Assembly (NCBI GenBank): GCA_029265815.1
Contig: JAJUGU010000001.1
Coordinates: 248,001 to 312,000 of the forward strand
Length of the DNA stretch: 64,000 nt
Reading direction: 5' to 3'
Origin: Anaerolineaceae bacterium
GTDB lineage: Bacteria > Chloroflexota > Anaerolineae > Anaerolineales > Anaerolineaceae
Under the pieces are notes generated by a model. The model searched no databases and was not told the DNA's origin. It worked only from the letters and a program-made list of their open reading frames with translations. Every line of letters starts with the position of its first letter. Positions within the stretch are counted from its first letter, which is position 1. A program made the translations under genes and the position numbers. This document shows positions 1 through 64,000 of the stretch, one piece after another.

Positions 1-1275
1 GCCCGTGGTACTGAAGGGCATACTTATCCATGGGGTGAAGACCAACCTACCTGTGATTATCTCAACTTCAAAGATTGTCTTGAACCATCTGAGCCCAATG
101 ACGTCCGCTCTTATAACAATGGCACCAGTCCCTTCGAAGCTATGGATATGTCAGGAAATGTATTTGAGTGGGTCTCAGACTGGTACCAAGAAGATTACTA
201 CCGTCAGTCACCATCATCAAATCCTCAAGGACCCGATCAAGGTACGAAGAAAGTGTACCGTGGCGGCAGTTATAAAACCCCTGAGGATCAAATTCTTCCT
301 TCGTTGAGGTATTCCACAGAGCCAGAGAAATATGCTGCCGACCTCGGATTCAGGTGTGTCCTGATTGGGGATACTGAAGAAATCACTCCTGAACCGCCTC
401 CTTGCCAGGTTGTTGGATTAAATGGGAAACCAGATTCAAACATAACAATTACACCTGCCTCTTGTCCTGATCCGAAAATCTCTGCGTTCTGCGCTCTAGG
501 TCCCAATGGAGCCGCAGTAGCTGGCGTGTATGTGGATGAGACAGAATGCGAATTTGGCAAACTAAGCAATACCAAATTTACCCAGAACGGCTTGCCACTT
601 TACTGTTATTTGCCAGTTGCTGGAAGTTTACGGTGGTTGTGTAACGATCCTTCCTGGGCACAAGGTTTGAAATTGGAGATCGGTTATTGCTATCAATATT
701 ATCCAGTGCAATTAGAGATTACGTGTCCGGCTGGATATCAATACAACACAGTTTCCACTTTTTGCGAACCTGAAGGTTCCTGGTTACCCGATCCACCCTG
801 CCCATATGGCTATGTAGAAGTCGCAGACTTTGGTTGTTTGCCTGATTATTGGGCGAATAATGGATGCCCGGAGGGGTTCTTCACAGTCTATTTTGGTAAT
901 ACCGCCCTATGCGTCCCCTTGGATGAATGCTTGCAACCAGATGCTCCTGAATCTTGCAATCCACCGGCTTGTGCTGAAGGTGAAATCTATGACTCGGCCA
1001 GACAATGCTGTGTTGAGCCAGAAAAACCTCACCAGGTTTGTCCCGTAGGTTGGGAATATTATGAGCCAAAAAATATCTGCCTGAAACCAGATATTTACAC
1101 CGAGCCTTGTAACAGTCAGCGTGTGGCTATCCCATATTGTCCTACGAAAACACCCACCGTAACCCCATCACCAACACCTGTAGATCCGTGCAATCAATAT
1201 ACAGAAGCCCTGATTTGCAATAGATATAAAGACCGTTGCTACTGGACTGGTACTCAATGTCGCTCGATCCCATAA
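1..1275 (+). CDS. SUMF1/FGE-sulfatase-like domain protein with Cys-rich tail (5' truncated)
   Basis: The reading frame is open from the first base, so the N-terminus lies outside the window. The first ~120 residues are the C-terminal part of a SUMF1 (formylglycine-generating-enzyme-like) domain: TYPWGE, MDMSGNVFEWVSDWY, YRGGSY and LGFRC are visible. The two active-site cysteines of true formylglycine-generating enzymes, expected just after RGGS, are absent (the sequence there is YKTPEDQ), so oxidase activity is unlikely. A binding or structural role is more probable, as in many bacterial SUMF1 proteins. After the domain come ~255 residues with 26 cysteines, then a Thr/Pro linker (TKTPTVTPSPTP) and a final four-Cys segment. 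This looks like an exported, disulfide-rich surface protein; export cannot be checked because the N-terminus is missing. Confidence 0.85.
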   Translation, partial: ARGTEGHTYPWGEDQPTCDYLNFKDCLEPSEPNDVRSYNNGTSPFEAMDMSGNVFEWVSDWYQEDYYRQSPSSNPQGPDQGTKKVYRGGSYKTPEDQILPSLRYSTEPEKYAADLGFRCVLIGDTEEITPEPPPCQVVGLNGKPDSNITITPASCPDPKISAFCALGPNGAAVAGVYVDETECEFGKLSNTKFTQNGLPLYCYLPVAGSLRWLCNDPSWAQGLKLEIGYCYQYYPVQLEITCPAGYQYNTVSTFCEPEGSWLPDPPCPYGYVEVADFGCLPDYWANNGCPEGFFTVYFGNTALCVPLDECLQPDAPESCNPPACAEGEIYDSARQCCVEPEKPHQVCPVGWEYYEPKNICLKPDIYTEPCNSQRVAIPYCPTKTPTVTPSPTPVDPCNQYTEALICNRYKDRCYWTGTQCRSIP

Positions 1276-1343
1276 TTCGACGATTAATACCTAAACGGCA
1301 TATGTAGTCACTAGTCATATGACACATCAAAGCTTCATTGATG

Positions 1344-1383
1344 ATCAAAAAGAAACTGCCGATACTGGCAGCTTCTTTTTGAT
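1344..1383. terminator. Bidirectional intrinsic terminator
   Basis: A 17-bp stem with one mismatch (1344-1360 against 1367-1383, loop gatact) is flanked by A-run and T-run arms, so it can terminate either strand. It sits between the SUMF1-domain gene and the convergent hisS. Confidence 0.85.
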
Positions 1384-1411
1384 TTGCAAATCGCAAATAA
1401 TGTGACCCACA

Positions 1412-2689
1412 TTAAGAATTAATCTTTACTATCTGCCGCACAGTCTCCGCTGCCAATTCTTGAGAGCATGTGATCTGTGTATGATCGGTCAGGTTCTTAA
1501 TCGTTACATTGCCAGCCAAAGCTTCATCTGGTCCGATCACCGCTACAGCGATCACTCCGAGTCTATCTGCAAATTTAAATTGCTTTTGTAATTTCACAGC
1601 TTCTGGGTAAAGTATGGTTTTAATGCCCTTTTTTCTAAGCACCGCAGCAAACCCTAATGATTGTTGAAGCGTATTCTCGTCAAATATTGTCACCAGAACC
1701 GTGTCATGAAATGGTTTAATTTCTGGTATACAGCCATATTTTTCCAAAAGAATGGTTGCCATCACATCTCCCATGGCAAACCCCACACCTGGCAACGGGC
1801 TACCACCAACATCGGCCACCAGATTACCATAATGCCCACCGCCTAGTACGGCGCGGCCGTCTTTGCCCATATCCCAGGCTTCGAACACAATACCGGAATA
1901 GTAATCCAATCCACGAATGATATGCGGATCGTATTTGACGTATTCTCTCACCCCCATGATTTCCAATTGATTAAATACTGCGATTAATTCGGGCGATTGT
2001 TGCCATAATTCACGATTATTGAGTATTTCATTAACACCGGTAAATTGGTCATTAGAAAGTCCAATATCGGTGGCAAAAGCTTTCCATGCAGAAAAATCCA
2101 ACTTATCTTTGCGGTCGATCAATTGAAAGGTCTTCTTTTTCAAATCATCCGCGATTCCAAGTTCCAATAGTTTTTTCTCCATCAACTGGCGGTGATTCAC
2201 CAGGATTGAAACCTGTTCTGGGGAAATTCCTGCATTCCTGAAAAAAGTTGCGCAGATTGCCAACAATTCAGCATCCGCAACCGGTGAATCTACTCCGATC
2301 ATATCGATATTCCATTGAAAAAACTCTCTGGTTCGGCCTTTTTGCGGCTTTTCGTATCGCCAGAAAGGGCCAAAGGACCACCATCGAACTGGATAGGTCA
2401 ATTCATTTTGCTTCTGAGCGATCATTCTTGCCAGAGATAGAGTCAATTCTGGTCTTAAAGTTATAAGATCACCGCCCCGGTCTGCAAAAACAAAAGCCTG
2501 TTCTTTTACCAGTTCCTCACCGGATTTTGCAGCGTAAAGATCGATTTTTTCGATAAACGGCCCGTCATATTCTTGATAACCAAACGATTCAGACGTTTTT
2601 TCGATCAACGCATAAAGCCATCTTCTAACAGCCATCTCATGCGGATAAAACTCGCGCGTACCTTTTACAGACTGAATAATATTTTTCAT
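1412..2689 (-). CDS. hisS: Histidine--tRNA ligase
   Basis: Charges tRNA-His with histidine using ATP in the cytoplasm; class II aminoacyl-tRNA synthetase. At 425 aa it has the normal length of a bacterial HisRS. Visible hallmarks are the N-terminal KGTREFYPHE segment, motif 2 around RYEKPQKGRTREFFQWN, the histidine-binding RGLDYYSG, GGHYGNL and the motif 3 region GVGFAMG, followed by the C-terminal anticodon-binding domain. I chose the ATG at 2689 because GAGG lies about 7 bases upstream and the protein then begins MKNIIQSVKG. An ATG 24 bases further up extends the frame without a comparable ribosome site. It is a single-gene unit, convergent with the SUMF1-domain gene. Confidence 0.96.
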   Translation of the reverse strand: MKNIIQSVKGTREFYPHEMAVRRWLYALIEKTSESFGYQEYDGPFIEKIDLYAAKSGEELVKEQAFVFADRGGDLITLRPELTLSLARMIAQKQNELTYPVRWWSFGPFWRYEKPQKGRTREFFQWNIDMIGVDSPVADAELLAICATFFRNAGISPEQVSILVNHRQLMEKKLLELGIADDLKKKTFQLIDRKDKLDFSAWKAFATDIGLSNDQFTGVNEILNNRELWQQSPELIAVFNQLEIMGVREYVKYDPHIIRGLDYYSGIVFEAWDMGKDGRAVLGGGHYGNLVADVGGSPLPGVGFAMGDVMATILLEKYGCIPEIKPFHDTVLVTIFDENTLQQSLGFAAVLRKKGIKTILYPEAVKLQKQFKFADRLGVIAVAVIGPDEALAGNVTIKNLTDHTQITCSQELAAETVRQIVKINS

Positions 2690-2766
2690 GTTTTCCTCTA
2701 TAATGCTGATCAAGATTATTTTAACATAGAGATGAACTTATACAGAAGAATCATTATAAAATGCAC

Positions 2767-2796
2767 TTGCATATATAATTTAAAGTACGGTATGAT
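2767..2796 (+). promoter_or_regulatory. Candidate sigma-70-type promoter for the hydrogenase accessory cassette
   Basis: TTGCAT (2767-2772), an 18-base spacer and TATGAT (2791-2796) lie 54 bases before the first DRTGG gene, in the divergent gap with hisS. The assignment rests on consensus match only. Confidence 0.35.
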
Positions 2797-2850
2797 TAGC
2801 GATGTTGTAAAGTCATTATTTCATTATTTCAGAGAAGATAGGCTTATAAA

Positions 2851-3231
2851 ATGAATGTAAAAGAATTGATCCAACTGATCGACGGCCGATTATTAACATC
2901 TTCATCGGATCTTTCAAAAGAAGTAAAAGGGGGCTGTGGTGCAGATTTAATGAGCGATGTACTTGCATCGATTCAGCCTGAAGCCGTTCTTCTCACAGGC
3001 TTATGCAATCCTCAAGTTGTGCGCACATCGGTTATGGCTGATGTAGCAGCAATTATCCTTGTTAGAGGCAAAAACCCTCCTCCCGAGACCATTTCACTTG
3101 CAGAGGAAGAACATGTTCCTCTGATTTCGTCTCCATTCGGCATGTTCGAATTGTGTGGAAGGCTATATGGAGCGGGTCTTAAGAGTCTTGAGCGACCAGT
3201 TGATGGCAGTGACTGTGATTGTGCCAGTTAA
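2851..3231 (+). CDS. DRTGG-domain protein (hydrogenase-associated), copy 1
   Basis: A 126-aa protein of the small DRTGG-like family. The segment GGCGADLMSDVLA matches the SDLLS-VMA core of the family, and it aligns along its length with the second copy at 4244. The molecular function of the family is unknown; related domains occur next to CBS domains and in phosphotransacetylase, so ligand sensing is plausible. It has a Cys-rich end (DCDCAS) that copy 2 lacks. It is the first gene of a same-strand run reaching the hydrogenase; the CBS-HATPase gene begins 11 bases after its stop. The upstream ribosome site is weak (AGG about 10 bases before ATG). The same set of genes is known near [FeFe]-hydrogenase loci of clostridia. 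Confidence 0.8.
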   Translation: MNVKELIQLIDGRLLTSSSDLSKEVKGGCGADLMSDVLASIQPEAVLLTGLCNPQVVRTSVMADVAAIILVRGKNPPPETISLAEEEHVPLISSPFGMFELCGRLYGAGLKSLERPVDGSDCDCAS

Positions 3232-3241
3232 GGAGTAACTG

Positions 3242-4222
3242 ATGAGCCAGGATTCACTCTTTCACGGGAAAATCATTAGTGAACAAAAAGCTGAAAATAT
3301 TTCCCGTGTAGAAGAGCTGGCTTATGACCTGAAAGTTGATCAGGTAATGACCCGTGATCCAGCAACGGTCACTCCGCAAACCCCAATGAACGTGGTGCTA
3401 GAACTGTTTCGCACGAAAAGGATCTCAGGTGCACCGGTAATTGAGAACAACGAACTGGTGGGATTGGTTAGCATTGAAGATTTGATCCGTTGTCTGCAAA
3501 ATTCAGATATGCAGGCTGAAACACAAAAATATATGAGCACAAAGCTGCTCACTGTTCGAAATACGGATTATGTAATTGAAGCACTTAAGATGTTTGTCAA
3601 TTCCCATTATGGAAGACTGCCAGTTGTTGATAATAACGGAAAACTGACGGGCATTATTACAAAAGGGGATATTACAAGCGGTATTCTAAAAGCACTTCAA
3701 TATGAATACCATGAAGAAGAAGTAAGACGTTATCGCGCAAGTCATCTGTTTGAAGATATTGAGTCTGATCGTTCCAGTCTAATCCTTCGCTATAACATCA
3801 AACAGGGAGATTTCATGCACGGTGGAGCGGCTTCCTCAGCCATCAAACGTGCATTGATCCGTTTGGGTGCGAACCCCCAGATTGCTCGTCGTACCGGATT
3901 GGCGGTGTATGAGGCAGAAATGAATTTAGTCATTCACACCACCAATGGTGGAATTATTCGGGTGGAGATTGAGCCCAGACAAATATCGATTACGGTTTCA
4001 GATGACGGCCCAGGCATTGAGGATATTAATCTGGCCATGCGGCCTGGTTACTCCACTGCGTCTGAAGTTGTTCGTGAGCTCGGATTTGGGGCAGGAATGG
4101 GGCTGGTAAATATTCAACGATGTGTGGATTCCATGCGGCTTGAATCCATATATGGACGGGGAACCAATCTAAGATTAAAAATATTCCTTCCCGAAGAGGA
4201 ACCAGTCGGAGAAGGTAATTAA
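3242..4222 (+). CDS. CBS-pair / HATPase (anti-sigma-factor-like) protein
   Basis: A 326-aa protein with two CBS repeats (about residues 30-90, VDQVMTRDPATVTP, and 95-155, KLLTVRNTDYVIEAL) followed by a GHKL ATPase domain (about 190-315). The ATPase boxes are visible: the N box in YEAEMNLVIH, the G1 box DDGPGIED and the G2 box GFGAGMGLVNI. No histidine phospho-acceptor domain and no transmembrane segment is visible, so it resembles an RsbT/RsbW-type serine kinase or anti-sigma factor rather than a sensor kinase. CBS pairs usually bind adenine nucleotides, so energy or redox-cofactor sensing is a reasonable inference. GGAG precedes the ATG. It lies between the two DRTGG genes. Confidence 0.87.
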   Translation: MSQDSLFHGKIISEQKAENISRVEELAYDLKVDQVMTRDPATVTPQTPMNVVLELFRTKRISGAPVIENNELVGLVSIEDLIRCLQNSDMQAETQKYMSTKLLTVRNTDYVIEALKMFVNSHYGRLPVVDNNGKLTGIITKGDITSGILKALQYEYHEEEVRRYRASHLFEDIESDRSSLILRYNIKQGDFMHGGAASSAIKRALIRLGANPQIARRTGLAVYEAEMNLVIHTTNGGIIRVEIEPRQISITVSDDGPGIEDINLAMRPGYSTASEVVRELGFGAGMGLVNIQRCVDSMRLESIYGRGTNLRLKIFLPEEEPVGEGN

Positions 4223-4243
4223 TCTCAACAGGAGAATGGTGCA

Positions 4244-4597
4244 ATGAATCTTCAAGAGATCGTTGATACATTAGAACTGACTTCTTACACCACACCAAAA
4301 GACTATAAAGATATTATTCCTTCCAGCGGCTATTCTTCTGATTTGTTAAGTTGTGTAATGGCCGGTGCTGAAAAAAGATCTCTCTGGGTGACACTTCAAT
4401 CGCATGGAAATATTATCGCCGTGGCCTCTCTGCTGGATCTGGCCGCAGTCATCATCACCGAAGGTGCCGTACCGGATCCTTTGATGGTAGAAAAAGCGAA
4501 TGAAGAAAATGTTATTCTTCTGGGTACATCTAAGCCCACTTTTTATATCATAGGCAAACTTTGGGAAATGGGTCTACGTAACAAGCAAGAAGCCTGA
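4244..4597 (+). CDS. DRTGG-domain protein (hydrogenase-associated), copy 2
   Basis: A 117-aa paralogue of the protein at 2851. The core here is GYSSDLLSCVMAGA, then LWVTLQSHGN and LDLAAVIITEG, which is the canonical form of this small DRTGG family. It lacks the Cys-rich C-terminus of copy 1. AGGAG precedes the ATG by about 10 bases. Two different DRTGG proteins flanking a CBS-ATPase suggest a heteromeric sensing complex; this is inference from gene order. No enzymatic motif is visible. Confidence 0.8.
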   Translation: MNLQEIVDTLELTSYTTPKDYKDIIPSSGYSSDLLSCVMAGAEKRSLWVTLQSHGNIIAVASLLDLAAVIITEGAVPDPLMVEKANEENVILLGTSKPTFYIIGKLWEMGLRNKQEA

Positions 4598-4615
4598 CCC
4601 TATTGACTTATCAAA

Positions 4616-5356
4616 TTGAAAACTTTTCGGTCAGATCTACACGTTCATACCGTTCTATCCCCTTGTGCGGAAGTTGAAATGATTCCACCGCTCATAGTTG
4701 AATGTGCTTTAGATCTGGGAATTACTCTGATTGCCATTACAGATCACAACTCGAGCGCAAACATAAAAGCTGTACAAAAAGCAGCTCAAGGCACTCCCTT
4801 GGTTGTTTTACCGGGAATGGAAGTTCAAACCAGGGAAGATGTACATTCGTTATGCATTTTTGATACTTTGAATCAAATCGAACAATTTCAGAAAATTGTT
4901 GATGCCACTCTACCTAAAATTAAGAATCGAGCTGAACATTTTGGAGCACAGTTCGTCGTTGATGAAACTGGCGAATTTATCTATGAAGAAGAACAATTGC
5001 TCATAACATCATCTTCACTTTCAATAAATGAAGCCTGGCGAATTGTCACAGACCTGAAAGGCTTATTTATTCCAGCACATATCGATCGAAAATCTTTCGG
5101 GTTGATTGAGTCTCTTGGATTTATACCTGCAGACATCCCCTTTAAAGCCGTTGAAATATCACGTCATATCACACCTGAACAGGCCCATCTGTCCATTCCA
5201 AGCATCGGGCATATTCCTATCATCCAAAATGGTGACGCCCATCGTTTGAACGAATTACTTGGAACACTCTATATTGAAGTTGAAAATGTGTCTGTTTCGG
5301 AAATAATATTATCTTTATCTCATAAATACGGCAGGAATTTTAATCTTATTGCGTAA
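4616..5356 (+). CDS. PHP-domain metal-dependent phosphoesterase-like protein
   Basis: A 246-aa protein with the PHP (polymerase and histidinol phosphatase) fold. Metal-ligand motifs are SDLHVHT (His9, His11), ITDHNS, PGMEVQT, PAHIDR and NGDAHR, in family order, so the active site appears complete. The substrate is unknown. The only usable start before the conserved SDLHVHT is TTG at 4616: an in-frame TGA lies 12 bases upstream and no Shine-Dalgarno sequence is visible. Translation therefore probably depends on coupling with the DRTGG gene that ends 18 bases earlier. It closes the accessory cassette; a 173-base control region follows before nuoE. Confidence 0.85.
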   Translation: MKTFRSDLHVHTVLSPCAEVEMIPPLIVECALDLGITLIAITDHNSSANIKAVQKAAQGTPLVVLPGMEVQTREDVHSLCIFDTLNQIEQFQKIVDATLPKIKNRAEHFGAQFVVDETGEFIYEEEQLLITSSSLSINEAWRIVTDLKGLFIPAHIDRKSFGLIESLGFIPADIPFKAVEISRHITPEQAHLSIPSIGHIPIIQNGDAHRLNELLGTLYIEVENVSVSEIILSLSHKYGRNFNLIA

Positions 5357-5444
5357 TATTGGCATAATATATTGTAAAATCATGCTATATCGTCAGTGTA
5401 AGAATTTGACAATTAACTTTTTGACTTATGACATTTGTAATTTG

Positions 5445-5477
5445 ATGTACACTTATCATAAAATGTACACTTATCAT
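5445..5477 (+). repeat. Two direct repeats with 18-bp period upstream of nuoE
   Basis: The 15-base sequence atgtacacttatcat occurs at 5445-5459 and again, identically, at 5463-5477. An 18-base period puts the copies on roughly the same face of the helix with two-turn spacing. It lies 53-85 bases before the nuoE start and is probably a tandem operator. Confidence 0.6.
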
Positions 5478-5478
5478 G

Positions 5479-5500
5479 GTAAAAAATCGGCATTTTTTAC
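5479..5500. promoter_or_regulatory. Perfect palindrome in the nuoE leader
   Basis: Arms gtaaaaaat (5479-5487) and attttttac (5492-5500) surround the loop cggc. It directly follows the direct repeats and ends 29 bases before the nuoE ATG. It could be an operator or a weak leader hairpin; no T-run typical of a terminator follows. Confidence 0.5.
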
Positions 5501-5529
5501 AAATGCCTAAATTTATTCTGGAGAGATGA

Positions 5530-6054
5530 ATGGCAGCAACTACAACTGTACCAAAAACGTACCCCAAGAACGAGCCGCTCGGTGATGCTGGTAAAAAAGC
5601 TGTAATTGATACCATCATTGAGCAATACAAAGACCTGCCTGGAGCTACCATGGTGGTCCTAAATGAACTGCAATCAGCAATTGGTTTTGTAAGTACGTAT
5701 ATGCAGGAATATGTCGCAGAAAGACTGCAAGTCCCCCTCTCTCGAGTTCATGGTGTTGTGTCGTTCTATTCTTTCTTTACAACCACACCACGTGGCAAAC
5801 ATACTGTCAAGTTTTGCATGGGTACTGCCTGTTATGTCGGTGGTACACCTTCGCTAATTGAAAAAACAAAACAGATTCTGGGTGTTTCTCCAGGCCAAAC
5901 GACCAGTGATGGAAATATTACCTTTGAAGTATGCCGCTGCGTTGGCGCATGTTCGCAGGCACCAGTTGTTGTGGTTGACGAAGAAGTGCATGGCAGAGTT
6001 CGACCAAATAAAATACCGCAACTCCTAAAGCCAATGTTGGATGAGAAAGAGTAA
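5530..6054 (+). CDS. nuoE: NuoE-type [2Fe-2S] thioredoxin-fold subunit, copy 1 (HydC-like)
   Basis: A 174-aa electron-transfer subunit of the NuoE/HoxE/HydC family. The [2Fe-2S] ligands are the pair in CMGTAC (Cys-x4-Cys) and the pair in CVGAC (Cys-x3-Cys), spaced as in NuoE. In related complexes it docks on NuoF and passes electrons to or from the flavin site. GGAGAG precedes the ATG at 5530; an ATG four bases earlier is out of frame. It is the first gene after the control region, followed within 3 bases by the HATPase gene. The N-terminal ~25 residues are less conserved in appearance. A second, divergent NuoE is encoded at 8894. Confidence 0.92.
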   Translation: MAATTTVPKTYPKNEPLGDAGKKAVIDTIIEQYKDLPGATMVVLNELQSAIGFVSTYMQEYVAERLQVPLSRVHGVVSFYSFFTTTPRGKHTVKFCMGTACYVGGTPSLIEKTKQILGVSPGQTTSDGNITFEVCRCVGACSQAPVVVVDEEVHGRVRPNKIPQLLKPMLDEKE

Positions 6055-6057
6055 GAC

Positions 6058-6630
6058 TTGAAAGAACTTTCCCTGCATTTACTGGATATTGCTGAAAACA
6101 GTATTGCGGCCGAAGCAAAATGTATCAAGATTGTAGTAAATGAAGATAGTAGATCTGATCTTTTACAAATGATAGTCGAAGATGATGGCCGGGGAATGAA
6201 CCCTGAAATGGTGGAAAAAGTGATTGACCCATTCACCACCACCCGTACCACACGCAAAGTAGGACTCGGTATTCCACTACTCAAAGCCGCTGCAGAAGCC
6301 TGCAATGGATTTCTTACAATCGATTCACAGCAAGGCAAAGGTACGAAGATTTTTGTGCAATTTCAACGCAGCCACATCGATAGAATGCCATTGGGAGATT
6401 TGGTAACAACAATTATGAACCTGTTAGTGGCTAACCTACAGATTCATTGGATCTTTCAATACAAATACAACGACAAAGTTTTCATTTTTGATGATCACCC
6501 CATTAAGACTGAGCTTGAAAACGTGCCGTTGTCGGAACCTGGCATTCTAAATTGCATCAGAGAAATGCTTAAATCCGGAATTTTGGAAATCAATCCGGAC
6601 TTTTTAACGGACCAAGTGTCCATATCATAA
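6058..6630 (+). CDS. Hydrogenase-associated HATPase (GHKL) protein
   Basis: A 190-aa protein with a GHKL ATPase domain over about residues 1-105. Visible motifs are the N box LLDIAENSIAAEAK, the G1 box EDDGRGMNPE, the lid segment DPFTTTRTTRKVGLGIPL and a closing GKGTKIFVQF. About 80 C-terminal residues form an unrecognised domain. There is no phospho-acceptor domain. Proteins of this type sit between NuoE and the 2Fe-2S protein in [FeFe]-hydrogenase operons of other anaerobes; their role is not established. The start is TTG, 3 bases after the nuoE stop, with GAAAGAG inside the nuoE end as the only possible ribosome site. Confidence 0.85.
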   Translation: MKELSLHLLDIAENSIAAEAKCIKIVVNEDSRSDLLQMIVEDDGRGMNPEMVEKVIDPFTTTRTTRKVGLGIPLLKAAAEACNGFLTIDSQQGKGTKIFVQFQRSHIDRMPLGDLVTTIMNLLVANLQIHWIFQYKYNDKVFIFDDHPIKTELENVPLSEPGILNCIREMLKSGILEINPDFLTDQVSIS

Positions 6631-6652
6631 CAGGGTTTGCAGGAGAAAAAGA

Positions 6653-7021
6653 ATGTCAACGATTAAGAGTTTGGATGATTTGAAACGTGCCAAAGAAGAA
6701 GCATTAAAGAAACGAGAATTAAAAGCCACCTCAGGGGCTGCCCAGGTAATCGTCGGCATGGGAACTTGTGGAATTGCCGCTGGTGCTCGTGACACAATGA
6801 AAGCTATTCTCGAAACAATCGAGCAGGATTCAATCACCGGTGTCATTGTGACACAAACTGGTTGTATTGGATTATGTGAACGAGAACCTATTGTTCAGGT
6901 CATCATTGGCGAACAACCAAAAGTTACTTATGGCAAAGTTACACCAGAAGTAGCCCGTAAGATCATGAAAGAACATGTTAAAGCAGGAAAAATTGTTTCC
7001 AACAATGTAATTAATCTCTAG
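6653..7021 (+). CDS. (2Fe-2S) ferredoxin-domain protein, thioredoxin fold
   Basis: A 122-aa soluble iron-sulfur protein resembling the isolated N-terminal domain of HydB/NuoF. Cysteines are found in MGTCGIAAGA and TGCIGLCEREP; three are visible, which as I recall is usual for this small family. It is predicted to carry a [2Fe-2S] cluster and to shuttle electrons to the adjacent NuoF. GGAG lies 8 bases before the ATG. Its place between the HATPase gene and NuoF is the order seen in clostridial bifurcating-hydrogenase loci. Confidence 0.85.
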   Translation: MSTIKSLDDLKRAKEEALKKRELKATSGAAQVIVGMGTCGIAAGARDTMKAILETIEQDSITGVIVTQTGCIGLCEREPIVQVIIGEQPKVTYGKVTPEVARKIMKEHVKAGKIVSNNVINL

Positions 7022-7055
7022 CTCTTTAAATCACACTTATAAAAAGGTTGTGCTA

Positions 7056-8837
7056 ATGAAGTATTATCGCTCGCACGTTTTAGTTTGTGTCGATCCAGAG
7101 TGTCTTAAAAAAGGTGCCCATGATGTTATGGATGCCTTCCAGGATGAGTTAGTCGCCCAGGGATTGATTGATGAAGTTCAGGTTCTTGAAACATCCCGCA
7201 TTGGTGGATGCGACCACGGCCCTGAATTAATGGTCTATCCAGAAGGTGTTCATTACACCAACCTCACTCCGGATGATATGCCTTTTCTTGTCGAAGAACA
7301 TTTTCTTAAGGGGCGTATTGCTCAGAAATTCGTTGCTGAAGAAAAAGCATTCACCGATGAAGAGCTCAGCGCTCCAACTGCTAAAGAAATCCGAGTTGTC
7401 CTTCGGAACTGTGGCAAAATCGATCCAGAAAACATTGAAGACTATATAGCAGAAGATGGATACCAGGCGCTGGGAAAGGTATTAACAGAAAATACCCCTG
7501 AACAAGTCATTGAAACTGTGCTTAATTCAGGGCTTAAAGGACGTGGGGGTGCTGGTTTCCCGACAGGCAAGAAATGGGAATTTTGCCGTGCTAGTAAAGA
7601 GACCCCTAAGTATGTGATCTGCAACGCAGATGAAGGAGATCCTGGTGCATTCATGAATCGCCGAGTATTGGAAGGCGATCCACATTCGGTTATCGAAGGC
7701 ATGATCATCGCTGCGTACGCGATTGGTTCCAACCAGGGTTATGTATACTGCCGAGCTGAATATCCTATCGCTGTAAAGACGCTGCGCATCGCAATTAATC
7801 AAGCGCGCAGTATGGGATTGTTGGGTAAAAACATTCTCGGTAGCGGGTTTGATTTTGACCTTGAGGTTCGTATGGGGGCCGGTGCATTCGTATGCGGTGA
7901 AGAAACTGCCTTGATGGCCTCCATTGAGGGGAATCGCGGTGAACCTCGTCCGCGTCCTCCATTCCCTGCCGTAAAAGGTTTGTTTGCCAAGCCATCCAAC
8001 ATCAACAATGTTGAAACTTACGCAAATATTCCCCAGATCATTCTCCGCGGTGCGGATTGGTACGCAAGCATGGGAACAGAAAAATCAAAAGGAACGAAAA
8101 CCTTTGCTCTTGCAGGTGATGTCAAACATACAGGTTTGATTGAAATTCCTTTTGGTCTCACGCTGCGTGAGATCGTCTATGACGTTGGTGGTGGCATTAA
8201 GGACGATAAGAAATTTAAAGCCGTTCAAACTGGTGGCCCGATGGGTGGTTGTCTTCCTGAGGCATATCTCGACTTGCCGGTTGATTATGAAGCGATTACC
8301 AAAGCAGGGTCTATTATGGGCTCTGGTGGTTTAGTGATCATGGATGAAGATACCTGCATGGTCGATATCGCCCGCTTTTTCATGGATTTTACTCAGGATG
8401 AATCATGCGGTAAATGCACCCCTTGCCGTGTTGGTACACGACGAATCCTTGAGATCCTTGAAAGAATTTGTGCAGGTAAAGGAAAACCAGATGATATTGA
8501 AACGCTGGAATACCTTTGTGCCCAAATTCGAGAAGATAGTCTATGCGGCTTAGGTCAGGGATCCCCTAACCCCGTCGTTACCACATTAAAGCATTTCAGA
8601 GATGAATATGAAGCACATATCTTTGAAAAACGTTGCCCCGCAAAGGTTTGTAAGGCGTTGATCCGCTACGAAATCATTGATGGCATATGTACAGGCTGTA
8701 CGGTATGTGCTCGTAACTGTCCGGTAGGGGCGATCAGCGGCGAACGCCGTCAGACTCATGTGATCGATCCAGATATCTGTGTCCGCTGCGGTATTTGCAA
8801 GCAGGTTTGTAACTTTAACGCGATTGTCATTAACTAA
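7056..8837 (+). CDS. nuoF: NuoF-type flavin/NAD(H) subunit with C-terminal 2[4Fe-4S] domain, copy 1 (HydB-like)
   Basis: A 593-aa diaphorase subunit. Domain order: an N-terminal thioredoxin-like [2Fe-2S] domain (Cys11, Cys16, Cys52; the fourth expected Cys is Arg48); the FMN/NADH core with RGRGGAGFPTGKKWEF, CNADEGDPGAF and the Gly-rich GAGAFVCGEETAL; a [4Fe-4S] site ESCGKCTPCR with a distal Cys in DSLCGLGQG; and a C-terminal ferredoxin domain with two CxxCxxCxxxC motifs (CTGCTVCARNC, CVRCGICKQVC). The added N- and C-terminal cluster domains are characteristic of the HydB subunit of electron-bifurcating hydrogenases. ATG 7056 is preferred over GTG 7050 because AAAAAGG is correctly spaced only for the ATG. 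Confidence 0.94.
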   Translation: MKYYRSHVLVCVDPECLKKGAHDVMDAFQDELVAQGLIDEVQVLETSRIGGCDHGPELMVYPEGVHYTNLTPDDMPFLVEEHFLKGRIAQKFVAEEKAFTDEELSAPTAKEIRVVLRNCGKIDPENIEDYIAEDGYQALGKVLTENTPEQVIETVLNSGLKGRGGAGFPTGKKWEFCRASKETPKYVICNADEGDPGAFMNRRVLEGDPHSVIEGMIIAAYAIGSNQGYVYCRAEYPIAVKTLRIAINQARSMGLLGKNILGSGFDFDLEVRMGAGAFVCGEETALMASIEGNRGEPRPRPPFPAVKGLFAKPSNINNVETYANIPQIILRGADWYASMGTEKSKGTKTFALAGDVKHTGLIEIPFGLTLREIVYDVGGGIKDDKKFKAVQTGGPMGGCLPEAYLDLPVDYEAITKAGSIMGSGGLVIMDEDTCMVDIARFFMDFTQDESCGKCTPCRVGTRRILEILERICAGKGKPDDIETLEYLCAQIREDSLCGLGQGSPNPVVTTLKHFRDEYEAHIFEKRCPAKVCKALIRYEIIDGICTGCTVCARNCPVGAISGERRQTHVIDPDICVRCGICKQVCNFNAIVIN

Positions 8838-8893
8838 TCTATAAACTGTCAGTAATCTAACCCATCATAGACAGAAACATAGGAGGTTTTGCA

Positions 8894-9373
8894 ATGGCAG
8901 GTAATGGAAAAGATGGCAAAGTGGTGGCCAACGTAGTCAAAGCAGCAGTTGACCGTTACGGAGCCTCTCAAGACGAGTTGATACCGATTTTGAACGAAGT
9001 AAATCGCGAGATCGGGTATTTACCCGGTGAAGCACTGAATGAGATAAGTCGTCTTTTACGGGTTCCAAAAAGTCATCTGTTTTCTGTTGCCAGCTTTTAT
9101 CGGATGCTCTCGACAAAGCCACGCGGCAAGCATGTGATCCAGTTTTGTGAAAGTGCCCCTTGTCATGTAGCTGGTGGACGTGAAGTCTGGATAGCGGTCA
9201 AGGAGTATCTTAATATCGATGAGGATCAGACTACTCCTGATGGAAAATGGACGCTTCTTACTACCAGTTGTCTCGGAGTATGTGGTGTCGGTCCGGTGAT
9301 GGTCATTGATGATGACATCTATGGCAATGTTGAACCTTCGCAGGTTCCTTCGATTCTTGAAAAATATCATTAA
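8894..9373 (+). CDS. nuoE: NuoE-type [2Fe-2S] subunit, copy 2
   Basis: A 159-aa NuoE/HoxE-family subunit with ligands in CESAPC (Cys-x4-Cys) and CLGVC (Cys-x3-Cys). It shares the fold and the sequence SFYRMLSTKPRGKH with copy 1 (SFYSFFTTTPRGKH) but is clearly divergent, so this is an old duplication or separate acquisition rather than a recent copy. AGGAGG is ideally placed before the ATG. The second NuoF begins 13 bases after its stop, so the two probably form their own NADH-oxidising module. Confidence 0.92.
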   Translation: MAGNGKDGKVVANVVKAAVDRYGASQDELIPILNEVNREIGYLPGEALNEISRLLRVPKSHLFSVASFYRMLSTKPRGKHVIQFCESAPCHVAGGREVWIAVKEYLNIDEDQTTPDGKWTLLTTSCLGVCGVGPVMVIDDDIYGNVEPSQVPSILEKYH

Positions 9374-9386
9374 ACAGGAGACAATA

Positions 9387-11021
9387 ATGAAAGCCTTTCG
9401 CTCAATGGTTCTAGTCTCCAGCGATCCAACAAGTATCGAACGTGGAGCTAAAGATGTATTTCAGGCTCTCCAGGCTGAAATTTCAGCTTTTGGGTTGGAA
9501 AATGAAATTTCATTGACGATGGTTGGTGATGTTGGACGGCATGATGCAGCACCACTGGTAATCGTATACCCAGAAGCTGTGATTTATGGACCAGTAAAGA
9601 AAGAAGACGTGCATTATCTGGTCGAAGAACACCTGTATAAGGGCAGGATTGCCTCATCGTTTCAGGCTCCGGTGAAAGAACTTTCCGGAAAGATTGCGTG
9701 GCTTTCTTCTCGCAAGGGCACCTTACCTGCCGAGCAGCGTATCGTCCTTGAACGAGCTGGAGTCATTGATCCCAATTCTATTGATGATTACATTATCCAT
9801 GATGGGTATCAGGCTCTGGCAAAAGCGGTTACAGAAATGACACCTGAAGAAATCTACACAACCCTTGAAAAATCAGGGTTACGTGGACGTGGCGGTGCAG
9901 GATTTCCAACCGGAACCAAATGGAAATTTGTGCACAAAGCTCAGGGCGACAAGAAATTTGTCATTTGCAATGCAGATGAAAGTGAACCAGGTACTTTTAA
10001 AGATAGACTGATTCTCGAGGGAGACCCGCACTCAATCATTGAAGCACTGGCGATCGCTGCTTATACCGTAGGGGCAGATGAAGGTTACCTCTATATCCGC
10101 GGCGAATATAGCATTGCACAGGAAAGAGTAATGATTGCCATCGCTCAGGCCAAAGAAATGGGATTCCTCGGTAAGAATATCTTTGGAACCAAGTTCAACT
10201 TTGATCTGCACGTACATAGCGGAGCTGGAGCTTATATCTGTGGCGAAGAGACAGCCCTTATTGAATCCATTGAGGGCAAACGTGGTGAACCGCGGGCTCG
10301 CCCGCCTTATCCAACCACACATGGGCTCTGGGGAAAACCTACCCTGGTAAACAATGTCGAAACACTCGCTAATGTTGCACCGATCATCCGTAATGGACCA
10401 GATTGGTACCGAAGTTTCGGCCCTGCTTCCAGCCCTGGCACTAAAGTCTACACAATCCTCGGTAATGTCAACATGACGGGTTTGATCGAAGTACCGATGG
10501 GTATCACATTGCGTGAAGTGATAGCAATTTACGGTAAAGGAATGAAGAACGGTAAAACATTTAAACTCGCTCAAACAGGCGGTTCTTCCGGTTCAATCAT
10601 ACCGGCAAGCCTGCAAGACACGCCGATGGATTTCGATTCCTTTGCAAAAGCCGGTGTTGCACTTGGATCAGGTGCACTTCTGATCTGCGATGAAGATACT
10701 TGCGTTGTCGATCTAACAAAAGTGCTATTGAACTTTTTCCGCAAAGAATCTTGCGGAAAATGCAATCCCTGTCGTATTGGTAATCAACGCGCGTATGAAA
10801 TATTAACGAATATCTCAGAAGGAACTGGCAAGATCAAAGACCTCGACGACTTAATGGTCTTAAGTGACAACCTCTACCAGCTGTCAAATTGCGGATTGGG
10901 ACAGACTGCCGGCGCGCCAATTCGGGATATCTTAAATTACTTCAGAGCAGAAGTTGAAGCCCATATCAGATTGAAAGTATGCCCAACGGGAATCTGCCCG
11001 ATGAGCGGAAAACGAATTTAG
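9387..11021 (+). CDS. nuoF: NuoF-type flavin/NAD(H) subunit, copy 2 (HoxF-like, no C-terminal ferredoxin domain)
   Basis: A 544-aa diaphorase subunit. The FMN/NADH core is intact (RGRGGAGFPTGTKWKF, CNADESEPGTFKDR, GAGAYICGEETAL) and so is the [4Fe-4S] site (ESCGKCNPCR, distal Cys in LSNCGLGQ). The N-terminal thioredoxin-like domain is retained but has no cluster cysteines: the positions equivalent to Cys11, Cys16 and Cys52 of copy 1 are Ser, Thr and His. The protein ends just after the core, lacking the two [4Fe-4S] clusters of copy 1. The start at 9387 has CAGGAG seven bases upstream; the frame extends 81 bases further into nuoE without support. Confidence 0.93.
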   Translation: MKAFRSMVLVSSDPTSIERGAKDVFQALQAEISAFGLENEISLTMVGDVGRHDAAPLVIVYPEAVIYGPVKKEDVHYLVEEHLYKGRIASSFQAPVKELSGKIAWLSSRKGTLPAEQRIVLERAGVIDPNSIDDYIIHDGYQALAKAVTEMTPEEIYTTLEKSGLRGRGGAGFPTGTKWKFVHKAQGDKKFVICNADESEPGTFKDRLILEGDPHSIIEALAIAAYTVGADEGYLYIRGEYSIAQERVMIAIAQAKEMGFLGKNIFGTKFNFDLHVHSGAGAYICGEETALIESIEGKRGEPRARPPYPTTHGLWGKPTLVNNVETLANVAPIIRNGPDWYRSFGPASSPGTKVYTILGNVNMTGLIEVPMGITLREVIAIYGKGMKNGKTFKLAQTGGSSGSIIPASLQDTPMDFDSFAKAGVALGSGALLICDEDTCVVDLTKVLLNFFRKESCGKCNPCRIGNQRAYEILTNISEGTGKIKDLDDLMVLSDNLYQLSNCGLGQTAGAPIRDILNYFRAEVEAHIRLKVCPTGICPMSGKRI

Positions 11022-11046
11022 ACTTTTTACTAGGAGAGATTCGATA

Positions 11047-12999
11047 ATGGTCACACTGACTATCGATGGAAAAAAGATTGAAGTTCCTGAAGGTACTACC
11101 GTTTTACGCGCTGCTCAAAGCGCTGGGGTCGATATTCCTACCCTTTGCGATCATCCACACCTGACACCATATGGGGGCTGCCGTCTATGTTTGGTGGAAG
11201 TTGAAGGCGCGCGTACACTGCAACCCTCATGTACAATGCCAGTCAGCAATAATATGGTTGTCAAAACCAATACGAAAAAAGTATTGGATGCTCGCAAATT
11301 CGTTCTTACCTTAATTTTCAGTGAACGCAACCATTTTTGTCCTTATTGCCAGGTAAGCGGCGGAGATTGTGAACTCCAGAACGCAGCCTATCACGAAGGA
11401 ATGACCCACTGGCCTTTGCAGCCAAACTGGCAACCTTATCCAGTTGATGCCTCACATCCATATATTATTCTTGAAAACAATCGTTGTATCCTTTGCCGGC
11501 GCTGTGTCCGTGCATGCGGTGAATTGATTGGAAACTTTACACTAGGTTTTGAGGAACGTGGTGCCAAAAGTATACTGGTAGCAGATACTGGCATTCCTTT
11601 GGGCGAAAGCACATGCGTTTCCTGTGGCGCGTGCGTCCAGGTCTGCCCAACCGGAGCTCTCATTGACCGCTGGAGTGCCTATCGCGGACATGATGTAGCA
11701 CTTGACAGTACCCAAACCATTTGTGTCGGTTGTTCTGTGGGTTGTGGAATCAAAGTGTTTACACGTGACAATAACCTTGTCAGAATTGATGGCGATTGGG
11801 ATGCCTCAATCAATGGAGGTGTTTTGTGTGAAATTGGTCATTTCGAACCCATGACAGAGAAATGCGATCGAATTCACACCCCCATGGTGCGGAAGAATGG
11901 ATCATTGAAAGCAGCAACCTGGGAAGAAGCTCTCACAGCCGCTTCTGAAGGTCTTCAATCTCTCAAGGGGAAACCAAGATCAAGTATTGCAGCGTTAATT
12001 TCCACCCGTCAACCAGTCGAAACGATCCATAATTTTAAACAACTCTTTGAGAATCACCTTGGTGCGGCACTGGTTACTTCCACAGAAGAGGGTTACTACA
12101 CATCATTTTCATCCCTTGCAGCAGAATCCACAGGAAAACCCTTTGAAGGAAAACTATCAGATATCCATAACAGTGATAGTGTGATGGTGTTTGAGGCTGA
12201 TCCTCTCAAAGATCATCAAGTTGCAGGCTTCTTTATCAAACGTAAATTGCCATCAGGATTAAAATTGCTTGTCATTGACAAATCGGAAAATGCTCTTGAC
12301 AAAGCTGCCAACAAAGCGCTTAAGCCTGGTAAGTGTACCTATGAGGATGTTTTTAAGGCTTTAACTGCTGCCGTGGTTAAACTAGGATTGGCAAAAGGGA
12401 AGACAGCAATCAAAGCAGATGAACTTCACTCTCTTGCCGAAAAGACCGGCCTAACGACTGATGATTATCTAGATACAGCATACGTAATTGCCGCCGCTGA
12501 ACGACCAGTAATTGTCTATGAAAGCACTGAAAACATAGCTTCTCTAAAAGAATTTGCAGCTTTGGTTGGTGCAAAACTTGTGGGTCTTAAGGGTGGTGCC
12601 AACAGCCTTGCCGCAGCCCAATTAAACCTTGATAAATCATACAAATCTGATGGGTTCAAGGCTGCATTTATAGCTCTTGGTGATGATGAACTTTCCCAAA
12701 AGATGGTCAAAGAATTGGAAAGTATCCCCTTTAAGATAGTCCAGGCTAGCTATGCTTCATCAGCCACAGCCATGGCAGATGTCGTCTTCCCCTCTACGAC
12801 CTGGCTGGAGCAGGGTGGCCATTATGTCAACCTCGAAGGTACTGTTCAAGAAGCCTTCCAATCAATCAAACCTGCCGAAGAAATAAAGACCATTGGCGAC
12901 ACTCTTATTGCCCTTTCCACCAAGTTAGGAATCAACCTCGACGGTGATTGGACAAAAGAATTGTACAGACGTATTTCGCCCGTTGAAATTGCACGTTGA
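11047..12999 (+). CDS. NuoG/HoxU-like iron-sulfur subunit with degenerate molybdopterin-oxidoreductase domain
   Basis: A 650-aa electron-transfer subunit. Order: plant-type [2Fe-2S] (Cys34, Cys45, Cys48, Cys62); a His-ligated [4Fe-4S] site (His96, Cys98, Cys101, Cys108; Cys101 and Cys108 are six residues apart, one more than usual); a double [4Fe-4S] ferredoxin region (CILCRRCVRAC, CVSCGACVQVC); a further four-Cys [4Fe-4S] site (CVGCSVGC plus LCEIG); then ~370 residues of a molybdopterin-oxidoreductase fold without obvious cofactor ligands. It would carry electrons between the NuoEF modules and the hydrogenase small subunit. It is longer than HoxU (~240 aa) and resembles NuoG or the HydA-type linker subunit of bifurcating [NiFe] enzymes. 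TAGGAGAG precedes the ATG. Confidence 0.9.
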   Translation: MVTLTIDGKKIEVPEGTTVLRAAQSAGVDIPTLCDHPHLTPYGGCRLCLVEVEGARTLQPSCTMPVSNNMVVKTNTKKVLDARKFVLTLIFSERNHFCPYCQVSGGDCELQNAAYHEGMTHWPLQPNWQPYPVDASHPYIILENNRCILCRRCVRACGELIGNFTLGFEERGAKSILVADTGIPLGESTCVSCGACVQVCPTGALIDRWSAYRGHDVALDSTQTICVGCSVGCGIKVFTRDNNLVRIDGDWDASINGGVLCEIGHFEPMTEKCDRIHTPMVRKNGSLKAATWEEALTAASEGLQSLKGKPRSSIAALISTRQPVETIHNFKQLFENHLGAALVTSTEEGYYTSFSSLAAESTGKPFEGKLSDIHNSDSVMVFEADPLKDHQVAGFFIKRKLPSGLKLLVIDKSENALDKAANKALKPGKCTYEDVFKALTAAVVKLGLAKGKTAIKADELHSLAEKTGLTTDDYLDTAYVIAAAERPVIVYESTENIASLKEFAALVGAKLVGLKGGANSLAAAQLNLDKSYKSDGFKAAFIALGDDELSQKMVKELESIPFKIVQASYASSATAMADVVFPSTTWLEQGGHYVNLEGTVQEAFQSIKPAEEIKTIGDTLIALSTKLGINLDGDWTKELYRRISPVEIAR

Positions 13000-13034
13000 T
13001 TATCAGTAAAATTGTAGAAAGATAAGGAGAGATC

Positions 13035-13577
13035 ATGGCAAAACCTAAAGTCTCAACAGATTGGATGGCCGGATGCGCAGGGTGTCACATGTCCTTATTG
13101 GACATGGATGAACGTATCGCAAAGATTGCAGAACTTGTGGATTTACGTTCCACTCCAATTACCGACTTAAAAGTTCCTGATGAATCTGGTGTAGATGTTG
13201 GTGTTCTTGAAGGTGGTATCAACAATACCTCTAACGAAGAAGTAGCGCATCGGATGCGTTCTCGCTGTAAGATTCTGGTAGCTTTGGGTGATTGCGCAGT
13301 TTTTGGTGGAGTTCCTGCTATGCGCAACTTTTTTACGATCGAGGAATCACTACGGCGGGCATATATCGAATCAGAAAGCACCGACGCCAGCGGAAAAATT
13401 CCAAGTGACCCTGAATTGTGTAAACCTACCAGGGTACGTGCTTTACATGAGGTTGTACCAGTAGATGTGTTTGTTCCGGGCTGCCCCCCAAGTGCTGATA
13501 CGATTTTTTATGTGTTAAGTGAACTTGCCCAGGGACGAATTCCCGACGTTAAAGACGATAAACTTTCCTGGTATTAA
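13035..13577 (+). CDS. hoxY: [NiFe] hydrogenase small subunit (group 3, HoxY/HydS-like)
   Basis: A 180-aa cytoplasmic small subunit carrying the proximal [4Fe-4S] cluster. Ligand cysteines are Cys14 and Cys17 (GCAGCH), the Cys in ALGDCAVFGG and the Cys in PGCPPS. There is no twin-arginine signal and no extra C-terminal cluster domain, which distinguishes it from membrane uptake enzymes and fits group 3. It pairs with the large subunit 16 bases downstream. A well-spaced GGAGAG precedes the ATG. Confidence 0.94.
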   Translation: MAKPKVSTDWMAGCAGCHMSLLDMDERIAKIAELVDLRSTPITDLKVPDESGVDVGVLEGGINNTSNEEVAHRMRSRCKILVALGDCAVFGGVPAMRNFFTIEESLRRAYIESESTDASGKIPSDPELCKPTRVRALHEVVPVDVFVPGCPPSADTIFYVLSELAQGRIPDVKDDKLSWY

Positions 13578-13593
13578 TATTAGGAGGATCTGA

Positions 13594-15021
13594 ATGGTAG
13601 CACAAAAAATAACAATTGAACCTGTGACCAGAATTGAAGGTCATGCTAAGGTCACGATTCGTTTGAACGAAGCCGGGAAAGTGGATCACGCATATTTTCA
13701 TGTAAATGAATTCCGTGGTTTCGAAAAGTTCTGCGAAGGCCGCATGGTATTTGAGATGCCGCTGATCACCCCAAGAATATGTGGCATCTGCCCCGTAAGT
13801 CATCATCTCGCCTCTGCCAAAGCCGGTGATGATGCCCTGGGTGCGCCTCCTCCACGACCTGCTGCTCTTCTGCGCGAATTGATGCACATGGGACAAATCG
13901 TGCAAAGCCATGGCATGCACTTCTTTGAACTTGCCGGCCCAGATCTTTTGCTTGGTTTCGATGCTGACCCTGCTATACGAAACGCAGTTGGTTTGCTCCA
14001 GGCAAATCCAGAATTGACTGTAAAAGCTGTCAATTTAAGAAAATGGGGACAGGAGATCATTCGCATCCTTGGAGGCAGAAGAGTTCACCCATCATTTGCC
14101 GTTCCTGGGGGGGTTAATAAAGCGCTAACCAAAGAAGAACGCGATTTGATTCTCTCAGGTTATGACGAAGTCATTGCGACGATTAAAACTGGAATCGCGA
14201 TTATGAATGATTGGGCTAACCGTAATATAGAGGACATCAACAAATTTGCTGTTCTAGAAAGCGGTTACTTTGGCCTTGTCAAACCCGGGAATACACTCGA
14301 ACTTTATGATGGAGATATTCGACTGATCGATTCAACAGGAATAGAACTCGAGAAATTCGATCCGAGAAACTATCTCGATTACATTGCCGAGCACGTTGAA
14401 GACTGGTCTTACCTCAAATTCCCCTATTATAAGAAAATGGGATATCCACAGGGAGTCTATCGAGTCGGTCCACTTGGCAGATTGAATGCTTCAGATCAGA
14501 TTTCCACACCAATGGCCAATGAAGAATTGAAAAAATTCAAACTTATTAATGGTGAAAAGCCAGTTGGTAACACCCTCCACTATCATACAGCTCGCTTAAT
14601 TGAAACACTTTATGCTGCCGAGAATGTTAAAGCCCTTTTGGATGATCCTGATATCCTCAGTAAGGAGATCCTCAATACCTGCCGTAATCCCAAACCTCAA
14701 GGTGTTGGAGTCATTGAAGCTCCGCGCGGTACCCTCATTCATCATTATTGGGTGAAAGATAACGGTCAAATTGAAAAAGTAAACCTGATCGTCTCCACGG
14801 GGCACAATAATTGGGCTATGAGCGAATCAGTTGATAGTGTGGCTAAGACCTATATTACCGGACCTGAGATTACCGAGGGTATTCTCAATCGGGTTGAAGC
14901 AGCCATTCGTGCACACGATCCTTGCCTTTCCTGCTCCACCCATGCTGTTGGGCAAATGCCAATAATTGTCGAAATCCGTGACTCTGAAGAGCAGTTAATC
15001 AGAACACTCAGGCGGGATTAA
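13594..15021 (+). CDS. hoxH: [NiFe] hydrogenase large subunit (group 3, HoxH/HydL-like)
   Basis: A 475-aa catalytic subunit that binds the NiFe(CN)2CO centre and interconverts H2 with protons and electrons. The four nickel ligands are present: Cys63 and Cys66 in [11 protein letters not shown] and Cys444 and Cys447 in DPCLSCSTH. His450 is followed by a 25-residue tail (beginning AVGQMP) that the maturation endopeptidase is expected to remove. The tail and the DPCxSCxTH form are typical of cytoplasmic group 3 enzymes. AGGAGG precedes the ATG. The partner is the small subunit just upstream; the endopeptidase gene follows after a hairpin. Confidence 0.96.
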
Positions 15022-15042
15022 GACATAAGAATCAATGATAAT

Positions 15043-15081
15043 GTAAAGCGATGGCAGGTCGTAAACTTGTCATCGCTTTAC
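15043..15081 (+). promoter_or_regulatory. Stem-loop between the hydrogenase large subunit and its endopeptidase gene
   Basis: A perfect 11-bp stem, gtaaagcgatg (15043-15053) with catcgctttac (15071-15081), encloses a 17-base loop. No T-run follows, so it is more likely an mRNA-stabilising or processing hairpin than a full terminator. The endopeptidase ATG is 18 bases downstream of the stem. Confidence 0.6.
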
Positions 15082-15099
15082 TGCGAATAGGAGGATCGA

Positions 15100-15582
15100 A
15101 TGCGAACACTGGTGTTAGGCTATGGAAACCGTGATCGGCAAGATGATGGAGTCGCCTGGCATTTATTGGCTGAAATTAGAAAACGTTTGGGGTTCAAGGA
15201 ACCTTACTTGATCGATGAATCATTTGAATCACAAGATTCTTTGATTTTTGTTTTCCAACTTCAATTAATGCCAGAAATAGCGGAAGAAATCTCTCCATTT
15301 GACCGAATCTGCTTTTTAGATGCCCATACGGGTTCTATCCCTGAAGAAATCCATTGCGAGAATTTATCTGCCGTTTATCAACATTCTCCTCTCACCCACC
15401 ACCTGACAGCGAGTTCTTTGCTTTCTATCCTCCAAACCATTTATCATAAAACACCAGAGGCAATATTAGTATCAGTTCGGGGAAAAGAATTTGGATACTC
15501 TCCTGACCTTTCTTCTGAAACAGCGAAACTAATTCCACAGGCAGCGCAAATCGTAATTGATTGGATTTCTAAAGAGAAATAG
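15100..15582 (+). CDS. hoxW: Hydrogenase maturation endopeptidase (HoxW/HyaD family)
   Basis: A 160-aa protease that clips the C-terminal tail of the hydrogenase large subunit after nickel insertion. The family signature is present as LGYGNRDRQDDGVA, with Asp16 as the expected nickel ligand, plus the FLDAH segment and a later His (LTHHLTA), which complete the usual Asp/Asp/His metal site. The length is normal for the family. AGGAGG precedes the ATG. Its position after the large subunit gene indicates that as its substrate. Confidence 0.92.
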   Translation: MRTLVLGYGNRDRQDDGVAWHLLAEIRKRLGFKEPYLIDESFESQDSLIFVFQLQLMPEIAEEISPFDRICFLDAHTGSIPEEIHCENLSAVYQHSPLTHHLTASSLLSILQTIYHKTPEAILVSVRGKEFGYSPDLSSETAKLIPQAAQIVIDWISKEK

Positions 15583-15605
15583 AATTAAAAGAGCGGGGGT
15601 TAATT

Positions 15606-16451
15606 ATGACAAAAAATGGTGCTGATAGTTGTCCCATATCACCTGATCAGATAGCAAATCGGGCTGAAGAGACTGCGGTGTTGAAATCCCAATCGCGATT
15701 CGTTTCCACTTTTCTTTTAGCGATTCTTGCTGGGATGTATATCGGTTTTGGAGGAATCTTTTCAGTTGTCGCGGTTACTGGAATGAGTGGTACCTGGCCT
15801 TTTGGCATTATGAAACTGGTCCAAGGTCTGGCGTTTTCGCTAGGATTAATTCTCGTCGTTGTTGGTGGAGCAGAACTCTTTACCGGTAATATGTTGATGA
15901 TTATTGCCTGGGCTCAGCATAAAATCTCCTTAATAAGCATGCTCCGCAATTGGTGCATTGTTTATTTGGGAAATTTTTTAGGTTCAATTCTGCTCGCATA
16001 CCTTTTCACACTTGGAAGATCATACGGATTATCAGACGGTGAGCTTGGACGATTATTATTCACTATTGCTAACACGAAATTATCCTACGATTTTCTTCAA
16101 GCCCTAATCCTGGGAATACTTTGTAACATTCTGGTCTGCCTTGCTGTATGGTTATCTTATTCAGCAAAAAATACAACCGATAAGATACTGGCTGTGATTT
16201 TCCCAATTTCTGCATTTATTGCTGCCGGATTTGAGCACAGTATCGCCAATATGTTTCTGATTCCCGTTACATTTATTATCAAAACCATTGACCCCATGTT
16301 CATATCGAATCTGGATTTCGACCTTTCGCAATTTACCTGGCCGCAGTTTTTAATACATAATCTTCTACCTGTCACACTTGGCAATATCATTGGCGGAGCT
16401 TTTATTATTGGACTCGTTTATTATTTTTCGCTTCGTAAACAAAGGCAATAA
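15606..16451 (+). CDS. Formate/nitrite transporter (FNT) family channel
   Basis: A 281-aa integral membrane protein with six or so hydrophobic segments. The FNT signature GGAELFTGNM is visible at about residue 95, and the N-terminal soluble stretch (~30 residues) is typical. FNT members conduct formate, nitrite or hydrosulfide as pentameric channels; the substrate cannot be decided from sequence alone. It lies 23 bases after the endopeptidase gene on the same strand, so formate exchange linked to hydrogen metabolism is an attractive inference, although no formate dehydrogenase lies in the window. GGGGG serves as ribosome site. Confidence 0.9.
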   Translation: MTKNGADSCPISPDQIANRAEETAVLKSQSRFVSTFLLAILAGMYIGFGGIFSVVAVTGMSGTWPFGIMKLVQGLAFSLGLILVVVGGAELFTGNMLMIIAWAQHKISLISMLRNWCIVYLGNFLGSILLAYLFTLGRSYGLSDGELGRLLFTIANTKLSYDFLQALILGILCNILVCLAVWLSYSAKNTTDKILAVIFPISAFIAAGFEHSIANMFLIPVTFIIKTIDPMFISNLDFDLSQFTWPQFLIHNLLPVTLGNIIGGAFIIGLVYYFSLRKQRQ

Positions 16452-16543
16452 TTGTGACACTAAGCAATGAGACAAGGATGTAAAACACTAATCGGATTTA
16501 GATACTCAATGTTATCCTAGAACATAAAGCTGCAGGAAATGCC

Positions 16544-17020
16544 ATGGATAAGACTCTCAATATCACTGACGTACTCAAAAACATCCCTCTATTCTTTGAA
16601 TTAAAACCCGGTCAATTGGAACAGATTGCTCTAATTTCAGATCTGATTGAAATTGATCCCGGTGACATTCCTATTCATGAAGGAGCTAAACTAGATTTTG
16701 TTTACATCCTTTTAGAAGGTGAAATAAAAGTTGAAGTGTTTGTGCCAACTTTTGGTCAAGTGGAAACCAGTAAATTAGGTCCCTTTGATATCCTCGGTTG
16801 GTCAGCGATGACTCCTATTGTCCGGCAGCGCACTGGCACAACAACAGCTCTCACTCACTGTTGGCTGCTGCGAATGGATGGGAAATTACTTTTTCAACTT
16901 TGTGAAGAAGATCACGATATCGGTTATATTGTCTATCGCCGCCTGGCAAATGTTGCCGCACGGAGTTTTTTGACTACCCGGATTCAATTGATGAATCTGT
17001 TGGCAAAATCTGGAAGCTAA
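16544..17020 (+). CDS. Stand-alone cyclic-nucleotide-binding-domain protein (Crp/Fnr-type effector domain without HTH)
   Basis: A 158-aa protein whose first ~120 residues form a cNMP-binding beta-barrel: LKNIPLFFELKPGQLEQIA at the start, VYILLEGEIKVEV, then LGPFDILGWSAM. The normal PRTATVxA-like phosphate cassette is not clear (VRQRTGTTTAL occupies the position), so it may not bind cAMP. After the dimerisation helix the protein ends; the helix-turn-helix of Crp/Fnr regulators is missing, so it cannot bind DNA by itself. It lies between the FNT gene and hypA, suggesting a role in the hydrogenase system. Confidence 0.8.
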   Translation: MDKTLNITDVLKNIPLFFELKPGQLEQIALISDLIEIDPGDIPIHEGAKLDFVYILLEGEIKVEVFVPTFGQVETSKLGPFDILGWSAMTPIVRQRTGTTTALTHCWLLRMDGKLLFQLCEEDHDIGYIVYRRLANVAARSFLTTRIQLMNLLAKSGS

Positions 17021-17046
17021 CTTCCCTTTAATATTCCCGGAGCAAA

Positions 17047-17060
17047 TTGAATGTTATCAA
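17047..17060. promoter_or_regulatory. Fnr-like box upstream of hypA
   Basis: TTGAA-TGTT-ATCAA differs by one base from the Fnr/Crp-family half-site consensus TTGAT-N4-ATCAA. It lies about 50 bases before the expected transcription start. Short motifs of this kind occur by chance in AT-rich DNA. Confidence 0.35.
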
Positions 17061-17094
17061 TTCCTAATTCATCCAATATTTATCTAAATTAGAT

Positions 17095-17100
17095 TATAAT
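17095..17100 (+). promoter_or_regulatory. -10 element for the hyp operon
   Basis: TATAAT lies 9 bases before the hypA ATG. No consensus -35 is found at 16-18 bases (tccaat), suggesting an activator-dependent promoter. The leader would be nearly absent. Confidence 0.4.
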
Positions 17101-17109
17101 CGTTCTGCT

Positions 17110-17472
17110 ATGCATGAATTATCTGTAACTGAAAACATCCTGGAAATTGCCCTCACCCATGCCAAAGCCTCTTTTGCTAAGAAGGTTACTGATATCTATC
17201 TAGTAATCGGTCAATTATCCAGTATCGTTGATGATTCGGTCCAATTTTATTGGGACTATATCAGTGAGAACACAATTTGTGCAGGTGCCAGACTTCACTT
17301 TAACCGGATTCCTGCAAATTTTCGTTGCATCAAATGTAATCATGAGTTTCAAATGAAAAATGAACTTACTGCCTGTCCAAATTGTGGTAGTATGCAAACC
17401 ACGATCATTTCGGGTGAAGAATTCTATGTTGACAGCATTGAGATCGAAAAAGAGGTAGAAAAGAGCATATGA
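17110..17472 (+). CDS. hypA: Hydrogenase nickel incorporation protein HypA
   Basis: A 120-aa nickel chaperone that delivers Ni to the hydrogenase large subunit together with HypB. The N-terminal MHE nickel-binding motif is intact, and the zinc site is formed by CIKC and CPNC. The length is normal. It starts the complete hypABFCDE set; its stop overlaps the hypB start (ATGA). No good Shine-Dalgarno is visible and the -10 box is very close, so the mRNA may be almost leaderless. Confidence 0.95.
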   Translation: MHELSVTENILEIALTHAKASFAKKVTDIYLVIGQLSSIVDDSVQFYWDYISENTICAGARLHFNRIPANFRCIKCNHEFQMKNELTACPNCGSMQTTIISGEEFYVDSIEIEKEVEKSI

Positions 17473-18143
17473 GCGCAATCAGGGTTCCTGTTGTAGAAAA
17501 GATATTCAGTGCCAATGACCGTATGGCAGAATTAAACCGAAACCTGTTAAATTCACATAATATTTTCTCGATCAATTTAATGGCTTCCCCTGGCGCAGGA
17601 AAAACCAGTTTCATACTTGAAACAATTAAGCGCTTGAACCATTCACTACGCATTGGTGTCATTGAAGGAGATACTGCTCCTGTCACCATCGATGCAGATA
17701 AAATCATTGCCGCCGGGATGCCAGCTGTGCAGATCAATACGGGTGGTGATTGTCATCTTGAAGCATCTATGATGAGCGATGGGTTAAATCAATTACCATT
17801 GGATGATCTCGATCTGGTTATCGTTGAAAATGTTGGCAACCTCATTTGTCCGGCTGCCTGGGATCTTGGTACCCATATCAATGTCTTAATTGCCAGTGTT
17901 CCTGAAGGTGATGATAAACCGTATAAATATCCAAATATTTATCGTGGATTAAAGGTGCTGGTGGTAAATAAAACTGATCTAGCACCGTTTGTGAAGTTTG
18001 ATATGGATTATTTCAGACAGGGAGTGGAAATGCTCAATCCTGGACTGGTTACTTTTCCATTATCTTGCCGTACTGGAGACGGGTTCGACAAATGGATTGA
18101 GTGGTTGATAACTCAAGTCCACGCGCATCAACAAACTTCATGA
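17469..18143 (+). CDS. hypB: Hydrogenase nickel incorporation GTPase HypB
   Basis: A 224-aa SIMIBI-class GTPase that drives nickel transfer in hydrogenase maturation. Visible are the P-loop SPGAGKT (residues 40-46), GVIEGDTAPVTIDADKI with the dimer-site residues, GGDCHLEASMM and the guanine-specificity motif NKTDL. The N-terminal His-rich nickel-storage stretch and the high-affinity CxxCGC motif found in some HypB proteins are absent. It overlaps hypA and hypF by 4 bases each (ATGA), indicating coupled translation. Confidence 0.95.
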   Translation: MSAIRVPVVEKIFSANDRMAELNRNLLNSHNIFSINLMASPGAGKTSFILETIKRLNHSLRIGVIEGDTAPVTIDADKIIAAGMPAVQINTGGDCHLEASMMSDGLNQLPLDDLDLVIVENVGNLICPAAWDLGTHINVLIASVPEGDDKPYKYPNIYRGLKVLVVNKTDLAPFVKFDMDYFRQGVEMLNPGLVTFPLSCRTGDGFDKWIEWLITQVHAHQQTS

Positions 18144-20422
18144 CAGACTACTCAGGTTCAAGAATTCATATAACAGGAATTGTTCAGGGTGTCGGATTCC
18201 GCCCATTCATATATAACCTGGCAACGTCACTCGATTTAAAGGGCTGGGTGGTTAATACTTCCAATGGTGTCGACATAGAAGTCGCTGGTTCTCCTGCTTG
18301 TATTAGTCAATTCATTAACAAGTTGAGGAATAATCCTCCTCCGTTAGCCAGGATTGATAACATTAATATTCTTGAAATTACTCCGCCAATTTTTTCAGAT
18401 TTCATTATTCGTGAAAGCGAGTTCCAACCAGGAGAGTATTTACCAGTATCCCCTGATGTAAGCATTTGTCCAGACTGTCGTAAGGAACTTTTCAATCCCC
18501 AAGATCGAAGGTATCGATATCCTTTTATAAATTGCACTAACTGCGGTCCACGATTTACAATCATTAAAGATATTCCTTATGACCGACCTAAAACAACGAT
18601 GGCAAACTTTAAAATGTGTCCGGAATGCCTCTCTGAATATCAGAATCCTTCTGACCGTAGGTTTCATGCTCAACCAATTGCCTGTCCTGTCTGTGGTCCG
18701 CAATTACAGTTTACAATGGACAAAAATATTTCCATTGGTGAAGATGCAATTCAATCGGCCAGGAATGCCCTTGTTTCTGGAAAGATATTAGCAGTAAAAG
18801 GTCTCGGGGGATATCACCTTGCATGTGATGCCAGCAACAAAAAAGCCGTTGAAAATCTGAGAAACCGAAAAAAAAGAAGCGATAAGCCGTTTGCATTGAT
18901 GGCTTATAATTTAGAACAAGTTCAACAATTTGCTTTGGTATCTCCAGCAGAAAGTGAATTGCTGGAATCTCCTCAACACCCTGTTGTTATTTTAAAGAAA
19001 AAGATAAAACACACAATTTTCGATCAAACCGCTCCAGGACAAAATTCTCTAGGATTCATGCTTCCCTATACACCGCTCCATTTATTGCTGCTTGAGCCGG
19101 AATCAGGATTCCCAGAAGTTCTTGTTATGACCAGTGGAAATGTAAGTGAAGAACCCATCGCATATTCTGACGAAGAAGCGTTCTCCCGATTGCATGGTAT
19201 CGCAGATGGTTTCCTTATACACGATCGTCCGATTCACACACGCGTTGATGATTCGGTTTGCCGTATTTTTAAAGAGAATCTCTATCCCATTCGTCGCTCT
19301 CGCGGTTACGCACCAGAACCAATTAGATACAATAGATCATTACCTCAAATCTTGGCTTGTGGAGCTGAGTTAAAGAACACTTTTGCATTTTCGAAAGATA
19401 AATATATTTTTATCAGTCACCACATAGGAGATCTCGAAAACTATGAAACATTAAAGTCTTTTGAGAATGGGATTGAACATTATAAGCAATTATTCCGCTT
19501 ATCGCCAGCAGCAATAGCTGTTGACCTTCACCCTGATTATCTTTCAACCAAATATGGCTTATCAGAATCATTTGCAAAACACCTCCCCCTTGTGTCTGTT
19601 CAACATCATCATGCTCATCTCGCTTCTTGCCTGGCTGACAATCTATGGTCATCCAATGAATCTGTTATTGGCCTGATATTTGATGGCACGGGCTACGGTA
19701 CTGATGGCAAAATCTGGGGAGGAGAAATCCTTGTTGGCAATTGTTCAGTATTTCAACGATATTATCATCTTCGAGAGACGCCTCTCCCCGGAGGCGATAC
19801 TGCTATACGCAATCCTTCGAAAATTGCTCTGTCTCAATTATTTGCCGCGGGCATTGACTGGGACCCTGACCTCCCACCTGTTCAAGCGTTGTGTGCAGAA
19901 GAGCGCACATTGCTGAAATCACAAATAACACATCTTATTAATACTCCACAAACTACCAGTATGGGCCGTCTCTTCGATGCGGTTTCAGCATTAATTGGCA
20001 TACGGCAAAGGGCTACCTATGAAGGCCAGGCGGCGATTGAATTAGAAAACTTATGTGATCCTGACGAAACATCTACATATGATCTCTCTCTAGGAAACGG
20101 AGTGGTTGAAATCTTAGACCTGTATCCCCAGATCATACAAGATTATCGTAAAGGGGTCAAGAAAGAGATCATTTCAGCGCGTTTTCATAATACGATTGCT
20201 CAAATATGTAAGTCCGTCGCTCAAGAAATCCGTGAATTAACGAACATCAACACCGTTGCCCTTTCGGGTGGTGTATGGCAGAATATGACTCTGTTGACTA
20301 AAACGCTGCATCTATTACAAAACCAGGGTTTTTTCCCACTGATTCATCATAACATCCCCACTAACGATGGCGGAATATCAATTGGTCAAATAATGGTAGC
20401 AGCATCAAAATTAAAAAATTAG
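18140..20422 (+). CDS. hypF: Carbamoyltransferase HypF
   Basis: A 760-aa protein that makes the carbamoyl group for the cyanide ligands of the NiFe site. Domains in order: acylphosphatase (GIVQGVGFRPF, residues ~12-90), two zinc-finger blocks (CPDC with CTNC; CPEC with CPVC), a YrdC-like domain, and a Kae1-like carbamoyltransferase domain with HHHAHLASC, FDGTGYG and SGGVWQN. It is full length. ATG 18140 overlaps the hypB stop; an upstream GTG at 18101 extends the frame inside hypB without support. Confidence 0.96.
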   Translation: MTDYSGSRIHITGIVQGVGFRPFIYNLATSLDLKGWVVNTSNGVDIEVAGSPACISQFINKLRNNPPPLARIDNINILEITPPIFSDFIIRESEFQPGEYLPVSPDVSICPDCRKELFNPQDRRYRYPFINCTNCGPRFTIIKDIPYDRPKTTMANFKMCPECLSEYQNPSDRRFHAQPIACPVCGPQLQFTMDKNISIGEDAIQSARNALVSGKILAVKGLGGYHLACDASNKKAVENLRNRKKRSDKPFALMAYNLEQVQQFALVSPAESELLESPQHPVVILKKKIKHTIFDQTAPGQNSLGFMLPYTPLHLLLLEPESGFPEVLVMTSGNVSEEPIAYSDEEAFSRLHGIADGFLIHDRPIHTRVDDSVCRIFKENLYPIRRSRGYAPEPIRYNRSLPQILACGAELKNTFAFSKDKYIFISHHIGDLENYETLKSFENGIEHYKQLFRLSPAAIAVDLHPDYLSTKYGLSESFAKHLPLVSVQHHHAHLASCLADNLWSSNESVIGLIFDGTGYGTDGKIWGGEILVGNCSVFQRYYHLRETPLPGGDTAIRNPSKIALSQLFAAGIDWDPDLPPVQALCAEERTLLKSQITHLINTPQTTSMGRLFDAVSALIGIRQRATYEGQAAIELENLCDPDETSTYDLSLGNGVVEILDLYPQIIQDYRKGVKKEIISARFHNTIAQICKSVAQEIRELTNINTVALSGGVWQNMTLLTKTLHLLQNQGFFPLIHHNIPTNDGGISIGQIMVAASKLKN

Positions 20423-20432
20423 AGAGGTCGTT

Positions 20433-20690
20433 ATGTGTTTAGCCGTTCCAGGGAAAATTATAGATATATTCACTTCCTCAAATATGAAAATGGGTAAGGT
20501 TGATTTCGGTGGCGTATTAAGAGAAGTATGCCTGGAAGCTGTCCCTGAAGTCAAAATTGGAGATTATGTCATCGTCCATGCAGGATTTGCTTTAAACATC
20601 CTCAGCGAAAAAGAAGCACGTGACACACTTGCTGCATTTCGTGAATTAGATGAAATCGAACTCGATGAAGATAACCCTATAATGAATTAG
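20433..20690 (+). CDS. hypC: Hydrogenase assembly chaperone HypC
   Basis: An 85-aa chaperone that partners HypD during assembly of the Fe(CN)2CO group and then binds the large-subunit precursor. The N-terminal MCLAVPGKI is canonical, with Cys2 as the functional residue. GAGAGG precedes the ATG. It lies between hypF and hypD, spaced by 10 and 7 bases. A single copy is seen. Confidence 0.96.
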
Positions 20691-20697
20691 GATTAAC

Positions 20698-21795
20698 ATG
20701 CGTTATCTTGAAGAATTTCGTGATGCTGAACTGGTAAAAAACGTTCTTTCCAAGATCAATCACACAGTAAAACATCCCTGGGTGATCATGGAAATTTGTG
20801 GCGGTCAGACGCACTCAATTATGCACCACGGCATTGCTCAACTGCTTCCGGGAGAAATCGAATTAGTGCATGGCCCCGGCTGCCCCGTTTGCGTCACTTC
20901 ACTGGAATTGGTCGACAAAGCACTTTCAATTGCTTCTCGCCCTAATGTAATATTTTGTTCATTTGGAGATATGTTGCGCGTTCCAGGATCTCATGGAGAT
21001 TTATTTTCTGTCAAAGCAGCCGGCGGCCAGGTGCGTATCGTTTATTCTCCACTTGATGCAGTTAAAATCGCCCAGCAGAACCCTGATAAAGAAGTTGTCT
21101 TTTTCGCCATAGGATTCGAAACTACAGCCCCGGCAAATGCGATGAGTGTTCTTTACGCTCAGTCACTAGGTTTGCAAAATTACTCCATACTGGTTTCACA
21201 TGTAACCGTTCCACCAGCTATGCACGCTATCCTTAGTTCTCCCCATAATCGTGTGCAGGGTTTTCTCGCAGCAGGGCATGTGTGCTCGGTTATGGGATAC
21301 CACCAATACCATGCTATCAGCCAAATATATAAAATCCCGATTGTTGTGACCGGGTTTGAACCGCTTGATCTTTTAAACGGAATCCTGATGACAGTTGAAC
21401 TTCTTGAATCTGGTACCCCACGTGTACAAAATGCATATTCCAGAGTGGTTTCAGAAGCTGGCAACATTCCAGCTCAGGCATTGATCAAGCGAGTGTTTCA
21501 AGATTGTGACCGTAACTGGCGGGGGATTGGGTTAATTCCACAAAGTGGATGGGAATTAAGACCTGAATACCATTTCTTTGATGCTGAGAAAAGGTTTGAG
21601 GTTGAGCAGATCCAAACTCGCGAATCAGATATTTGTATCTCTGGCCAGATACTACAGGGTATAAAAAAACCTCCTCAATGTCCAGCTTTTGGGAGAATAT
21701 GTACTCCTCAGAATCCGTTAGGGGCAACTATGGTCTCATCGGAAGGTACCTGCGCAGCTTACTATCGATATGCACGAATAGATATGGAAGAATGA
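20698..21795 (+). CDS. hypD: Hydrogenase formation protein HypD
   Basis: A 365-aa Fe-S scaffold on which the Fe(CN)2CO unit is built. Visible motifs are [32 protein letters not shown] and the C-terminal cluster cysteines ([25 protein letters not shown], quoted in part: the last motif is [10 protein letters not shown]). Length and order match the family. Only one base separates its stop from the hypE start. Confidence 0.96.
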
Positions 21796-21796
21796 C

Positions 21797-22864
21797 ATGA
21801 ATGAATCATCAATACCACATATGCAAGGTCCTATCTGTCCTCTGCCAATAAAATCATACGAGCAAATTGTTATGGGGCATGGCGCTGGTGGCAAAATGAC
21901 CCAAGATTTAATCCGTCAATATTTTGTGCCTAACTTTTCTAACCCTTTTCTTTTAGAAGGTAATGATTTTTCATTCGTACAAACTCATCAGAGTGGAAGA
22001 ATAGTTGTCAGTACTGACGCCCACATTGTCAGCCCATTATTCTTTCCCGGTGGTGATATTGGAAGGCTTGCTGTTTCAGGCACCGTTAATGACCTCGCAA
22101 TGTCAGGCGGTATCCCGCTGGGACTAACAGCCAGCTTCATCCTTGAAGAGGGCTTTTCAATTTCTACACTGGAAAAGATCATCGTTTCTATGGCAGCTAC
22201 AGCCCAAGAAGCCGGGGTTCCTATTGTTGCTGGTGACACCAAGGTTGTTGAAAAAGGCAAAGCGGATGGAATTTTTATTTCGACATCTGGCGTGGCATGG
22301 GTTCCTGACCATCTCCACATTGGCGGTGCATTTGCTCAACCTGGGGATACAGTGTTGATTTCAGGAACCCTTGGTGATCACGGCATCGCAGTTCTCTCTG
22401 CTCGTGGTGAGCTTGGATTGGAAACGGAAATAAAATCAGATGTTGCACCGTTGAACCACTTGGTTCAAAGCATCGTTCAATACACAAGAAATGTACATGT
22501 TCTTCGTGATCCAACCCGTGGCGGTTTAGCAACTACCCTTAACGAAATAGCGGTTCAAAGTCAGGTCGGTATTATCCTTAACGAGAGTTCAATTCCTGTT
22601 GATCCTGTCGTAGGGTCAACTTGTGAAATGCTTGGTTTTGATCCCCTTTATGTGGCTAACGAAGGCAAAATGATCGTGTTTGTTCCCGCTAACGAGGCTA
22701 ATGGAGTTCTCGATGTAATGCGTTCTCAGAAATTTGGCGAAAATGCTGCCATCATTGGCAGGGTTGAATCGACTCCTACTGGTAAAGTGCTGCTAAAAAC
22801 AATCATTGGAGGCACACGCCTGCTTGATGTAATGAGTGGTGAAATGCTTCCTCGAATCTGCTAA
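21797..22864 (+). CDS. hypE: Carbamoyl dehydratase HypE
   Basis: A 355-aa PurM/AIR-synthase-fold enzyme that accepts the carbamoyl group from HypF on its C-terminal Cys and dehydrates it to a thiocyanate with ATP. The protein ends in PRIC, so the essential terminal Cys is present. GHGAGGKM, STDAHIVSP and DPTRGGLATTLNE are recognisable. It is the last hyp gene; no terminator is visible after it, but a promoter-like sequence precedes the next gene. Confidence 0.96.
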   Translation: MNESSIPHMQGPICPLPIKSYEQIVMGHGAGGKMTQDLIRQYFVPNFSNPFLLEGNDFSFVQTHQSGRIVVSTDAHIVSPLFFPGGDIGRLAVSGTVNDLAMSGGIPLGLTASFILEEGFSISTLEKIIVSMAATAQEAGVPIVAGDTKVVEKGKADGIFISTSGVAWVPDHLHIGGAFAQPGDTVLISGTLGDHGIAVLSARGELGLETEIKSDVAPLNHLVQSIVQYTRNVHVLRDPTRGGLATTLNEIAVQSQVGIILNESSIPVDPVVGSTCEMLGFDPLYVANEGKMIVFVPANEANGVLDVMRSQKFGENAAIIGRVESTPTGKVLLKTIIGGTRLLDVMSGEMLPRIC

Positions 22865-22871
22865 CCCAATC

Positions 22872-22899
22872 TTGACACTATTTAACCCGCATTTATACT
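22872..22899 (+). promoter_or_regulatory. Promoter upstream of the methyltransferase gene
   Basis: TTGACA (22872-22877), a 16-base spacer and TATACT (22894-22899) lie just after hypE and 25 bases before the methyltransferase ATG. The match is good and suggests a unit separate from hyp. Confidence 0.5.
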
Positions 22900-22924
22900 T
22901 AAGAAAACAAAAAACAGAGGATCA

Positions 22925-23725
22925 ATGAAAATCAATTTCCAAGAAACTACAAAAGATCTTGCAGTACGCATCGACATTCACTCAAAATTTGGTGCCAGAG
23001 ATATTGACGTCTGGATGTTAGACCTGATTAAATTGCAGCCGGGAAGTGTGATCCTCGATGTGGGTTGCGGTTCAGGAAAACAATGCTTTTCATATTATGA
23101 CTTCCTTAAAGGTCATGCAGCAATAACCGGAGGGGATGTTTCTGAAGATCTTTTAGCGCAGGCACGTGCAGAAAATCAACGTCGGAATACGAATATCACA
23201 TTCGAATACCTTGATTTCAACAAGAGTTTTCCTCACAAACAAGAAGAATTTGATTTCGTATCGTGCTGCTTTGCCATCTATTACGCAGAAAACATGTCTG
23301 CCACAATTGGTGAAATGTACCGGGTAACCAAACCGGGCGGTAGATTATTCACCACAGGGCCAATGCCACAGAATAAAAAACTATTTTATGACATCATCAC
23401 AGAAGCCACAGGCTTGACCATTCCTCCTATGCCAGGAAGCTCACGATTCTCAACCGAGATATTCTCTACGATCAAAGCGATGTATTCGAAAGTTGATCTA
23501 CACATATTTGAAAATCCACTCACTTTTGATACTGTTGACCCTTATATGGATTACACCCGTGCATCCATGTCGGAAGACCGCAAACTATGGGGCAGCCTTT
23601 TCAAAGAAAAAGACGATTTTGAAAAAATAATGAAACAGATCACAGAAGTCGCCAAGAAACGCCTTGATCAAGATGGCAAATTGGTGATGACCAAGGTGGT
23701 TGGCGGTATCCTAGCCACAAAATAG
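22925..23725 (+). CDS. Class I SAM-dependent methyltransferase
   Basis: A 266-aa Rossmann-fold methyltransferase. The SAM-binding motif I is VILDVGCGSGKQ (about residues 40-51), with an acidic residue in GGDVSED after strand 2 and a motif IV-like DFVSCCFAIYY. The later GEMYRVTKPGGRL is the usual post-motif of the family. The substrate cannot be assigned. AGAGG precedes the ATG. The stop is followed at once by the PIG-L gene, so the two are probably co-transcribed and may modify the same glycan or lipid. Confidence 0.85.
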   Translation: MKINFQETTKDLAVRIDIHSKFGARDIDVWMLDLIKLQPGSVILDVGCGSGKQCFSYYDFLKGHAAITGGDVSEDLLAQARAENQRRNTNITFEYLDFNKSFPHKQEEFDFVSCCFAIYYAENMSATIGEMYRVTKPGGRLFTTGPMPQNKKLFYDIITEATGLTIPPMPGSSRFSTEIFSTIKAMYSKVDLHIFENPLTFDTVDPYMDYTRASMSEDRKLWGSLFKEKDDFEKIMKQITEVAKKRLDQDGKLVMTKVVGGILATK

Positions 23726-23731
23726 GTGAAT

Positions 23732-24382
23732 ATGAATCACGACATGGCATTTTATGGTCGTAAAGTTTGCTTCATTGGTGCTCATCCCGATGATATTGAG
23801 ATCGGTTGTGGTGCATTGATCTCGCATATTTCAGGAAAGACTGAAGTACATTGTGTGACGCTATCCGATAACCAGAAAAACCCTTTACTGAAGAATGTTG
23901 TGGTTGAACATCATTGCAGCATGCACATACTGGGTGTTCCAGATGAACACATAATCGTAGGGAACTTTGAAACACGTCGTTTTCCACAAGCCAGGCAAGA
24001 AATCCTTGAATATCTAATCAGATTGAATCAAAATTATCACCCAGACATTGTTTTTGTTCATACAAAATCAGATTTACATCAAGATCACGCAACGGTCACT
24101 GAAGAAACCCTTCGAGCCTTTCGCGGAACAACAGTTCTCGGTTACGATGTCATTCGCAGCAGTTATGGTTTTTTCCCTCAGTTTTTGGTTGAAGTTAATG
24201 AAGAGGATGTGAACAATAAGATTAGAGCGCTGGCTGAATATCACACCTATGACGCGAAATACTATTTTGACCCTGAATTGACGCGCTCAATCCTTGTAAA
24301 AAATGGCGCTTTTGTTGAACGAAAATTTGCTGAAGGCTTTGATATTTTGCGAATCATTGGCGCGTTCGGATGTCTGAGTTAA
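23732..24382 (+). CDS. PIG-L family (LmbE-like) N-acetylglucosaminyl deacetylase
   Basis: A ~216-aa zinc-dependent deacetylase of the PIG-L/LmbE family. The metal motif AHPDDIEIGCG and the second motif HQDH (in KSDLHQDHATV) are intact. Family members remove acetyl from GlcNAc-containing lipids or small glycosides; the substrate here is unknown. The start is uncertain: ATG 23732 follows AGGTG closely, a GTG at 23726 directly follows the previous stop, and an ATG at 23744 is also possible. A strong terminator lies 33 bases downstream. Confidence 0.87.
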   Translation: MNHDMAFYGRKVCFIGAHPDDIEIGCGALISHISGKTEVHCVTLSDNQKNPLLKNVVVEHHCSMHILGVPDEHIIVGNFETRRFPQARQEILEYLIRLNQNYHPDIVFVHTKSDLHQDHATVTEETLRAFRGTTVLGYDVIRSSYGFFPQFLVEVNEEDVNNKIRALAEYHTYDAKYYFDPELTRSILVKNGAFVERKFAEGFDILRIIGAFGCLS

Positions 24383-24415
24383 TAGATTAGTTTCCCCATT
24401 CTTATTCTTTTCTAT

Positions 24416-24453
24416 AAAAAGGGAAGGCATAAATGATCTGCCTTCCCTTTTTT
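24416..24453. terminator. Bidirectional intrinsic terminator
   Basis: A perfect 14-bp stem (24416-24429 with 24439-24452), core gggaaggca/tgccttccc, has A- and T-run arms. It serves the PIG-L gene and the convergent suf operon. Confidence 0.92.
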
Positions 24454-24476
24454 GATCAGAACAAATCCAATTGATG

Positions 24477-24815
24477 TTATTCAGCTGATATTCCTACTTC
24501 AATATAACCATCTTTAATCCTTACCGGGTATATGGGAATACCTGTAACGGCAGGAAGTGAAAGAACCTCACCAGTCTTGATATTAAAACGCGCTCCATGG
24601 CGTGGACACACAATCTCATCTCCGATAACTTCTCCCTCACCTATTGATCCCCCATCGTGAGTACAGACATCGCCGGTTGCCAGAAATTCACCGTTAAGAG
24701 AAAAGAGAACAATGGGTTGGCCTCCGATTTCAATAAAAAGCCTTTCGCCAGCAGGAATATCATTCACCTTTGCGATACGAAAGAACTGATATCCAATCGC
24801 ATTATTTTCTGTCAT
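24477..24815 (-). CDS. Rieske-type [2Fe-2S] ferredoxin
   Basis: A 112-aa soluble Rieske protein. Ligands are Cys51 and His53 (CTHDGG) and Cys70 and His73 (CPRHGA). There is no membrane anchor, so it resembles the ferredoxin components found as the last gene of many suf operons rather than a cytochrome bc subunit. The start is at 24815 with GGAGGA upstream. It ends the sufCBD-S-U operon, 3 bases after sufU. Its physiological partner is not evident. Confidence 0.9.
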   Translation of the reverse strand: MTENNAIGYQFFRIAKVNDIPAGERLFIEIGGQPIVLFSLNGEFLATGDVCTHDGGSIGEGEVIGDEIVCPRHGARFNIKTGEVLSLPAVTGIPIYPVRIKDGYIEVGISAE

Positions 24816-24818
24816 TAA

Positions 24819-25220
24819 TTATTCCTCCTCCACCAGATCGTCACTGGCCTCACCTAAACCATATACTCCGGCTTTTAAGATTTTTAGAGAAAGGAGTGCA
24901 CATTTCAAACGTACTGGACCTAATTCAATGCCAATCAATTCCAGCACATCATTCTTCGTGTATTTCTTAACTTCATCTAACGATTTGCCAATGATCGACT
25001 CGAGCAATAAATCAGCTGAGGCCTGTGAAATGGCACACCCATGCCCACTGAAAGCTGCTTCTTTTACTTTGTTATTCTCATCTACGCGAAGATCAATGCG
25101 CAGATGATCTCCACATAAGGGATTCTCATCCTCAAAAGAAATATCATGCGGATCTAAAATGCCCTTATAACCAGGATTCTTAAAGTGTTCTACAATTACA
25201 TCTCGATATAGATCATCCAT
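24819..25220 (-). CDS. sufU: Fe-S cluster assembly protein SufU (IscU-like)
   Basis: A 133-aa protein that accepts persulfide sulfur from SufS and passes it on to the SufBCD scaffold. The three conserved Cys are Cys36 (NPLCGD), Cys62 (GHGCAIS) and Cys107 (RLKCA); Asp38 is the fourth zinc-site residue. The SufU-type stretch before RLKC is present, which separates it from IscU. The gene follows sufS with a 3-base gap. Confidence 0.93.
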   Translation of the reverse strand: MDDLYRDVIVEHFKNPGYKGILDPHDISFEDENPLCGDHLRIDLRVDENNKVKEAAFSGHGCAISQASADLLLESIIGKSLDEVKKYTKNDVLELIGIELGPVRLKCALLSLKILKAGVYGLGEASDDLVEEE

Positions 25221-25223
25221 ATT

Positions 25224-26468
25224 TTATCCAAAAATCTTTACTACCCTTTTTAGTGATTTTATCAGAACGTCTATGTCATTTATTGTATTGTAAAGATAGA
25301 AACTTGCCCGCGTTGAAGCTGGAATATTGTAGCGATCGTGAAGAGGCATAGCGCAATGATGCCCTGCACGGACGGCAATCCCGTCACCGTCTAAAATTTG
25401 TGCAACGTCATGAGGGTGTATACCATCCAAAGTAAAAGAAGCGACGCCGCCTCTAAGCGAGGCATCAGGTCCAAGGATGTGTAAACCGTCTATTTTCTGC
25501 AATTCGTCAATGGCGTACTTGATAAGGTTTTGTTCATGTATCGCAATTCGATCCATGCCGGTTGAAGACAGGTAGTCAATTGCAGCCCCAAAACCAATGG
25601 CTTCAGCAACAGCAGGAGTGCCAGCTTCAAACTTATGCGGCAAGTCGTTATATGTAAATGAGCGGAGATACACCTTCTTGATCATATCTCCACCGCCAAG
25701 AAATGGCGGTAATTCCTCCAACAATTCTTCACGCCCCCAGAGTACGCCAATCCCTAGCGGACCGAGCATTTTGTGAGCAGAAAATGCCATAAAATCTGCT
25801 CCAAGTTGTTTGACGTTCACCGGAATATGGGGAACCGATTGCGCTCCATCTACAATCGTGACTGCGCCGTTTTCTTTCGCTTTCTTAATGATCTCCTGTG
25901 CAGGGTTAATCGTTCCTAGCACATTCGACATCTGCGTAAACGAAACCAGTTTTGGATTCTGTTTCAATAACTGATCATAAGAATCCAAATCCAACATGCC
26001 GTCATCTGTAATTCTAATGAATTCCAATCTCAAATTCAGAACCTGTGCCAACATCTGCCAGGGCACAAGATTGGAGTGATGTTCCATTTCTGTCAATACC
26101 ACTAAGTCGCCAGGCTTCAACAACGAACGCCCTAGCGTATAAGCCAGCAGGTTGATTGACTCGGTAGTATTTCTGGTAAAGATGACTTCCTTGGGTTTGT
26201 TCGCTCCGATGAATCTAGCAACTTTCTCTCTTGCTTGTTCATAGCTGAATGTCGCCTCTTCGGCCAGCATATGAACTCCGCGATGAATGTTGGCGTTTGT
26301 ATTCCTATAATAATGATCCATGGCTTCAATCACATGGATTGGCTTTTGAGAAGTAGCCGCTGAATCAAGATAGGTTAATGGAACTCCCGGATGAACTTCT
26401 CTCTTGAGTATTGGAAACTCTTCTCTTATCGACTCAAAAGAGTAATCAGGTTTAAAATCAGTGGTCAT
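25224..26468 (-). CDS. sufS: Cysteine desulfurase SufS
   Basis: A 414-aa PLP enzyme that converts cysteine to alanine and enzyme-bound persulfide for Fe-S assembly. YLDSAATSQKP, the PLP-lysine region FMAFSAHKMLGP and the catalytic Cys in RAGHHCAMPLH mark it as a group II (SufS-type) desulfurase. It is full length. The neighbours are the small protein upstream (3-base gap) and sufU downstream. Confidence 0.95.
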   Translation of the reverse strand: MTTDFKPDYSFESIREEFPILKREVHPGVPLTYLDSAATSQKPIHVIEAMDHYYRNTNANIHRGVHMLAEEATFSYEQAREKVARFIGANKPKEVIFTRNTTESINLLAYTLGRSLLKPGDLVVLTEMEHHSNLVPWQMLAQVLNLRLEFIRITDDGMLDLDSYDQLLKQNPKLVSFTQMSNVLGTINPAQEIIKKAKENGAVTIVDGAQSVPHIPVNVKQLGADFMAFSAHKMLGPLGIGVLWGREELLEELPPFLGGGDMIKKVYLRSFTYNDLPHKFEAGTPAVAEAIGFGAAIDYLSSTGMDRIAIHEQNLIKYAIDELQKIDGLHILGPDASLRGGVASFTLDGIHPHDVAQILDGDGIAVRAGHHCAMPLHDRYNIPASTRASFYLYNTINDIDVLIKSLKRVVKIFG

Positions 26469-26471
26469 TTT

Positions 26472-26762
26472 TTACCCTGCTTTTGGAAGTTCTGACTTAG
26501 ACTTCTTTGCAGGGATCCGTATATGTTGAGAATTCTGCGGATACCAAAGGATATGATCAGGCACCATCCATCCATCAGTTAAAAAAACATTGGACCTGAA
26601 TTGAACCGCGACCATTTTTGGGTCCACCTGAACTACAATCCCCCGCAGCCAGCCGCGTATTCTCTCCCCTCCCTTTTCATGGTCACAAAATACCTCTACA
26701 GGATCACCAACCTGGAATTCAAACTCAAATTCAGGGGGTTTCATGAATGGCACAGATGACAT
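26472..26762 (-). CDS. Small hypothetical protein inside the suf operon (predicted SH3-like beta barrel)
   Basis: A 96-aa protein of unknown function between sufD and sufS. The sequence FEFQVGDPVEVFC, then RGIVVQVDPKMVAVQFRS and a Trp/Pro-rich DGWMVPDHILWY, suggests a small beta-barrel (SH3- or Tudor-like), followed by a Lys-rich end. I chose ATG 26762 because GGAG lies 8 bases upstream; the frame extends 39 bases further to an ATG without a ribosome site. Tight spacing to sufS (3 bases) makes it a true operon member. Confidence 0.7.
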   Translation of the reverse strand: MSSVPFMKPPEFEFEFQVGDPVEVFCDHEKGGERIRGWLRGIVVQVDPKMVAVQFRSNVFLTDGWMVPDHILWYPQNSQHIRIPAKKSKSELPKAG

Positions 26763-26835
26763 TTTTCTTACTCCGCTTATTTTCTTAGTTGAATTAATCA
26801 TAGCATTTTATCATATCAACGCAAATGATTTTTCT

Positions 26836-28179
26836 TTACGCGATATGCTCCATTTTTTCTTTCATCGCATTCTGAAAACGCGTTTTAACACCTTCGAATG
26901 GAATACGCTGCATGATAGGATCAAAGAACCCCTCTACTATAAGGCTCTCTGCCACCTCACGCTGCAATCCGCGGCTCTGCAGGTAAAAGATCTGATCCTG
27001 GTCTATTTTTCCAACTGTTGCACCATGTGAGCATTTAACATCATCGGTTAATATTTCCAGTCCAGGGATCGAATCTGCCCTCGCATCCTTACTTAATACC
27101 AGATTCCTATTCGACTGGTATCCATCGGTTTTTGATGCGTTTGGCGCAACGTAAATCATCCCTTGCCATACCGACCGACTTTTTTCAAGTAAAGCGCCTT
27201 TGAAGAGTAAATCGCTTGTTGTGTTGGGAGCAAGGTGATTCTGCTGGGTATCATGATCCAGATGTTGCTGCCCATCGGTAAAGTAGAATCCCGACATTTT
27301 ACCAGTGCTGCCTTCACCGACAAGGTTTAAATCAGAGTAATTTTTGGTAATTTTGCTTCCCAGAGCACCAAAGACCCAATCGATTCCGCCATTTTTTTCA
27401 ATCGTTACATTTTCACGCATAAAATTGATCACGTTCTTACCCCAGGATTGCAATTCGACGAAATTTAAATGTGCACCTTCTCCAACGTACAATTCCATGA
27501 TCCCTGTGTGCAATGAAGCTTCCGCAACTCCGGTTGGTGAAGATGATTCGTGAACATAGGTAACTGATGCACCTTCTTCAAGGTAGACCAGAACATGTAA
27601 AGCGTGTACATACCCCCCGGTTGGCACCCAATACACACTCTGCAAAGGAGCTTTAACCTGAACATTTTTTGGAACGTATAATAAGACACCGATGATATCG
27701 AGAGCACCAGCCAGTGATGAAAATTTATTCGTCCTCGATTTTAATATTTTCTCCAACATCACCTGCAATATTTGGGGGTGAAGCCTGGCAGCTTGTTTAA
27801 TATCTTCAAACACAACACCGCTGGCCTCAATCTCAGGATCCAAATGAAGAGTAGATTCCCAGGGTGTCAATAATACCTGTCCGCCATGCTTTTGATCAGC
27901 CATTGGCTCAGAGAGTTGCGCAGGTATTCGGACTTGGTTCTTGGTTATTTGATCGAGCAATTTGAACTGATCAAACTTGATTTCCTTAAGACTCGTCCTT
28001 CTCCAATCTTCGTCTTTATCGGTTGGTATGGGCAAAGAATTAAATAAATCCCATGATCTCATCCGATAGTCACGAACAACTGGATCAGAATCAAAAAATT
28101 CAGGTTTGATGACTAATCTAGGTTCACTATCCTTAGTCTCTTTATGTTTCTTCGTAACAATAACTGGGTTTTCTATCAT
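26836..28179 (-). CDS. sufD: Fe-S cluster assembly protein SufD
   Basis: A 447-aa beta-helix scaffold subunit that pairs with SufB. The N-terminal part has DEDWRRTSLKEI, a typical SufD segment, and the C-terminal core has KCSHGATVGKIDQDQIFYL, where the conserved His is the family residue needed for cluster assembly. It follows sufB with a 27-base gap. The order sufC-B-D is standard. Confidence 0.94.
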   Translation of the reverse strand: MIENPVIVTKKHKETKDSEPRLVIKPEFFDSDPVVRDYRMRSWDLFNSLPIPTDKDEDWRRTSLKEIKFDQFKLLDQITKNQVRIPAQLSEPMADQKHGGQVLLTPWESTLHLDPEIEASGVVFEDIKQAARLHPQILQVMLEKILKSRTNKFSSLAGALDIIGVLLYVPKNVQVKAPLQSVYWVPTGGYVHALHVLVYLEEGASVTYVHESSSPTGVAEASLHTGIMELYVGEGAHLNFVELQSWGKNVINFMRENVTIEKNGGIDWVFGALGSKITKNYSDLNLVGEGSTGKMSGFYFTDGQQHLDHDTQQNHLAPNTTSDLLFKGALLEKSRSVWQGMIYVAPNASKTDGYQSNRNLVLSKDARADSIPGLEILTDDVKCSHGATVGKIDQDQIFYLQSRGLQREVAESLIVEGFFDPIMQRIPFEGVKTRFQNAMKEKMEHIA

Positions 28180-28206
28180 TGCATCTCTTTCAAGTCAGTT
28201 ATAAGT

Positions 28207-29619
28207 TTATCCAACAGAACCTTCCATCTGCAATTGGATCAGGCGGTTCATTTCAACCGCATATTCCATGGGCAGTTCCTTCACCAATGGTTCAATGAAT
28301 CCTGAAACAACCATTGTTGTGGCCTCTTCCTGAGTTAAACCCCGGCTCATCAAATAAAATAACTGTTCTTCACCAATCTTAGAGACTGTTGCCTCGTGAC
28401 CAATAGTCACATCTTCTTCATCTACCTCAATCGTTGGATAGGTATCTGATCTCGATTCAGGATCAAGCAATAGAGCATCACACGACACACTTGATCGTAC
28501 GTTTGTTGCACCTTTGTAAACTTTTAATAAGCCCCGATATGAAGAACGGCCACCGTTCTTGCTGATAGATTTTGATGTGATTTTTGAGCTGGTGTTTGGG
28601 GCAAAATGAATGACCTTACCACCGGCATCTTGCTGTTGACCGCGTCCGGCAAAGGCTACCGAAAGTATCTCTCCATGCGCACCTGTACCCATGAGATAAG
28701 TAGACGGATACTTCATCGTTGCCTTCGAACCAAGATTGCAGTCAACCCATTCCATAGTTCCATTTTCTTCGACTTTTGCACGCTGGGTAACAAGGTTGTA
28801 CACATTTGTGGACCAGTTTTGAATAGTTGTGTACCGTACTCTTGCATCTTTTTTCACGATGATCTCGATGACACCACTGTGGAATGAATCTGTAGTATAT
28901 GAGGGTGCAGTGCACCCTTCAACATAATGCACTCTCGAACCTTCATCAGCAATGATCAGTGATCGCTCGAATTGGCCAATATTTGCCACATTCAACCGGA
29001 AGTAAGCCTGCAGCGGGAGCTCAACGGTTACACCTTTTGGGACATAAACAAATGATCCACCGGACCAGACCGCTGAATTTAATGCAGCGAATTTATTATC
29101 CTCAATGGGCACAACTGTGCCGAAATAGTGTTTAAAAAGTTCTGGGTGTTTTCGAAGCCCATCTTCAATACTCAAAAAGATAACCCCCTGTTTCTCAAGA
29201 TGTTCTTGAATGTTGTGATACACCATCTCGGATTCATATTGAGCACCAACTCCAGCCAAAAATTTTTGCTCGGCTTCAGGAATTCCTAGTTTGTCAAATG
29301 TGTTTTTTATCGTTTCCGGAACTTCATCCCAGGTTTTTCCACTGGCTTCAGCAGGCCGTACGTAATAATAAATATCCTCGAGATCAAGTTCCGATAAATC
29401 CAATCCCCAGGTTGGCATTGGACGTTTTCTGAAATGGTCCAACGCTCTCAACCGAAATTGAAGCATCCAATCCGGTTCATCTTTCATGGCAGAGATTTTG
29501 CGAACAACCTCTTCACTCAATCCCTTTTCAGATTTGTAGACAAAAGTTTCAGGATCTTTGAATCCGTATTGATATTCTTCAAGCTTGTTCAAAAAATCAG
29601 GTTTTTTCTCAGTGCTCAT
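28207..29619 (-). CDS. sufB: Fe-S cluster assembly protein SufB
   Basis: A 470-aa main scaffold of the SufBC2D complex. Recognisable are [14 protein letters not shown] at the start, [22 protein letters not shown] and [21 protein letters not shown] near the end. The start is at 29619 because TGGAG lies six bases upstream and the protein then begins MSTEKKPD. The frame runs further back into sufC to a start at 29742, which would overlap that gene by 98 bases and is not supported. Confidence 0.95.
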
Positions 29620-29644
29620 GTATGTCTCCAATAAATGATTAATG

Positions 29645-30424
29645 TTAGCCTGAGATGATCCCGTTTTCGTATTTTTCTCTGATCCAGTCATAACCATGTT
29701 CTTCGAGGTGTAATGCCAAATCAGCACCACCTGATTCCACAATTGTTCCTCCCATCATTACATGCACGACATCTGGTTTGATGTAATTTAACATCCGCTG
29801 ATAATGGGTGATTAAAAGCACACCTACATTTTGTTCGCGTAACAGATTCACCCCTTCGGAGACAATGCGCAGTGCGTCAATATCTAACCCCGAATCAGTT
29901 TCATCTAAAATGGCAATCTCGGGTTGTAGTATTGCCATTTGTAAAACTTCGGCGCGCTTTTTTTCTCCACCAGAAAACCCTTCGTTCAAGTAACGCCCGG
30001 CAAACGCGCTATCCATTTTCAACATGTCCATTTTTTCTCTTAATAATTTTCGAAACTCGGGGATGGGAATTCCACGATCACCCGGGTTTTGTGCTTTTCG
30101 CCTTGCATTTACAGCGGTTCTTAGGAAATTCGCGACAGTAACGCCTGGGATCGAAACTGGATACTGAAAAGCCAGGAATAACCCCAATCTTGAGCGTTCA
30201 TCGGTAGATAAATCAAGAAGGTTGCGACCTTTGAATGTCACTTCCCCTTCAGTTACTGTATAACGTGGATGTCCCATTAAGGTATACGCAAGAGTAGATT
30301 TCCCGGTCCCGTTTGGTCCCATGATCGCATGTACCTGGCCTTGAGCAACTGAAAGCGTTAACCCTTTTAATATTTCCTTCTGCTCAACATTGACATGCAA
30401 TCCTTTGATGCTCAATTCTGACAT
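29645..30424 (-). CDS. sufC: Fe-S cluster assembly ATPase SufC
   Basis: A 259-aa ABC-type ATPase that energises SufBD. Walker [10 protein letters not shown], the signature FSGGEKKR and Walker [12 protein letters not shown] are all intact. It is the first gene of the minus-strand suf operon, with AGGAG about 9 bases before the ATG and a strong promoter in the upstream gap. Confidence 0.96.
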
Positions 30425-30505
30425 GATGTCATTCTCCTGATTTCATAAAAATTTTATTTATTTGATTTTTATGAATATTTTCTATTATATTATAAAGCCT
30501 TGTGG

Positions 30506-30534
30506 ATTATAGCACACTCATTATTCACAGTCAA
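30506..30534 (-). promoter_or_regulatory. Promoter of the suf operon (sufC)
   Basis: On the minus strand, TTGACT (30534-30529), a 17-base spacer and TATAAT (30511-30506) form a near-consensus promoter about 80 bases before the sufC start. This is one of the clearest promoters in the window. Confidence 0.7.
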
Positions 30535-30573
30535 TATTTACCATATTTATCAATATTATTCTAATTATTTAGC

Positions 30574-30589
30574 ATTGTATATTTACAAT
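30574..30589. promoter_or_regulatory. Palindrome in the sufC-sufR divergent region
   Basis: attgta-tatt-tacaat is a perfect 6-bp inverted repeat upstream of both divergent promoters. It is a candidate operator for the adjacent regulator; in such AT-rich DNA it could be chance. Confidence 0.4.
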
Positions 30590-30602
30590 ATTTATCTTAT
30601 TA

Positions 30603-30632
30603 TTGACATAAATTGTATCGTTATGATAAGAT
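30603..30632 (+). promoter_or_regulatory. Promoter of the sufR-like gene
   Basis: TTGACA (30603-30608), an 18-base spacer and TAAGAT (30627-30632) lie 22 bases before the ATG. The -10 element overlaps an inverted repeat. Confidence 0.55.
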
Positions 30633-30635
30633 ACA
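30614..30635. promoter_or_regulatory. Operator-like inverted repeat over the sufR promoter
   Basis: TGTATC (30614-30619) and GATACA (30630-30635) are perfect inverted arms 10 bases apart, centred one and a half turns apart and covering the -10 box. The placement fits autorepression. Confidence 0.5.
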
Positions 30636-30653
30636 CATGCAAATAGGATAAAC

Positions 30654-31283
30654 ATGAAAAGCACAAAAGACCGAATTTTACAAACTTTGCTTAATAACCC
30701 AAAATCAACTATCACAGATTTGGCCAAAGCGGTGGATATTAATTCCATTTCAGTGCGCCATCATCTAACCAACCTGTTAGCTGAAGGACTCATTCAGGCT
30801 CAAGAAGAAAGACACGGCGTTGGCAGACCCAGATTAGTATATTCACTAACAGAAACTGGGGTTGAAAAATTTCCTACGATGTACTTGAATTTGACCAATC
30901 GCCTCCTCTTTTATTTAAAAAAACGGTTATCACAAAAAGAGATTGAAATAATTTTCATCCACATTGCAGAGGATCTGGCACAGGAACAGAAATCAAATAC
31001 GCAAAATATGACCGTGGAAGAAAAGTTAAATTATCTCCAATCAGCCTTACTTAATGAAGGCTTTATTATTGAATGGAAAAAAGAAGGGAATGAATACATC
31101 ATCAACGAGGTCACCTGCCCCTTTTATCATATCCGGCAGAACCATCCTGAAGTGTGCACCATTGACCAAACGCTATTATCAAATATTCTTACGGTACCAG
31201 TCGATAAGATTCATTGCGTCCTCAATGGTGACAACCAGTGTTCATACATCATCGATCGTACCGCCTTTGAGGCAAAAGCATGA
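30654..31283 (+). CDS. sufR: SufR-like Fe-S-sensing transcriptional regulator
   Basis: A 209-aa regulator with an N-terminal winged helix-turn-helix (residues ~1-65; TDLAKAVDINSISVRHHLTNLL and GRPRLVYSLT, quoted in part as SVRHHLTNLL) and a C-terminal domain with four cysteines at 155, 168, 188 and 196. The first spacing, Cys-x12-Cys, matches SufR proteins, in which Cys residues hold an Fe-S cluster that controls DNA binding. It is divergent from the sufCBDSU operon and separated by 229 bases with two palindromes, so it is expected to control that operon and itself. Its stop overlaps the next start (ATGA). Confidence 0.87.
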   Translation: MKSTKDRILQTLLNNPKSTITDLAKAVDINSISVRHHLTNLLAEGLIQAQEERHGVGRPRLVYSLTETGVEKFPTMYLNLTNRLLFYLKKRLSQKEIEIIFIHIAEDLAQEQKSNTQNMTVEEKLNYLQSALLNEGFIIEWKKEGNEYIINEVTCPFYHIRQNHPEVCTIDQTLLSNILTVPVDKIHCVLNGDNQCSYIIDRTAFEAKA

Positions 31284-31633
31284 TAGACAAACCCATCCCA
31301 GGCTCCAATCGCCCTAAATGGGAAGCCGAAGCTGACTACCCAGAATTATGTGAGAACCTTCGCAAAGGGTTCAGCACCATCCTCGACCCTGAATTAGGAC
31401 TGAATATCATTCAACTTGGTCTTGTGAGAAATGTAATCATTAATGACAATAATGCAATTATCAGAATGATCCTAACCACCCCTTTCTGTCCTTATGGACC
31501 ATCGATGCTAGAATCAACACGGCAAAAAGCCGAAGAAGTGCTAGAGCGTGAAGTTGCTATAGATTTTGGGCTTGATCCCTGGGATTTTTCGATGATGGAA
31601 GAAGGTATCGGTGGTGAGTGGGGATTATTCTAA
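31280..31633 (+). CDS. MIP18/SufT-like metal-sulfur cluster assembly factor
   Basis: A 117-aa protein of the MIP18 (DUF59) family. DPELGLNIIQLGLVRNV and the hyper-reactive Cys motif TTPFCPYGP are visible. Members help Fe-S cluster maturation or transfer. It overlaps sufR by 4 bases and is presumably coexpressed with it, which supports a role in Fe-S biogenesis. A short Pro-rich N-terminal extension (~20 residues) precedes the domain. Confidence 0.88.
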   Translation: MIDKPIPGSNRPKWEAEADYPELCENLRKGFSTILDPELGLNIIQLGLVRNVIINDNNAIIRMILTTPFCPYGPSMLESTRQKAEEVLEREVAIDFGLDPWDFSMMEEGIGGEWGLF

Positions 31634-31723
31634 ACCCGTTTCATTACAAAAAAAATTTCTATCTTACATCTGTTCCTTCTTCTGGTTCTTTCGATTTTTT
31701 AATTTCTAGTGTAAAATCTACGC

Positions 31724-32701
31724 ATGTTGCGTATCGCCTACCTGCAGCCAGATAAAGCTCCGCAGACAATAAAAGAGATCACCAGCATCAGAGAACTACT
31801 TTCTTCCACTGAAGGATTCCTTTGGGTAAGCTTGGAAAATGCTACTGATGCAGAAATTGATCTCATACTACGCGATATCTTCCAGTTCCATCCGCTTGCC
31901 ATCGAGGATTGTCAAAGCATAGGATACCAAACTTCAAAAATCGATGACTATTCAGATTATATTTTTATCATCGCCCATGCCATAAATCCTAATGAAGCAA
32001 TTGACAATTTTGAAACTTTGGAGCTAGATTTCTTTTTAGGAATGAATTATTTAGTTACCTGTTACACAGACGAAATCATGCCTCCTGTTATTAACACTTG
32101 GAAACTAATCCAGAAGGATTACCGGTTATCTCAAAACGGTCCAGATTTCTTATGCCACGCGATTCTAGATGCCCTGGTGGACGATTATATGCCGATCATC
32201 GACAAAATGGAATCTGATGTCGAATGGCTTGAAGACAGCGTACTTGAAAAACCAAAATCTGAAACCCTCCAATGTTTGTTATCTTTAAAACATAATATTA
32301 TGTCTTTGCGCAGAATTATTGCCCCGCAACGAGAGGTAATGAACCGCCTTTCAAGAAATGAATTTTCTCAAATCGACCGCCAGAGCTTGATTTATTTTCG
32401 AGATATTTATGATCATCTAGTGCGCATTCAGGATTTAACTGATATCATTCGAGATATCGTCTCTGGTGCTCTTGATATTTATCTTAACTCTACCAGTTTA
32501 CGACTGAACGAAATTATGAAAGCACTGACTATCGTCTCAACAGTGTTTCTTCCACTTTCGTTCATCACCGGTGCTTTTGGTATGAATTTTCAGTATATTC
32601 CTGGTGCATCTGCAAAACTTGGTTTTTATATCACAGGTTTAATTTTATTAATCCTCGGCATAGGAATGTTGCTTTATTTTAAAAAACGACGCTGGTTTTA
32701 A
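31724..32701 (+). CDS. corA: CorA family divalent-cation (Mg2+/Co2+) transporter
   Basis: A 325-aa membrane channel protein, acting as a pentamer. A large cytoplasmic N-terminal domain is followed by a long helix (ISGALDIYLN region) and two C-terminal transmembrane segments. The signature GMN is at residues 286-288 (AFGMNFQ), with the second membrane segment and a basic KKRRWF end. The length is normal. The gene lies alone after the sufR unit, with an AT-rich 90-base gap. Confidence 0.93.
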   Translation: MLRIAYLQPDKAPQTIKEITSIRELLSSTEGFLWVSLENATDAEIDLILRDIFQFHPLAIEDCQSIGYQTSKIDDYSDYIFIIAHAINPNEAIDNFETLELDFFLGMNYLVTCYTDEIMPPVINTWKLIQKDYRLSQNGPDFLCHAILDALVDDYMPIIDKMESDVEWLEDSVLEKPKSETLQCLLSLKHNIMSLRRIIAPQREVMNRLSRNEFSQIDRQSLIYFRDIYDHLVRIQDLTDIIRDIVSGALDIYLNSTSLRLNEIMKALTIVSTVFLPLSFITGAFGMNFQYIPGASAKLGFYITGLILLILGIGMLLYFKKRRWF

Positions 32702-32719
32702 TCATTATTGGAGGTTACC

Positions 32720-33553
32720 TTGACTCGAATAATCGCTGACAGTTGTGTTGATCTTAGCCCGGAACTTATCGATCGATTTAACATCGACATTGTTCCACTT
32801 GGTGTATTTATTGACGGAAAGTTATATCAAGATGGTGTGAATATTCACACACAAGAATTATTTGATGAAGTTACGAAATCAGGAATACTACCCAAAACAT
32901 CCGCGCCATCGGTAGCCACATATATTGAACATTTTTCTGGCGAAGAAGATGCGATTTACATCAGTATTAGCTCAAAACTCTCTGCCAGCAATCAAAATGC
33001 CCATATTGCACTCGATACGATGGGCAAAAATAATGTTTATATCATTGACTCATTAAACTTATCCACTGGTATTGGCTTGCTGGTTCTTTCAGCAGCAGAA
33101 ATGGCCCAGTCTGGGATGAAAACCGAAGAAATCGTGAGTTACATCACTGAATTGACAAAAAATGTTCACACCTCATTCGTAGTGGACACCTTGGACTATA
33201 TTCATAAAGGCGGTAGATGTTCAGCAACTGAATTGCTGATCGGAAGTTTGTTGAATATTCGGCCAGTTATAACCGTATGCTCAGATGGCACTCTTGATGT
33301 AAAGAAAAAGATTGCCGGAAGCCGTAAGAAAGCTTTGCTTTCAATGGTGGAAGATCTGAAAAAGGACATCCCCCAAATTAATCCACACCGAATCTTTGTA
33401 ACGCATACACTCTGCGAGAATGACGCCGAATTTTTACGCACAGAAATTGAAAAACTGGCTAAATTTGATGAAATCTGCTTTACCGTTGCAGGTTCCACTA
33501 TAGCCAGTCATTGTGGACCTAAATGTATTGGCATTCTCTATCTGACAAAATAA
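32720..33553 (+). CDS. DegV family fatty-acid-binding protein
   Basis: A 277-aa DegV-fold protein. It shows TRIIADSCVDL at the N-terminus, KTSAPS, ISSKLSASNQNA and VDTLDYIHKGGR, all typical of DegV/FakB proteins that bind fatty acids for a FakA kinase. The start is TTG at 32720, with TTGGAGG five bases upstream; the upstream TTG at 32708 is part of that ribosome site. No fakA is seen nearby. A terminator overlaps its stop. Confidence 0.9.
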   Translation: MTRIIADSCVDLSPELIDRFNIDIVPLGVFIDGKLYQDGVNIHTQELFDEVTKSGILPKTSAPSVATYIEHFSGEEDAIYISISSKLSASNQNAHIALDTMGKNNVYIIDSLNLSTGIGLLVLSAAEMAQSGMKTEEIVSYITELTKNVHTSFVVDTLDYIHKGGRCSATELLIGSLLNIRPVITVCSDGTLDVKKKIAGSRKKALLSMVEDLKKDIPQINPHRIFVTHTLCENDAEFLRTEIEKLAKFDEICFTVAGSTIASHCGPKCIGILYLTK

Positions 33554-33581
33554 GAGACCGGTTTACCGGTCTCTTTTCTTT
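33553..33581. terminator. Intrinsic terminator between degV and the convergent gene
   Basis: A 9-bp stem agagaccgg/ccggtctct (33553-33561, 33566-33574), loop ttta, is followed by a T-rich tract on the plus strand. It probably also acts for the minus-strand gene ending at 33585. Confidence 0.85.
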
Positions 33582-33584
33582 TAC

Positions 33585-34763
33585 CTAGATAACGCCTAAT
33601 TCTTTTCCAACTTTTTCAAATATTGATAGCACCTTGTCCATTTGTTCATCAGTATGTGTTGCCATGTAGCTGGTTCGCAGCAATTGATGTCCGGGTGAAA
33701 CTGCTGGCGAAATCACTGGATTAACAAACACACCATTATCAAATAATTTTTTCCACATTAAAAATGTTCGGTCGTTATCACCAATGATGATCGGGATCAC
33801 TGGAGTAACTGAATTGCCAATATCGAATCCCAATTCACGGAATCCTTTGCGCATTTTTGTAGCAATAGCACATACCCGGTGCCCGAGTTCTGGTTGTTCT
33901 TTCATAATATGCAGTGCAGCCAGTGCAGCCGCTGCGTTAGAAGGTGGAATACTGGCGCTAAAAATTAAAGCACGCGCATTATGTTTAATATAATGAATAG
34001 TATTCTCATCTCCAGCAACAAATCCGCCCAGTGAAGCAAAGGATTTGCTGAAAGTAGACATGATTAGATCTACTTGGTCAGTTACCCCAAAATGAGCTGC
34101 GGTTCCCCTTCCCTCTCCCAAGACTCCCATACTGTGAGCATCATCAACCATTAATCTTGCGCCAAATTGCTTGGCAACTTTGATCAACTCGGGTAAAGGT
34201 GCAAGATCTCCTTCCATGCTGAACATGCCATCAACCACAATTAAAGCACCCGCAGTTTCAGGAATTGATTTCAATACTTTTGCTAGGTGTTCCATATCAT
34301 TATGCCGGAAACGTTCGATCTTTCCGTATCCTAAGCGTGCACCGTCGACAATACTTGCATGATCTTCTTTGTCGAGAACCACAACATCATCACGACCAAT
34401 GAGAGCACTGACGGTACCCAGATTAGTCTGCATTCCGGTTGAAAAGACCAAGGCAGCTTCTTTACCCACAAATTCCGCCAGCTCGCTTTCAAGCTGTTCG
34501 TGCAAGGCAAGCGTTCCGTTCAAGAACCGAGAGCCCGTGCAGCTCGGTCCATACCGCTTAATAGCTTCAATGGCAGCTTCGCGCACTTTCGGATGCGTGG
34601 TTAACCCAAGGTAGTTATTTGAACCACACATGATGAGCCTTTTTCCTTGGAACACAACTTCAGTCCCCTCATTTTCATTGAGCGGAATAAAATAAGGATA
34701 TATACCGCTTTCCATGGCTTCTTTGGCGGCTGTATAAGACCTGCATTTTTCGAAAAGATCCAT
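33585..34763 (-). CDS. Alpha-oxoamine synthase family PLP enzyme (KBL / BioF / serine palmitoyltransferase-like)
   Basis: A 392-aa PLP-dependent acyl-CoA:amino-acid acyltransferase. Family marks are [35 protein letters not shown] and the PLP lysine in [12 protein letters not shown]. Members include glycine C-acetyltransferase, 8-amino-7-oxononanoate synthase and serine palmitoyltransferase. The end segment [11 protein letters not shown] is closer, by eye, to serine palmitoyltransferases than to KBL, but the specificity is open. There is no threonine dehydrogenase or biotin gene beside it, which argues weakly against kbl and bioF. Single-gene unit with AAAGGA before the ATG. Confidence 0.85.
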
Positions 34764-34987
34764 TGTGTTATCCTTTACTTCTAGAATAATTCCTTTTATT
34801 AATATGACAATGAATTATTAACACTTATCAACAAAATTCGATTCAAGAATTATTTATTTTACCAAAGAAGTTTTATTCTTATGCTATTATTGATCTAATA
34901 TATTGCCATTAATTCGAACCAAACAATGCAACAGCATGAACATCATTGAACTTCATGCTTTTTCCATTGTTGATAATTGGAGGAAAC

Positions 34988-36262
34988 ATGCTGAATAAAC
35001 GTACCTGGATTGCGCTTATTATATTGGGCTTTCTTGGAGCACTGGCCTGGGGAGTTGAAAACCAGTTTTTCAATACATTTATTTATAATAATATTACCCC
35101 TGATCCTCGTCCGATCTCATGGATGGTGGCTTCGAGTGCGGTTGTTGCTACTCTGGCATCCATTTTTATGGGTGCTTTTAGTGACCGTGTTCGAAACCGT
35201 TGGGGAAGAAAACCTTTTCTATTAATCGGATACCTTGGATGGGGAATTACTACCGCCTTATTTCCTACAGCTGCCTATTTTCATCCGATCGGGATTGCGG
35301 TTTTTATGGCCATCCTGTTTGATTGTGTCATGACTTTTTTTGGATCAAGTGCCAATGATTCAGTTTTTCACGCCTACGTAGCGGATATTACCACTACTGA
35401 AAACCGAGGAAAAGTAATGGGAGTGCTTGAAATCCTTTCCTGGGTTGCCCTTCTATTCGTATATGGAGGTGCCGGTTTGTTAATCGACGCCTTAGGTTAT
35501 TTTCCCTTCTTTTACATCGTAGGTGGAATGGTTTTTATCCTTGGTCTCATTTCATCATCACTTTTACAGGAATCTCACTATGAAAGGACTGTTCCAACTG
35601 AAAGTTATTTTAAAAGCATCATTAATACATTTAGTTGGAAGTCATTGAAAGAAAATCGAGACTTTTTGTACCTGTTGTTTGCCATCACCTTATGGGGAAT
35701 TGCCCAGCAGATCTTTTTTCCATATTTGATGATATATATCCAGCATTATCTGAAAATTGAAACACTTCAGGCATCAATTATTATTTTCCTGGCAATTCTT
35801 CTGGGTGGGATCGCTACGGCATATCCTTTAGGCATGCTTGTTGATAAATGGGGTCGAAAGAAAGTAGCCTTGATCGCAATTGTCGCGGAAATGATTGGGC
35901 TTCTGGCCTTTTCGTTATCCAGATCCCTCATCTCACTAATCCTCACCGGAATTTTATGGCTTGCGCCTATCAGTGCCTGGACGATTGCTACTGGCGCATG
36001 GAGCAAAGATCTCTTCCCAGAAGATAAACGTGGTCAATTTGCAGGTTACCTGATCCTCTTTTCGGTTGCTCTGACGATGATACCGGGCCCGATGATCGGA
36101 AGCTGGTTAACAACGACTTTTGGGATTCATTCGGTGCTGGATGGCCAGGAAGCATACATACCCACATCGTTAATTTTCCAGGTTTCTGCTGCTGCCACAT
36201 TGCTGGCAGCAATCCCAATTTTAAGAATGAAAAAGACTTCACAAACTTCTCAATCGCGATAG
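34988..36262 (+). CDS. MFS / GPH-type sugar transporter
   Basis: A 424-aa integral membrane transporter with about 12 hydrophobic segments. The loop 2-3 signature appears as GAFSDRVRNRWGRKPF and again in the second half as GMLVDKWGRKK. It looks like the SLC45/GPH-related branch that carries sugars. The start at 34988 has GGAGG five bases upstream; the frame extends 42 bases earlier without a ribosome site. It lies 7 bases before the GH51 gene, so it probably imports arabinose-containing oligosaccharides or a related sugar. Confidence 0.88.
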   Translation: MLNKRTWIALIILGFLGALAWGVENQFFNTFIYNNITPDPRPISWMVASSAVVATLASIFMGAFSDRVRNRWGRKPFLLIGYLGWGITTALFPTAAYFHPIGIAVFMAILFDCVMTFFGSSANDSVFHAYVADITTTENRGKVMGVLEILSWVALLFVYGGAGLLIDALGYFPFFYIVGGMVFILGLISSSLLQESHYERTVPTESYFKSIINTFSWKSLKENRDFLYLLFAITLWGIAQQIFFPYLMIYIQHYLKIETLQASIIIFLAILLGGIATAYPLGMLVDKWGRKKVALIAIVAEMIGLLAFSLSRSLISLILTGILWLAPISAWTIATGAWSKDLFPEDKRGQFAGYLILFSVALTMIPGPMIGSWLTTTFGIHSVLDGQEAYIPTSLIFQVSAAATLLAAIPILRMKKTSQTSQSR

Positions 36263-36269
36263 GTAAAAT

Positions 36270-38171
36270 ATGTCCATTCCTGAATTTATCCTCAAAAAAT
36301 TAATTGTTCCCGGAAGTTTCAAAACGCATCCGAAAGGTTTTTCTTTCAGGATTCTTAATTCCTTTGCTTCTGCAACGGTAACACGGTTTCATATATTTGT
36401 TGCCGACCATCAGATTCCTGATGACCAGATAACAATTTCATCCACAAATAACCTTTCTCTCAATTGCTCTGAAATCAGCACTGAAACCCCAATGATTTTA
36501 GCAGTTGGCAGCGAATTTCTGGTTACTGTAAATGATTACCCGCCAATCGGAGCAATTCAAATAATCGCGAATACCAAAGAAGTGGGAGAACTTTCGTTTT
36601 CTCTTTCTGAAGGTTCTTCAAAGAAAAAACCAAGCTCACTTAAACCATCGCCACTCCAGTTTTTACAACAAAACCGGTTTTCAAAGATTACAATCGATAG
36701 AAATCAAAAGATTGGCAAAGCTTCTCCTTTCATATTTGGACAATTCATCGAACACCTTGAAAAATGTGTTTATGATGGTGTTTGGACTGCTGACGGGAGT
36801 AAATTGCGTGAGGATACACTTGACCTCATTCGCCAGCTAAATCCGCCCCTCATCCGATACCCCGGAGGCAATTTCGCGAGTGGATATCATTGGGAAGACG
36901 GTATTGGACCAAAAGAAAACCGGCCTTCTAGACACGATGCTGCCTGGCAATGTGAAGAGCCTAACCAGGTGGGTACAGATGAATTCTTAACCCTCTGTGA
37001 ACAGCTTAATGCTGAACCTTGCCTGGTCGTTAATGATGGATCAGGGACTCCGGAGGAAGCAGCGCGTTGGGTTGCATACTGCAACAGCCCGGCTAATACA
37101 GAACAAGGAGCCAGACGGGCAACAAATGGTCATCCTGAACCTTACAATGTTAAATATTGGGGGTTAGGGAATGAGGTCTGGGGTCCTTGGCAGATTGGAA
37201 CGGTTTCTGCAGAGGAATATGTTAAGCGTGCATCGAGATTCATAAAAGCCATGCGTGAAGTTGATCCCGAAATCAAGCTGATTGCAGTCGGTAATAATCC
37301 TTTGACTGATGCCCCTGATGATCCTGCAACTGTTTGGAATCGAACTGTTTTAAAAAGCCTGGGGGGACAGATTGACTATCTATCCTGGCATATCTATCAA
37401 CCCGAAAAAAGTGGATGGAAAGAATCATATGATGCAATCGATTTATTCCAGTCTGTGTGCGCAGCATCAATAGACATGGAATGGATAATAAAACGAGTTG
37501 AACAGCAAATTCATGAATATTCTCCAGGACGGCAGATACTTCAAGCTATTGATGAATGGAACTTATGGCTGCCACCACATGAAAAAAATGTTAGCATGCA
37601 TCACGTTACTTATACAATGCGCGATGCGCTTTATACCGCATCTGTGTTGATCACATTCTTAAAAAACTGCCATACTGTTGGGATGGCAAACCTGGCACAA
37701 TTGGTTAATGTGCTCCCGTTGATTCAAACGAATGAAAAAGCTGCAATTGCTACTTCCATTTTTTATCCTTTCATCCTTTTTTCTCAATTGCAGAACAACA
37801 TTATCAATTTAACTATTGAAAGTGAATGTTTTAACACTAAGTATGTGGATATTAACATGGTTGCCCATACCAATGTGCCCTATCTGGATGCTGTTGCGAC
37901 TTGCAGCGATGATGACCAAAAAATTTGCCTCATTCTTGTTAACCGATACCCGTTTCACAAGATGAAAGTATCAATAGATCTGAGATCTTTCAAGGATATA
38001 AAACCAGTCCACGCCCTTCAAATCCATGCAAACGCCCCAGAGGTTTACAATACTTTTCAAAAACCCAATAACGTTCGAATTTCTGATGCAAAACACCCTG
38101 TAGTTAAAGACAACTGCTGGGAGGTTATTCTAAAACCTTGTTCGGTCTATTTTGTTGAATTCCAGAATTAA
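36270..38171 (+). CDS. Alpha-L-arabinofuranosidase, GH51, with N-terminal extra domain
   Basis: A 633-aa retaining glycosidase. The acid/base is Glu302 in GLGNEVWG and the nucleophile is Glu429 in AIDEWNLW; RYPGGNFASGYHWEDG is the usual GH51 segment. No signal peptide is seen, so it acts in the cytoplasm on imported arabinosides, consistent with the adjacent transporter. About 145 residues precede the catalytic domain (which starts near ITIDRNQKIGKASPFIFGQF, quoted in part as GKASPFIFGQF); they look like a beta-rich domain not usual in this family. The terminator follows directly. Confidence 0.92.
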   Translation: MSIPEFILKKLIVPGSFKTHPKGFSFRILNSFASATVTRFHIFVADHQIPDDQITISSTNNLSLNCSEISTETPMILAVGSEFLVTVNDYPPIGAIQIIANTKEVGELSFSLSEGSSKKKPSSLKPSPLQFLQQNRFSKITIDRNQKIGKASPFIFGQFIEHLEKCVYDGVWTADGSKLREDTLDLIRQLNPPLIRYPGGNFASGYHWEDGIGPKENRPSRHDAAWQCEEPNQVGTDEFLTLCEQLNAEPCLVVNDGSGTPEEAARWVAYCNSPANTEQGARRATNGHPEPYNVKYWGLGNEVWGPWQIGTVSAEEYVKRASRFIKAMREVDPEIKLIAVGNNPLTDAPDDPATVWNRTVLKSLGGQIDYLSWHIYQPEKSGWKESYDAIDLFQSVCAASIDMEWIIKRVEQQIHEYSPGRQILQAIDEWNLWLPPHEKNVSMHHVTYTMRDALYTASVLITFLKNCHTVGMANLAQLVNVLPLIQTNEKAAIATSIFYPFILFSQLQNNIINLTIESECFNTKYVDINMVAHTNVPYLDAVATCSDDDQKICLILVNRYPFHKMKVSIDLRSFKDIKPVHALQIHANAPEVYNTFQKPNNVRISDAKHPVVKDNCWEVILKPCSVYFVEFQN

Positions 38172-38173
38172 CC

Positions 38174-38201
38174 AATAGAGCCCTTGAGAAAGGGCTCTAT
38201 T
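38174..38201. terminator. Bidirectional intrinsic terminator
   Basis: A perfect 12-bp stem aatagagccctt/aagggctctatt with loop gaga lies between the GH51 gene and the convergent tal-pgi gene. Confidence 0.85.
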
Positions 38202-38223
38202 TTCACGTTAGCATGGATTTCTT

Positions 38224-41016
38224 CTAATTGTATAGAAGCGGACAGAGTTCAGGTTCTTTCAAGTCAATCCAAAGAACACGTCGTCCTTTTGCCTCCAGTG
38301 CCTGAACATCTCCCAATGCCTGGGCGCGCTGCATAATTCCAAAGGTAATCCCTTCGCCGGGGATTTCCAGGTCTTGAGATTTTGCAGAGGTAATCACAAT
38401 GAATATTCCATTGTTCGCCCCACCTTTATGCAATTGCCCTGTCGAGTGCAGGTACCGCGGACCAAATCCTAAAGTGGTTGCGAGACCAAATTCATTCAAC
38501 ACTCTCGCCCGAAGTTCCTGTAATATTTGCATGTTGGCTTCAATCCTAGGCAGAAAAGCATTAATCGCCAGATAATCCTGTGGGTGACAATTCTTTTCGA
38601 GAAAAGTATTGATCACTTCATAAACAGATGCATTATGACCTATGTCAATATTGCTTTGCGTCATGATTCTTACATCTTTTAGTTCCACAATAGGATTTGT
38701 TTCACCAAATTTTCCGTTTCGTTTATAATCTTCCAGCCCTTTTAATGTTCTTATCTTTGCATCTTGTACGTCAGGTTGATCAAATGAATTCACTCCGATG
38801 ATCGAGCATGCCGTGGCAGTCGCCATCTCCCAGAGATAAAATTGTCCACCCAGATCATAAACATCTCTAACATCAAAAGAAATGACCGGGAATCCGTGTT
38901 GTTTCAAAGAATCCACGAATGATTGCTCCTCACCTGATTGGCGAATGTAGACAAAAATCCTATCATCACCATACTTGGAAGCATCCACTTGAGGTTCATC
39001 AGCAATAGGAACGATCCCTTTACCTTTCTTTCCACTTGATTCCGCAATTAACTGCTCCAGCCACGCTCCAAATGGTTTCCAGGTTCGATCGGTGATCAGC
39101 GTCAGCTTATCCTTGCCTGCATTAACGGCCGTACCTATGATTGCTCCTAAGACTACACCTGGGTTTGCAGCGATCGGTCTTTCAGCTAGGCATAAATCCG
39201 CAGTGAATATTGCATTTTCGAGGATTTTATCTACATTTAGACCGATAAGAGCTGCAGGTACTAGACCAAAGGCGGTGAGAGCTGAGTTCCTGCCCCCAAC
39301 AAAAGGATCAGCCCTAAAGACTTTCCAAAACTTTTTATCTCTGGCAAACTCTTCCAACCTTGTTCTGGGATCAGTAATCGCAATAAAATGCTCACCGGCC
39401 CTTTCACCAAATTTTTCCTGACTGAGGTTCCAAAAATAGGAGAGAAAAGCATTGATCTCCGCTGTTGTCCCAGATTTACTCGCAACCAGAAAAATTGTTT
39501 TTTCTAAGTCAACAGCTTTCTCAATCATTGATACCTGCTCAGGATCGGTTGAATCTAGGATGTTTAATTTTAAGCCGTTGCAGTTGCCATCCTCCCCGTT
39601 TATCAAGCTGAGCACTTCTGGCGCTAGAGAAGAGCCTCCCATACCTAGCAGAACAGCATGGGTGTATCCAAGCCTGACACATTCATGCGTCAATAAGTGA
39701 AGATCTCCAGCTAGCTCCCTACTTTCCCAGGGAGCTTTCAGCCAATTCATACGCTGGACAATTTCCGCTTGATCTTCCTCCTCCCTGCTCCATAATGATG
39801 CATCTTTCTGAAATACGCGCTCAACAAAATGCTTTTTATTAAGCAAAGCAAGTTGATTTTTTATGGCATCAGATAATGAGCTTAACTCATTTACTGCAGA
39901 TAAACGTCTCTGTTCAACTGCGCCCAGTAGTTGAGTGAAAGCCTCTGAAAAAGACTGGACTCCTTCCTCTTCAAGTTGAAGCGTTGTCTCATCTAGTGAA
40001 ATTCCCAATGTCTCTAACTCATTGATGTGTTTTTCTGCCTTATCCAGGTCATTATGAATAGTGAGATCCACATTACCATGATCATAAAAAGCATCAAGAG
40101 TCGAAGGTGGCACGGTATTAACAGTTTCTGGCGCAATTAATTCTTCGATATAGAGTACATCTCGATATTTGGGATTCTTCGTGCTGGTAGACGCCCAGAG
40201 GGGTCTTTGAATTTGAGCTCCCTTCGCCCGTAAGATACTGACACGTCTCTCAGAAAACTTATGCTCAAATAAGCGATAAGCCAACCGAGTATTAGCGATC
40301 GCTGCTTTACCAGCCAATTCGCTATACTTTTCTTCCGATATCTTGCCGGTTTTCAATAGATTTTCTAATAGACCATCAATTTTGGTATCCAGTCGCGAGA
40401 CAAAGAAACTTGCTACAGAGGCAATTGAAGAAAGGTCATTACTTACAGCAATCCTGTCTTCAAGGCCTGATAGGTATGCCTCAATTACTTCAGCATAACG
40501 CTGGATCGAAAAGATCAATGTAACATTCACATTGATTCCGCTAGCAATCGATTTGCGAATTGCAGGTAATCCTTCTTTGGTGGCTGGTATTTTGATCATT
40601 AAGTTAGGCCTGTTGACCAGATTCCACAATTTTTGAGCTTCTTTAATGGTTGCTTCAGTATCACGAGCAAACAGTGGATTGACCTCAAGGCTCACATATC
40701 CATCTTTCTTATGAGTCTGCTCGTAAAGTGGCAGAAAGAGATCAGCAGCTTTTTGAATATCCTCGATTGCTAATTGCCAAAATATCGATTCGGCATCCAT
40801 TCCAGCCCAGGCCATAGGCTTAAGGGTATCATCGTAATCTTTTGAGTTGGATATCGCTTTTTGAAAAATACTGGGGTTCGACGTGACTCCTTTGATTTTG
40901 CCCTGGTGACTCATTTTTTCGAAATCACCATTTTTCAATAATGACCTCTGTATATTGTCGTACCACAAAGATTGACCAATCTTTTCGAGTTTTTTCGCTT
41001 GTTCTATCATTGACAT
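38224..41016 (-). CDS. Bifunctional transaldolase / glucose-6-phosphate isomerase
   Basis: A 930-aa fusion. Residues ~1-370 are a transaldolase: GVTSNPSIFQKA at the start and the Schiff-base lysine in LMIKIPATKEG. Residues ~420-930 are a phosphoglucose isomerase: LLGMGGSSLAPEV, SKSGTTAEI, DPFVGGRNSALTAFG and KGGANNGIF. It links the pentose phosphate pathway with glycolysis in one chain. The natural fusion is known from several bacterial groups, including Chloroflexota. The start is probably 41016 (or ATG 41010); neither has a strong ribosome site. It follows rpiB by 8 bases in the tkt-rpiB-tal/pgi operon. Confidence 0.94.
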   Translation of the reverse strand: MSMIEQAKKLEKIGQSLWYDNIQRSLLKNGDFEKMSHQGKIKGVTSNPSIFQKAISNSKDYDDTLKPMAWAGMDAESIFWQLAIEDIQKAADLFLPLYEQTHKKDGYVSLEVNPLFARDTEATIKEAQKLWNLVNRPNLMIKIPATKEGLPAIRKSIASGINVNVTLIFSIQRYAEVIEAYLSGLEDRIAVSNDLSSIASVASFFVSRLDTKIDGLLENLLKTGKISEEKYSELAGKAAIANTRLAYRLFEHKFSERRVSILRAKGAQIQRPLWASTSTKNPKYRDVLYIEELIAPETVNTVPPSTLDAFYDHGNVDLTIHNDLDKAEKHINELETLGISLDETTLQLEEEGVQSFSEAFTQLLGAVEQRRLSAVNELSSLSDAIKNQLALLNKKHFVERVFQKDASLWSREEEDQAEIVQRMNWLKAPWESRELAGDLHLLTHECVRLGYTHAVLLGMGGSSLAPEVLSLINGEDGNCNGLKLNILDSTDPEQVSMIEKAVDLEKTIFLVASKSGTTAEINAFLSYFWNLSQEKFGERAGEHFIAITDPRTRLEEFARDKKFWKVFRADPFVGGRNSALTAFGLVPAALIGLNVDKILENAIFTADLCLAERPIAANPGVVLGAIIGTAVNAGKDKLTLITDRTWKPFGAWLEQLIAESSGKKGKGIVPIADEPQVDASKYGDDRIFVYIRQSGEEQSFVDSLKQHGFPVISFDVRDVYDLGGQFYLWEMATATACSIIGVNSFDQPDVQDAKIRTLKGLEDYKRNGKFGETNPIVELKDVRIMTQSNIDIGHNASVYEVINTFLEKNCHPQDYLAINAFLPRIEANMQILQELRARVLNEFGLATTLGFGPRYLHSTGQLHKGGANNGIFIVITSAKSQDLEIPGEGITFGIMQRAQALGDVQALEAKGRRVLWIDLKEPELCPLLYN

Positions 41017-41024
41017 GTCTTTTG

Positions 41025-41489
41025 TTATTTTGAATAGTGGTTCTTTTCAGAATTTTCAATAGCCTGAATTTTTGAAAATCGGCGCTTATGACGTTCTTCC
41101 TGTGAAAATTTCGCTTTTATGAACGCTGCAACAATTTCTTTTGCCGGTTCAACACCAATGATGCGGCCGCCAAGACAGAGGACGTTCATATTGTCATGCT
41201 CTACACCCTGATGAGCTGAATAGGTATCATGGCAGACACAAGCGTAAATACCTTTGATCTTATTAGCAGCAATACATGCTCCAACGCCAGAACCACAAAT
41301 TAATACTCCTCTATCTGCTTGCCCTAGCAAAATGGCTCGAGCTGCTTTCTCAGCATAATCTGGGTAGTCAACAGGTTCCTGGTTATAAGTGCCCAGATCC
41401 AAGACGTCATTTCCAAAACTTTGAATGACTGCAATCACCTCATCTTTGAGGGTAAATCCTGCATGATCACACGCCACAGCTATACGCAT
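41025..41489 (-). CDS. rpiB: Ribose-5-phosphate isomerase B
   Basis: A 154-aa RpiB/LacA-family isomerase that interconverts ribose 5-phosphate and ribulose 5-phosphate. CDHAGFTLK at the N-terminus, the catalytic Cys in GVLICGSGVGACI, then KIKGIYACVCHD and HDNMNVLCLGGR are visible. Its ATG overlaps the tkt stop by one base (TGATG), so translation is coupled. The reaction fits the flanking transketolase and transaldolase. Confidence 0.94.
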   Translation of the reverse strand: MRIAVACDHAGFTLKDEVIAVIQSFGNDVLDLGTYNQEPVDYPDYAEKAARAILLGQADRGVLICGSGVGACIAANKIKGIYACVCHDTYSAHQGVEHDNMNVLCLGGRIIGVEPAKEIVAAFIKAKFSQEERHKRRFSKIQAIENSEKNHYSK

Positions 41490-43498
41490 CAGTCCCTCTT
41501 TTTATTCAATAGTTTTTTTGCGGTCTGGTAAACGTTTTCGACGGTGAAACCATATTTTTCATAAAGCGTTTTGTATGGTGCTGAAGCCCCAAATTTTTCT
41601 ATCGAGATGATCTCCCCTTCAGAGCCTACCCATCGTTCCCAACCCTGACGAACGCCCATTTCCACTGCGAGTCGACAGCGAATCTCGGGTGGTAAAACCA
41701 TGCATTGGTAATTTTCATCAGCTTCCTTAAACAACTCCCAGCATGGGAACGAAATTACCCGAACACTTATATGATCTTTTTCCAGCAGGTATGCAGCCTC
41801 TAATATTAAGCTTACTTCAGATCCAGAAGCCATGAGGATTATTTGTGGTTTTCCTGCCCCAAGATCGGCTAGAACATATGCGCCTTTATGCAGACCTTGC
41901 TCTGAGGCATATTTCGTTCGATCTAATGTAGGCAAAGCTTGTCTGGTTAACGCCAGAAGTGTCGGCCCGTCTTTTCTCATGATTGCTGCCCGCCAGGCTT
42001 CTCTCGTTTCATTTGCATCAGCAGGACGTATCACATGCAAATTGGGTATAGCGCGTAATGACGCTAAATGCTCGATAGGCTGGTGAGTTGGTCCATCCTC
42101 TCCCAGACCGATACTGTCATGTGTCATCACCCAGATGCTTTGTAAATGAGAGAGCGCTGATAACCGTATTGCACCCCGCATGTAATCAGTAAAGACCATG
42201 AATGTAGCACCAAAAGGAATCAGTCCTTTATGGTAAGCGATTCCATTCACGATTCCACCCATGCCATGTTCACGAACGCCAAAATGAAAGTACCTGCCAC
42301 TGTGGTTATCAGCCTGAAAGGCTGTAGACTCTTTGATCCAGGTATTATTGGATGGAGTAAGGTCTGCTGATCCACCAACCAATTCCGGTAAAACATGGGC
42401 GATACTATTGAGAACCTGACCGCTTGCGACTCTTGTGGCGATGCCTTTCTCATCAACTGCAAATACCGGTAGATTTTGATCCCAATTCGCAGGCAGATTA
42501 CCCTCTGTCATTCTTTTTAACTGCCCCCATTCCTCAGCATATTTCTCTGCGTAACTTGCAGCCAGCTGATTCCATTTCTCCTCAGTTTTTGTGCCATTCT
42601 CCCCTACCTTGAGGAAGAAATCTTTGACATCTGCAGGAATATAAAATTTGGGCTCCTTCGGCCAGCCAGCATTTTCTTTTGCAGCATCCAATTCTTCTTC
42701 ACCGGGGGGTTCACCATGGGCTTTTGATGTATCCTGGCGAGTGGGTAGACCATAACCAATATGTGTGCGGCAAATAATTAATGACGGCCTAGGATCCTGC
42801 TTTGCTAACCTAATCGCCGCATCGATCTCTTCAATATCATTCCCGTCAGCAACATGCAAAACTTGCCAGCCGTAAGCTTCAAAGCGTTTTCCGCGATCTT
42901 CTGTGAAAGCAAGGTCTGTTGACCCATCAATTGTGATCCGGTTATCGTCATATAGATAAATGATTTTTCCAAGACGTAAATGACCAGCAAGAGAAGCCGC
43001 TTCTGAAGCTACCCCTTCCATTAAGTCGCCATCCGTGACAATACCATAGACATAATGGCTAATCAGCTCAAAACCAGGTTTATTGAATTTTTCTGCTAGA
43101 TGAGCTTCAGCAATAGCCATCCCTACACCATTCGCAAATCCCTGTCCCAGAGGTCCTGTGGTAGTCTCCACACCGGGTGTCAATCGATATTCCGGGTGAC
43201 CTGGAGTTCGAGTTCCGTATTGGCGAAAGTTCATCAATTCATCAAGAGATAGATCGAATCCAGTTAAATGAAGCAGGCTGTAGAGCAACATCGACCCATG
43301 TCCGCCTGATAAAACGAAACGGTCACGATCGATCCAGTCAGGATTCTTTGGATTGAACCTCAAATGTCGAGTCCAAATGGTATAAGCAATTGCAGCGGTT
43401 CCCATCGGCAAACCAGGATGACCGGAATTTGCTTTTTGGACACCATCAGCTGATAGAAAACGAATCGTTTTAATCGCAGAGCTATGAATTTCAGTCAT
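41489..43498 (-). CDS. tkt: Transketolase
   Basis: A 669-aa thiamine-diphosphate enzyme of the non-oxidative pentose phosphate pathway. Visible are [30 protein letters not shown], the ThDP motif VTDGDLMEG...DDN and the C-terminal [13 protein letters not shown]. It is full length. The start is at 43498 because GGAGG lies 5 bases upstream; six residues further upstream in frame have no support. It is the first gene of the operon with rpiB and tal-pgi. Confidence 0.95.
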
Positions 43499-43550
43499 GA
43501 TTCCTCCAGAGTACAATTTATAATTTTACCATCAGGAGGAAAATAATCGT

Positions 43551-43576
43551 AAAGGAGGCCGTAATTGACCTCCTTT
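43551..43576 (-). terminator. Stem-loop after copA
   Basis: aaaggaggcc (43551-43560) and gacctccttt (43567-43576) form a 10-bp stem with one wobble pair around a 6-base loop, just after the copA stop. The T-run is short, so it is a weak terminator. Confidence 0.5.
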
Positions 43577-43580
43577 ATAG

Positions 43581-46007
43581 TCATAGTTTTAACTTTTTCA
43601 GCCGTAAACTATTGGTTACTACAAAAACACTACTAAATGCCATTGCTCCTGCAGCCAACATTGGATTGAGAAAGCCAAATGCAGCTGCGGGAATTAAGAT
43701 GATGTTATAGAAAAAAGCCCAAAAGAGATTTTGCCTAATTGTTCTTAAAATCGACCGCGATAGTTGGATTGCTTTTGCTACTCCCAATAGATCTCCGCTG
43801 ATTAATGTCACCGGCGCAGCAGCAATCGCCACATCAGTACCAGTACCGATAGCGATCCCTAAATCTGATTGTGCCAGGGCAGGAGCATCGTTAATTCCAT
43901 CGCCAACCATTGCCACGATATCACCAGAATCCTGCAGGTACTTAATTTGCTCGGCTTTTCCTTCTGGTAAGACGCTTGCAATGACCGCCTCAATTTCTGC
44001 TTGAGCAGCAATGGATTTTGCTGTTTTTTCATTATCCCCTGTGAGCATGATCACTTTCAAACCGAGATTTTTTAAAGTTTTTATCGCCTGTTTAGAATTT
44101 TCTTTTATTGCATCAGCAACTGCCAGTAATCCGGTTAGTTTCTGATCAACGACCAAAATGAGGATCGTCTTGCCCTGCGCCTGGAAATGAGAAATCGGTT
44201 CATCAATAACCCCTGTGTTAATTCCTAATTCGGTCATCATTTCAGGGCTGCCCACAATTGATTCATGCCCTTCAACAACAGCAGTGACACCCTTTCCGGG
44301 GACAGCCTTAAAATTCTTAGGATCAAATAAATTTAACCCTCGATTACCGGCTTCAGCCAGCAAAGCTTCACCCACTGGATGTTCTGACCCGCGCTCAACA
44401 CTGGCGGCCATTTCTAAGACCTCATTTTCACTATACTGAGGATCTATGGCAATAATATCGGTGACAATAGGCTGTCCACGAGTGATTGTCCCTGTTTTAT
44501 CCAAAACCACCACATTCACTTTTCCGGCGTGCTCCAATGCTTCACCTGACCTGAAGAGGATTCCACTATCAGCTCCCCTTCCAGTACCAACCATTATGGC
44601 TGTCGGGGTGGCCAATCCCATTGCGCATGGGCATGCGATCACTAAGACAGCTACAGCGTTGACCAATGCTCTTGTTAATGCATTTTCAGCCATTACATCA
44701 GTAGTAAAAGGAATAAAAAAGTACCAGACAATAAACGTTAGAATACTAATCCCTATTACAATCGGGACAAAGAACCGTGAGACCTCATCGGCCAATTTTT
44801 GAATGGGGGCTTTAGTTTCTTGCGCTCTTTCGACAAAATGAACAATTTGAGCCAGGATGGTCTCGCTTCCTACTCTTACAGCTTCAATTCTTATGGAACC
44901 GAATTTGTTCAATGTCGATCCAATAACTTCATCCCCAGGTTTTCGGTCGACTGGCAGTGATTCTCCAGTAAGCATTGATTCATCCACTGCGGTGACACCC
45001 TCAATCACTTTTCCATCCACAGGGATTTTTTCGCCAGGACGAACTACAACAATATCCCCTACAACCACATCCTGCAAAGGGATATCCGTTTCGATGCCAT
45101 TGCGTATCACTCTTGCTGTCTTAACTCGTAAAGCCAGCAGTTTTTGGATTGCTTCTCCTGTGCTCCCTTTGGCTTTTGATTCTAGATATTTACCAAGCCT
45201 GACCAGGGTAATAATCACAGCAGATGTCTCTAAATAAGGATGGCCGCGCATGAATCCAAAGACGATTGGAATTGAATAAAAATATGCCACCGAAGAACCC
45301 ATAGCAATTAGCACATCCATATTCGCAGAACCGCTTCTTAAGGATTTGTAAGCACCTGTATAGTATTGCCATCCTACATAGAATTGAACAGGCGTAGCTA
45401 AAATTAATAATAAATAATTCAACCAATCCGCATCAGCCAATTCATGCGGTAATAGTCCAAAGTCACGCATCATAGATAAAATAAAAATCGGTAGCGTTAA
45501 CACAACACCGATGATTAAGAGTTTCCTCTGTCGTTTTGTTTCTTCAGCGCGGGCCTTTGATTCAGCTTCTCCTTGATCGCCGTCGAGTATTATCGTATCA
45601 AAACCTAGTGAAGAAATCCGTTGTTTGATTTCGCCTAACGATACCACTGTCGGAACAAATTTCACCCGGATTTTTGATAACGAAAGGGTTATGCAAACGT
45701 TTAAGATTCCATTCATCTGATCCAGATTTTTCTGCAAGCGCTGAGCATCAGCATTATCACTCAGTTTTGGAATCAATAGTTCGGCTTCGATAACGGCTAT
45801 CCCGTAACCGACCTTTTCCACGCGTTGTATAATCGCTGAAAGATCCAAGATTTCGGGGTCATATTCCACTGTCGCCCTTTCGGTTACCAGGTTGACAATG
45901 GTACTATCTACCCCGTTCAATTTTTTTAAATTTCTCTCAATGGTGGCTGCGCAATTCGCACAGGTCATTCCTGTAACTGGTAAAATCACTTGCCTTGATG
46001 ATTTCAC
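43581..46007 (-). CDS. copA: Copper-exporting P1B-type ATPase
   Basis: An 808-aa membrane pump. There is an N-terminal heavy-metal domain with Cys16 and Cys19 (GMTCANC). A second ~70-residue region, about 75-145, looks like a heavy-metal domain that has lost its CxxC. The core has the CPC ion-binding motif (VIACPCAMG), the phosphorylation site DKTGT, the SEHPVGEA motif and [10 protein letters not shown], all typical of Cu(I) transport. The start is GTG at 46007 with GAGGG upstream. It follows copZ by 14 bases. Confidence 0.93.
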
Positions 46008-46021
46008 ATTCCCTCTGCAGT

Positions 46022-46228
46022 TTATTTTTGTACCGGGTAATTGATATCTGCCAGTAAATTCTCAATTCCTTCAGCCGTGGCTGGGGTTTCATAGGAGATT
46101 CTGACGTTCTTACTTTCTATATCAACGTCTACCTGATTCACACCAGGGAATTCTCCTAGTTCCATTTTTATCGTATGTGCACAATGCATGCAGTGAATAT
46201 TCGGAATGTGAAACACAATGTCTTTCAT
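46022..46228 (-). CDS. copZ: Heavy-metal-binding chaperone (CopZ-like)
   Basis: A 68-aa single heavy-metal-associated domain. The metal site is HCMHC (Cys13, Cys16). It presumably hands copper to the CopA encoded just downstream. The usual GMTC motif is replaced by NIHCMHC, a variant with extra His residues that may alter metal preference. Start ATG 46228 has GAGGAG four bases upstream; a start four codons earlier is possible. Confidence 0.87.
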
Positions 46229-46263
46229 AATTCTCCTCATCTCTCATGTATATTCAGATAATA

Positions 46264-46292
46264 ATCATAACATTTCGGAGTCTTTTTGTCCA
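46264..46292 (-). promoter_or_regulatory. Candidate promoter of copZ-copA
   Basis: On the minus strand TGGACA, a 17-base spacer and TATGAT lie about 36 bases before the copZ start. No CueR- or CsoR-type operator is evident. Confidence 0.4.
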
Positions 46293-46326
46293 GTTTCAAG
46301 TTATACTATCGGGTTATTATTCTTTC

Positions 46327-46355
46327 TTGACGAAAACAACGAAACCACATAGGAT
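46327..46355 (+). promoter_or_regulatory. Candidate promoter of the folate unit
   Basis: TTGACG (46327-46332), a 17-base spacer and TAGGAT (46350-46355) lie 18 bases before the SDR gene start. Confidence 0.45.
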
Positions 46356-46373
46356 AATAATAAGGAAAAATCA

Positions 46374-47099
46374 ATGTCTCTTGAAAACAAATCCATTCTA
46401 ATCACCGGTGCGGCTCGTCGTCTTGGCAGAGAAATTGCCTTTTCTGTTGCGGAACAAGGCGCAAACGTCGTGCTGCACTATCATACATCAAAATCAGAAG
46501 TTGAAGAGACTGCTGATATCATTCGACAGCTAAACCGCTCCGTATGGATTTTTGAAGCTGATTTAACAGATTCCAACTCAATTCAATCACTGATCGAAAA
46601 ATCCCTATCTGTAACCTCACTTTTTGCATTGGTCAATAACGCGTCAATCTTTGGCAATCAGAGTTTTGCGGATACTTCTCTCGAAGTATGGAACAGACAT
46701 CTACAGGTTAACCTAACTGCACCTTTCTTGCTCACCCAAAAATTCGCTTCAACTTATTCCATGCAAGAAACGGGTAGGGTTATTAATATGCTTGACTGGC
46801 GTGCTATTCGCCCAGGAAAGGATCACTTTGCGTACACGATCAGCAAAGCTGCCCTAGCATCAATGACCCGATCCACTGCTCTCAGTCTTGCTCCGAGAAT
46901 TTGTGTCAATGCAATCGCACTTGGAGCAATTTTGCCGCCGGAGAATGAAAATCCTCAACCAAACCTTTTAAAATCTGTTCCTCTTAATCGGTGGGCGAAA
47001 TTGGAGGAACTCACACGAACGGCCATCTTTTTACTGGATGGACCTGATTACATTACTGGTGAGATTATTCATCTTGATGGTGGGCGACATTTAAATTAG
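46374..47099 (+). CDS. Pteridine-reductase-like short-chain dehydrogenase (FolM-like)
   Basis: A 241-aa SDR enzyme. The nucleotide motif TGAARRLG carries the Arg typical of NADPH-dependent pteridine reductases. The usual catalytic Ser is replaced by Asp141 (LDWRA), with Tyr154 and Lys158 retained; Asp-Tyr-Lys is the pteridine reductase (PTR1/FolM) triad. It lies in one unit with folB and folK, so a dihydropterin or dihydrofolate reductase role is likely; no folA is seen in the window. AAGGA precedes the ATG. Confidence 0.85.
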   Translation: MSLENKSILITGAARRLGREIAFSVAEQGANVVLHYHTSKSEVEETADIIRQLNRSVWIFEADLTDSNSIQSLIEKSLSVTSLFALVNNASIFGNQSFADTSLEVWNRHLQVNLTAPFLLTQKFASTYSMQETGRVINMLDWRAIRPGKDHFAYTISKAALASMTRSTALSLAPRICVNAIALGAILPPENENPQPNLLKSVPLNRWAKLEELTRTAIFLLDGPDYITGEIIHLDGGRHLN

Positions 47100-47115
47100 C
47101 TAATTTGGAGAATTT

Positions 47116-47472
47116 ATGGACGAAATTTTCATCAATGATTTACTGATTCGTGGAGTCATCGGCATATCTGACCGTGAACGTGAACAGCCACAAGATATTT
47201 TGGTTAATATCGTCATTTATACTGATATTCAAAAAGCTGGCGAAACAGATGATGTTACTGACAGTGTGAATTATCGCACTGTGGCAAAAAAGGTTTTAGC
47301 CCTAACTGAAAAAGTTAACCGCTACACGGTTGAAGCCTTATCCACTGATATCGCCAATCTATGTTTAGAAGAACCCGGTGTGTTGGGTGTTCGGGTAAAA
47401 GTCGAAAAACCAGGTGCTGTTCGATTTTCAAAATCCGTAGGGGTTCAAATTACACGGATGAAGGATCAATAA
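47116..47472 (+). CDS. folB: Dihydroneopterin aldolase FolB
   Basis: A 118-aa enzyme of folate synthesis that converts dihydroneopterin to hydroxymethyl-dihydropterin and glycolaldehyde. RGVIGISDRERE, DSVNYRTVAKKV, TVEALSTDIA and the closing VKVEKPGAVRFSKSVGV follow the family pattern, including the catalytic lysine in KVEKPGA. It lies 16 bases after the SDR gene and 2 bases before folK. Confidence 0.94.
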   Translation: MDEIFINDLLIRGVIGISDREREQPQDILVNIVIYTDIQKAGETDDVTDSVNYRTVAKKVLALTEKVNRYTVEALSTDIANLCLEEPGVLGVRVKVEKPGAVRFSKSVGVQITRMKDQ

Positions 47473-47474
47473 GA

Positions 47475-47957
47475 ATGAACCGGGTATATTTGATCATCGG
47501 CTCTAATATTAATCCCGAATCGAATATCCCTGCTGCAATTAAGCACCTTCAAGATCGGCATGATTTACAGATCATTAAAACTTCCTCGGTGTGGAAAACC
47601 CGGCCCGTCGGTAGTCAAGCCGGCGATTTCTTAAATATTGCGATATGCATTGAAACGCCGCTGGATGATAGAGAGCTTAAAACACAGGTTTTATCTGTGA
47701 TTGAAAATAAAATGGGGCGCATCCGCAGTGAAGATAAATATGCGCCGCGTTCTATTGACCTGGATATTGTCATATTTAATCAATCGATCGTTGATTTCAG
47801 CCTTTTCAGATACGATTACCTGATTTTTCCTTTTGCTGAATTACTTCCAGAATTGCTATCGCCAGAACATAATATTGACCTGAAGACGCTCGCTTCATCA
47901 ATCAGGCCATTTTCAACAGCCCAAAAAGTAATCCTCCACCTCCCTTATTCAACGTGA
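47475..47957 (+). CDS. folK: 2-amino-4-hydroxy-6-hydroxymethyldihydropteridine diphosphokinase FolK
   Basis: A 160-aa kinase that transfers pyrophosphate from ATP to hydroxymethyl-dihydropterin. LIIGSNINPESNI, SSVWKTRPVG, QAGDFLNIAI, the ENKMGRIRSEDKYAPRSIDLDI block (quoted in part: APRSIDLDI) and FPFAELLPEL are typical. ATG 47475 starts the protein directly at the conserved N-terminus; the frame extends 114 bases back inside folB without support. Its 3' end overlaps the convergent polyprenyl synthase by 9 bases. Confidence 0.93.
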   Translation: MNRVYLIIGSNINPESNIPAAIKHLQDRHDLQIIKTSSVWKTRPVGSQAGDFLNIAICIETPLDDRELKTQVLSVIENKMGRIRSEDKYAPRSIDLDIVIFNQSIVDFSLFRYDYLIFPFAELLPELLSPEHNIDLKTLASSIRPFSTAQKVILHLPYST

Positions 47958-48962
47958 ACGACTAAATAATCTCTCGATTGTCTCCTTGAGGGGTTGAAGA
48001 GTGTCTCTATCAGTAAATAAATCTGATAGATCAGCAAAGACTTCATCATATAACTGTTTTGATTGCTGCAATGTTGTTTTTTTTATATTTGAGTGATCAA
48101 GTATTTTCGCTAAGGTCTCAATATCTTGATCAGTAAATGGATTATGAGCAATCCAATAATCCCGAAAATCAGGCAATTGATCAAATGCGATTAATACCGG
48201 ATATGTTTTTTTTCGATCACGTAAATCGCTTTGGTTTGACTTTCCAATTTGGGTTTGATTTCCCCAAATTCCGAGCCAATCATCCTGAACCTGAAAAGCA
48301 ATACCTACTTTCATGCCTAAATCTTTCAATCTGGACAGGTCACTGGTTGAATTTTCTGCGAGCATTCCTCCTAACTCAAAACACAGAGAAATCAAATCAC
48401 CAGTTTTTCCTCTAACCATCTTCCAATAATCATCCAGTGTTAATTCTTCTGCCTTTTCATAAGCAAGATCTAAAAACTGTCCCGTCGTAAGCAGGAAATT
48501 GGTTTGAATGAGTGAATCCATAGCAGCCAGAGCCGTGCTCTCTGAAAATGCTTTACGAAGACCACTTAAGGCAGAACACGCCAGTGCACACAACGCATCG
48601 CCGGCATTAATTGCTTGAGCTTCTCCCCATTTTACCCAGATGCATTCTCTTCCCCGGCGGGTAAGACTGCGGTCTTCAATATCATCATGAATCAAAGAGT
48701 AGTTGTGTAGCATTTCTACACTGATCGCCGCAGGTAACGCTTTTCGCCAATCCCCACCCAGGGCGTTACAAACCAACAATAGTAATAAAGGACGAATTCT
48801 TTTCCCCTGCGCATTTTTATCATTTTTTTCTGTCCAACCCAATTGGTATCGAATAATCTCTTTAAAGCTTTTGGGAGAATCGGACATGGCAACATCGATG
48901 AATTTTTGCAACTCTCGATCGATGGAGGCGTACATCTCTTCGATCAATGGATTATTCTGCAT
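47949..48962 (-). CDS. Polyprenyl (geranylgeranyl-type) diphosphate synthase
   Basis: A 337-aa trans-isoprenyl diphosphate synthase. The first aspartate-rich motif is HDDIEDRS and the second is QVQDDWLG, in which the last Asp of DDxxD is Gly. Chain length cannot be fixed: before the first motif the sequence is EMLHNYSLI, fitting a C15-C20 producer. It follows the type 2 IPP isomerase gene by 3 bases and uses its product. Confidence 0.92.
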   Translation of the reverse strand: MQNNPLIEEMYASIDRELQKFIDVAMSDSPKSFKEIIRYQLGWTEKNDKNAQGKRIRPLLLLLVCNALGGDWRKALPAAISVEMLHNYSLIHDDIEDRSLTRRGRECIWVKWGEAQAINAGDALCALACSALSGLRKAFSESTALAAMDSLIQTNFLLTTGQFLDLAYEKAEELTLDDYWKMVRGKTGDLISLCFELGGMLAENSTSDLSRLKDLGMKVGIAFQVQDDWLGIWGNQTQIGKSNQSDLRDRKKTYPVLIAFDQLPDFRDYWIAHNPFTDQDIETLAKILDHSNIKKTTLQQSKQLYDEVFADLSDLFTDRDTLQPLKETIERLFSRSR

Positions 48963-48965
48963 TTT

Positions 48966-50000
48966 TTATCTTTCCCGGAAATTCAATGTAATTTTTGATA
49001 ATTCTTTAATGTTCCGTGCACCAGCAGCAAACATGGTTATCCTTAACTCTAATGAGATCTGATCGATAATCTCAATGACCCGGTCAGTTGATTGTGTTGC
49101 GGCTTTTAACAATCGACCAGCAAATCCACCGATTGTTGCTCCAAGCGCAATCGCCTTTGCTAGGTCCAAACCATTACGCAAACCTCCCGAGGCGATAATG
49201 GGTATATCCGTTAGTACAGTTCGAACATCCCTCACAGCAAATGCGGTAGGGATTCCCCAATCCTTGAATTTTGAACTGATCTCAATTAACCTCTCGTCAG
49301 AAGTTCGAAATTTTTCAACTTCTGACCATGAAGTTCCGCCGGCACCGGCAACATCGATGACAGATACGCCCAGGTTAACAAGGTGTCTGGCTATTGATGC
49401 TGAGATCCCCCAACCCACTTCTTTTACGATCACGGGAACGTTTAATTCGGAACAGATCTGCTCAATTTTCACTGATAACTCTTTAAAATTTGTTTGTCCC
49501 TCTCGTTGTAATGCTTCTTGCAGTGGATTTAAATGCAAAATAAGGCCATTGGCTTCGATGAGATCAACTGCTTCTTTGCATTCTTCAATTGAAAAACCAT
49601 AATTTAACTGCACTGCACCAAGATTGGCAAATAATGGTATGGTAGGGGCAATTTTTCTTAATTGCGTACCTTTTGTTCTCCTACCGCTCTCAATCTGTGC
49701 TCTCTGTGATCCTATCCCCATAGCGATCTGTTTTTCTTGGGCTGCTTCCGCAAGATTGCGATTAATTCGGTCCCCTTCAGCAGTTCCTCCGGTCATAGAA
49801 GAAATAATAATTGGTGCATTTAATTGATAATTGAGAAAAACATTATTGATCGTCACTTCGGTAAGGTCCATTTCAGGAAGTGCGCAATGCTGGAAGGAAA
49901 ATAAATCAAACCCATTATCAAGTGCGGAACGGACGTCTTTCTTCAGGGTTATATCAATATGATCATTTTTCCGTTTTTGGATATCGCTCAGATCAGCCAT
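48966..50000 (-). CDS. fni: Isopentenyl-diphosphate delta-isomerase, type 2 (FMN)
   Basis: A 344-aa FMN- and NADPH-dependent isomerase interconverting IPP and DMAPP. KNDHIDITL at the start, SSMTGGTAEGDRINRNLA, MGIGSQRA, KEVGWGIS and IASGGLRNGLDLAKAIALGA (quoted in part: ASGGLRNGLDLAK) are family marks. It is full length. It is the first gene of a two-gene isoprenoid unit with the polyprenyl synthase. Confidence 0.95.
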   Translation of the reverse strand: MADLSDIQKRKNDHIDITLKKDVRSALDNGFDLFSFQHCALPEMDLTEVTINNVFLNYQLNAPIIISSMTGGTAEGDRINRNLAEAAQEKQIAMGIGSQRAQIESGRRTKGTQLRKIAPTIPLFANLGAVQLNYGFSIEECKEAVDLIEANGLILHLNPLQEALQREGQTNFKELSVKIEQICSELNVPVIVKEVGWGISASIARHLVNLGVSVIDVAGAGGTSWSEVEKFRTSDERLIEISSKFKDWGIPTAFAVRDVRTVLTDIPIIASGGLRNGLDLAKAIALGATIGGFAGRLLKAATQSTDRVIEIIDQISLELRITMFAAGARNIKELSKITLNFRER

Positions 50001-50078
50001 GGTTAATTCCTCTTTTCTGAGTATACCAAATCCAGGATTTTGAAAAAAGGAGTGATAAAATTACAAAGTTAATAATGC

Positions 50079-50106
50079 TTGACAGATTGCTTAGTATCGT
50101 TACAAT
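50079..50106 (+). promoter_or_regulatory. Promoter of the acyl carrier protein gene
   Basis: TTGACA (50079-50084), a 16-base spacer and TACAAT (50101-50106) lie 47 bases before the ATG. Confidence 0.6.
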
Positions 50107-50152
50107 TTTAACCAATGACATTACATAATGCCCTCCAGGAGGATGGAAAAAA

Positions 50153-50389
50153 ATGAGCGAGACATTCGATAAAGTACGTGAAGTAATTGTGGATGTTTTG
50201 AAAGTTGACGCAAGTGAAATCAAGGAAGATACTCGTTTTGTTGAGGACTTAAAAGCTGATTCAATGGATCAGTTTTTCCTGATTGATGGTTTTTGCGAAA
50301 AATTTGAATTAAATATTAACGACGAAGACGCCCGTTCGATCAAATCGGTTAAGGACGTTATGAATTATGTTGATTCTCACAAAAAATAG
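50153..50389 (+). CDS. acpP: Acyl carrier protein
   Basis: A 78-aa carrier that holds acyl chains on a phosphopantetheine arm at Ser37. The attachment motif reads ADSMDQFF instead of the common ADSLD. After it comes FLIDGFCEKF, where many ACPs have ELVMALEEEF, so the helix 2 surface differs somewhat from the standard. AGGAGG precedes the ATG. It is monocistronic with its own promoter and terminator, and no fatty-acid synthesis gene lies next to it. Confidence 0.9.
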   Translation: MSETFDKVREVIVDVLKVDASEIKEDTRFVEDLKADSMDQFFLIDGFCEKFELNINDEDARSIKSVKDVMNYVDSHKK

Positions 50390-50401
50390 ATTTTAAAAAA
50401 C

Positions 50402-50432
50402 AAAGAGAGGCGTTTTACGCCTCTCTTTTCTT
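50402..50432. terminator. Bidirectional intrinsic terminator
   Basis: A perfect 12-bp stem aaagagaggcgt/acgcctctcttt (50402-50413, 50417-50428), loop ttt, is followed by a T-rich tract. It is shared by the acyl carrier protein gene and the convergent sucD. Confidence 0.9.
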
Positions 50433-51293
50433 TTAAACCATTTCTGCCAGTTTTTCTGGAAATTCAGCAATCTGGACTCCCGCATTTCTCAGAGCTTCAA
50501 TCTTTCCTTCAGCGCTACCTGTTTTCCCCTCGATAATTGCCCCTGCATGACCCATCCTCTTTCCTGGAGGGGCAGACAAACCAGCAATAAATGCAGCAAC
50601 TGGCTTCGTCATTTTTCTAGAAATATATTCTGCCGCAGCTTCTTCATCGTTGCCGCCAATTTCACCAATCAGAATGACAGCATCGGTTTTCGCATCAGCC
50701 TCGAATAATTCCAGCACGTCGGTGAACCCCATCCCCTTTACCGGATCTCCCCCAATTCCAACACATGTAGAAACACCTTTTTTGGCTTTGTAAAGAGAAA
50801 GTAAAACTTCGTATGTTAAAGTGCCCGATCGTGATACGATTCCGATGTTTCCTGGTATGGAGATATTTCCAGGAATAATCCCCACTTTGCACTCACCCGG
50901 AGAAAGAACTCCAGGACAATTAGGACCAATTAACCTGGTATTCTTTGTACTTAAATATTCTTTTACGCGCATCATATCCAGAATGGGAACCCCCTCGGTG
51001 ATGCACACAATTAGTTTCATATTCGCATCGGCGGCTTCAAAAATTGCATCGGCCGCAGCTTTTGCTGGGACAAAAATCACCGAAGCATTAGCATCTGTAA
51101 CTTCTACCGCATTCTTAACAGTATCAAACACGGGTACCTTACCATCCAGTACCCAATCGCCTCCTTTTCCTGGGCTGACACCCGCAACAATATTGGTATG
51201 GTAATACAACATTTGCTGGGTGTGGAACAACCCTTCGTTTCCAGTTATACCCTGCACAAGCAGGCGAATATTTTGATTTACCAGAATGCTCAT
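50433..51293 (-). CDS. sucD: Succinate--CoA ligase, alpha subunit
   Basis: A 286-aa subunit of succinyl-CoA synthetase. The phosphorylated His is in [23 protein letters not shown] and [17 protein letters not shown] (CoA-binding) are visible. It works with SucC to link succinyl-CoA and nucleotide phosphorylation. The start overlaps the sucC stop by one base (TAATG). In a fermenter it may act in succinate or acetate:succinate CoA cycling as well as a partial TCA cycle. Confidence 0.95.
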
Positions 51294-52432
51294 TACGCGG
51301 ACTCCTTGATCAATGTAATAGCCTGTCGAGCACCTTCCACTAATGAATCTACGTAAATCAATGATGATCCCGCTAGGATCCTTTTTCCTTCCTCTTCATT
51401 TGTTCCCACTAGCCTAACAATAATGGGTACTCTGGGTTGTACTTCTGAACAGGCAGCTACCAGACCTTTAGCTACCTCATCACAACGAGTGATTCCGCCA
51501 AACACATTAATTAATATTGCTTTTACATTTTCATCGGCAATAATCAAGCGCAGTGCGGCTGCTACCTTTTCTGATGATGCCCCACCTCCAATATCCAAGA
51601 AATTTGCAGGTTCTGCGCCAAAATGCTTGATCACATCCATCGTCGCCATAGCCAGACCTGCTCCATTCACCATACAGCCGATCTGTCCATTCATCTTAAT
51701 AAAAGAAACGCCAAATTTTCTTCCAGCAATCTCAGATGGATCTTCAGCGTCCAGATCACGTAAATCAGCAAGATCAGGATGCCGATATAGTGCATTATCA
51801 TCCAGCACAACCTTAGCATCCAGTGCAACCAGCTTATTCTCGGATGTGATCACCAATGGATTGATTTCCACCAATGTTGCATCACTATCCACATAAACCT
51901 TCCACAGCGAGAAAACAATGTCGTTTAAAGATCTCCATAGATTTCTTGGCAGGTCGATGTGGAGTGCGATATCTCTTACCTGATAATCACGTAACCCGAT
52001 AAGCGGGTTGATATTTATTTTAATAATCTTGTCTGGTGATTTGCGTGCGACCTCTTCAATATCCATTCCCCCATTACCAGAAGCGATAATGACTGGCTTT
52101 TGATTAATCCGGTCATTTGTAATGCCTATGTAGATCTCTTTCTTAATGGATATTGCCTCGTCGATCAACACTTTACGAACTGGCAGGCCTTTTATTTGCA
52201 GCTCAAGAATTTGAGTAGCGGCTTCTTCGGCTTCTTCAGGACTTTTAACTAACCTGATACCGCCTGCTTTCCCTCTTCCCCCTACCAATACCTGCGATTT
52301 GATGACCACTGTTCCGCCCAATTCTTCACAAATCTGCCTGGCATCACCAGGAGTGCTGGCGATCCTTCCCCTCGGAATTGGAATATTGTATTTTGCGTAA
52401 AGGTTTTTCGATTGGTATTCGTGAAGTTTCAT
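51293..52432 (-). CDS. sucC: Succinate--CoA ligase, beta subunit
   Basis: A 379-aa ATP-grasp subunit. [20 protein letters not shown] (the N-terminal segment), [31 protein letters not shown] and [14 protein letters not shown] are diagnostic. Nucleotide preference (ATP or GTP) is not obvious. It is the first gene of the sucCD unit; the SPFH-HTH gene upstream ends in its own terminator. Confidence 0.95.
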
Positions 52433-52485
52433 CCCACCACCTTGAAAAAAGGGTAACAGACCAAGAAAAATTATACACCGGCAAC

Positions 52486-52514
52486 AAAAAGCCCGGAGTA
52501 TGAATCCGGGCTTT
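52486..52514 (-). terminator. Intrinsic terminator of the SPFH-HTH unit
   Basis: A 10-bp stem (52488-52497 with 52505-52514, core gcccgga/tccgggc) is followed on the minus strand by a T-run complementary to aaaaa at 52486-52490. Confidence 0.88.
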
Positions 52515-52529
52515 AGTTAAAATTTCTTA

Positions 52530-53576
52530 TTAACCTTTCAGAAAAGCTTCCAGCGCTTCCTTACTGATTCGATACGATTCACCGATTTTTTTGGCTTTCA
52601 ACTCACCGGAGGTAATGGCAGCGATCACGTCAGCTTCAGCCACTTTAAGAATATTTGCAGCTTCAGCCGGTGTCATTACAGATGGAATATTGGCTGCTGC
52701 AGCTTGAGAAGCAGCCTGGCCAGGTTGTGTACTGCCAATCCCCTGCAGAGATTGGCTGAGTACATTCCCAATCCCAAGCCCGGCTCCAATACCAGCAGTT
52801 AAACCCGCGCCTCCGGCTGGGTTCTGGGCTGCATCACGCATAGCATCTGCCGCTTGAAGTTGAGCATATGTCGCCATATCCAGCATACCCATAGCACGTA
52901 ATTCTTCGGCAGATTTGTCTGATGGCTTTAGGCTTCCGATATAGAAGGTCTTAAGCGTTAAACCGATCGCAGCAAAATCTTCCTGTGCTTTTACTCGTAC
53001 GCCGGTCCCTAATTCTTCAGTAAGACCGATCATCTCGAGTACATTCTTCTTTCCACCCGTCTCACCTAATAAATCTTGAAGTTTGGAAAGCAGCATGGTG
53101 CGCAGCCGGTTTTCAATATCTGCCATCCTGTAAACGCCTTGTGCACCAACGACCTGTGTGACAAATTGCTGGGCATCGGTAATTTGGAATGAATATGTAC
53201 CAAATCCCTGTAAAAGTGCGATACCCAGGCCAACACCCGCGTTACGAACAATGATTGGTTGAGGAGTGCCCCATTTGCGGTCTACAAATTCACGCATTGA
53301 AACATAGTACACTTCTGCTGTAAAGGGAGTTCGATTATTGAATGCCTTCCCAACAAACTCAATTAAATAAGGGATGTTTGCAGTAGCAATGGTGTGCCGA
53401 CCCGGACCAAAAGTGTCAAGCGCGTGTCCATCACGCATAAACACAACTCGTTGTGACTCACGAACAATCACCTGTGAACCGATTCGAAGGTCTGCAACCC
53501 CTGTTTCAGGGAATCGGTGAACCAGTTCATCCGTCATTTCGCTGGGATATTCAACTACATCAAATATTCGAGCCAT
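52530..53576 (-). CDS. SPFH-domain protein with C-terminal helix-turn-helix (excisionase-type)
   Basis: A 348-aa fusion. Residues ~20-230 are an SPFH/band-7-like domain of the YdjI (virion core protein) type: IGSQVIVRESQRVVFMRDG, the GPGRHTI turn, and VRVKAQEDFAAIGLTLKTFYI (quoted in part: DFAAIGLTLKTFYI). There is a Gly/Ala/Gln-rich linker (~245-300). Residues 301-348 are a MerR/excisionase-type helix-turn-helix (MTPAEAANILKVAE, KIGESYRISKEALEAFL). No membrane segment and no zinc ribbon are visible. The DNA-binding-like end on an SPFH assembly protein is unusual. The partner gene upstream ends 38 bases before. Confidence 0.85.
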   Translation of the reverse strand: MARIFDVVEYPSEMTDELVHRFPETGVADLRIGSQVIVRESQRVVFMRDGHALDTFGPGRHTIATANIPYLIEFVGKAFNNRTPFTAEVYYVSMREFVDRKWGTPQPIIVRNAGVGLGIALLQGFGTYSFQITDAQQFVTQVVGAQGVYRMADIENRLRTMLLSKLQDLLGETGGKKNVLEMIGLTEELGTGVRVKAQEDFAAIGLTLKTFYIGSLKPSDKSAEELRAMGMLDMATYAQLQAADAMRDAAQNPAGGAGLTAGIGAGLGIGNVLSQSLQGIGSTQPGQAASQAAAANIPSVMTPAEAANILKVAEADVIAAITSGELKAKKIGESYRISKEALEAFLKG

Positions 53577-53614
53577 CTGGATTCTCCTGTTATTTAATAG
53601 TTACCAAAACAATA

Positions 53615-54133
53615 CTATTGACCAAATTTCATAATTTCGGTACGCTGGTTGAAAGCATCGAGACAATCCTGTGCCTTCTGGTTCAAGTTACGTATGGAAG
53701 CCGGGAATCCGTCGGAGTCAATGGAAGCCTCAAGATTGTCGATCGCACCCGAAACTTCATCAGCCATTGCCAACAGCGTGAGATCATATTGGTATATTTT
53801 TTCCAGTTCTTCCTCGTTGATTTTTACAGGGTCAAAGAAGCCCGAATATCCATATGCAGCTGTTTTTACTCGATCAATAAACTGCCTGAGCCTGATTGCA
53901 CCGATTTCGATTTCATCCAATACATCGATATGACCAGTTGTTACCAGATCGCGTTGAATACTGGAAAGCCGCTGCCATTGAACCTGGAATTTATCCGCCA
54001 CAGTCTCGCGGAAAAGTTTATCAGCCGATCGCCGATCAGCCCGGGCATAATAACCTTTGAAACCAGGTAACTTGGCCAGTAATTTCTTCAATGGATCCTG
54101 TTGTGAGATTACCCGCTGCAATAGATCACTCAT
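53615..54133 (-). CDS. Hypothetical helical protein paired with the SPFH-HTH gene
   Basis: A 172-aa protein that I do not recognise. It is charged and almost wholly helical in appearance, with heptad-like stretches (RLSSIQRDLVTTGHIDVLDEI, quoted in part: DLVTTGHIDVLDEI; NEEELEKIYQYDLTLL; ASIRNLNQKAQDCLDAF). There is no signal peptide, membrane segment or catalytic motif. GGAGG precedes the ATG. It is the first gene of a two-gene unit with the SPFH-HTH protein and probably acts with it. Confidence 0.72.
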   Translation of the reverse strand: MSDLLQRVISQQDPLKKLLAKLPGFKGYYARADRRSADKLFRETVADKFQVQWQRLSSIQRDLVTTGHIDVLDEIEIGAIRLRQFIDRVKTAAYGYSGFFDPVKINEEELEKIYQYDLTLLAMADEVSGAIDNLEASIDSDGFPASIRNLNQKAQDCLDAFNQRTEIMKFGQ

Positions 54134-54243
54134 TACATTCCTCCTCTAGAACTTTTCACTTGTTAACCACAATATCTAAAATGATCACCATCTTATTATA
54201 CGGAAAATAATCTAAAAGGAAGTATATTTTACGGTCAATTAAT

Positions 54244-54271
54244 TTGCCTTTTGATAATTTATCGATATACT
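54244..54271 (+). promoter_or_regulatory. Promoter of pilin gene 1
   Basis: TTGCCT (54244-54249), a 16-base spacer and TATACT (54266-54271) lie 42 bases before the ATG. Confidence 0.5.
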
Positions 54272-54313
54272 TTGTTTATAGTTCATTGTTTTTTGCTCAT
54301 TGAAGGATTAATC

Positions 54314-54469
54314 ATGTTATTTTTTCATAATGAAAAAGCACAAGGTTTGGTTGAATACACTTTGATTCTTGTACTTATTGCTCTTGTGGTTGTCGTGGCT
54401 CTATCGCTTTTAGGGCCAAACCTGGGCAATACATACAGCATGATCAACAATCGTCTTGGAGATTTATAG
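54314..54469 (+). CDS. Flp-type pilin, copy 1
   Basis: A 51-aa class IVb (Flp) prepilin: a short basic leader, then QGLVEYTLILVLIALVVVVA, the hydrophobic helix with Glu14-Tyr15. Prepilin peptidase normally cuts after Gly in G-x4-EY; here that residue is Ala9. ATG 54314 has GAAGG upstream; a longer frame from 54251 would add an unlikely hydrophobic leader. It has its own promoter and lies before a second, closely similar pilin. A role as major or minor pilin of the Tad system is inferred. Confidence 0.85.
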   Translation: MLFFHNEKAQGLVEYTLILVLIALVVVVALSLLGPNLGNTYSMINNRLGDL

Positions 54470-54502
54470 GGCAATTGTTAAGTGAGTGTAATGTTGTTGC
54501 GC

Positions 54503-54530
54503 TTGAAAATTGCTCTATTCATTCTATAAT
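54503..54530 (+). promoter_or_regulatory. Promoter of pilin gene 2
   Basis: TTGAAA (54503-54508), a 16-base spacer and a perfect TATAAT (54525-54530) lie 36 bases before the ATG, immediately after pilin gene 1. Confidence 0.65.
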
Positions 54531-54566
54531 GTGAGTATACATTTTTTAGAGAAAGGAGAAATCACC

Positions 54567-54719
54567 ATGTTATTCGCAGCGAAAGAAAAAGGCCAAGGTT
54601 TAGTTGAATATGCATTGATTCTCGTTTTAATTGCCATCGTTGTGATCGTCGCCCTATCACTGCTTGGTCCACAGATCGGAAATATCTTCAGCGAGATCAG
54701 CAACAGCCTCAATTTCTAA
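54567..54719 (+). CDS. Flp-type pilin, copy 2
   Basis: A 50-aa class IVb prepilin. The leader MLFAAKEKG ends in Gly9, followed by QGLVEYALILVLIAIVVIVA, matching G-x4-EY exactly. The C-terminal half (LGPQIGNIFSEISNSLNF) resembles that of copy 1. ATG 54567 has AAAGGAG upstream. With the best promoter of the locus, a good ribosome site and a strong terminator right after, this is the probable major pilin. Confidence 0.88.
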   Translation: MLFAAKEKGQGLVEYALILVLIAIVVIVALSLLGPQIGNIFSEISNSLNF

Positions 54720-54747
54720 TCTTTGATTTCTGAACCAAAGCCATTAA

Positions 54748-54785
54748 TAAGAAAGGCTCTGAGAAATTAGAGCCTTTCTTATTTG
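54748..54785 (+). terminator. Intrinsic terminator after pilin gene 2
   Basis: A perfect 13-bp stem taagaaaggctct/agagcctttctta (54748-54760, 54769-54781) with an 8-base loop and T-rich arm. It separates high pilin expression from the assembly genes. Confidence 0.9.
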
Positions 54786-54895
54786 TAAGGTTATCTGGGG
54801 GTAACTTGCAGGTTTATTATGCGTTGTTTAAAGCAATATGCCGTATAATTTATCTTAGGTTTTACCTATGGTCGAGTAAATTCTAGGAGGGTCCA

Positions 54896-55996
54896 ATGGC
54901 TGCAGGAAAGAAAAAAAGCGGAAGAATTATCATTTACATCCTTTTAATCCTCGTTGCTGCGGTTGTGTTGGGATATCTGCTGCTCGCGAGAAGAGGTGGT
55001 AATGCACCAGGCGCACCGGCTCCCACTGCAACTCCGAACTACGAATTGGTAGAAATTGTTGTCGCATCGCAATCTATTCCACGTGGTACTGTGATTACCG
55101 CCGATGTCTTGACAACAATAAAATATCCAAAGAATGAACTGGCCGCAGGCACATTCTTTACCTCCATCGAAGATGCCATCGGGACAAAAGCCAAATACAA
55201 CATCGATCCTGCAGTTCCATTAACTGCCAGCATGGTAATTCAGGAAGGTGGAGGCTCGCTGGTTTCGTTTGATATTCCCTCCGGTATGACAGCATTTTCG
55301 CTGGCTACATCACCTGAAACAGCGGTTGCCTATGCTCCCCGCAAAGGTGATCATGTCATGGTTGTTGGATGCTTGCTGCTCTCTGAAGTGGATACCAGTT
55401 ATCAAACGATTCTTCCGAACAATACCACTGTGACCCTCTCCTCTGGTGCAGGCTCATACGAAACCGGTGTTACCACATCTATGGCTATCCAACCATACGA
55501 CACTACAGTAAGTTCAACCGCACGTGGACGCTATGAATTGGAGACCACCACCAACGATCTGGTGTATGTCGTTCCATCCGAACGCCAGAGGCCGCGTCTT
55601 GTATGCCAAACGGTTATCCAGGATGCTATGGTCCTTCAGGTAGGAATGTTCCCGTTAGGCACCAACGAATCAGCCGTTCAACCAACCGCCACTCAAGTAT
55701 TGGCAACGGAAGAAGCAGCTCCAACAGGTGAAACGTACCCTGGGTCTGTCACGATCGTTGTCTCACCCCAGGATAACGTTATTTTGAATTATCTTTCACT
55801 TGCAGGTGCCAAATTATCTCTTGCATTGAAAAGTGCAAGTGATACTGGTGACGTTAATACTGACCCTGTCACCCTGCAATACATCATGGATCAGAAAAAT
55901 ATTCCTTCACCTTTAAAACTACCTTATAGCATTGAGCCAAGAGTTGATACCTTGGTCTACCCGACTTTTGATGATTACATCCTTAATGAACCCTGA
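54896..55996 (+). CDS. cpaB: Flp pilus assembly protein CpaB (SAF domain)
   Basis: A 366-aa RcpC/CpaB-family protein. A basic N-terminus (AAGKKKSGR) is followed by a single membrane segment (IIIYILLILVAAVVLGYLLL, residues ~11-30), a Pro/Ala/Thr linker and an SAF domain (VASQSIPRGTVITADVL), then a large extracytoplasmic part. In diderms it contacts the secretin; no secretin is present here, so it probably acts at the cell surface. AGGAGG precedes the ATG. A TATAAT at 54844-54849 may belong to its promoter. Confidence 0.9.
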   Translation: MAAGKKKSGRIIIYILLILVAAVVLGYLLLARRGGNAPGAPAPTATPNYELVEIVVASQSIPRGTVITADVLTTIKYPKNELAAGTFFTSIEDAIGTKAKYNIDPAVPLTASMVIQEGGGSLVSFDIPSGMTAFSLATSPETAVAYAPRKGDHVMVVGCLLLSEVDTSYQTILPNNTTVTLSSGAGSYETGVTTSMAIQPYDTTVSSTARGRYELETTTNDLVYVVPSERQRPRLVCQTVIQDAMVLQVGMFPLGTNESAVQPTATQVLATEEAAPTGETYPGSVTIVVSPQDNVILNYLSLAGAKLSLALKSASDTGDVNTDPVTLQYIMDQKNIPSPLKLPYSIEPRVDTLVYPTFDDYILNEP

Positions 55997-56041
55997 TATG
56001 GAATTGAACCACTGGATTAAGATTTTAACAGGGGAGAATGC

Positions 56042-57265
56042 ATGACCACGCAAGAGAAGATTAGCGTTATTGTCGTCGATGATATAGATGAATCGCGTGA
56101 AATGATCCTGCGCATGCTTCAATTTGATTCAACGATCGAAGTCATCGGCACCGCTCGTACAGGGCTGGAAGCTGTTGATGCAGCACAAAAATTGAAGCCT
56201 GATGTCATCGTCATGGACATCAATATGCCAGACATGGACGGCATCACAGCCACTGAGACAATCAGAAAGAAGGTGCCTGCAATACAAATCGTAATTCTCT
56301 CAGTTCAAAATGATGCAAACTATATGAGAAGGGCGATGCTTGCAGGCGCCAGGGATTTTCTTACAAAACCACCGCTGATAGATGATCTCACTATTGCCAT
56401 ACGGCGTGCAGGAGAACTTGCTCACGAAGAAAAATCTAAGGTAGTTGCACCTTTTCAGACATCAGGTCTTACTGGACCTCTTCCACCAGGGCTAATGATG
56501 CAAATGCAGACGATTCTGGGCAAGATTATTGTAGTCTACAGCCCAAAAGGTGGTACAGGTTGCACTACAATTGCTACGAATCTCGCCACTGCAATGAAGA
56601 CTCCTGAAAATAAGGTTGCACTCGTGGATGCCAACTTACTTTTCGGTGATGTCGCAGTTTTCCTTAATGAACACGGGAAAAATTCTTTTCTTGACCTCAT
56701 TGATCATGCCAATGAACTCGACCCTGAAATCATCGATGACGTAATGCTCGTAAATAAACTCACAGGTTTACATCTCATGACCTCGCCAAAGGATCCTGAG
56801 ATGGTCGACCACGGAAAAGGAGAGCCAGTTTCGAAGATATTAACCTATCTTCAACAGATGTACAACTATATCGTGGTCGATACTACCCCTTATCTGACCG
56901 AGGTTGTTCAGACCTGTCTGGACATTGCAGACTTTATTGTGCTGGTGACCACGCAGGATATTCCAGCAATCAAAAATTCAAATCAGTTTCTTGGAATAGC
57001 TGATGCTTCGGGCATCAAGAGAGATCGAATTCTTTTTGTCCTCAACAAGTATGATAAGCGAATTGCCATTTCTCCTGAACGTATTGGCGATACGCTAAAG
57101 CAACCGATAGTTGTAACGATTCCCTTTGAAGATCGAGTCATCAGTAATTCCATCAATCGCGGAACCCCGATCGTTATAGAGAATAAAAGCTTACCATCTG
57201 CCAAGGCAATCTATTCTCTTTACCAAATCATTCAGGAAAAGAGTTCGCAACCTCAAGAGAACTAA
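56042..57265 (+). CDS. tadZ: Receiver-domain/ParA-like ATPase TadZ (CpaE)
   Basis: A 407-aa localisation protein of the Tad system. Residues ~7-125 are a response-regulator receiver with an intact phospho-acceptor Asp59 (VMDINMPDMDG), acidic pair Asp13-Asp14 and Lys in FLTKPP. Residues ~158-400 are a MinD/ParA-type ATPase with the deviant Walker A KGGTGCTT from Lys169. Many TadZ/CpaE proteins have a degenerate receiver, so intact phosphorylation residues suggest control by a histidine kinase. GGGGAG precedes the ATG. Confidence 0.9.
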   Translation: MTTQEKISVIVVDDIDESREMILRMLQFDSTIEVIGTARTGLEAVDAAQKLKPDVIVMDINMPDMDGITATETIRKKVPAIQIVILSVQNDANYMRRAMLAGARDFLTKPPLIDDLTIAIRRAGELAHEEKSKVVAPFQTSGLTGPLPPGLMMQMQTILGKIIVVYSPKGGTGCTTIATNLATAMKTPENKVALVDANLLFGDVAVFLNEHGKNSFLDLIDHANELDPEIIDDVMLVNKLTGLHLMTSPKDPEMVDHGKGEPVSKILTYLQQMYNYIVVDTTPYLTEVVQTCLDIADFIVLVTTQDIPAIKNSNQFLGIADASGIKRDRILFVLNKYDKRIAISPERIGDTLKQPIVVTIPFEDRVISNSINRGTPIVIENKSLPSAKAIYSLYQIIQEKSSQPQEN

Positions 57266-57291
57266 TTTCCTGAACTGAGGAGTTTATTGGA

Positions 57292-58689
57292 ATGTCAATA
57301 TTAAGACGTATACAAACTGGCGAGAGCCAACCACAACCTACTCAACCAGCAAAATCAGATCCAACTGTTGCCACACCACTACAAACGCGGCGCAGTGTTA
57401 CGCCTGGAACACAGAGTCAACAACAGGATACTTATCAGGATCTGAAGGGGCGTGTTCAAACAAAACTGCTTTCTGAGCTTGATCCGAGCGTTGATGTTAC
57501 CAAAGTCAACGAGGTAAGAAAAACAATTCAAGATTTGTTTGACCAGATACTGATTGATGAGAATTTTGTCTTATCACGTGCTGAAAAAAATCGTCTATTT
57601 GAACAGATCGCAGCAGAAATTCTTGGACTTGGTCCTCTGCAGCCGTTACTAGAAGATGATACAATTACAGAAATCATGGTGAATGGTCCGCGCAATATTT
57701 ATGTAGAACGCCGTGGTAAGATTCAGCGCCTTCCGATCACCTTCGAGAACAACGAACACGTCATGCGAATCATCGAAAGGATCGTCTCTCCGCTCGGAAG
57801 ACGCATTGACGAATCAAGCCCGTATGTAGATGCCCGTCTACAAGATGGATCTCGTGTTAACGCCATCATCCCACCCATATCACTTGTGGGTCCAGTGCTG
57901 ACCATACGTAAGTTTTCACACAACCCATTTACTGTAGATCAATTAATTCAATTTGGTTCTATTACCCCCGAGGCTGTTCAGTTTCTTGATGCCTGCGTGA
58001 AAGCCAGGGTGAATATCGTCATCTCCGGTGGTACTGGCTCTGGAAAAACAACCCTGCTGAATGTTCTTTCCGGTATGATCCCAGCTGATGAACGCATCAT
58101 TACCATTGAAAACGCAGCAGAACTCCAATTAAGACAGGAACATGTCGTTACCCTTGAATCTCGCCCGGCTAACATTGAGGGTAAAGGCGAAATAACCATT
58201 CGTAATCTTGTGGTTAACGCCCTTCGTATGCGTCCCGACAGAATCATCGTGGGCGAAATTCGCGATGAAGCCGCATTGGATATGCTGCAAGCAATGAATA
58301 CAGGGCACGATGGTTCTATGACAACCCTTCACTCTAACTCGCCGCGTGATACCATGGCACGTCTTGAAACGATGGTTATGATGGCAGGCATGGATCTTCC
58401 AGTACGTGCCATTCGTGAACAGGCCAGTTCAGCTATAGACCTTGTGGTACATCAGGAACGTATGCGAGACGGTACGAGAAAAGTAACGAATATTACCGAG
58501 GTCTCTGGAATGGAAGGCGATGTCATTACCATGACAGATATCTTTGTTTTTGAGCAGGTGGGTTTTGAAAACGGCCAGGTGATCGGCCGCATGCACCCAA
58601 CAGGACTTCGTCCAAAATTCATCGAGAAGATCGAAGCATCGGGTATTCATTTGCCTCCTTCAGTTTTCGGTATCGGAGTACGCCGGTAA
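57292..58689 (+). CDS. cpaF: Tad pilus assembly ATPase TadA (CpaF)
   Basis: A 465-aa hexameric secretion ATPase powering Flp pilus assembly. Walker A is [10 protein letters not shown] (Lys252), with the Asp and His boxes in [19 protein letters not shown] (quoted in part: [12 protein letters not shown]) and [16 protein letters not shown]. The first ~60 residues are Gln/Pro/Thr-rich and probably disordered. It is full length compared with the family. It lies 26 bases after tadZ and 22 before tadB. Confidence 0.94.
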
Positions 58690-58711
58690 GATTAGACTAT
58701 AAGGTGAGAAT

Positions 58712-59692
58712 ATGGATCCTACACTCTTTTTATGGATAGGCGGCGGGTTAATTTTAATTACGATTGCCGTAGGTATTTATCTATCCATTTCCGGTCAAAA
58801 ATCCGCAGAAGAACAGCGTCTTGGTGATTATGTTGAAACCGAAGCGCCTGTAGAAGAAAAAAAGAAAAAAGAACCTTCGAAGGACATCGTTTCTGACTGG
58901 ATTTCGAAAAAAGTTGAAAAATCGTCTTGGGGTGATAGGATTGCAAAAGAACTGGCACAAGCAGACTTAAAGATTAAACCAGGCGAATATGCTGCCTTGA
59001 TGGTGATCTGCAGTATCACCCTCGGTGTACTTGCCCTTTTGGTTGGAACCCACTCCATTATCGTTGCTATTATAGCTGCAATTGTTGGCCTGTTTCTTCC
59101 CAAGTTGTATATTCGGTCGCAAAAAAGCAAACGTCTAATAAAATTTAACGATCAACTTGGTGATATGCTCGGATTGATGGTCAATGGGCTACGCGCAGGT
59201 TATTCCACACTGCAAGCCATGGAATCTGTTAGCAAGGAACTCCCTCCTCCAATTTGTGACGAATTCCGTAGGGTTGTCCAGGAAGTTCAATTAGGTGTTG
59301 CAACCGAAAAAGCACTCGACAATCTTGTGAGAAGAATCCCGAGTGATGACCTTGATCTGGTAGTTACAGCCATCAAAGTCCAACGTGAAGTCGGCGGCAA
59401 TCTCGCAGAAATTCTTGACACCATCTCACATACTATCCGTGAACGTGTCAGAATTAAAGGAGAAATCCGTGTCATGACTGCCCAGGCTAAGTATTCTGGT
59501 ACTTTCCTTTCATTATTGCCCGTCATCATTGTAGTATTACTCTACTTTATCAACCCAGAGTATATTTCTGAATTTGTCAGTCCCGAAAACAACTCTCCCT
59601 TGCCGTGTGGTTATATTGCGATGGGAGTCGCATTATTCATGATTGTTATTGGTTACATTGTAATGAACAAGTTCACTAAGATTGAGGTTTAA
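58712..59692 (+). CDS. tadB: Tad secretion system inner-membrane protein TadB
   Basis: A 326-aa type II/IV-secretion F-domain membrane protein. There is one N-terminal membrane segment (FLWIGGGLILITIAVGIYL), a Lys/Glu-rich cytoplasmic stretch, a central pair of segments, the T2SSF domain (LGDMLGLMVNGLRAGYSTLQAME; quoted in part: LRAGYSTLQAMESVSKE) and two C-terminal segments. It forms the platform with TadC. TadC follows by 12 bases. Confidence 0.9.
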   Translation: MDPTLFLWIGGGLILITIAVGIYLSISGQKSAEEQRLGDYVETEAPVEEKKKKEPSKDIVSDWISKKVEKSSWGDRIAKELAQADLKIKPGEYAALMVICSITLGVLALLVGTHSIIVAIIAAIVGLFLPKLYIRSQKSKRLIKFNDQLGDMLGLMVNGLRAGYSTLQAMESVSKELPPPICDEFRRVVQEVQLGVATEKALDNLVRRIPSDDLDLVVTAIKVQREVGGNLAEILDTISHTIRERVRIKGEIRVMTAQAKYSGTFLSLLPVIIVVLLYFINPEYISEFVSPENNSPLPCGYIAMGVALFMIVIGYIVMNKFTKIEV

Positions 59693-59704
59693 CAGGAGAG
59701 CGAA

Positions 59705-60646
59705 ATGACCGGAATTTTCATCTTCATTGGAGTGGTTCTCGTCATCGCTGTTGTACTGGTACTTATTGGCATCCGAAATCCTAAAGCAGCTGACGAGCAG
59801 GCTTTATATGAGCGGCTAGAAGAGTTTAGCCAATCTGGAACCCCAATCGACCTTGAACAATTGGAAATGGCACAGCCATTTACCGAACGCGTTATTTATC
59901 CAATTGCGCGAAAACTGGGTGAATTTACCATGCGGTTTACACCGCAAAATTGGTTAACAAGCATTTCGCGAAAACTCGAATTAGCCGGTAGTTCCTCCAA
60001 AATGGATCCATCTTTGTTTCTTGCGCTTCAATTCATCTCCGGAATCGGTTTTGGGGTTCTAATGTTCTTACTGCTCAAATTAACTGGCAGTAATATACCA
60101 GGTGGCAGAATATTTCTTTTTACAGCTGGTATCACCATTGTTGGTTTCTTTTTCCCACAATACCAGCTATCCAGAAATATCACTAACCGGCAGAAAAACA
60201 TCCGTAAAGCGATGCCAGATGCGCTTGACTTATTAACGATTTGTGTCGAGGCTGGTTTAGGTTTTGATGCGGCGATGTCCAAAGTCGCAGAAAAGTGGGA
60301 ATCCCAGCTGTCAATGGCTTTTGCGCGTGTGATCCAAGAAATTCAGTTAGGAAAAACCCGACGCGAAGCATTGTACGACATGCAGGCAAATATCGGATTA
60401 AGTGAAATGACGAGTTTTGTGGCTGCAATTATCCAAAGCGAACAGCTCGGTGTGAGTATGGCTAAAGTATTGAGAATTCAGGCAGACCAAATGCGCATTA
60501 AGCGCCGTCAAATTGCTGAGGAGGAGGCTCATAAAGCGCCAACAAAAATGTTGATCCCTATGGCGCTATTAATCTTCCCTTCAATTCTGGTAGTTTTGAT
60601 GACGCCAGCACTGCTTCAAATTATGAAGTCCAATATCTTTGGTTAA
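59705..60646 (+). CDS. tadC: Tad secretion system inner-membrane protein TadC
   Basis: A 313-aa platform protein with the same T2SSF domain: MPDALDLLTICVEAGLGFDA, then VIQEIQLGKTRREAL and SEQLGVSMAKVLRIQAD. Membrane segments are at the N-terminus, centre and C-terminus. It is the last recognisable tad gene; no prepilin peptidase, TadD, TadE/F or secretin gene follows. Confidence 0.9.
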   Translation: MTGIFIFIGVVLVIAVVLVLIGIRNPKAADEQALYERLEEFSQSGTPIDLEQLEMAQPFTERVIYPIARKLGEFTMRFTPQNWLTSISRKLELAGSSSKMDPSLFLALQFISGIGFGVLMFLLLKLTGSNIPGGRIFLFTAGITIVGFFFPQYQLSRNITNRQKNIRKAMPDALDLLTICVEAGLGFDAAMSKVAEKWESQLSMAFARVIQEIQLGKTRREALYDMQANIGLSEMTSFVAAIIQSEQLGVSMAKVLRIQADQMRIKRRQIAEEEAHKAPTKMLIPMALLIFPSILVVLMTPALLQIMKSNIFG

Positions 60647-60680
60647 TTAACATCATTTATTTGCCAACTTTACACGATCT

Positions 60681-61400
60681 GTGAACATTCCCTTTTCAAG
60701 CGTTCGTTTTTTATGGAAGATCGCCGATTGGGTTTATCCGCCGGTCTGTGCTGGATGCGGCAGAGAAGGTTTTCGTTTTTGCCCACAATGTCTCTCTGAA
60801 GTAAAGGTTTTAAATGGCAGCCGTTGCCTTTCTTGTGGAAGGCCAATTTCAATAAATCAAAGGTTTTGTGATTACTGTCAGGAAGTACCATTTCTAATCA
60901 CTGACCTGTGTTCTTGGGCTGAGTTTGAAGGTCCTTTACGTGAAGCTATTCATCATTTTAAATACCAACAAGATGTTGCTCTTGGCGACTTTTTCTGTAC
61001 TTTCTTAATCGCAATAATCGAAGAACATAAATGGCAATTTGACCTTGTTGTACCTGTACCAGTCAGTAAATCTCGTTTGAAATCCAGAGGGTACAACCAA
61101 TCTGAATTGCTTTCTAGACCAATTGCACGCTACTTCTGTGTTAATCATTCGACAAAGGCTCTTAAACGAGTGAGAGAAACCGAATCTCAGTTTTCTCTGT
61201 CTTCTAAAGAACGGAATCGCAACATGGAAGATGCATTTTTAGGATTTCCTGCTAAACTTAATAATAAAAGAGTACTGGTAGTAGACGATATCATCACCAC
61301 CGGAGCAACCATGAACCAATGCGCAAAATCCTTATTACAGGCCGGAGCGAAAGAAGTTTATGGGGTGTCAATTGCCAAAACAATACGTCATCGCAATTAA
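60681..61400 (+). CDS. comF: ComF family phosphoribosyltransferase-like protein
   Basis: A 239-aa ComF-type protein. The N-terminal zinc-binding part has CAGC, CPQC, CLSC and CDYC. The C-terminal phosphoribosyltransferase fold has VVPVPVSKSRLKSRGYNQSE (quoted to 20 residues) and the PRPP loop VLVVDDIITTGATM. In competent bacteria ComF aids DNA uptake with a type IV pilus; here the gene follows the Tad locus by 34 bases. The start is GTG at 60681 with no clear ribosome site. Confidence 0.9.
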   Translation: MNIPFSSVRFLWKIADWVYPPVCAGCGREGFRFCPQCLSEVKVLNGSRCLSCGRPISINQRFCDYCQEVPFLITDLCSWAEFEGPLREAIHHFKYQQDVALGDFFCTFLIAIIEEHKWQFDLVVPVPVSKSRLKSRGYNQSELLSRPIARYFCVNHSTKALKRVRETESQFSLSSKERNRNMEDAFLGFPAKLNNKRVLVVDDIITTGATMNQCAKSLLQAGAKEVYGVSIAKTIRHRN

Positions 61401-61447
61401 TTGAAAAAACTCCGATCCTTGATATCTAAACCTTAGAGGAGGTAAAA

Positions 61448-62008
61448 ATGGACGAAAAAGTAGTGATCAATGTAAAGAACATGGAAATGACAGATCGCAT
61501 TAAAGACTATATTGATAAGAAGGTTCCAAGGCTTGAGAGGTTACTTCCAGACATTGAAACACTAAAATTCGATCTATCTTACGCGAAAAATGCTCGAAAC
61601 CGTTCTGACAGAGAAGTTAGTCAAATTACGATAACAGGAAAAGGTTTTGTTCTACGAACTGAGGAACGTGATACAGATCTTCTATCGGCAATTGACCGCT
61701 CAGTAGATAAAATGCAGCGCCAGATCGAGAGATTCAAAGGAAAAAGGACTCGCGGACGTGGTGATGGAACGCCTGCTTCCGAAGTGGGTGTTGTTCCAAT
61801 GGAACGAGAGATAGCGCCTAAACCGGTCATTGTTCGCAGAAAATCTTTTACCCTTATCCCTATGGATGAAAATGAGGCGATTGAACAGATGAGCCTTGTA
61901 GCGCACGAGGATTTCTTCATTTTCTATAACGTCAATACCAATTCTGTTAATGTTCTCTATCGCAGACGAGATGGAGATTACGGCTTGATCGAACCGAAAA
62001 TAGGGTAA
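61448..62008 (+). CDS. hpf: Ribosome hibernation promoting factor, long form
   Basis: A 186-aa ribosome-associated protein that dimerises 70S particles in starvation. The N-terminal domain (~1-100) has NVKNMEMTDRIKDYIDKKV and DRSVDKMQRQIERFKGKR. The C-terminal domain (~130-186) has KSFTLIPMDENEAIEQM and FFIFYNVNTNSVNVLYRR, the mark of long-form HPF. AGAGGAGG precedes the ATG. A strong terminator follows. Confidence 0.94.
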   Translation: MDEKVVINVKNMEMTDRIKDYIDKKVPRLERLLPDIETLKFDLSYAKNARNRSDREVSQITITGKGFVLRTEERDTDLLSAIDRSVDKMQRQIERFKGKRTRGRGDGTPASEVGVVPMEREIAPKPVIVRRKSFTLIPMDENEAIEQMSLVAHEDFFIFYNVNTNSVNVLYRRRDGDYGLIEPKIG

Positions 62009-62026
62009 TTACTCTTGCAACTATCG

Positions 62027-62059
62027 AACTGGGTTTGGATTCCAAACCCAGTTTTTTTT
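62027..62059 (+). terminator. Intrinsic terminator after hpf
   Basis: A perfect 12-bp stem aactgggtttgg/ccaaacccagtt (62027-62038, 62042-62053) is followed by an eight-T run. Confidence 0.93.
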
Positions 62060-62124
62060 AAATATGACTTCATTTCTATCATAAGTCACATAACAAATCT
62101 GAGTATTCACTTTATTATCAGACT

Positions 62125-62136
62125 AACCAGTCGGTT
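62125..62136. promoter_or_regulatory. TetR-type operator in the leader of the TetR gene
   Basis: aacc-agtc-ggtt is an inverted repeat of the type often bound by TetR proteins. It ends 11 bases before the ATG, overlapping or next to the ribosome site GGAG (62140-62143), so autoregulation is likely. Confidence 0.5.
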
Positions 62137-62147
62137 TTTGGAGTGTT

Positions 62148-62741
62148 ATGCAGCAACGAAGTGAAGAAACACATAAAAAAATTTTTGAAGCGGCATCTGC
62201 TCTCTTTACAGAAAAAGGGTATGACCGCACTTCTGTCGATATGATCTGCCGTACAGCTGGAATCAGCAAAGGAGCTTTTTATCACCATTTTTCAGAAAAG
62301 AATGCCTTATTCATGGAAATACTTCAGATCTGGTTGGATGAAATTACGGCCCGGCTGGACCAAATATTTAATCAATCAACAGATTTATCTCAAAACCTGT
62401 CTAAAGCATCAGAAATTTTTAATAATCTAATCGACACTTCTCGTTTGAAAATACCTTTAATGCTCGATTTTTGGAGAGATTCACTTTCGAATCCTCTTCT
62501 TTGGCAAAGGGCAGCGTCTCCATTCAATCAATATCAATCCTATTTCCAGCAATTACTCAATAAACAATATGGAAATCAGAATAACGATATCGATGATTTT
62601 GAAGTAATTTCAAGGATCATTCTGGCGTTATCGTTGGGGATTATCGCCGCTGGAATGCTTAACCCTGACTGTGATTGGAACAATACAGCCGCAACAGGTT
62701 TTAAATTAATTTTCGATAGTATTTCAAGGAGTAGAATATGA
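62148..62741 (+). CDS. TetR/AcrR family transcriptional regulator
   Basis: A 197-aa repressor. The N-terminal DNA-binding domain is typical: IFEAASALFTEKGYDRTSVD, then GISKGAFYHHFSEKNALF with the recognition helix. The C-terminal ligand domain is not assignable. It overlaps the next gene by 4 bases (ATGA), so the NAD-dependent epimerase is probably co-transcribed and controlled by it. A likely operator lies just upstream. Confidence 0.93.
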   Translation: MQQRSEETHKKIFEAASALFTEKGYDRTSVDMICRTAGISKGAFYHHFSEKNALFMEILQIWLDEITARLDQIFNQSTDLSQNLSKASEIFNNLIDTSRLKIPLMLDFWRDSLSNPLLWQRAASPFNQYQSYFQQLLNKQYGNQNNDIDDFEVISRIILALSLGIIAAGMLNPDCDWNNTAATGFKLIFDSISRSRI

Positions 62742-63727
62742 ATCTAGTCACAGGTCCTACTGGTCACATTGGTAACGTATTGGTCAGAGAACTGGTTCGT
62801 CGGGGTGAAAAAGTCAGAGCATTGGTTCTTCCTGGTGAAGATCTTACGCCAATTGGCGATCTTGATATAGAAATCGTTTACGGAAATGTATTGGATAAAG
62901 CATCCCTTTCGAACGCTTTCAATGGTATCTCCAATGTTTTCCACCTCGCGGGGATCATCTCAATCGCCGCTGGAACCGATAAGCTGGTACACGAGGTAAA
63001 CGTAGAAGGAACCAGAAATATGGTTGAAACAGCCATGGAGCATGGAGTAAAAAAATTCATTTACACCAGTTCAATCCATGCATTCAAACGAATTCCTCAT
63101 GGCCTTGTTGTTGACGAAACGACTCCGATTGAACCAGAATCCACAATGGGAGCGTATGATCGATCAAAAGCCGAGGCCACCCTGTATGTCCTCGAAAAGG
63201 CAAAACAGGGATTTCCTGCAGTAATCGCATGTCCTACCGGTGTAGTCGGTCCATACGACTTCAAGAAATCTGAAATTGGTGAATTAGTAAACGATTGGAT
63301 CATGAAAAAAGTAAATTACATGATCGAGGGTAGTTTTGACTTTGTGGACGTGCGTGATGTGGTCGAAGGATTGATCCTTGCCAGAGATAAGGGAGAAGTT
63401 GGTCAAATTTATATTCTTTCCGGAGAATTGGTCCACGTTTCTGATTTATGGAATTTCGGTCAGGAATTACTGTCGATTAAAACCAAAATCGTCACCATTC
63501 CTACTAAATTGGCAAATTTTGCTGCCTATTTTGCCGAGTTATATTATAAAATCTCAAAATCGAAACCAAAATTTACCAGATATAGTCTTGCCACATTACA
63601 GAGTAATGCCGTAATTGACAACACCAAAGCAAGAACCAGTCTCGGTTATAAGCCGCGTTCGTTGCGCGAATCCATACACGATACAGTTAAATGGTGGAAA
63701 GAACGCAATTCCAACAAGAAAAAATGA
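62738..63727 (+). CDS. NAD(P)-dependent epimerase/dehydratase family protein
   Basis: A 329-aa extended short-chain dehydrogenase. The Rossmann motif is [10 protein letters not shown], the catalytic pair is Tyr and Lys in YDRSK, and [12 protein letters not shown] is the usual substrate-domain segment. The sequence resembles dihydroflavonol-4-reductase-like or sterol-dehydrogenase-like members. The substrate is unknown. It overlaps the TetR gene and precedes another SDR gene, suggesting a small detoxification or lipid-modification unit. Confidence 0.88.
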
Positions 63728-63749
63728 ATTTTTGAAAGAAAAATTAAAA

Positions 63750-64000
63750 ATGCAGCGGTCTTCAATGAATCAAAGAATTGCTTTAATTACCGGAGCATCA
63801 AGTGGTATAGGTGCCGCAACAGCAGTACTGCTTGCAAAAAAAGGGATACACGTCATCCTTACCGCCCGCCGCGTGGATCGACTACAAGAACTCCAAAATG
63901 AAATTCAAAATTTTTCAGGCAACGCTACGGTATATCAGATTGACCTAACGAATGAGCAAGAACGAATTAAACTGTATGAATGGCTTCAACAACAGAATCT
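63750..64000 (+). CDS. Short-chain dehydrogenase (3' truncated by window end)
   Basis: The first 83 codons of a classical SDR gene. [16 protein letters not shown] is the nucleotide-binding motif, followed by [15 protein letters not shown], typical of NADP-preferring SDRs (two Arg after strand 2). The start may be ATG 63750 or the in-frame ATG 63765; only a weak GAAAG lies upstream of either. It follows the epimerase gene by 22 bases and is probably in the same unit. Confidence 0.85.

Follow-up and report, generated by a model that had tools for sequence, protein, structure and literature searches.

In the relatives examined, a cassette of accessory genes follows the NuoF-type bifurcating core (BfuB) and not the catalytic partner. 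We describe it here from the window, a 64,000-nucleotide stretch of an Anaerolineaceae genome, where it lies in the operon of a [NiFe] hydrogenase. Since the same kinase-like member carries either a CBS sensor domain or a HydS partner, the cassette is probably an interchangeable control switch. Our best reading, for which we see an even chance, is that of a sensor-kinase/phosphoesterase cassette which controls bifurcating enzymes after translation.

Accessory genes and enzyme subunits of the window operon

All five accessory genes of the original prediction were found on the + strand (as were all genes described here), where they share an operon with a putatively bifurcating [NiFe] hydrogenase. 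DRTGG1 (2851..3231), the first DRTGG-domain protein (Pfam DRTGG 34.2 bits, cut-off 25.2), is followed by the CBS-HATPase (3242..4222), which comprises a CBS pair (residues ~30-150; Pfam CBS 105.1 bits in two stretches), a long helix and a SpoIIAB-like GHKL ATPase (residues ~180-315; Pfam HATPase_c 40.4 bits, HATPase_c_2 37.5 bits). DRTGG2 (4244..4597), the other DRTGG-type protein, is diverged, with 24% identity to DRTGG1 in the alignment; it matched the related Pfam family Hpr_kinase_N with 25.2 bits (cut-off 24) and the DRTGG model with 19.4 bits, which is below its cut-off. Next comes a PHP-family metal phosphoesterase, a candidate phosphatase (4616..5356, TTG start; Pfam PHP 28.6 bits, cut-off 26.4). 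Between its gene and that of the second HATPase, HAT2 (6058..6630, TTG start; HATPase_c 58.0 bits, cut-off 26.4), sits NuoE1/BfuC (5530..6054; Pfam 2Fe-2S_thioredx 154.5 bits), the thioredoxin-like [2Fe-2S] subunit of the bifurcating core. The intergenic gaps over 2851-6630 are 10, 21, 18, 173 and 3 bases. A thioredoxin-like [2Fe-2S] protein (6653..7021; Pfam 22.3 bits, just under the cut-off of 24.8; fdxn_Clost 43.6 bits, cut-off 150) is encoded downstream of HAT2, and both genes lie between nuoE and nuoF. That is, the predicted composition held for all five genes but had to be extended by this [2Fe-2S] protein, which travels along, and by a second NuoE/NuoF pair.

NuoF1/BfuB (7050..8837), the bifurcating flavoprotein subunit, has an N-terminal thioredoxin-like domain, an FMN domain and C-terminal 2x[4Fe-4S] (best PDB match 7t2r_B, 854.7 bits, residues 4-592). 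The second pair (8894-11021) consists of the NuoE-type subunit NuoE2 (8894..9373; Pfam 158.1 bits) and the BfuB paralogue NuoF2 (9369..11021, with the true start inside this stretch), which is without the C-terminal ferredoxin domain and whose best match, again 7t2r_B (612.6 bits), ended at 538/597. NuoG/BfuA (11047..12999; best PDB match 7t2r_A, 313.7 bits, residues 2-398) is without an H-cluster match. The operon continues with the [NiFe] small subunit, which is not a sensory HydS (13035..13577; VhuG 122.9 bits, under the cut-off of 450), the [NiFe] large subunit (13594..15021; best PDB match 7t2r_D, 577.3 bits, residues 5-475) and a hydrogenase maturation protease (15100..15582; TIGR00072 50.6 bits, cut-off 47.45). 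Judged by its sequence, the window enzyme belongs with the bifurcating NiFe-HydABCSL hydrogenase type of Acetomicrobium: a 7t2r chain is the best PDB match of BfuB, BfuA and the large subunit alike, and a BfuA without H-cluster is combined with [NiFe] small and large subunits as in the NiFe-HydABCSL/Bfu enzyme. Homology suggests that it performs NADH/ferredoxin electron bifurcation. No RNA element reached the gathering threshold in window positions 1-16500; in 2600-7100, promoter-like sites numbered 16 against an expectation of 10.9, and terminator-like sites 8 against 3.3, one of the latter being a stem between PHP and NuoE (5489-5507).

In its AF2 model (pLDDT 81.6, pTM 0.45), the CBS-HATPase matched CBS pairs, AcuB and SpoIIAB (1til) in Foldseek searches, and AcuB with AMP, ADP and Ap4A was among the nearest folds of the CBS pair. 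The HATPases have a GHKL fold and carry the E-x3-N box as well as the G1 and G2 motifs; E224, N228, D254, G256, G258 and the G2 glycines were invariant in 30 aligned rows, and the E-x3-N, DxGxG and G2 motifs were intact in 160 of 160 HATPases. Among 123 relatives of the PHP protein, the HxH motif was found in 123, DHN in 122 and the C-terminal DxH in 123. The DRTGG alignment contains an invariant Ser, a conceivable phosphosite. HAT2, in which a GHKL ATPase domain is joined to a small C-terminal domain (AF2 model, pLDDT 90.2), matched histidine-kinase CA domains and MutL N-termini. HAT2 probably corresponds to the 'HisK' of A. mobile, and we take the [2Fe-2S] protein to be possibly HydD. In contrast to two-component histidine kinases, the window HATPases are without DHp/H-box and receiver partner: Pfam gave no match to such domains in either HATPase or in the other cassette proteins. 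The regulatory part of CBS-pyrophosphatase consists of CBS and DRTGG; the window likewise combines a CBS pair with DRTGG, but as separate proteins, with CBS joined to the ATPase. Matches to PRK14869 (CBS + DRTGG) were weak. The window CBS pair also shares its nucleotide-binding CBS fold with AcuB, an Ap4A-dependent adaptor according to PMC13039410.

The A. mobile NiFe-HydABCSL operon additionally holds HydD, HydP and HisK, assumed to act in maturation and/or regulation (Feng 2022, PMC8880783), and a figure legend of Schut 2022 (PMC9304861) places hisK and hydD outside the holoenzyme. The window operon differs from it by the second NuoE/NuoF pair, and the available sections of PMC8880783 name neither DRTGG nor CBS-HATPase genes. 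Since these sections describe purification of the A. mobile enzyme with its five subunits only, any contact of its accessory proteins with it is not tight.

Linkage of the cassette to the bifurcating core

Among 80 loci of relatives, many of them interrupted by contig ends, 64 carry the full set DRTGG, CBS-HATPase, DRTGG, PHP, NuoE, HAT2, [2Fe-2S] protein and NuoF, and 59 of those 64 keep this order. Kept in most relatives' loci, the arrangement is not due to chance. DRTGG genes were found within 1.5 kb of 90 of the 91 CBS-HATPases, and DRTGG1 is the probable partner of the kinase-like ATPase.

The BfuABC family is described as one BfuBC core with varied catalytic partners (Schut 2022, PMC9304861), and the cassette-linked BfuB core is likewise found with a variety of them: [NiFe], molybdopterin, complex I, Rnf and [FeFe]. 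On the BfuB tree, built without rows of unknown partner and near-copies, cassette presence took 4 changes (shuffled mean 15.6) and the [NiFe] label 11 (shuffled mean 15.9). The changes for cassette, NiFe and Mo were 4, 11 and 13 with 60 rows, and 4, 14 and 15 with the 68 rows that include the NuoF2 paralogues. When only those 29 rows of the first loci that carry the cassette were considered, the NiFe label was not clustered beyond the shuffled level (10 changes versus 9.5). The window genome itself has a [FeFe] HydABC operon without the cassette and the [NiFe] operon with it. Profiled in this way against hydrogenase class and bifurcating NuoF, the cassette follows BfuB and not strictly [FeFe], which supports the original proposal of a role with the bifurcating NuoEF part instead of in H-cluster assembly; the tree and the cassette-free HydABC operon rule it out as a mark of [FeFe] enzymes.

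Cassette, HAT2 and [2Fe-2S] protein were all present in 68, all absent in 19 and mixed in 4 of the 91 BfuB loci (rows of at least 700 bits), and of the 72 loci with a cassette, 68 also contain both of the latter genes. Because 19 BfuB loci have neither cassette, HAT2 nor [2Fe-2S] protein, none of the three is essential to bifurcation in general, and the cassette is ruled out as a mark of every BfuB.

The original prediction placed the cassette near a NuoF. For the CBS version this held: BfuB was located within 3.5 kb in 12 of 13 Chloroflexota genomes and was in reach of 53 of the 63 CBS-HATPases that have 8 kb of flank on both sides (10 without). Lying far from NuoF was, however, closer to the rule among HydS-type HATPases (BfuB in reach of 8/17, 9/17 without) and HATPases with neither input (10/20 with, 10/20 without), counted over the same flanks. 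Two loci, L132 and L280, have the cassette beside a [NiFe] enzyme and no BfuB piece. The BfuB-reach counts and the HATPase-input counts given below leave out L072 and L075, and one CBS set leaves out rows more than 80% alike and L075; coverage of Bacillota, Thermotogota and Synergistota among the relatives was unsystematic.

CBS pair or HydS as exchangeable input

While the window HATPase has a fused CBS pair, elsewhere a CBS-free HATPase directly precedes the group D sensory [FeFe] protein HydS. Across two phyla, none of the CBS-HATPases (0/43 and 0/10, 0/53 together) has HydS within 1 kb, as against 10 of 24 and 25 of 55 CBS-less HATPases; the 24, from Spirochaetota, include the missorted G458, which does carry CBS in a 443-aa ORF. 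Conversely, 35 of 40 HydS in two phyla had an adjoining HATPase, upstream in 35/35, and 5 had no adjoining HATPase match. Left out of these counts are 20 of 31 [FeFe] matches of 123-156 bits, which come from ORFs of 574-745 aa, were regarded as other [FeFe] groups and are never near a listed HATPase on the same contig, and 9 of 74 HATPase matches that cover the CBS part only. For 28 of 157 HATPases there is no CBS or HydS in the vicinity; the input is therefore not obligatory, and 'CBS or HydS' as an obligatory choice is ruled out. HydS was absent from the 80 CBS loci and from the window's genome, whose only Fe_hyd_lg_C match is a catalytic HydA on a different contig.

The original prediction regarded the set as known beside [FeFe] hydrogenases. 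The CBS version indeed adjoins an [FeFe] enzyme in L259, but two [FeFe] records, from Parabacteroides and Subdoligranulum, hold a different set, a HATPase without CBS followed by group D HydS. HydS-type cassettes with homologous DRTGG, HATPase, DRTGG, PHP and HAT2 in the same order were identified in L151, L300, L301, L303 and L306. HydS of L151 comprises two N-terminal [4Fe-4S], an H-domain and a C-terminal FeS domain and no PAS; aligned with that of L152, it shows group D features and a missing proton-relay cysteine, the assignment following features described in PMC8163306 and PMC13104023 and not a tree. Fusions of neighbouring genes join DRTGG to HATPase (L295), HATPase to HydS (L224), HydS to DRTGG (L299, L302, L304) and HATPase to DRTGG (L232-L236, L241); the last adjoin an MgtE-type gene.

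For group D HydS, a location next to bifurcating [FeFe] hydrogenases has been reported (TamHydS in Land 2020, PMC8163306; a survey of Thermoanaerobacter, PMC3608648). In the relatives' HydS loci, a HATPase of the same family lies directly upstream of HydS, together with DRTGG and often PHP and HAT2; the window differs by a HATPase with a CBS pair in place of HydS. The cassette is not described in the available parts of Schut 2022 (PMC9304861), nor mentioned in those of PMC11837493, PMC4374699, PMC10407848, PMC6349859 and PMC10055695.

A possible control mechanism and its alternatives

In our preferred reading, the SpoIIAB-like GHKL ATPase would form the core; it would probably act as a Ser/Thr-type protein kinase, associate with one or two DRTGG proteins and be set by an exchangeable input. 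The fused CBS pair of the window would most likely sense adenine nucleotides (AMP/ADP/ATP or Ap4A), and the separate group D HydS of other lineages would most likely sense H2. The signal may reach the NuoE/NuoF (BfuCB) core via HAT2 and the [2Fe-2S] protein, and the PHP phosphoesterase may take the mark off. Energy charge or H2 pressure would thereby slow or release the enzyme regardless of the type of catalytic site. The observations that speak for this reading are the gene content, the clustering on the BfuB tree, the co-occurrence of cassette, HAT2 and [2Fe-2S] protein, the mutually exclusive inputs, the fusions, the intact motifs, the AcuB-like fold of the CBS pair and the DRTGG genes beside nearly all CBS-HATPases; kinase activity, ligands, substrate, a phosphatase role and BfuCB as the target are inferred. 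Against it count the purified A. mobile enzyme with its five subunits only, the HATPases with no BfuB in reach, L132 and L280, the 19 BfuB loci without the set, the 28 HATPases with neither input and the 5 HydS with no adjoining HATPase match. More tentatively, and somewhat short of an even chance, we propose a dedicated bifurcation control in which a kinase-DRTGG-phosphoesterase core with H-cluster (H2) or CBS (adenylate charge) sensors throttles BfuCB whatever the module; such a system would also supply the signal path so far missing for group D HydS.

Three other explanations were weighed. The accessory proteins may be assembly factors: the GHKL proteins would be ATP-driven chaperones that load FMN/Fe-S into, or assemble, NuoE/NuoF, the [2Fe-2S] protein would donate the clusters, and DRTGG/PHP would have helper roles. 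The MutL-type folds that HAT2 resembles as well as kinase CA domains, the position of HAT2 and [2Fe-2S] protein inside nuoE-nuoF, their co-occurrence with the cassette and the wording 'maturation and/or regulation' left open by Feng 2022 are in line with this; the 19 of 91 BfuB loci that manage without any of the set are not, and a CBS pair or sensory HydS on the ATPase is left unexplained, so that we consider assembly unlikely. Transcriptional control, with the CBS-HATPase as anti-sigma-type factor or feeding a regulator of operon expression, appears less likely still. Like SpoIIAB/RsbW, the cassette HATPase has the GHKL fold and the E-x3-N box, and spIIAB was the best-scoring model for its HATPase part, but at 54.9 bits this match stays far below the cut-off of 135, and the scanned operon proteins gave no sigma, STAS, receiver or DNA-binding match. 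The profile scan found no SpoIIE match among them either; the genome's sole STAS match lies on another contig and its three SpoIIE matches are all outside the operon. Because neither gene is near the cassette, the classical partner switch of the original prediction is unsupported.

The least probable of the three, though close to the last, is a general redox/energy-charge signalling module with many targets, for which the genes of bifurcating enzymes are no more than frequent neighbours. Minimal DRTGG-HATPase(-HydS) units standing alone in Spirochaetota and Desulfobacterota stretches, the fusions next to the MgtE-type gene and the two [NiFe] loci without BfuB speak for it; the all-or-none occurrence of cassette, HAT2 and [2Fe-2S] protein, the latter two within nuoE-nuoF, and the clustering of the cassette on the BfuB tree speak against it.

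Read as control after translation, the cassette bears on how bifurcating enzymes avoid wasting reduced ferredoxin. Signal transmission from group D HydS is called an open question in PMC8163306. HydS and CBS as alternatives on one kinase family would give HydS a named candidate partner, and their alternation yields paired predictions, H2 versus nucleotide. A HATPase domain has also been described within group C1 [FeFe] hydrogenases (PMC11406978).

Operon structure and catalytic partners

All five open reading frames proposed in the original prediction were recovered on the + strand, with DRTGG1, CBS-HATPase, DRTGG2 and PHP (the cassette) at 2851–5356 and the second HATPase (HAT2) at 6058–6630. 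NuoE sits between PHP and HAT2, and the gaps along this stretch are 10, 21, 18, 173 and 3 bases. Pfam bore out DRTGG, CBS pair plus HATPase, PHP and HATPase for the encoded proteins; the second DRTGG protein reaches the cut-off of the related Hpr_kinase_N only. These genes open the operon; after them come a [2Fe-2S] protein and NuoF, another NuoE/NuoF pair, NuoG, both [NiFe] subunits (small and large) and a protease. The closest PDB matches of NuoF1 (BfuB, the bifurcating flavoprotein subunit; 854.7 bits), NuoG (313.7 bits) and the [NiFe] large subunit (577.3 bits) are all chains of the bifurcating hydrogenase NiFe-HydABCSL of Acetomicrobium mobile (7t2r).

The second NuoE/NuoF pair (8894–11021), in which the BfuB paralogue NuoF2 lacks the C-terminal ferredoxin domain, is common to many Anaerolineae loci. 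It lies upstream of NuoE1 in L057, L063, L068 and L070 and is missing from L027, L049, L060, L065 and L066. An ORF at 15606–16451 looks like a putative formate/nitrite transporter; in the related locus L022, Pfam places such a gene between NuoF2 and a NuoG/molybdopterin-type gene.

Searching with the CBS-HATPase yielded 80 loci, mostly from Anaerolineae. DRTGG, CBS-HATPase, DRTGG, PHP, NuoE, HAT2, the [2Fe-2S] protein and NuoF are contained in 64 of them, 59 of which keep this order; several of the remaining 16 are short contigs. [NiFe] subunits are one of several downstream partners: according to Pfam, molybdopterin proteins of the formate dehydrogenase type follow the cassette in L021, L058 and L043. 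Complex I is a further partner, its NuoA–D being encoded within the cassette, as Pfam showed for L081 and, for NuoD, also for L078, and Rnf-type membrane subunits lie upstream of the cassette in L077. In L050 (13809–16940), a single ORF joins BfuB to a GltD-like FAD/NAD(P) oxidoreductase domain (Pfam); ORFs of similar length occur in L041, L224, L240 and several Desulfobacterota loci, the overall range being ~1010–1140 aa.

Simple pattern counts revealed conserved catalytic motifs. E-x3-N, DxGxG and the G2 glycines are kept in 160/160 HATPases; in GHKL kinases of the Ser/Thr type, the Glu four residues ahead of the Asn serves as general base. PHP proteins keep HxH (123/123), DHN (122/123), the C-terminal DxH (123/123) and the middle E...H pattern (113/123), and HAT2 keeps D-x3-N (107/110), DxGxG (110/110) and GLG (105/110). 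The AF2 model of the CBS-HATPase (pLDDT 81.6), in which a pTM of 0.45 leaves the relative placement of the two domains uncertain, lies in Foldseek near CBS pairs, AcuB with nucleotides and SpoIIAB, that of HAT2 (pLDDT 90.2) near histidine kinase CA domains and MutL N-termini.

The cassette and the bifurcating core

The cassette tracks the bifurcating core. One set of 251 Chloroflexota genomes was scanned with a CBS-HATPase profile and, independently of the cassette, with a BfuB profile. CBS-HATPase was detected in 13 (E 1e-40 or better), with BfuB at most 3.5 kb away in 12; on the fetched stretch of the thirteenth (L132) no BfuB was seen. BfuB without the cassette occurs in many Chloroflexota genomes, and 19 such loci, picked by hand from a longer list of BfuB matches, contained neither cassette nor HAT2 nor [2Fe-2S] protein. 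Of 91 BfuB loci, 68 have all three, 19 have none of them and 4 are mixed; since the 72 cassette loci had been located via the cassette, the 68 partly reflect selection, the 19 do not. Counting NuoF2 paralogues as well changes the tally to 76, 19 and 5 of 100 rows.

On the BfuB tree (68 rows), cassette presence required 4 changes versus a shuffled mean of 16.7, to which lineage contributes, as most rows with the cassette come from Anaerolineae, and 13 of the 19 cassette-free rows from other classes. [NiFe] required 14 changes (shuffled 19.3), Mo, a label for the molybdopterin fold that also covers NuoG of complex I, 15 (17.6), and [FeFe], with only 7 rows, 5 (6.8). Removal of eight low-scoring rows, mainly NuoF2, gave 4 for the cassette (15.6), 11 for [NiFe] (15.9), 13 for Mo (15.6) and 5 for [FeFe] (6.7). 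When restricted to the 29 rows from the first loci that bear the cassette, the [NiFe] label was scattered as in shuffled data (10 changes versus 9.5).

The window's own genome encodes one [FeFe] protein, the catalytic HydA of a NuoE–BfuB–HydA operon on another contig (L131, G000:C21), and that operon has no cassette. A four-CBS protein of 290 aa lies ~2.6 kb upstream of its NuoE.

Exchange of the sensor input

The sensor input of the HATPase can be exchanged. In one Parabacteroides and one Subdoligranulum record (both labelled plasmids), an [FeFe]-type protein comes after a related HATPase that has no CBS; the Parabacteroides protein comprises two Fer4, Fe_hyd_lg_C and a C-terminal FeS domain (Pfam). 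Aligned sequences of both lack the proton-relay cysteine, and a Pfam scan detected no PAS domain. This matches the make-up of group D/M2e HydS, sensory proteins without proton-relay cysteine and PAS according to PMC8163306 and PMC13104023. Used as queries against the 80 CBS loci, these two proteins gave nothing above 28 bits.

In the phylum of a Spirochaetales genome (247 genomes), HydS lay within 1 kb of 0/43 full CBS-HATPases versus 10/24 without CBS match (one of these mis-sorted), and in that of a Desulfomonilaceae genome (247 genomes) of 0/10 versus 25/55 others; these counts are lower bounds, as scoring stopped at the best 8 and 6 candidates in each genome, and the Fisher p values (8e-6 and 0.01) assume an independence that related genomes do not have. 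HydS was immediately downstream of the HATPase in 35/35 cases; 5 of 40 HydS had no HATPase match alongside. On the HATPase tree (71 rows), four input labels required 5 changes versus a shuffled mean of 20.1, thus exchanges look few. Bfu operons of the molybdopterin (L297, L300, L306) and [NiFe] (L299) kinds have HydS versions alongside, and an [FeFe] enzyme has a CBS version (L259); the catalytic metal therefore does not set the sensor. Tandem HATPases, one without and one with CBS, occur in L072 (1–1751).

The neighbourhood of HydS and histidine kinase (PMC3608648, PMC8163306) and HisK/HydD (PMC8880783, PMC9304861) are in print. A literature search largely outside subscription journals found no published account of the CBS version.

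Cassettes away from BfuB and probable contacts between parts

The cassette–BfuB link is not universal. With at least 8 kb of flank on both sides, a BfuB piece was in reach of 53/63 CBS-type HATPases, 8/17 HydS-type HATPases and 10/20 with neither input; among all fetched stretches, including short ones, it was lacking for 31/107, 12/22 and 17/28, respectively. In L132 (13691–18581) and L280 the cassette core adjoins [NiFe] hydrogenase genes, with no BfuB piece on these stretches; judged from gene sizes and one Fer4_22 match, these genes resemble group 3b.

In L222 and L223, a HATPase–HydS pair with no DRTGG gene in reach lies directly downstream of ABC-transporter genes (CbiQ-type plus ABC in L223, ABC in L222). 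L232–L235 carry a HATPase–DRTGG fusion with a DRTGG gene, directly downstream of a gene that matches CBS weakly; in L232 this gene encodes an Mg2+ transporter of the MgtE type with CBS domains.

Cassette parts probably touch each other. Single open frames join DRTGG–HATPase (L295), HATPase–HydS (L224), HydS–DRTGG (L299, L302, L304) and HATPase–DRTGG (L232–L236, L241), and 90 of the 91 CBS-HATPases with enough flank have a DRTGG gene no more than 1.5 kb away. The sole CBS-HATPase without DRTGG alongside (L255, 9529–10572) adjoins a radical SAM/B12-binding protein.
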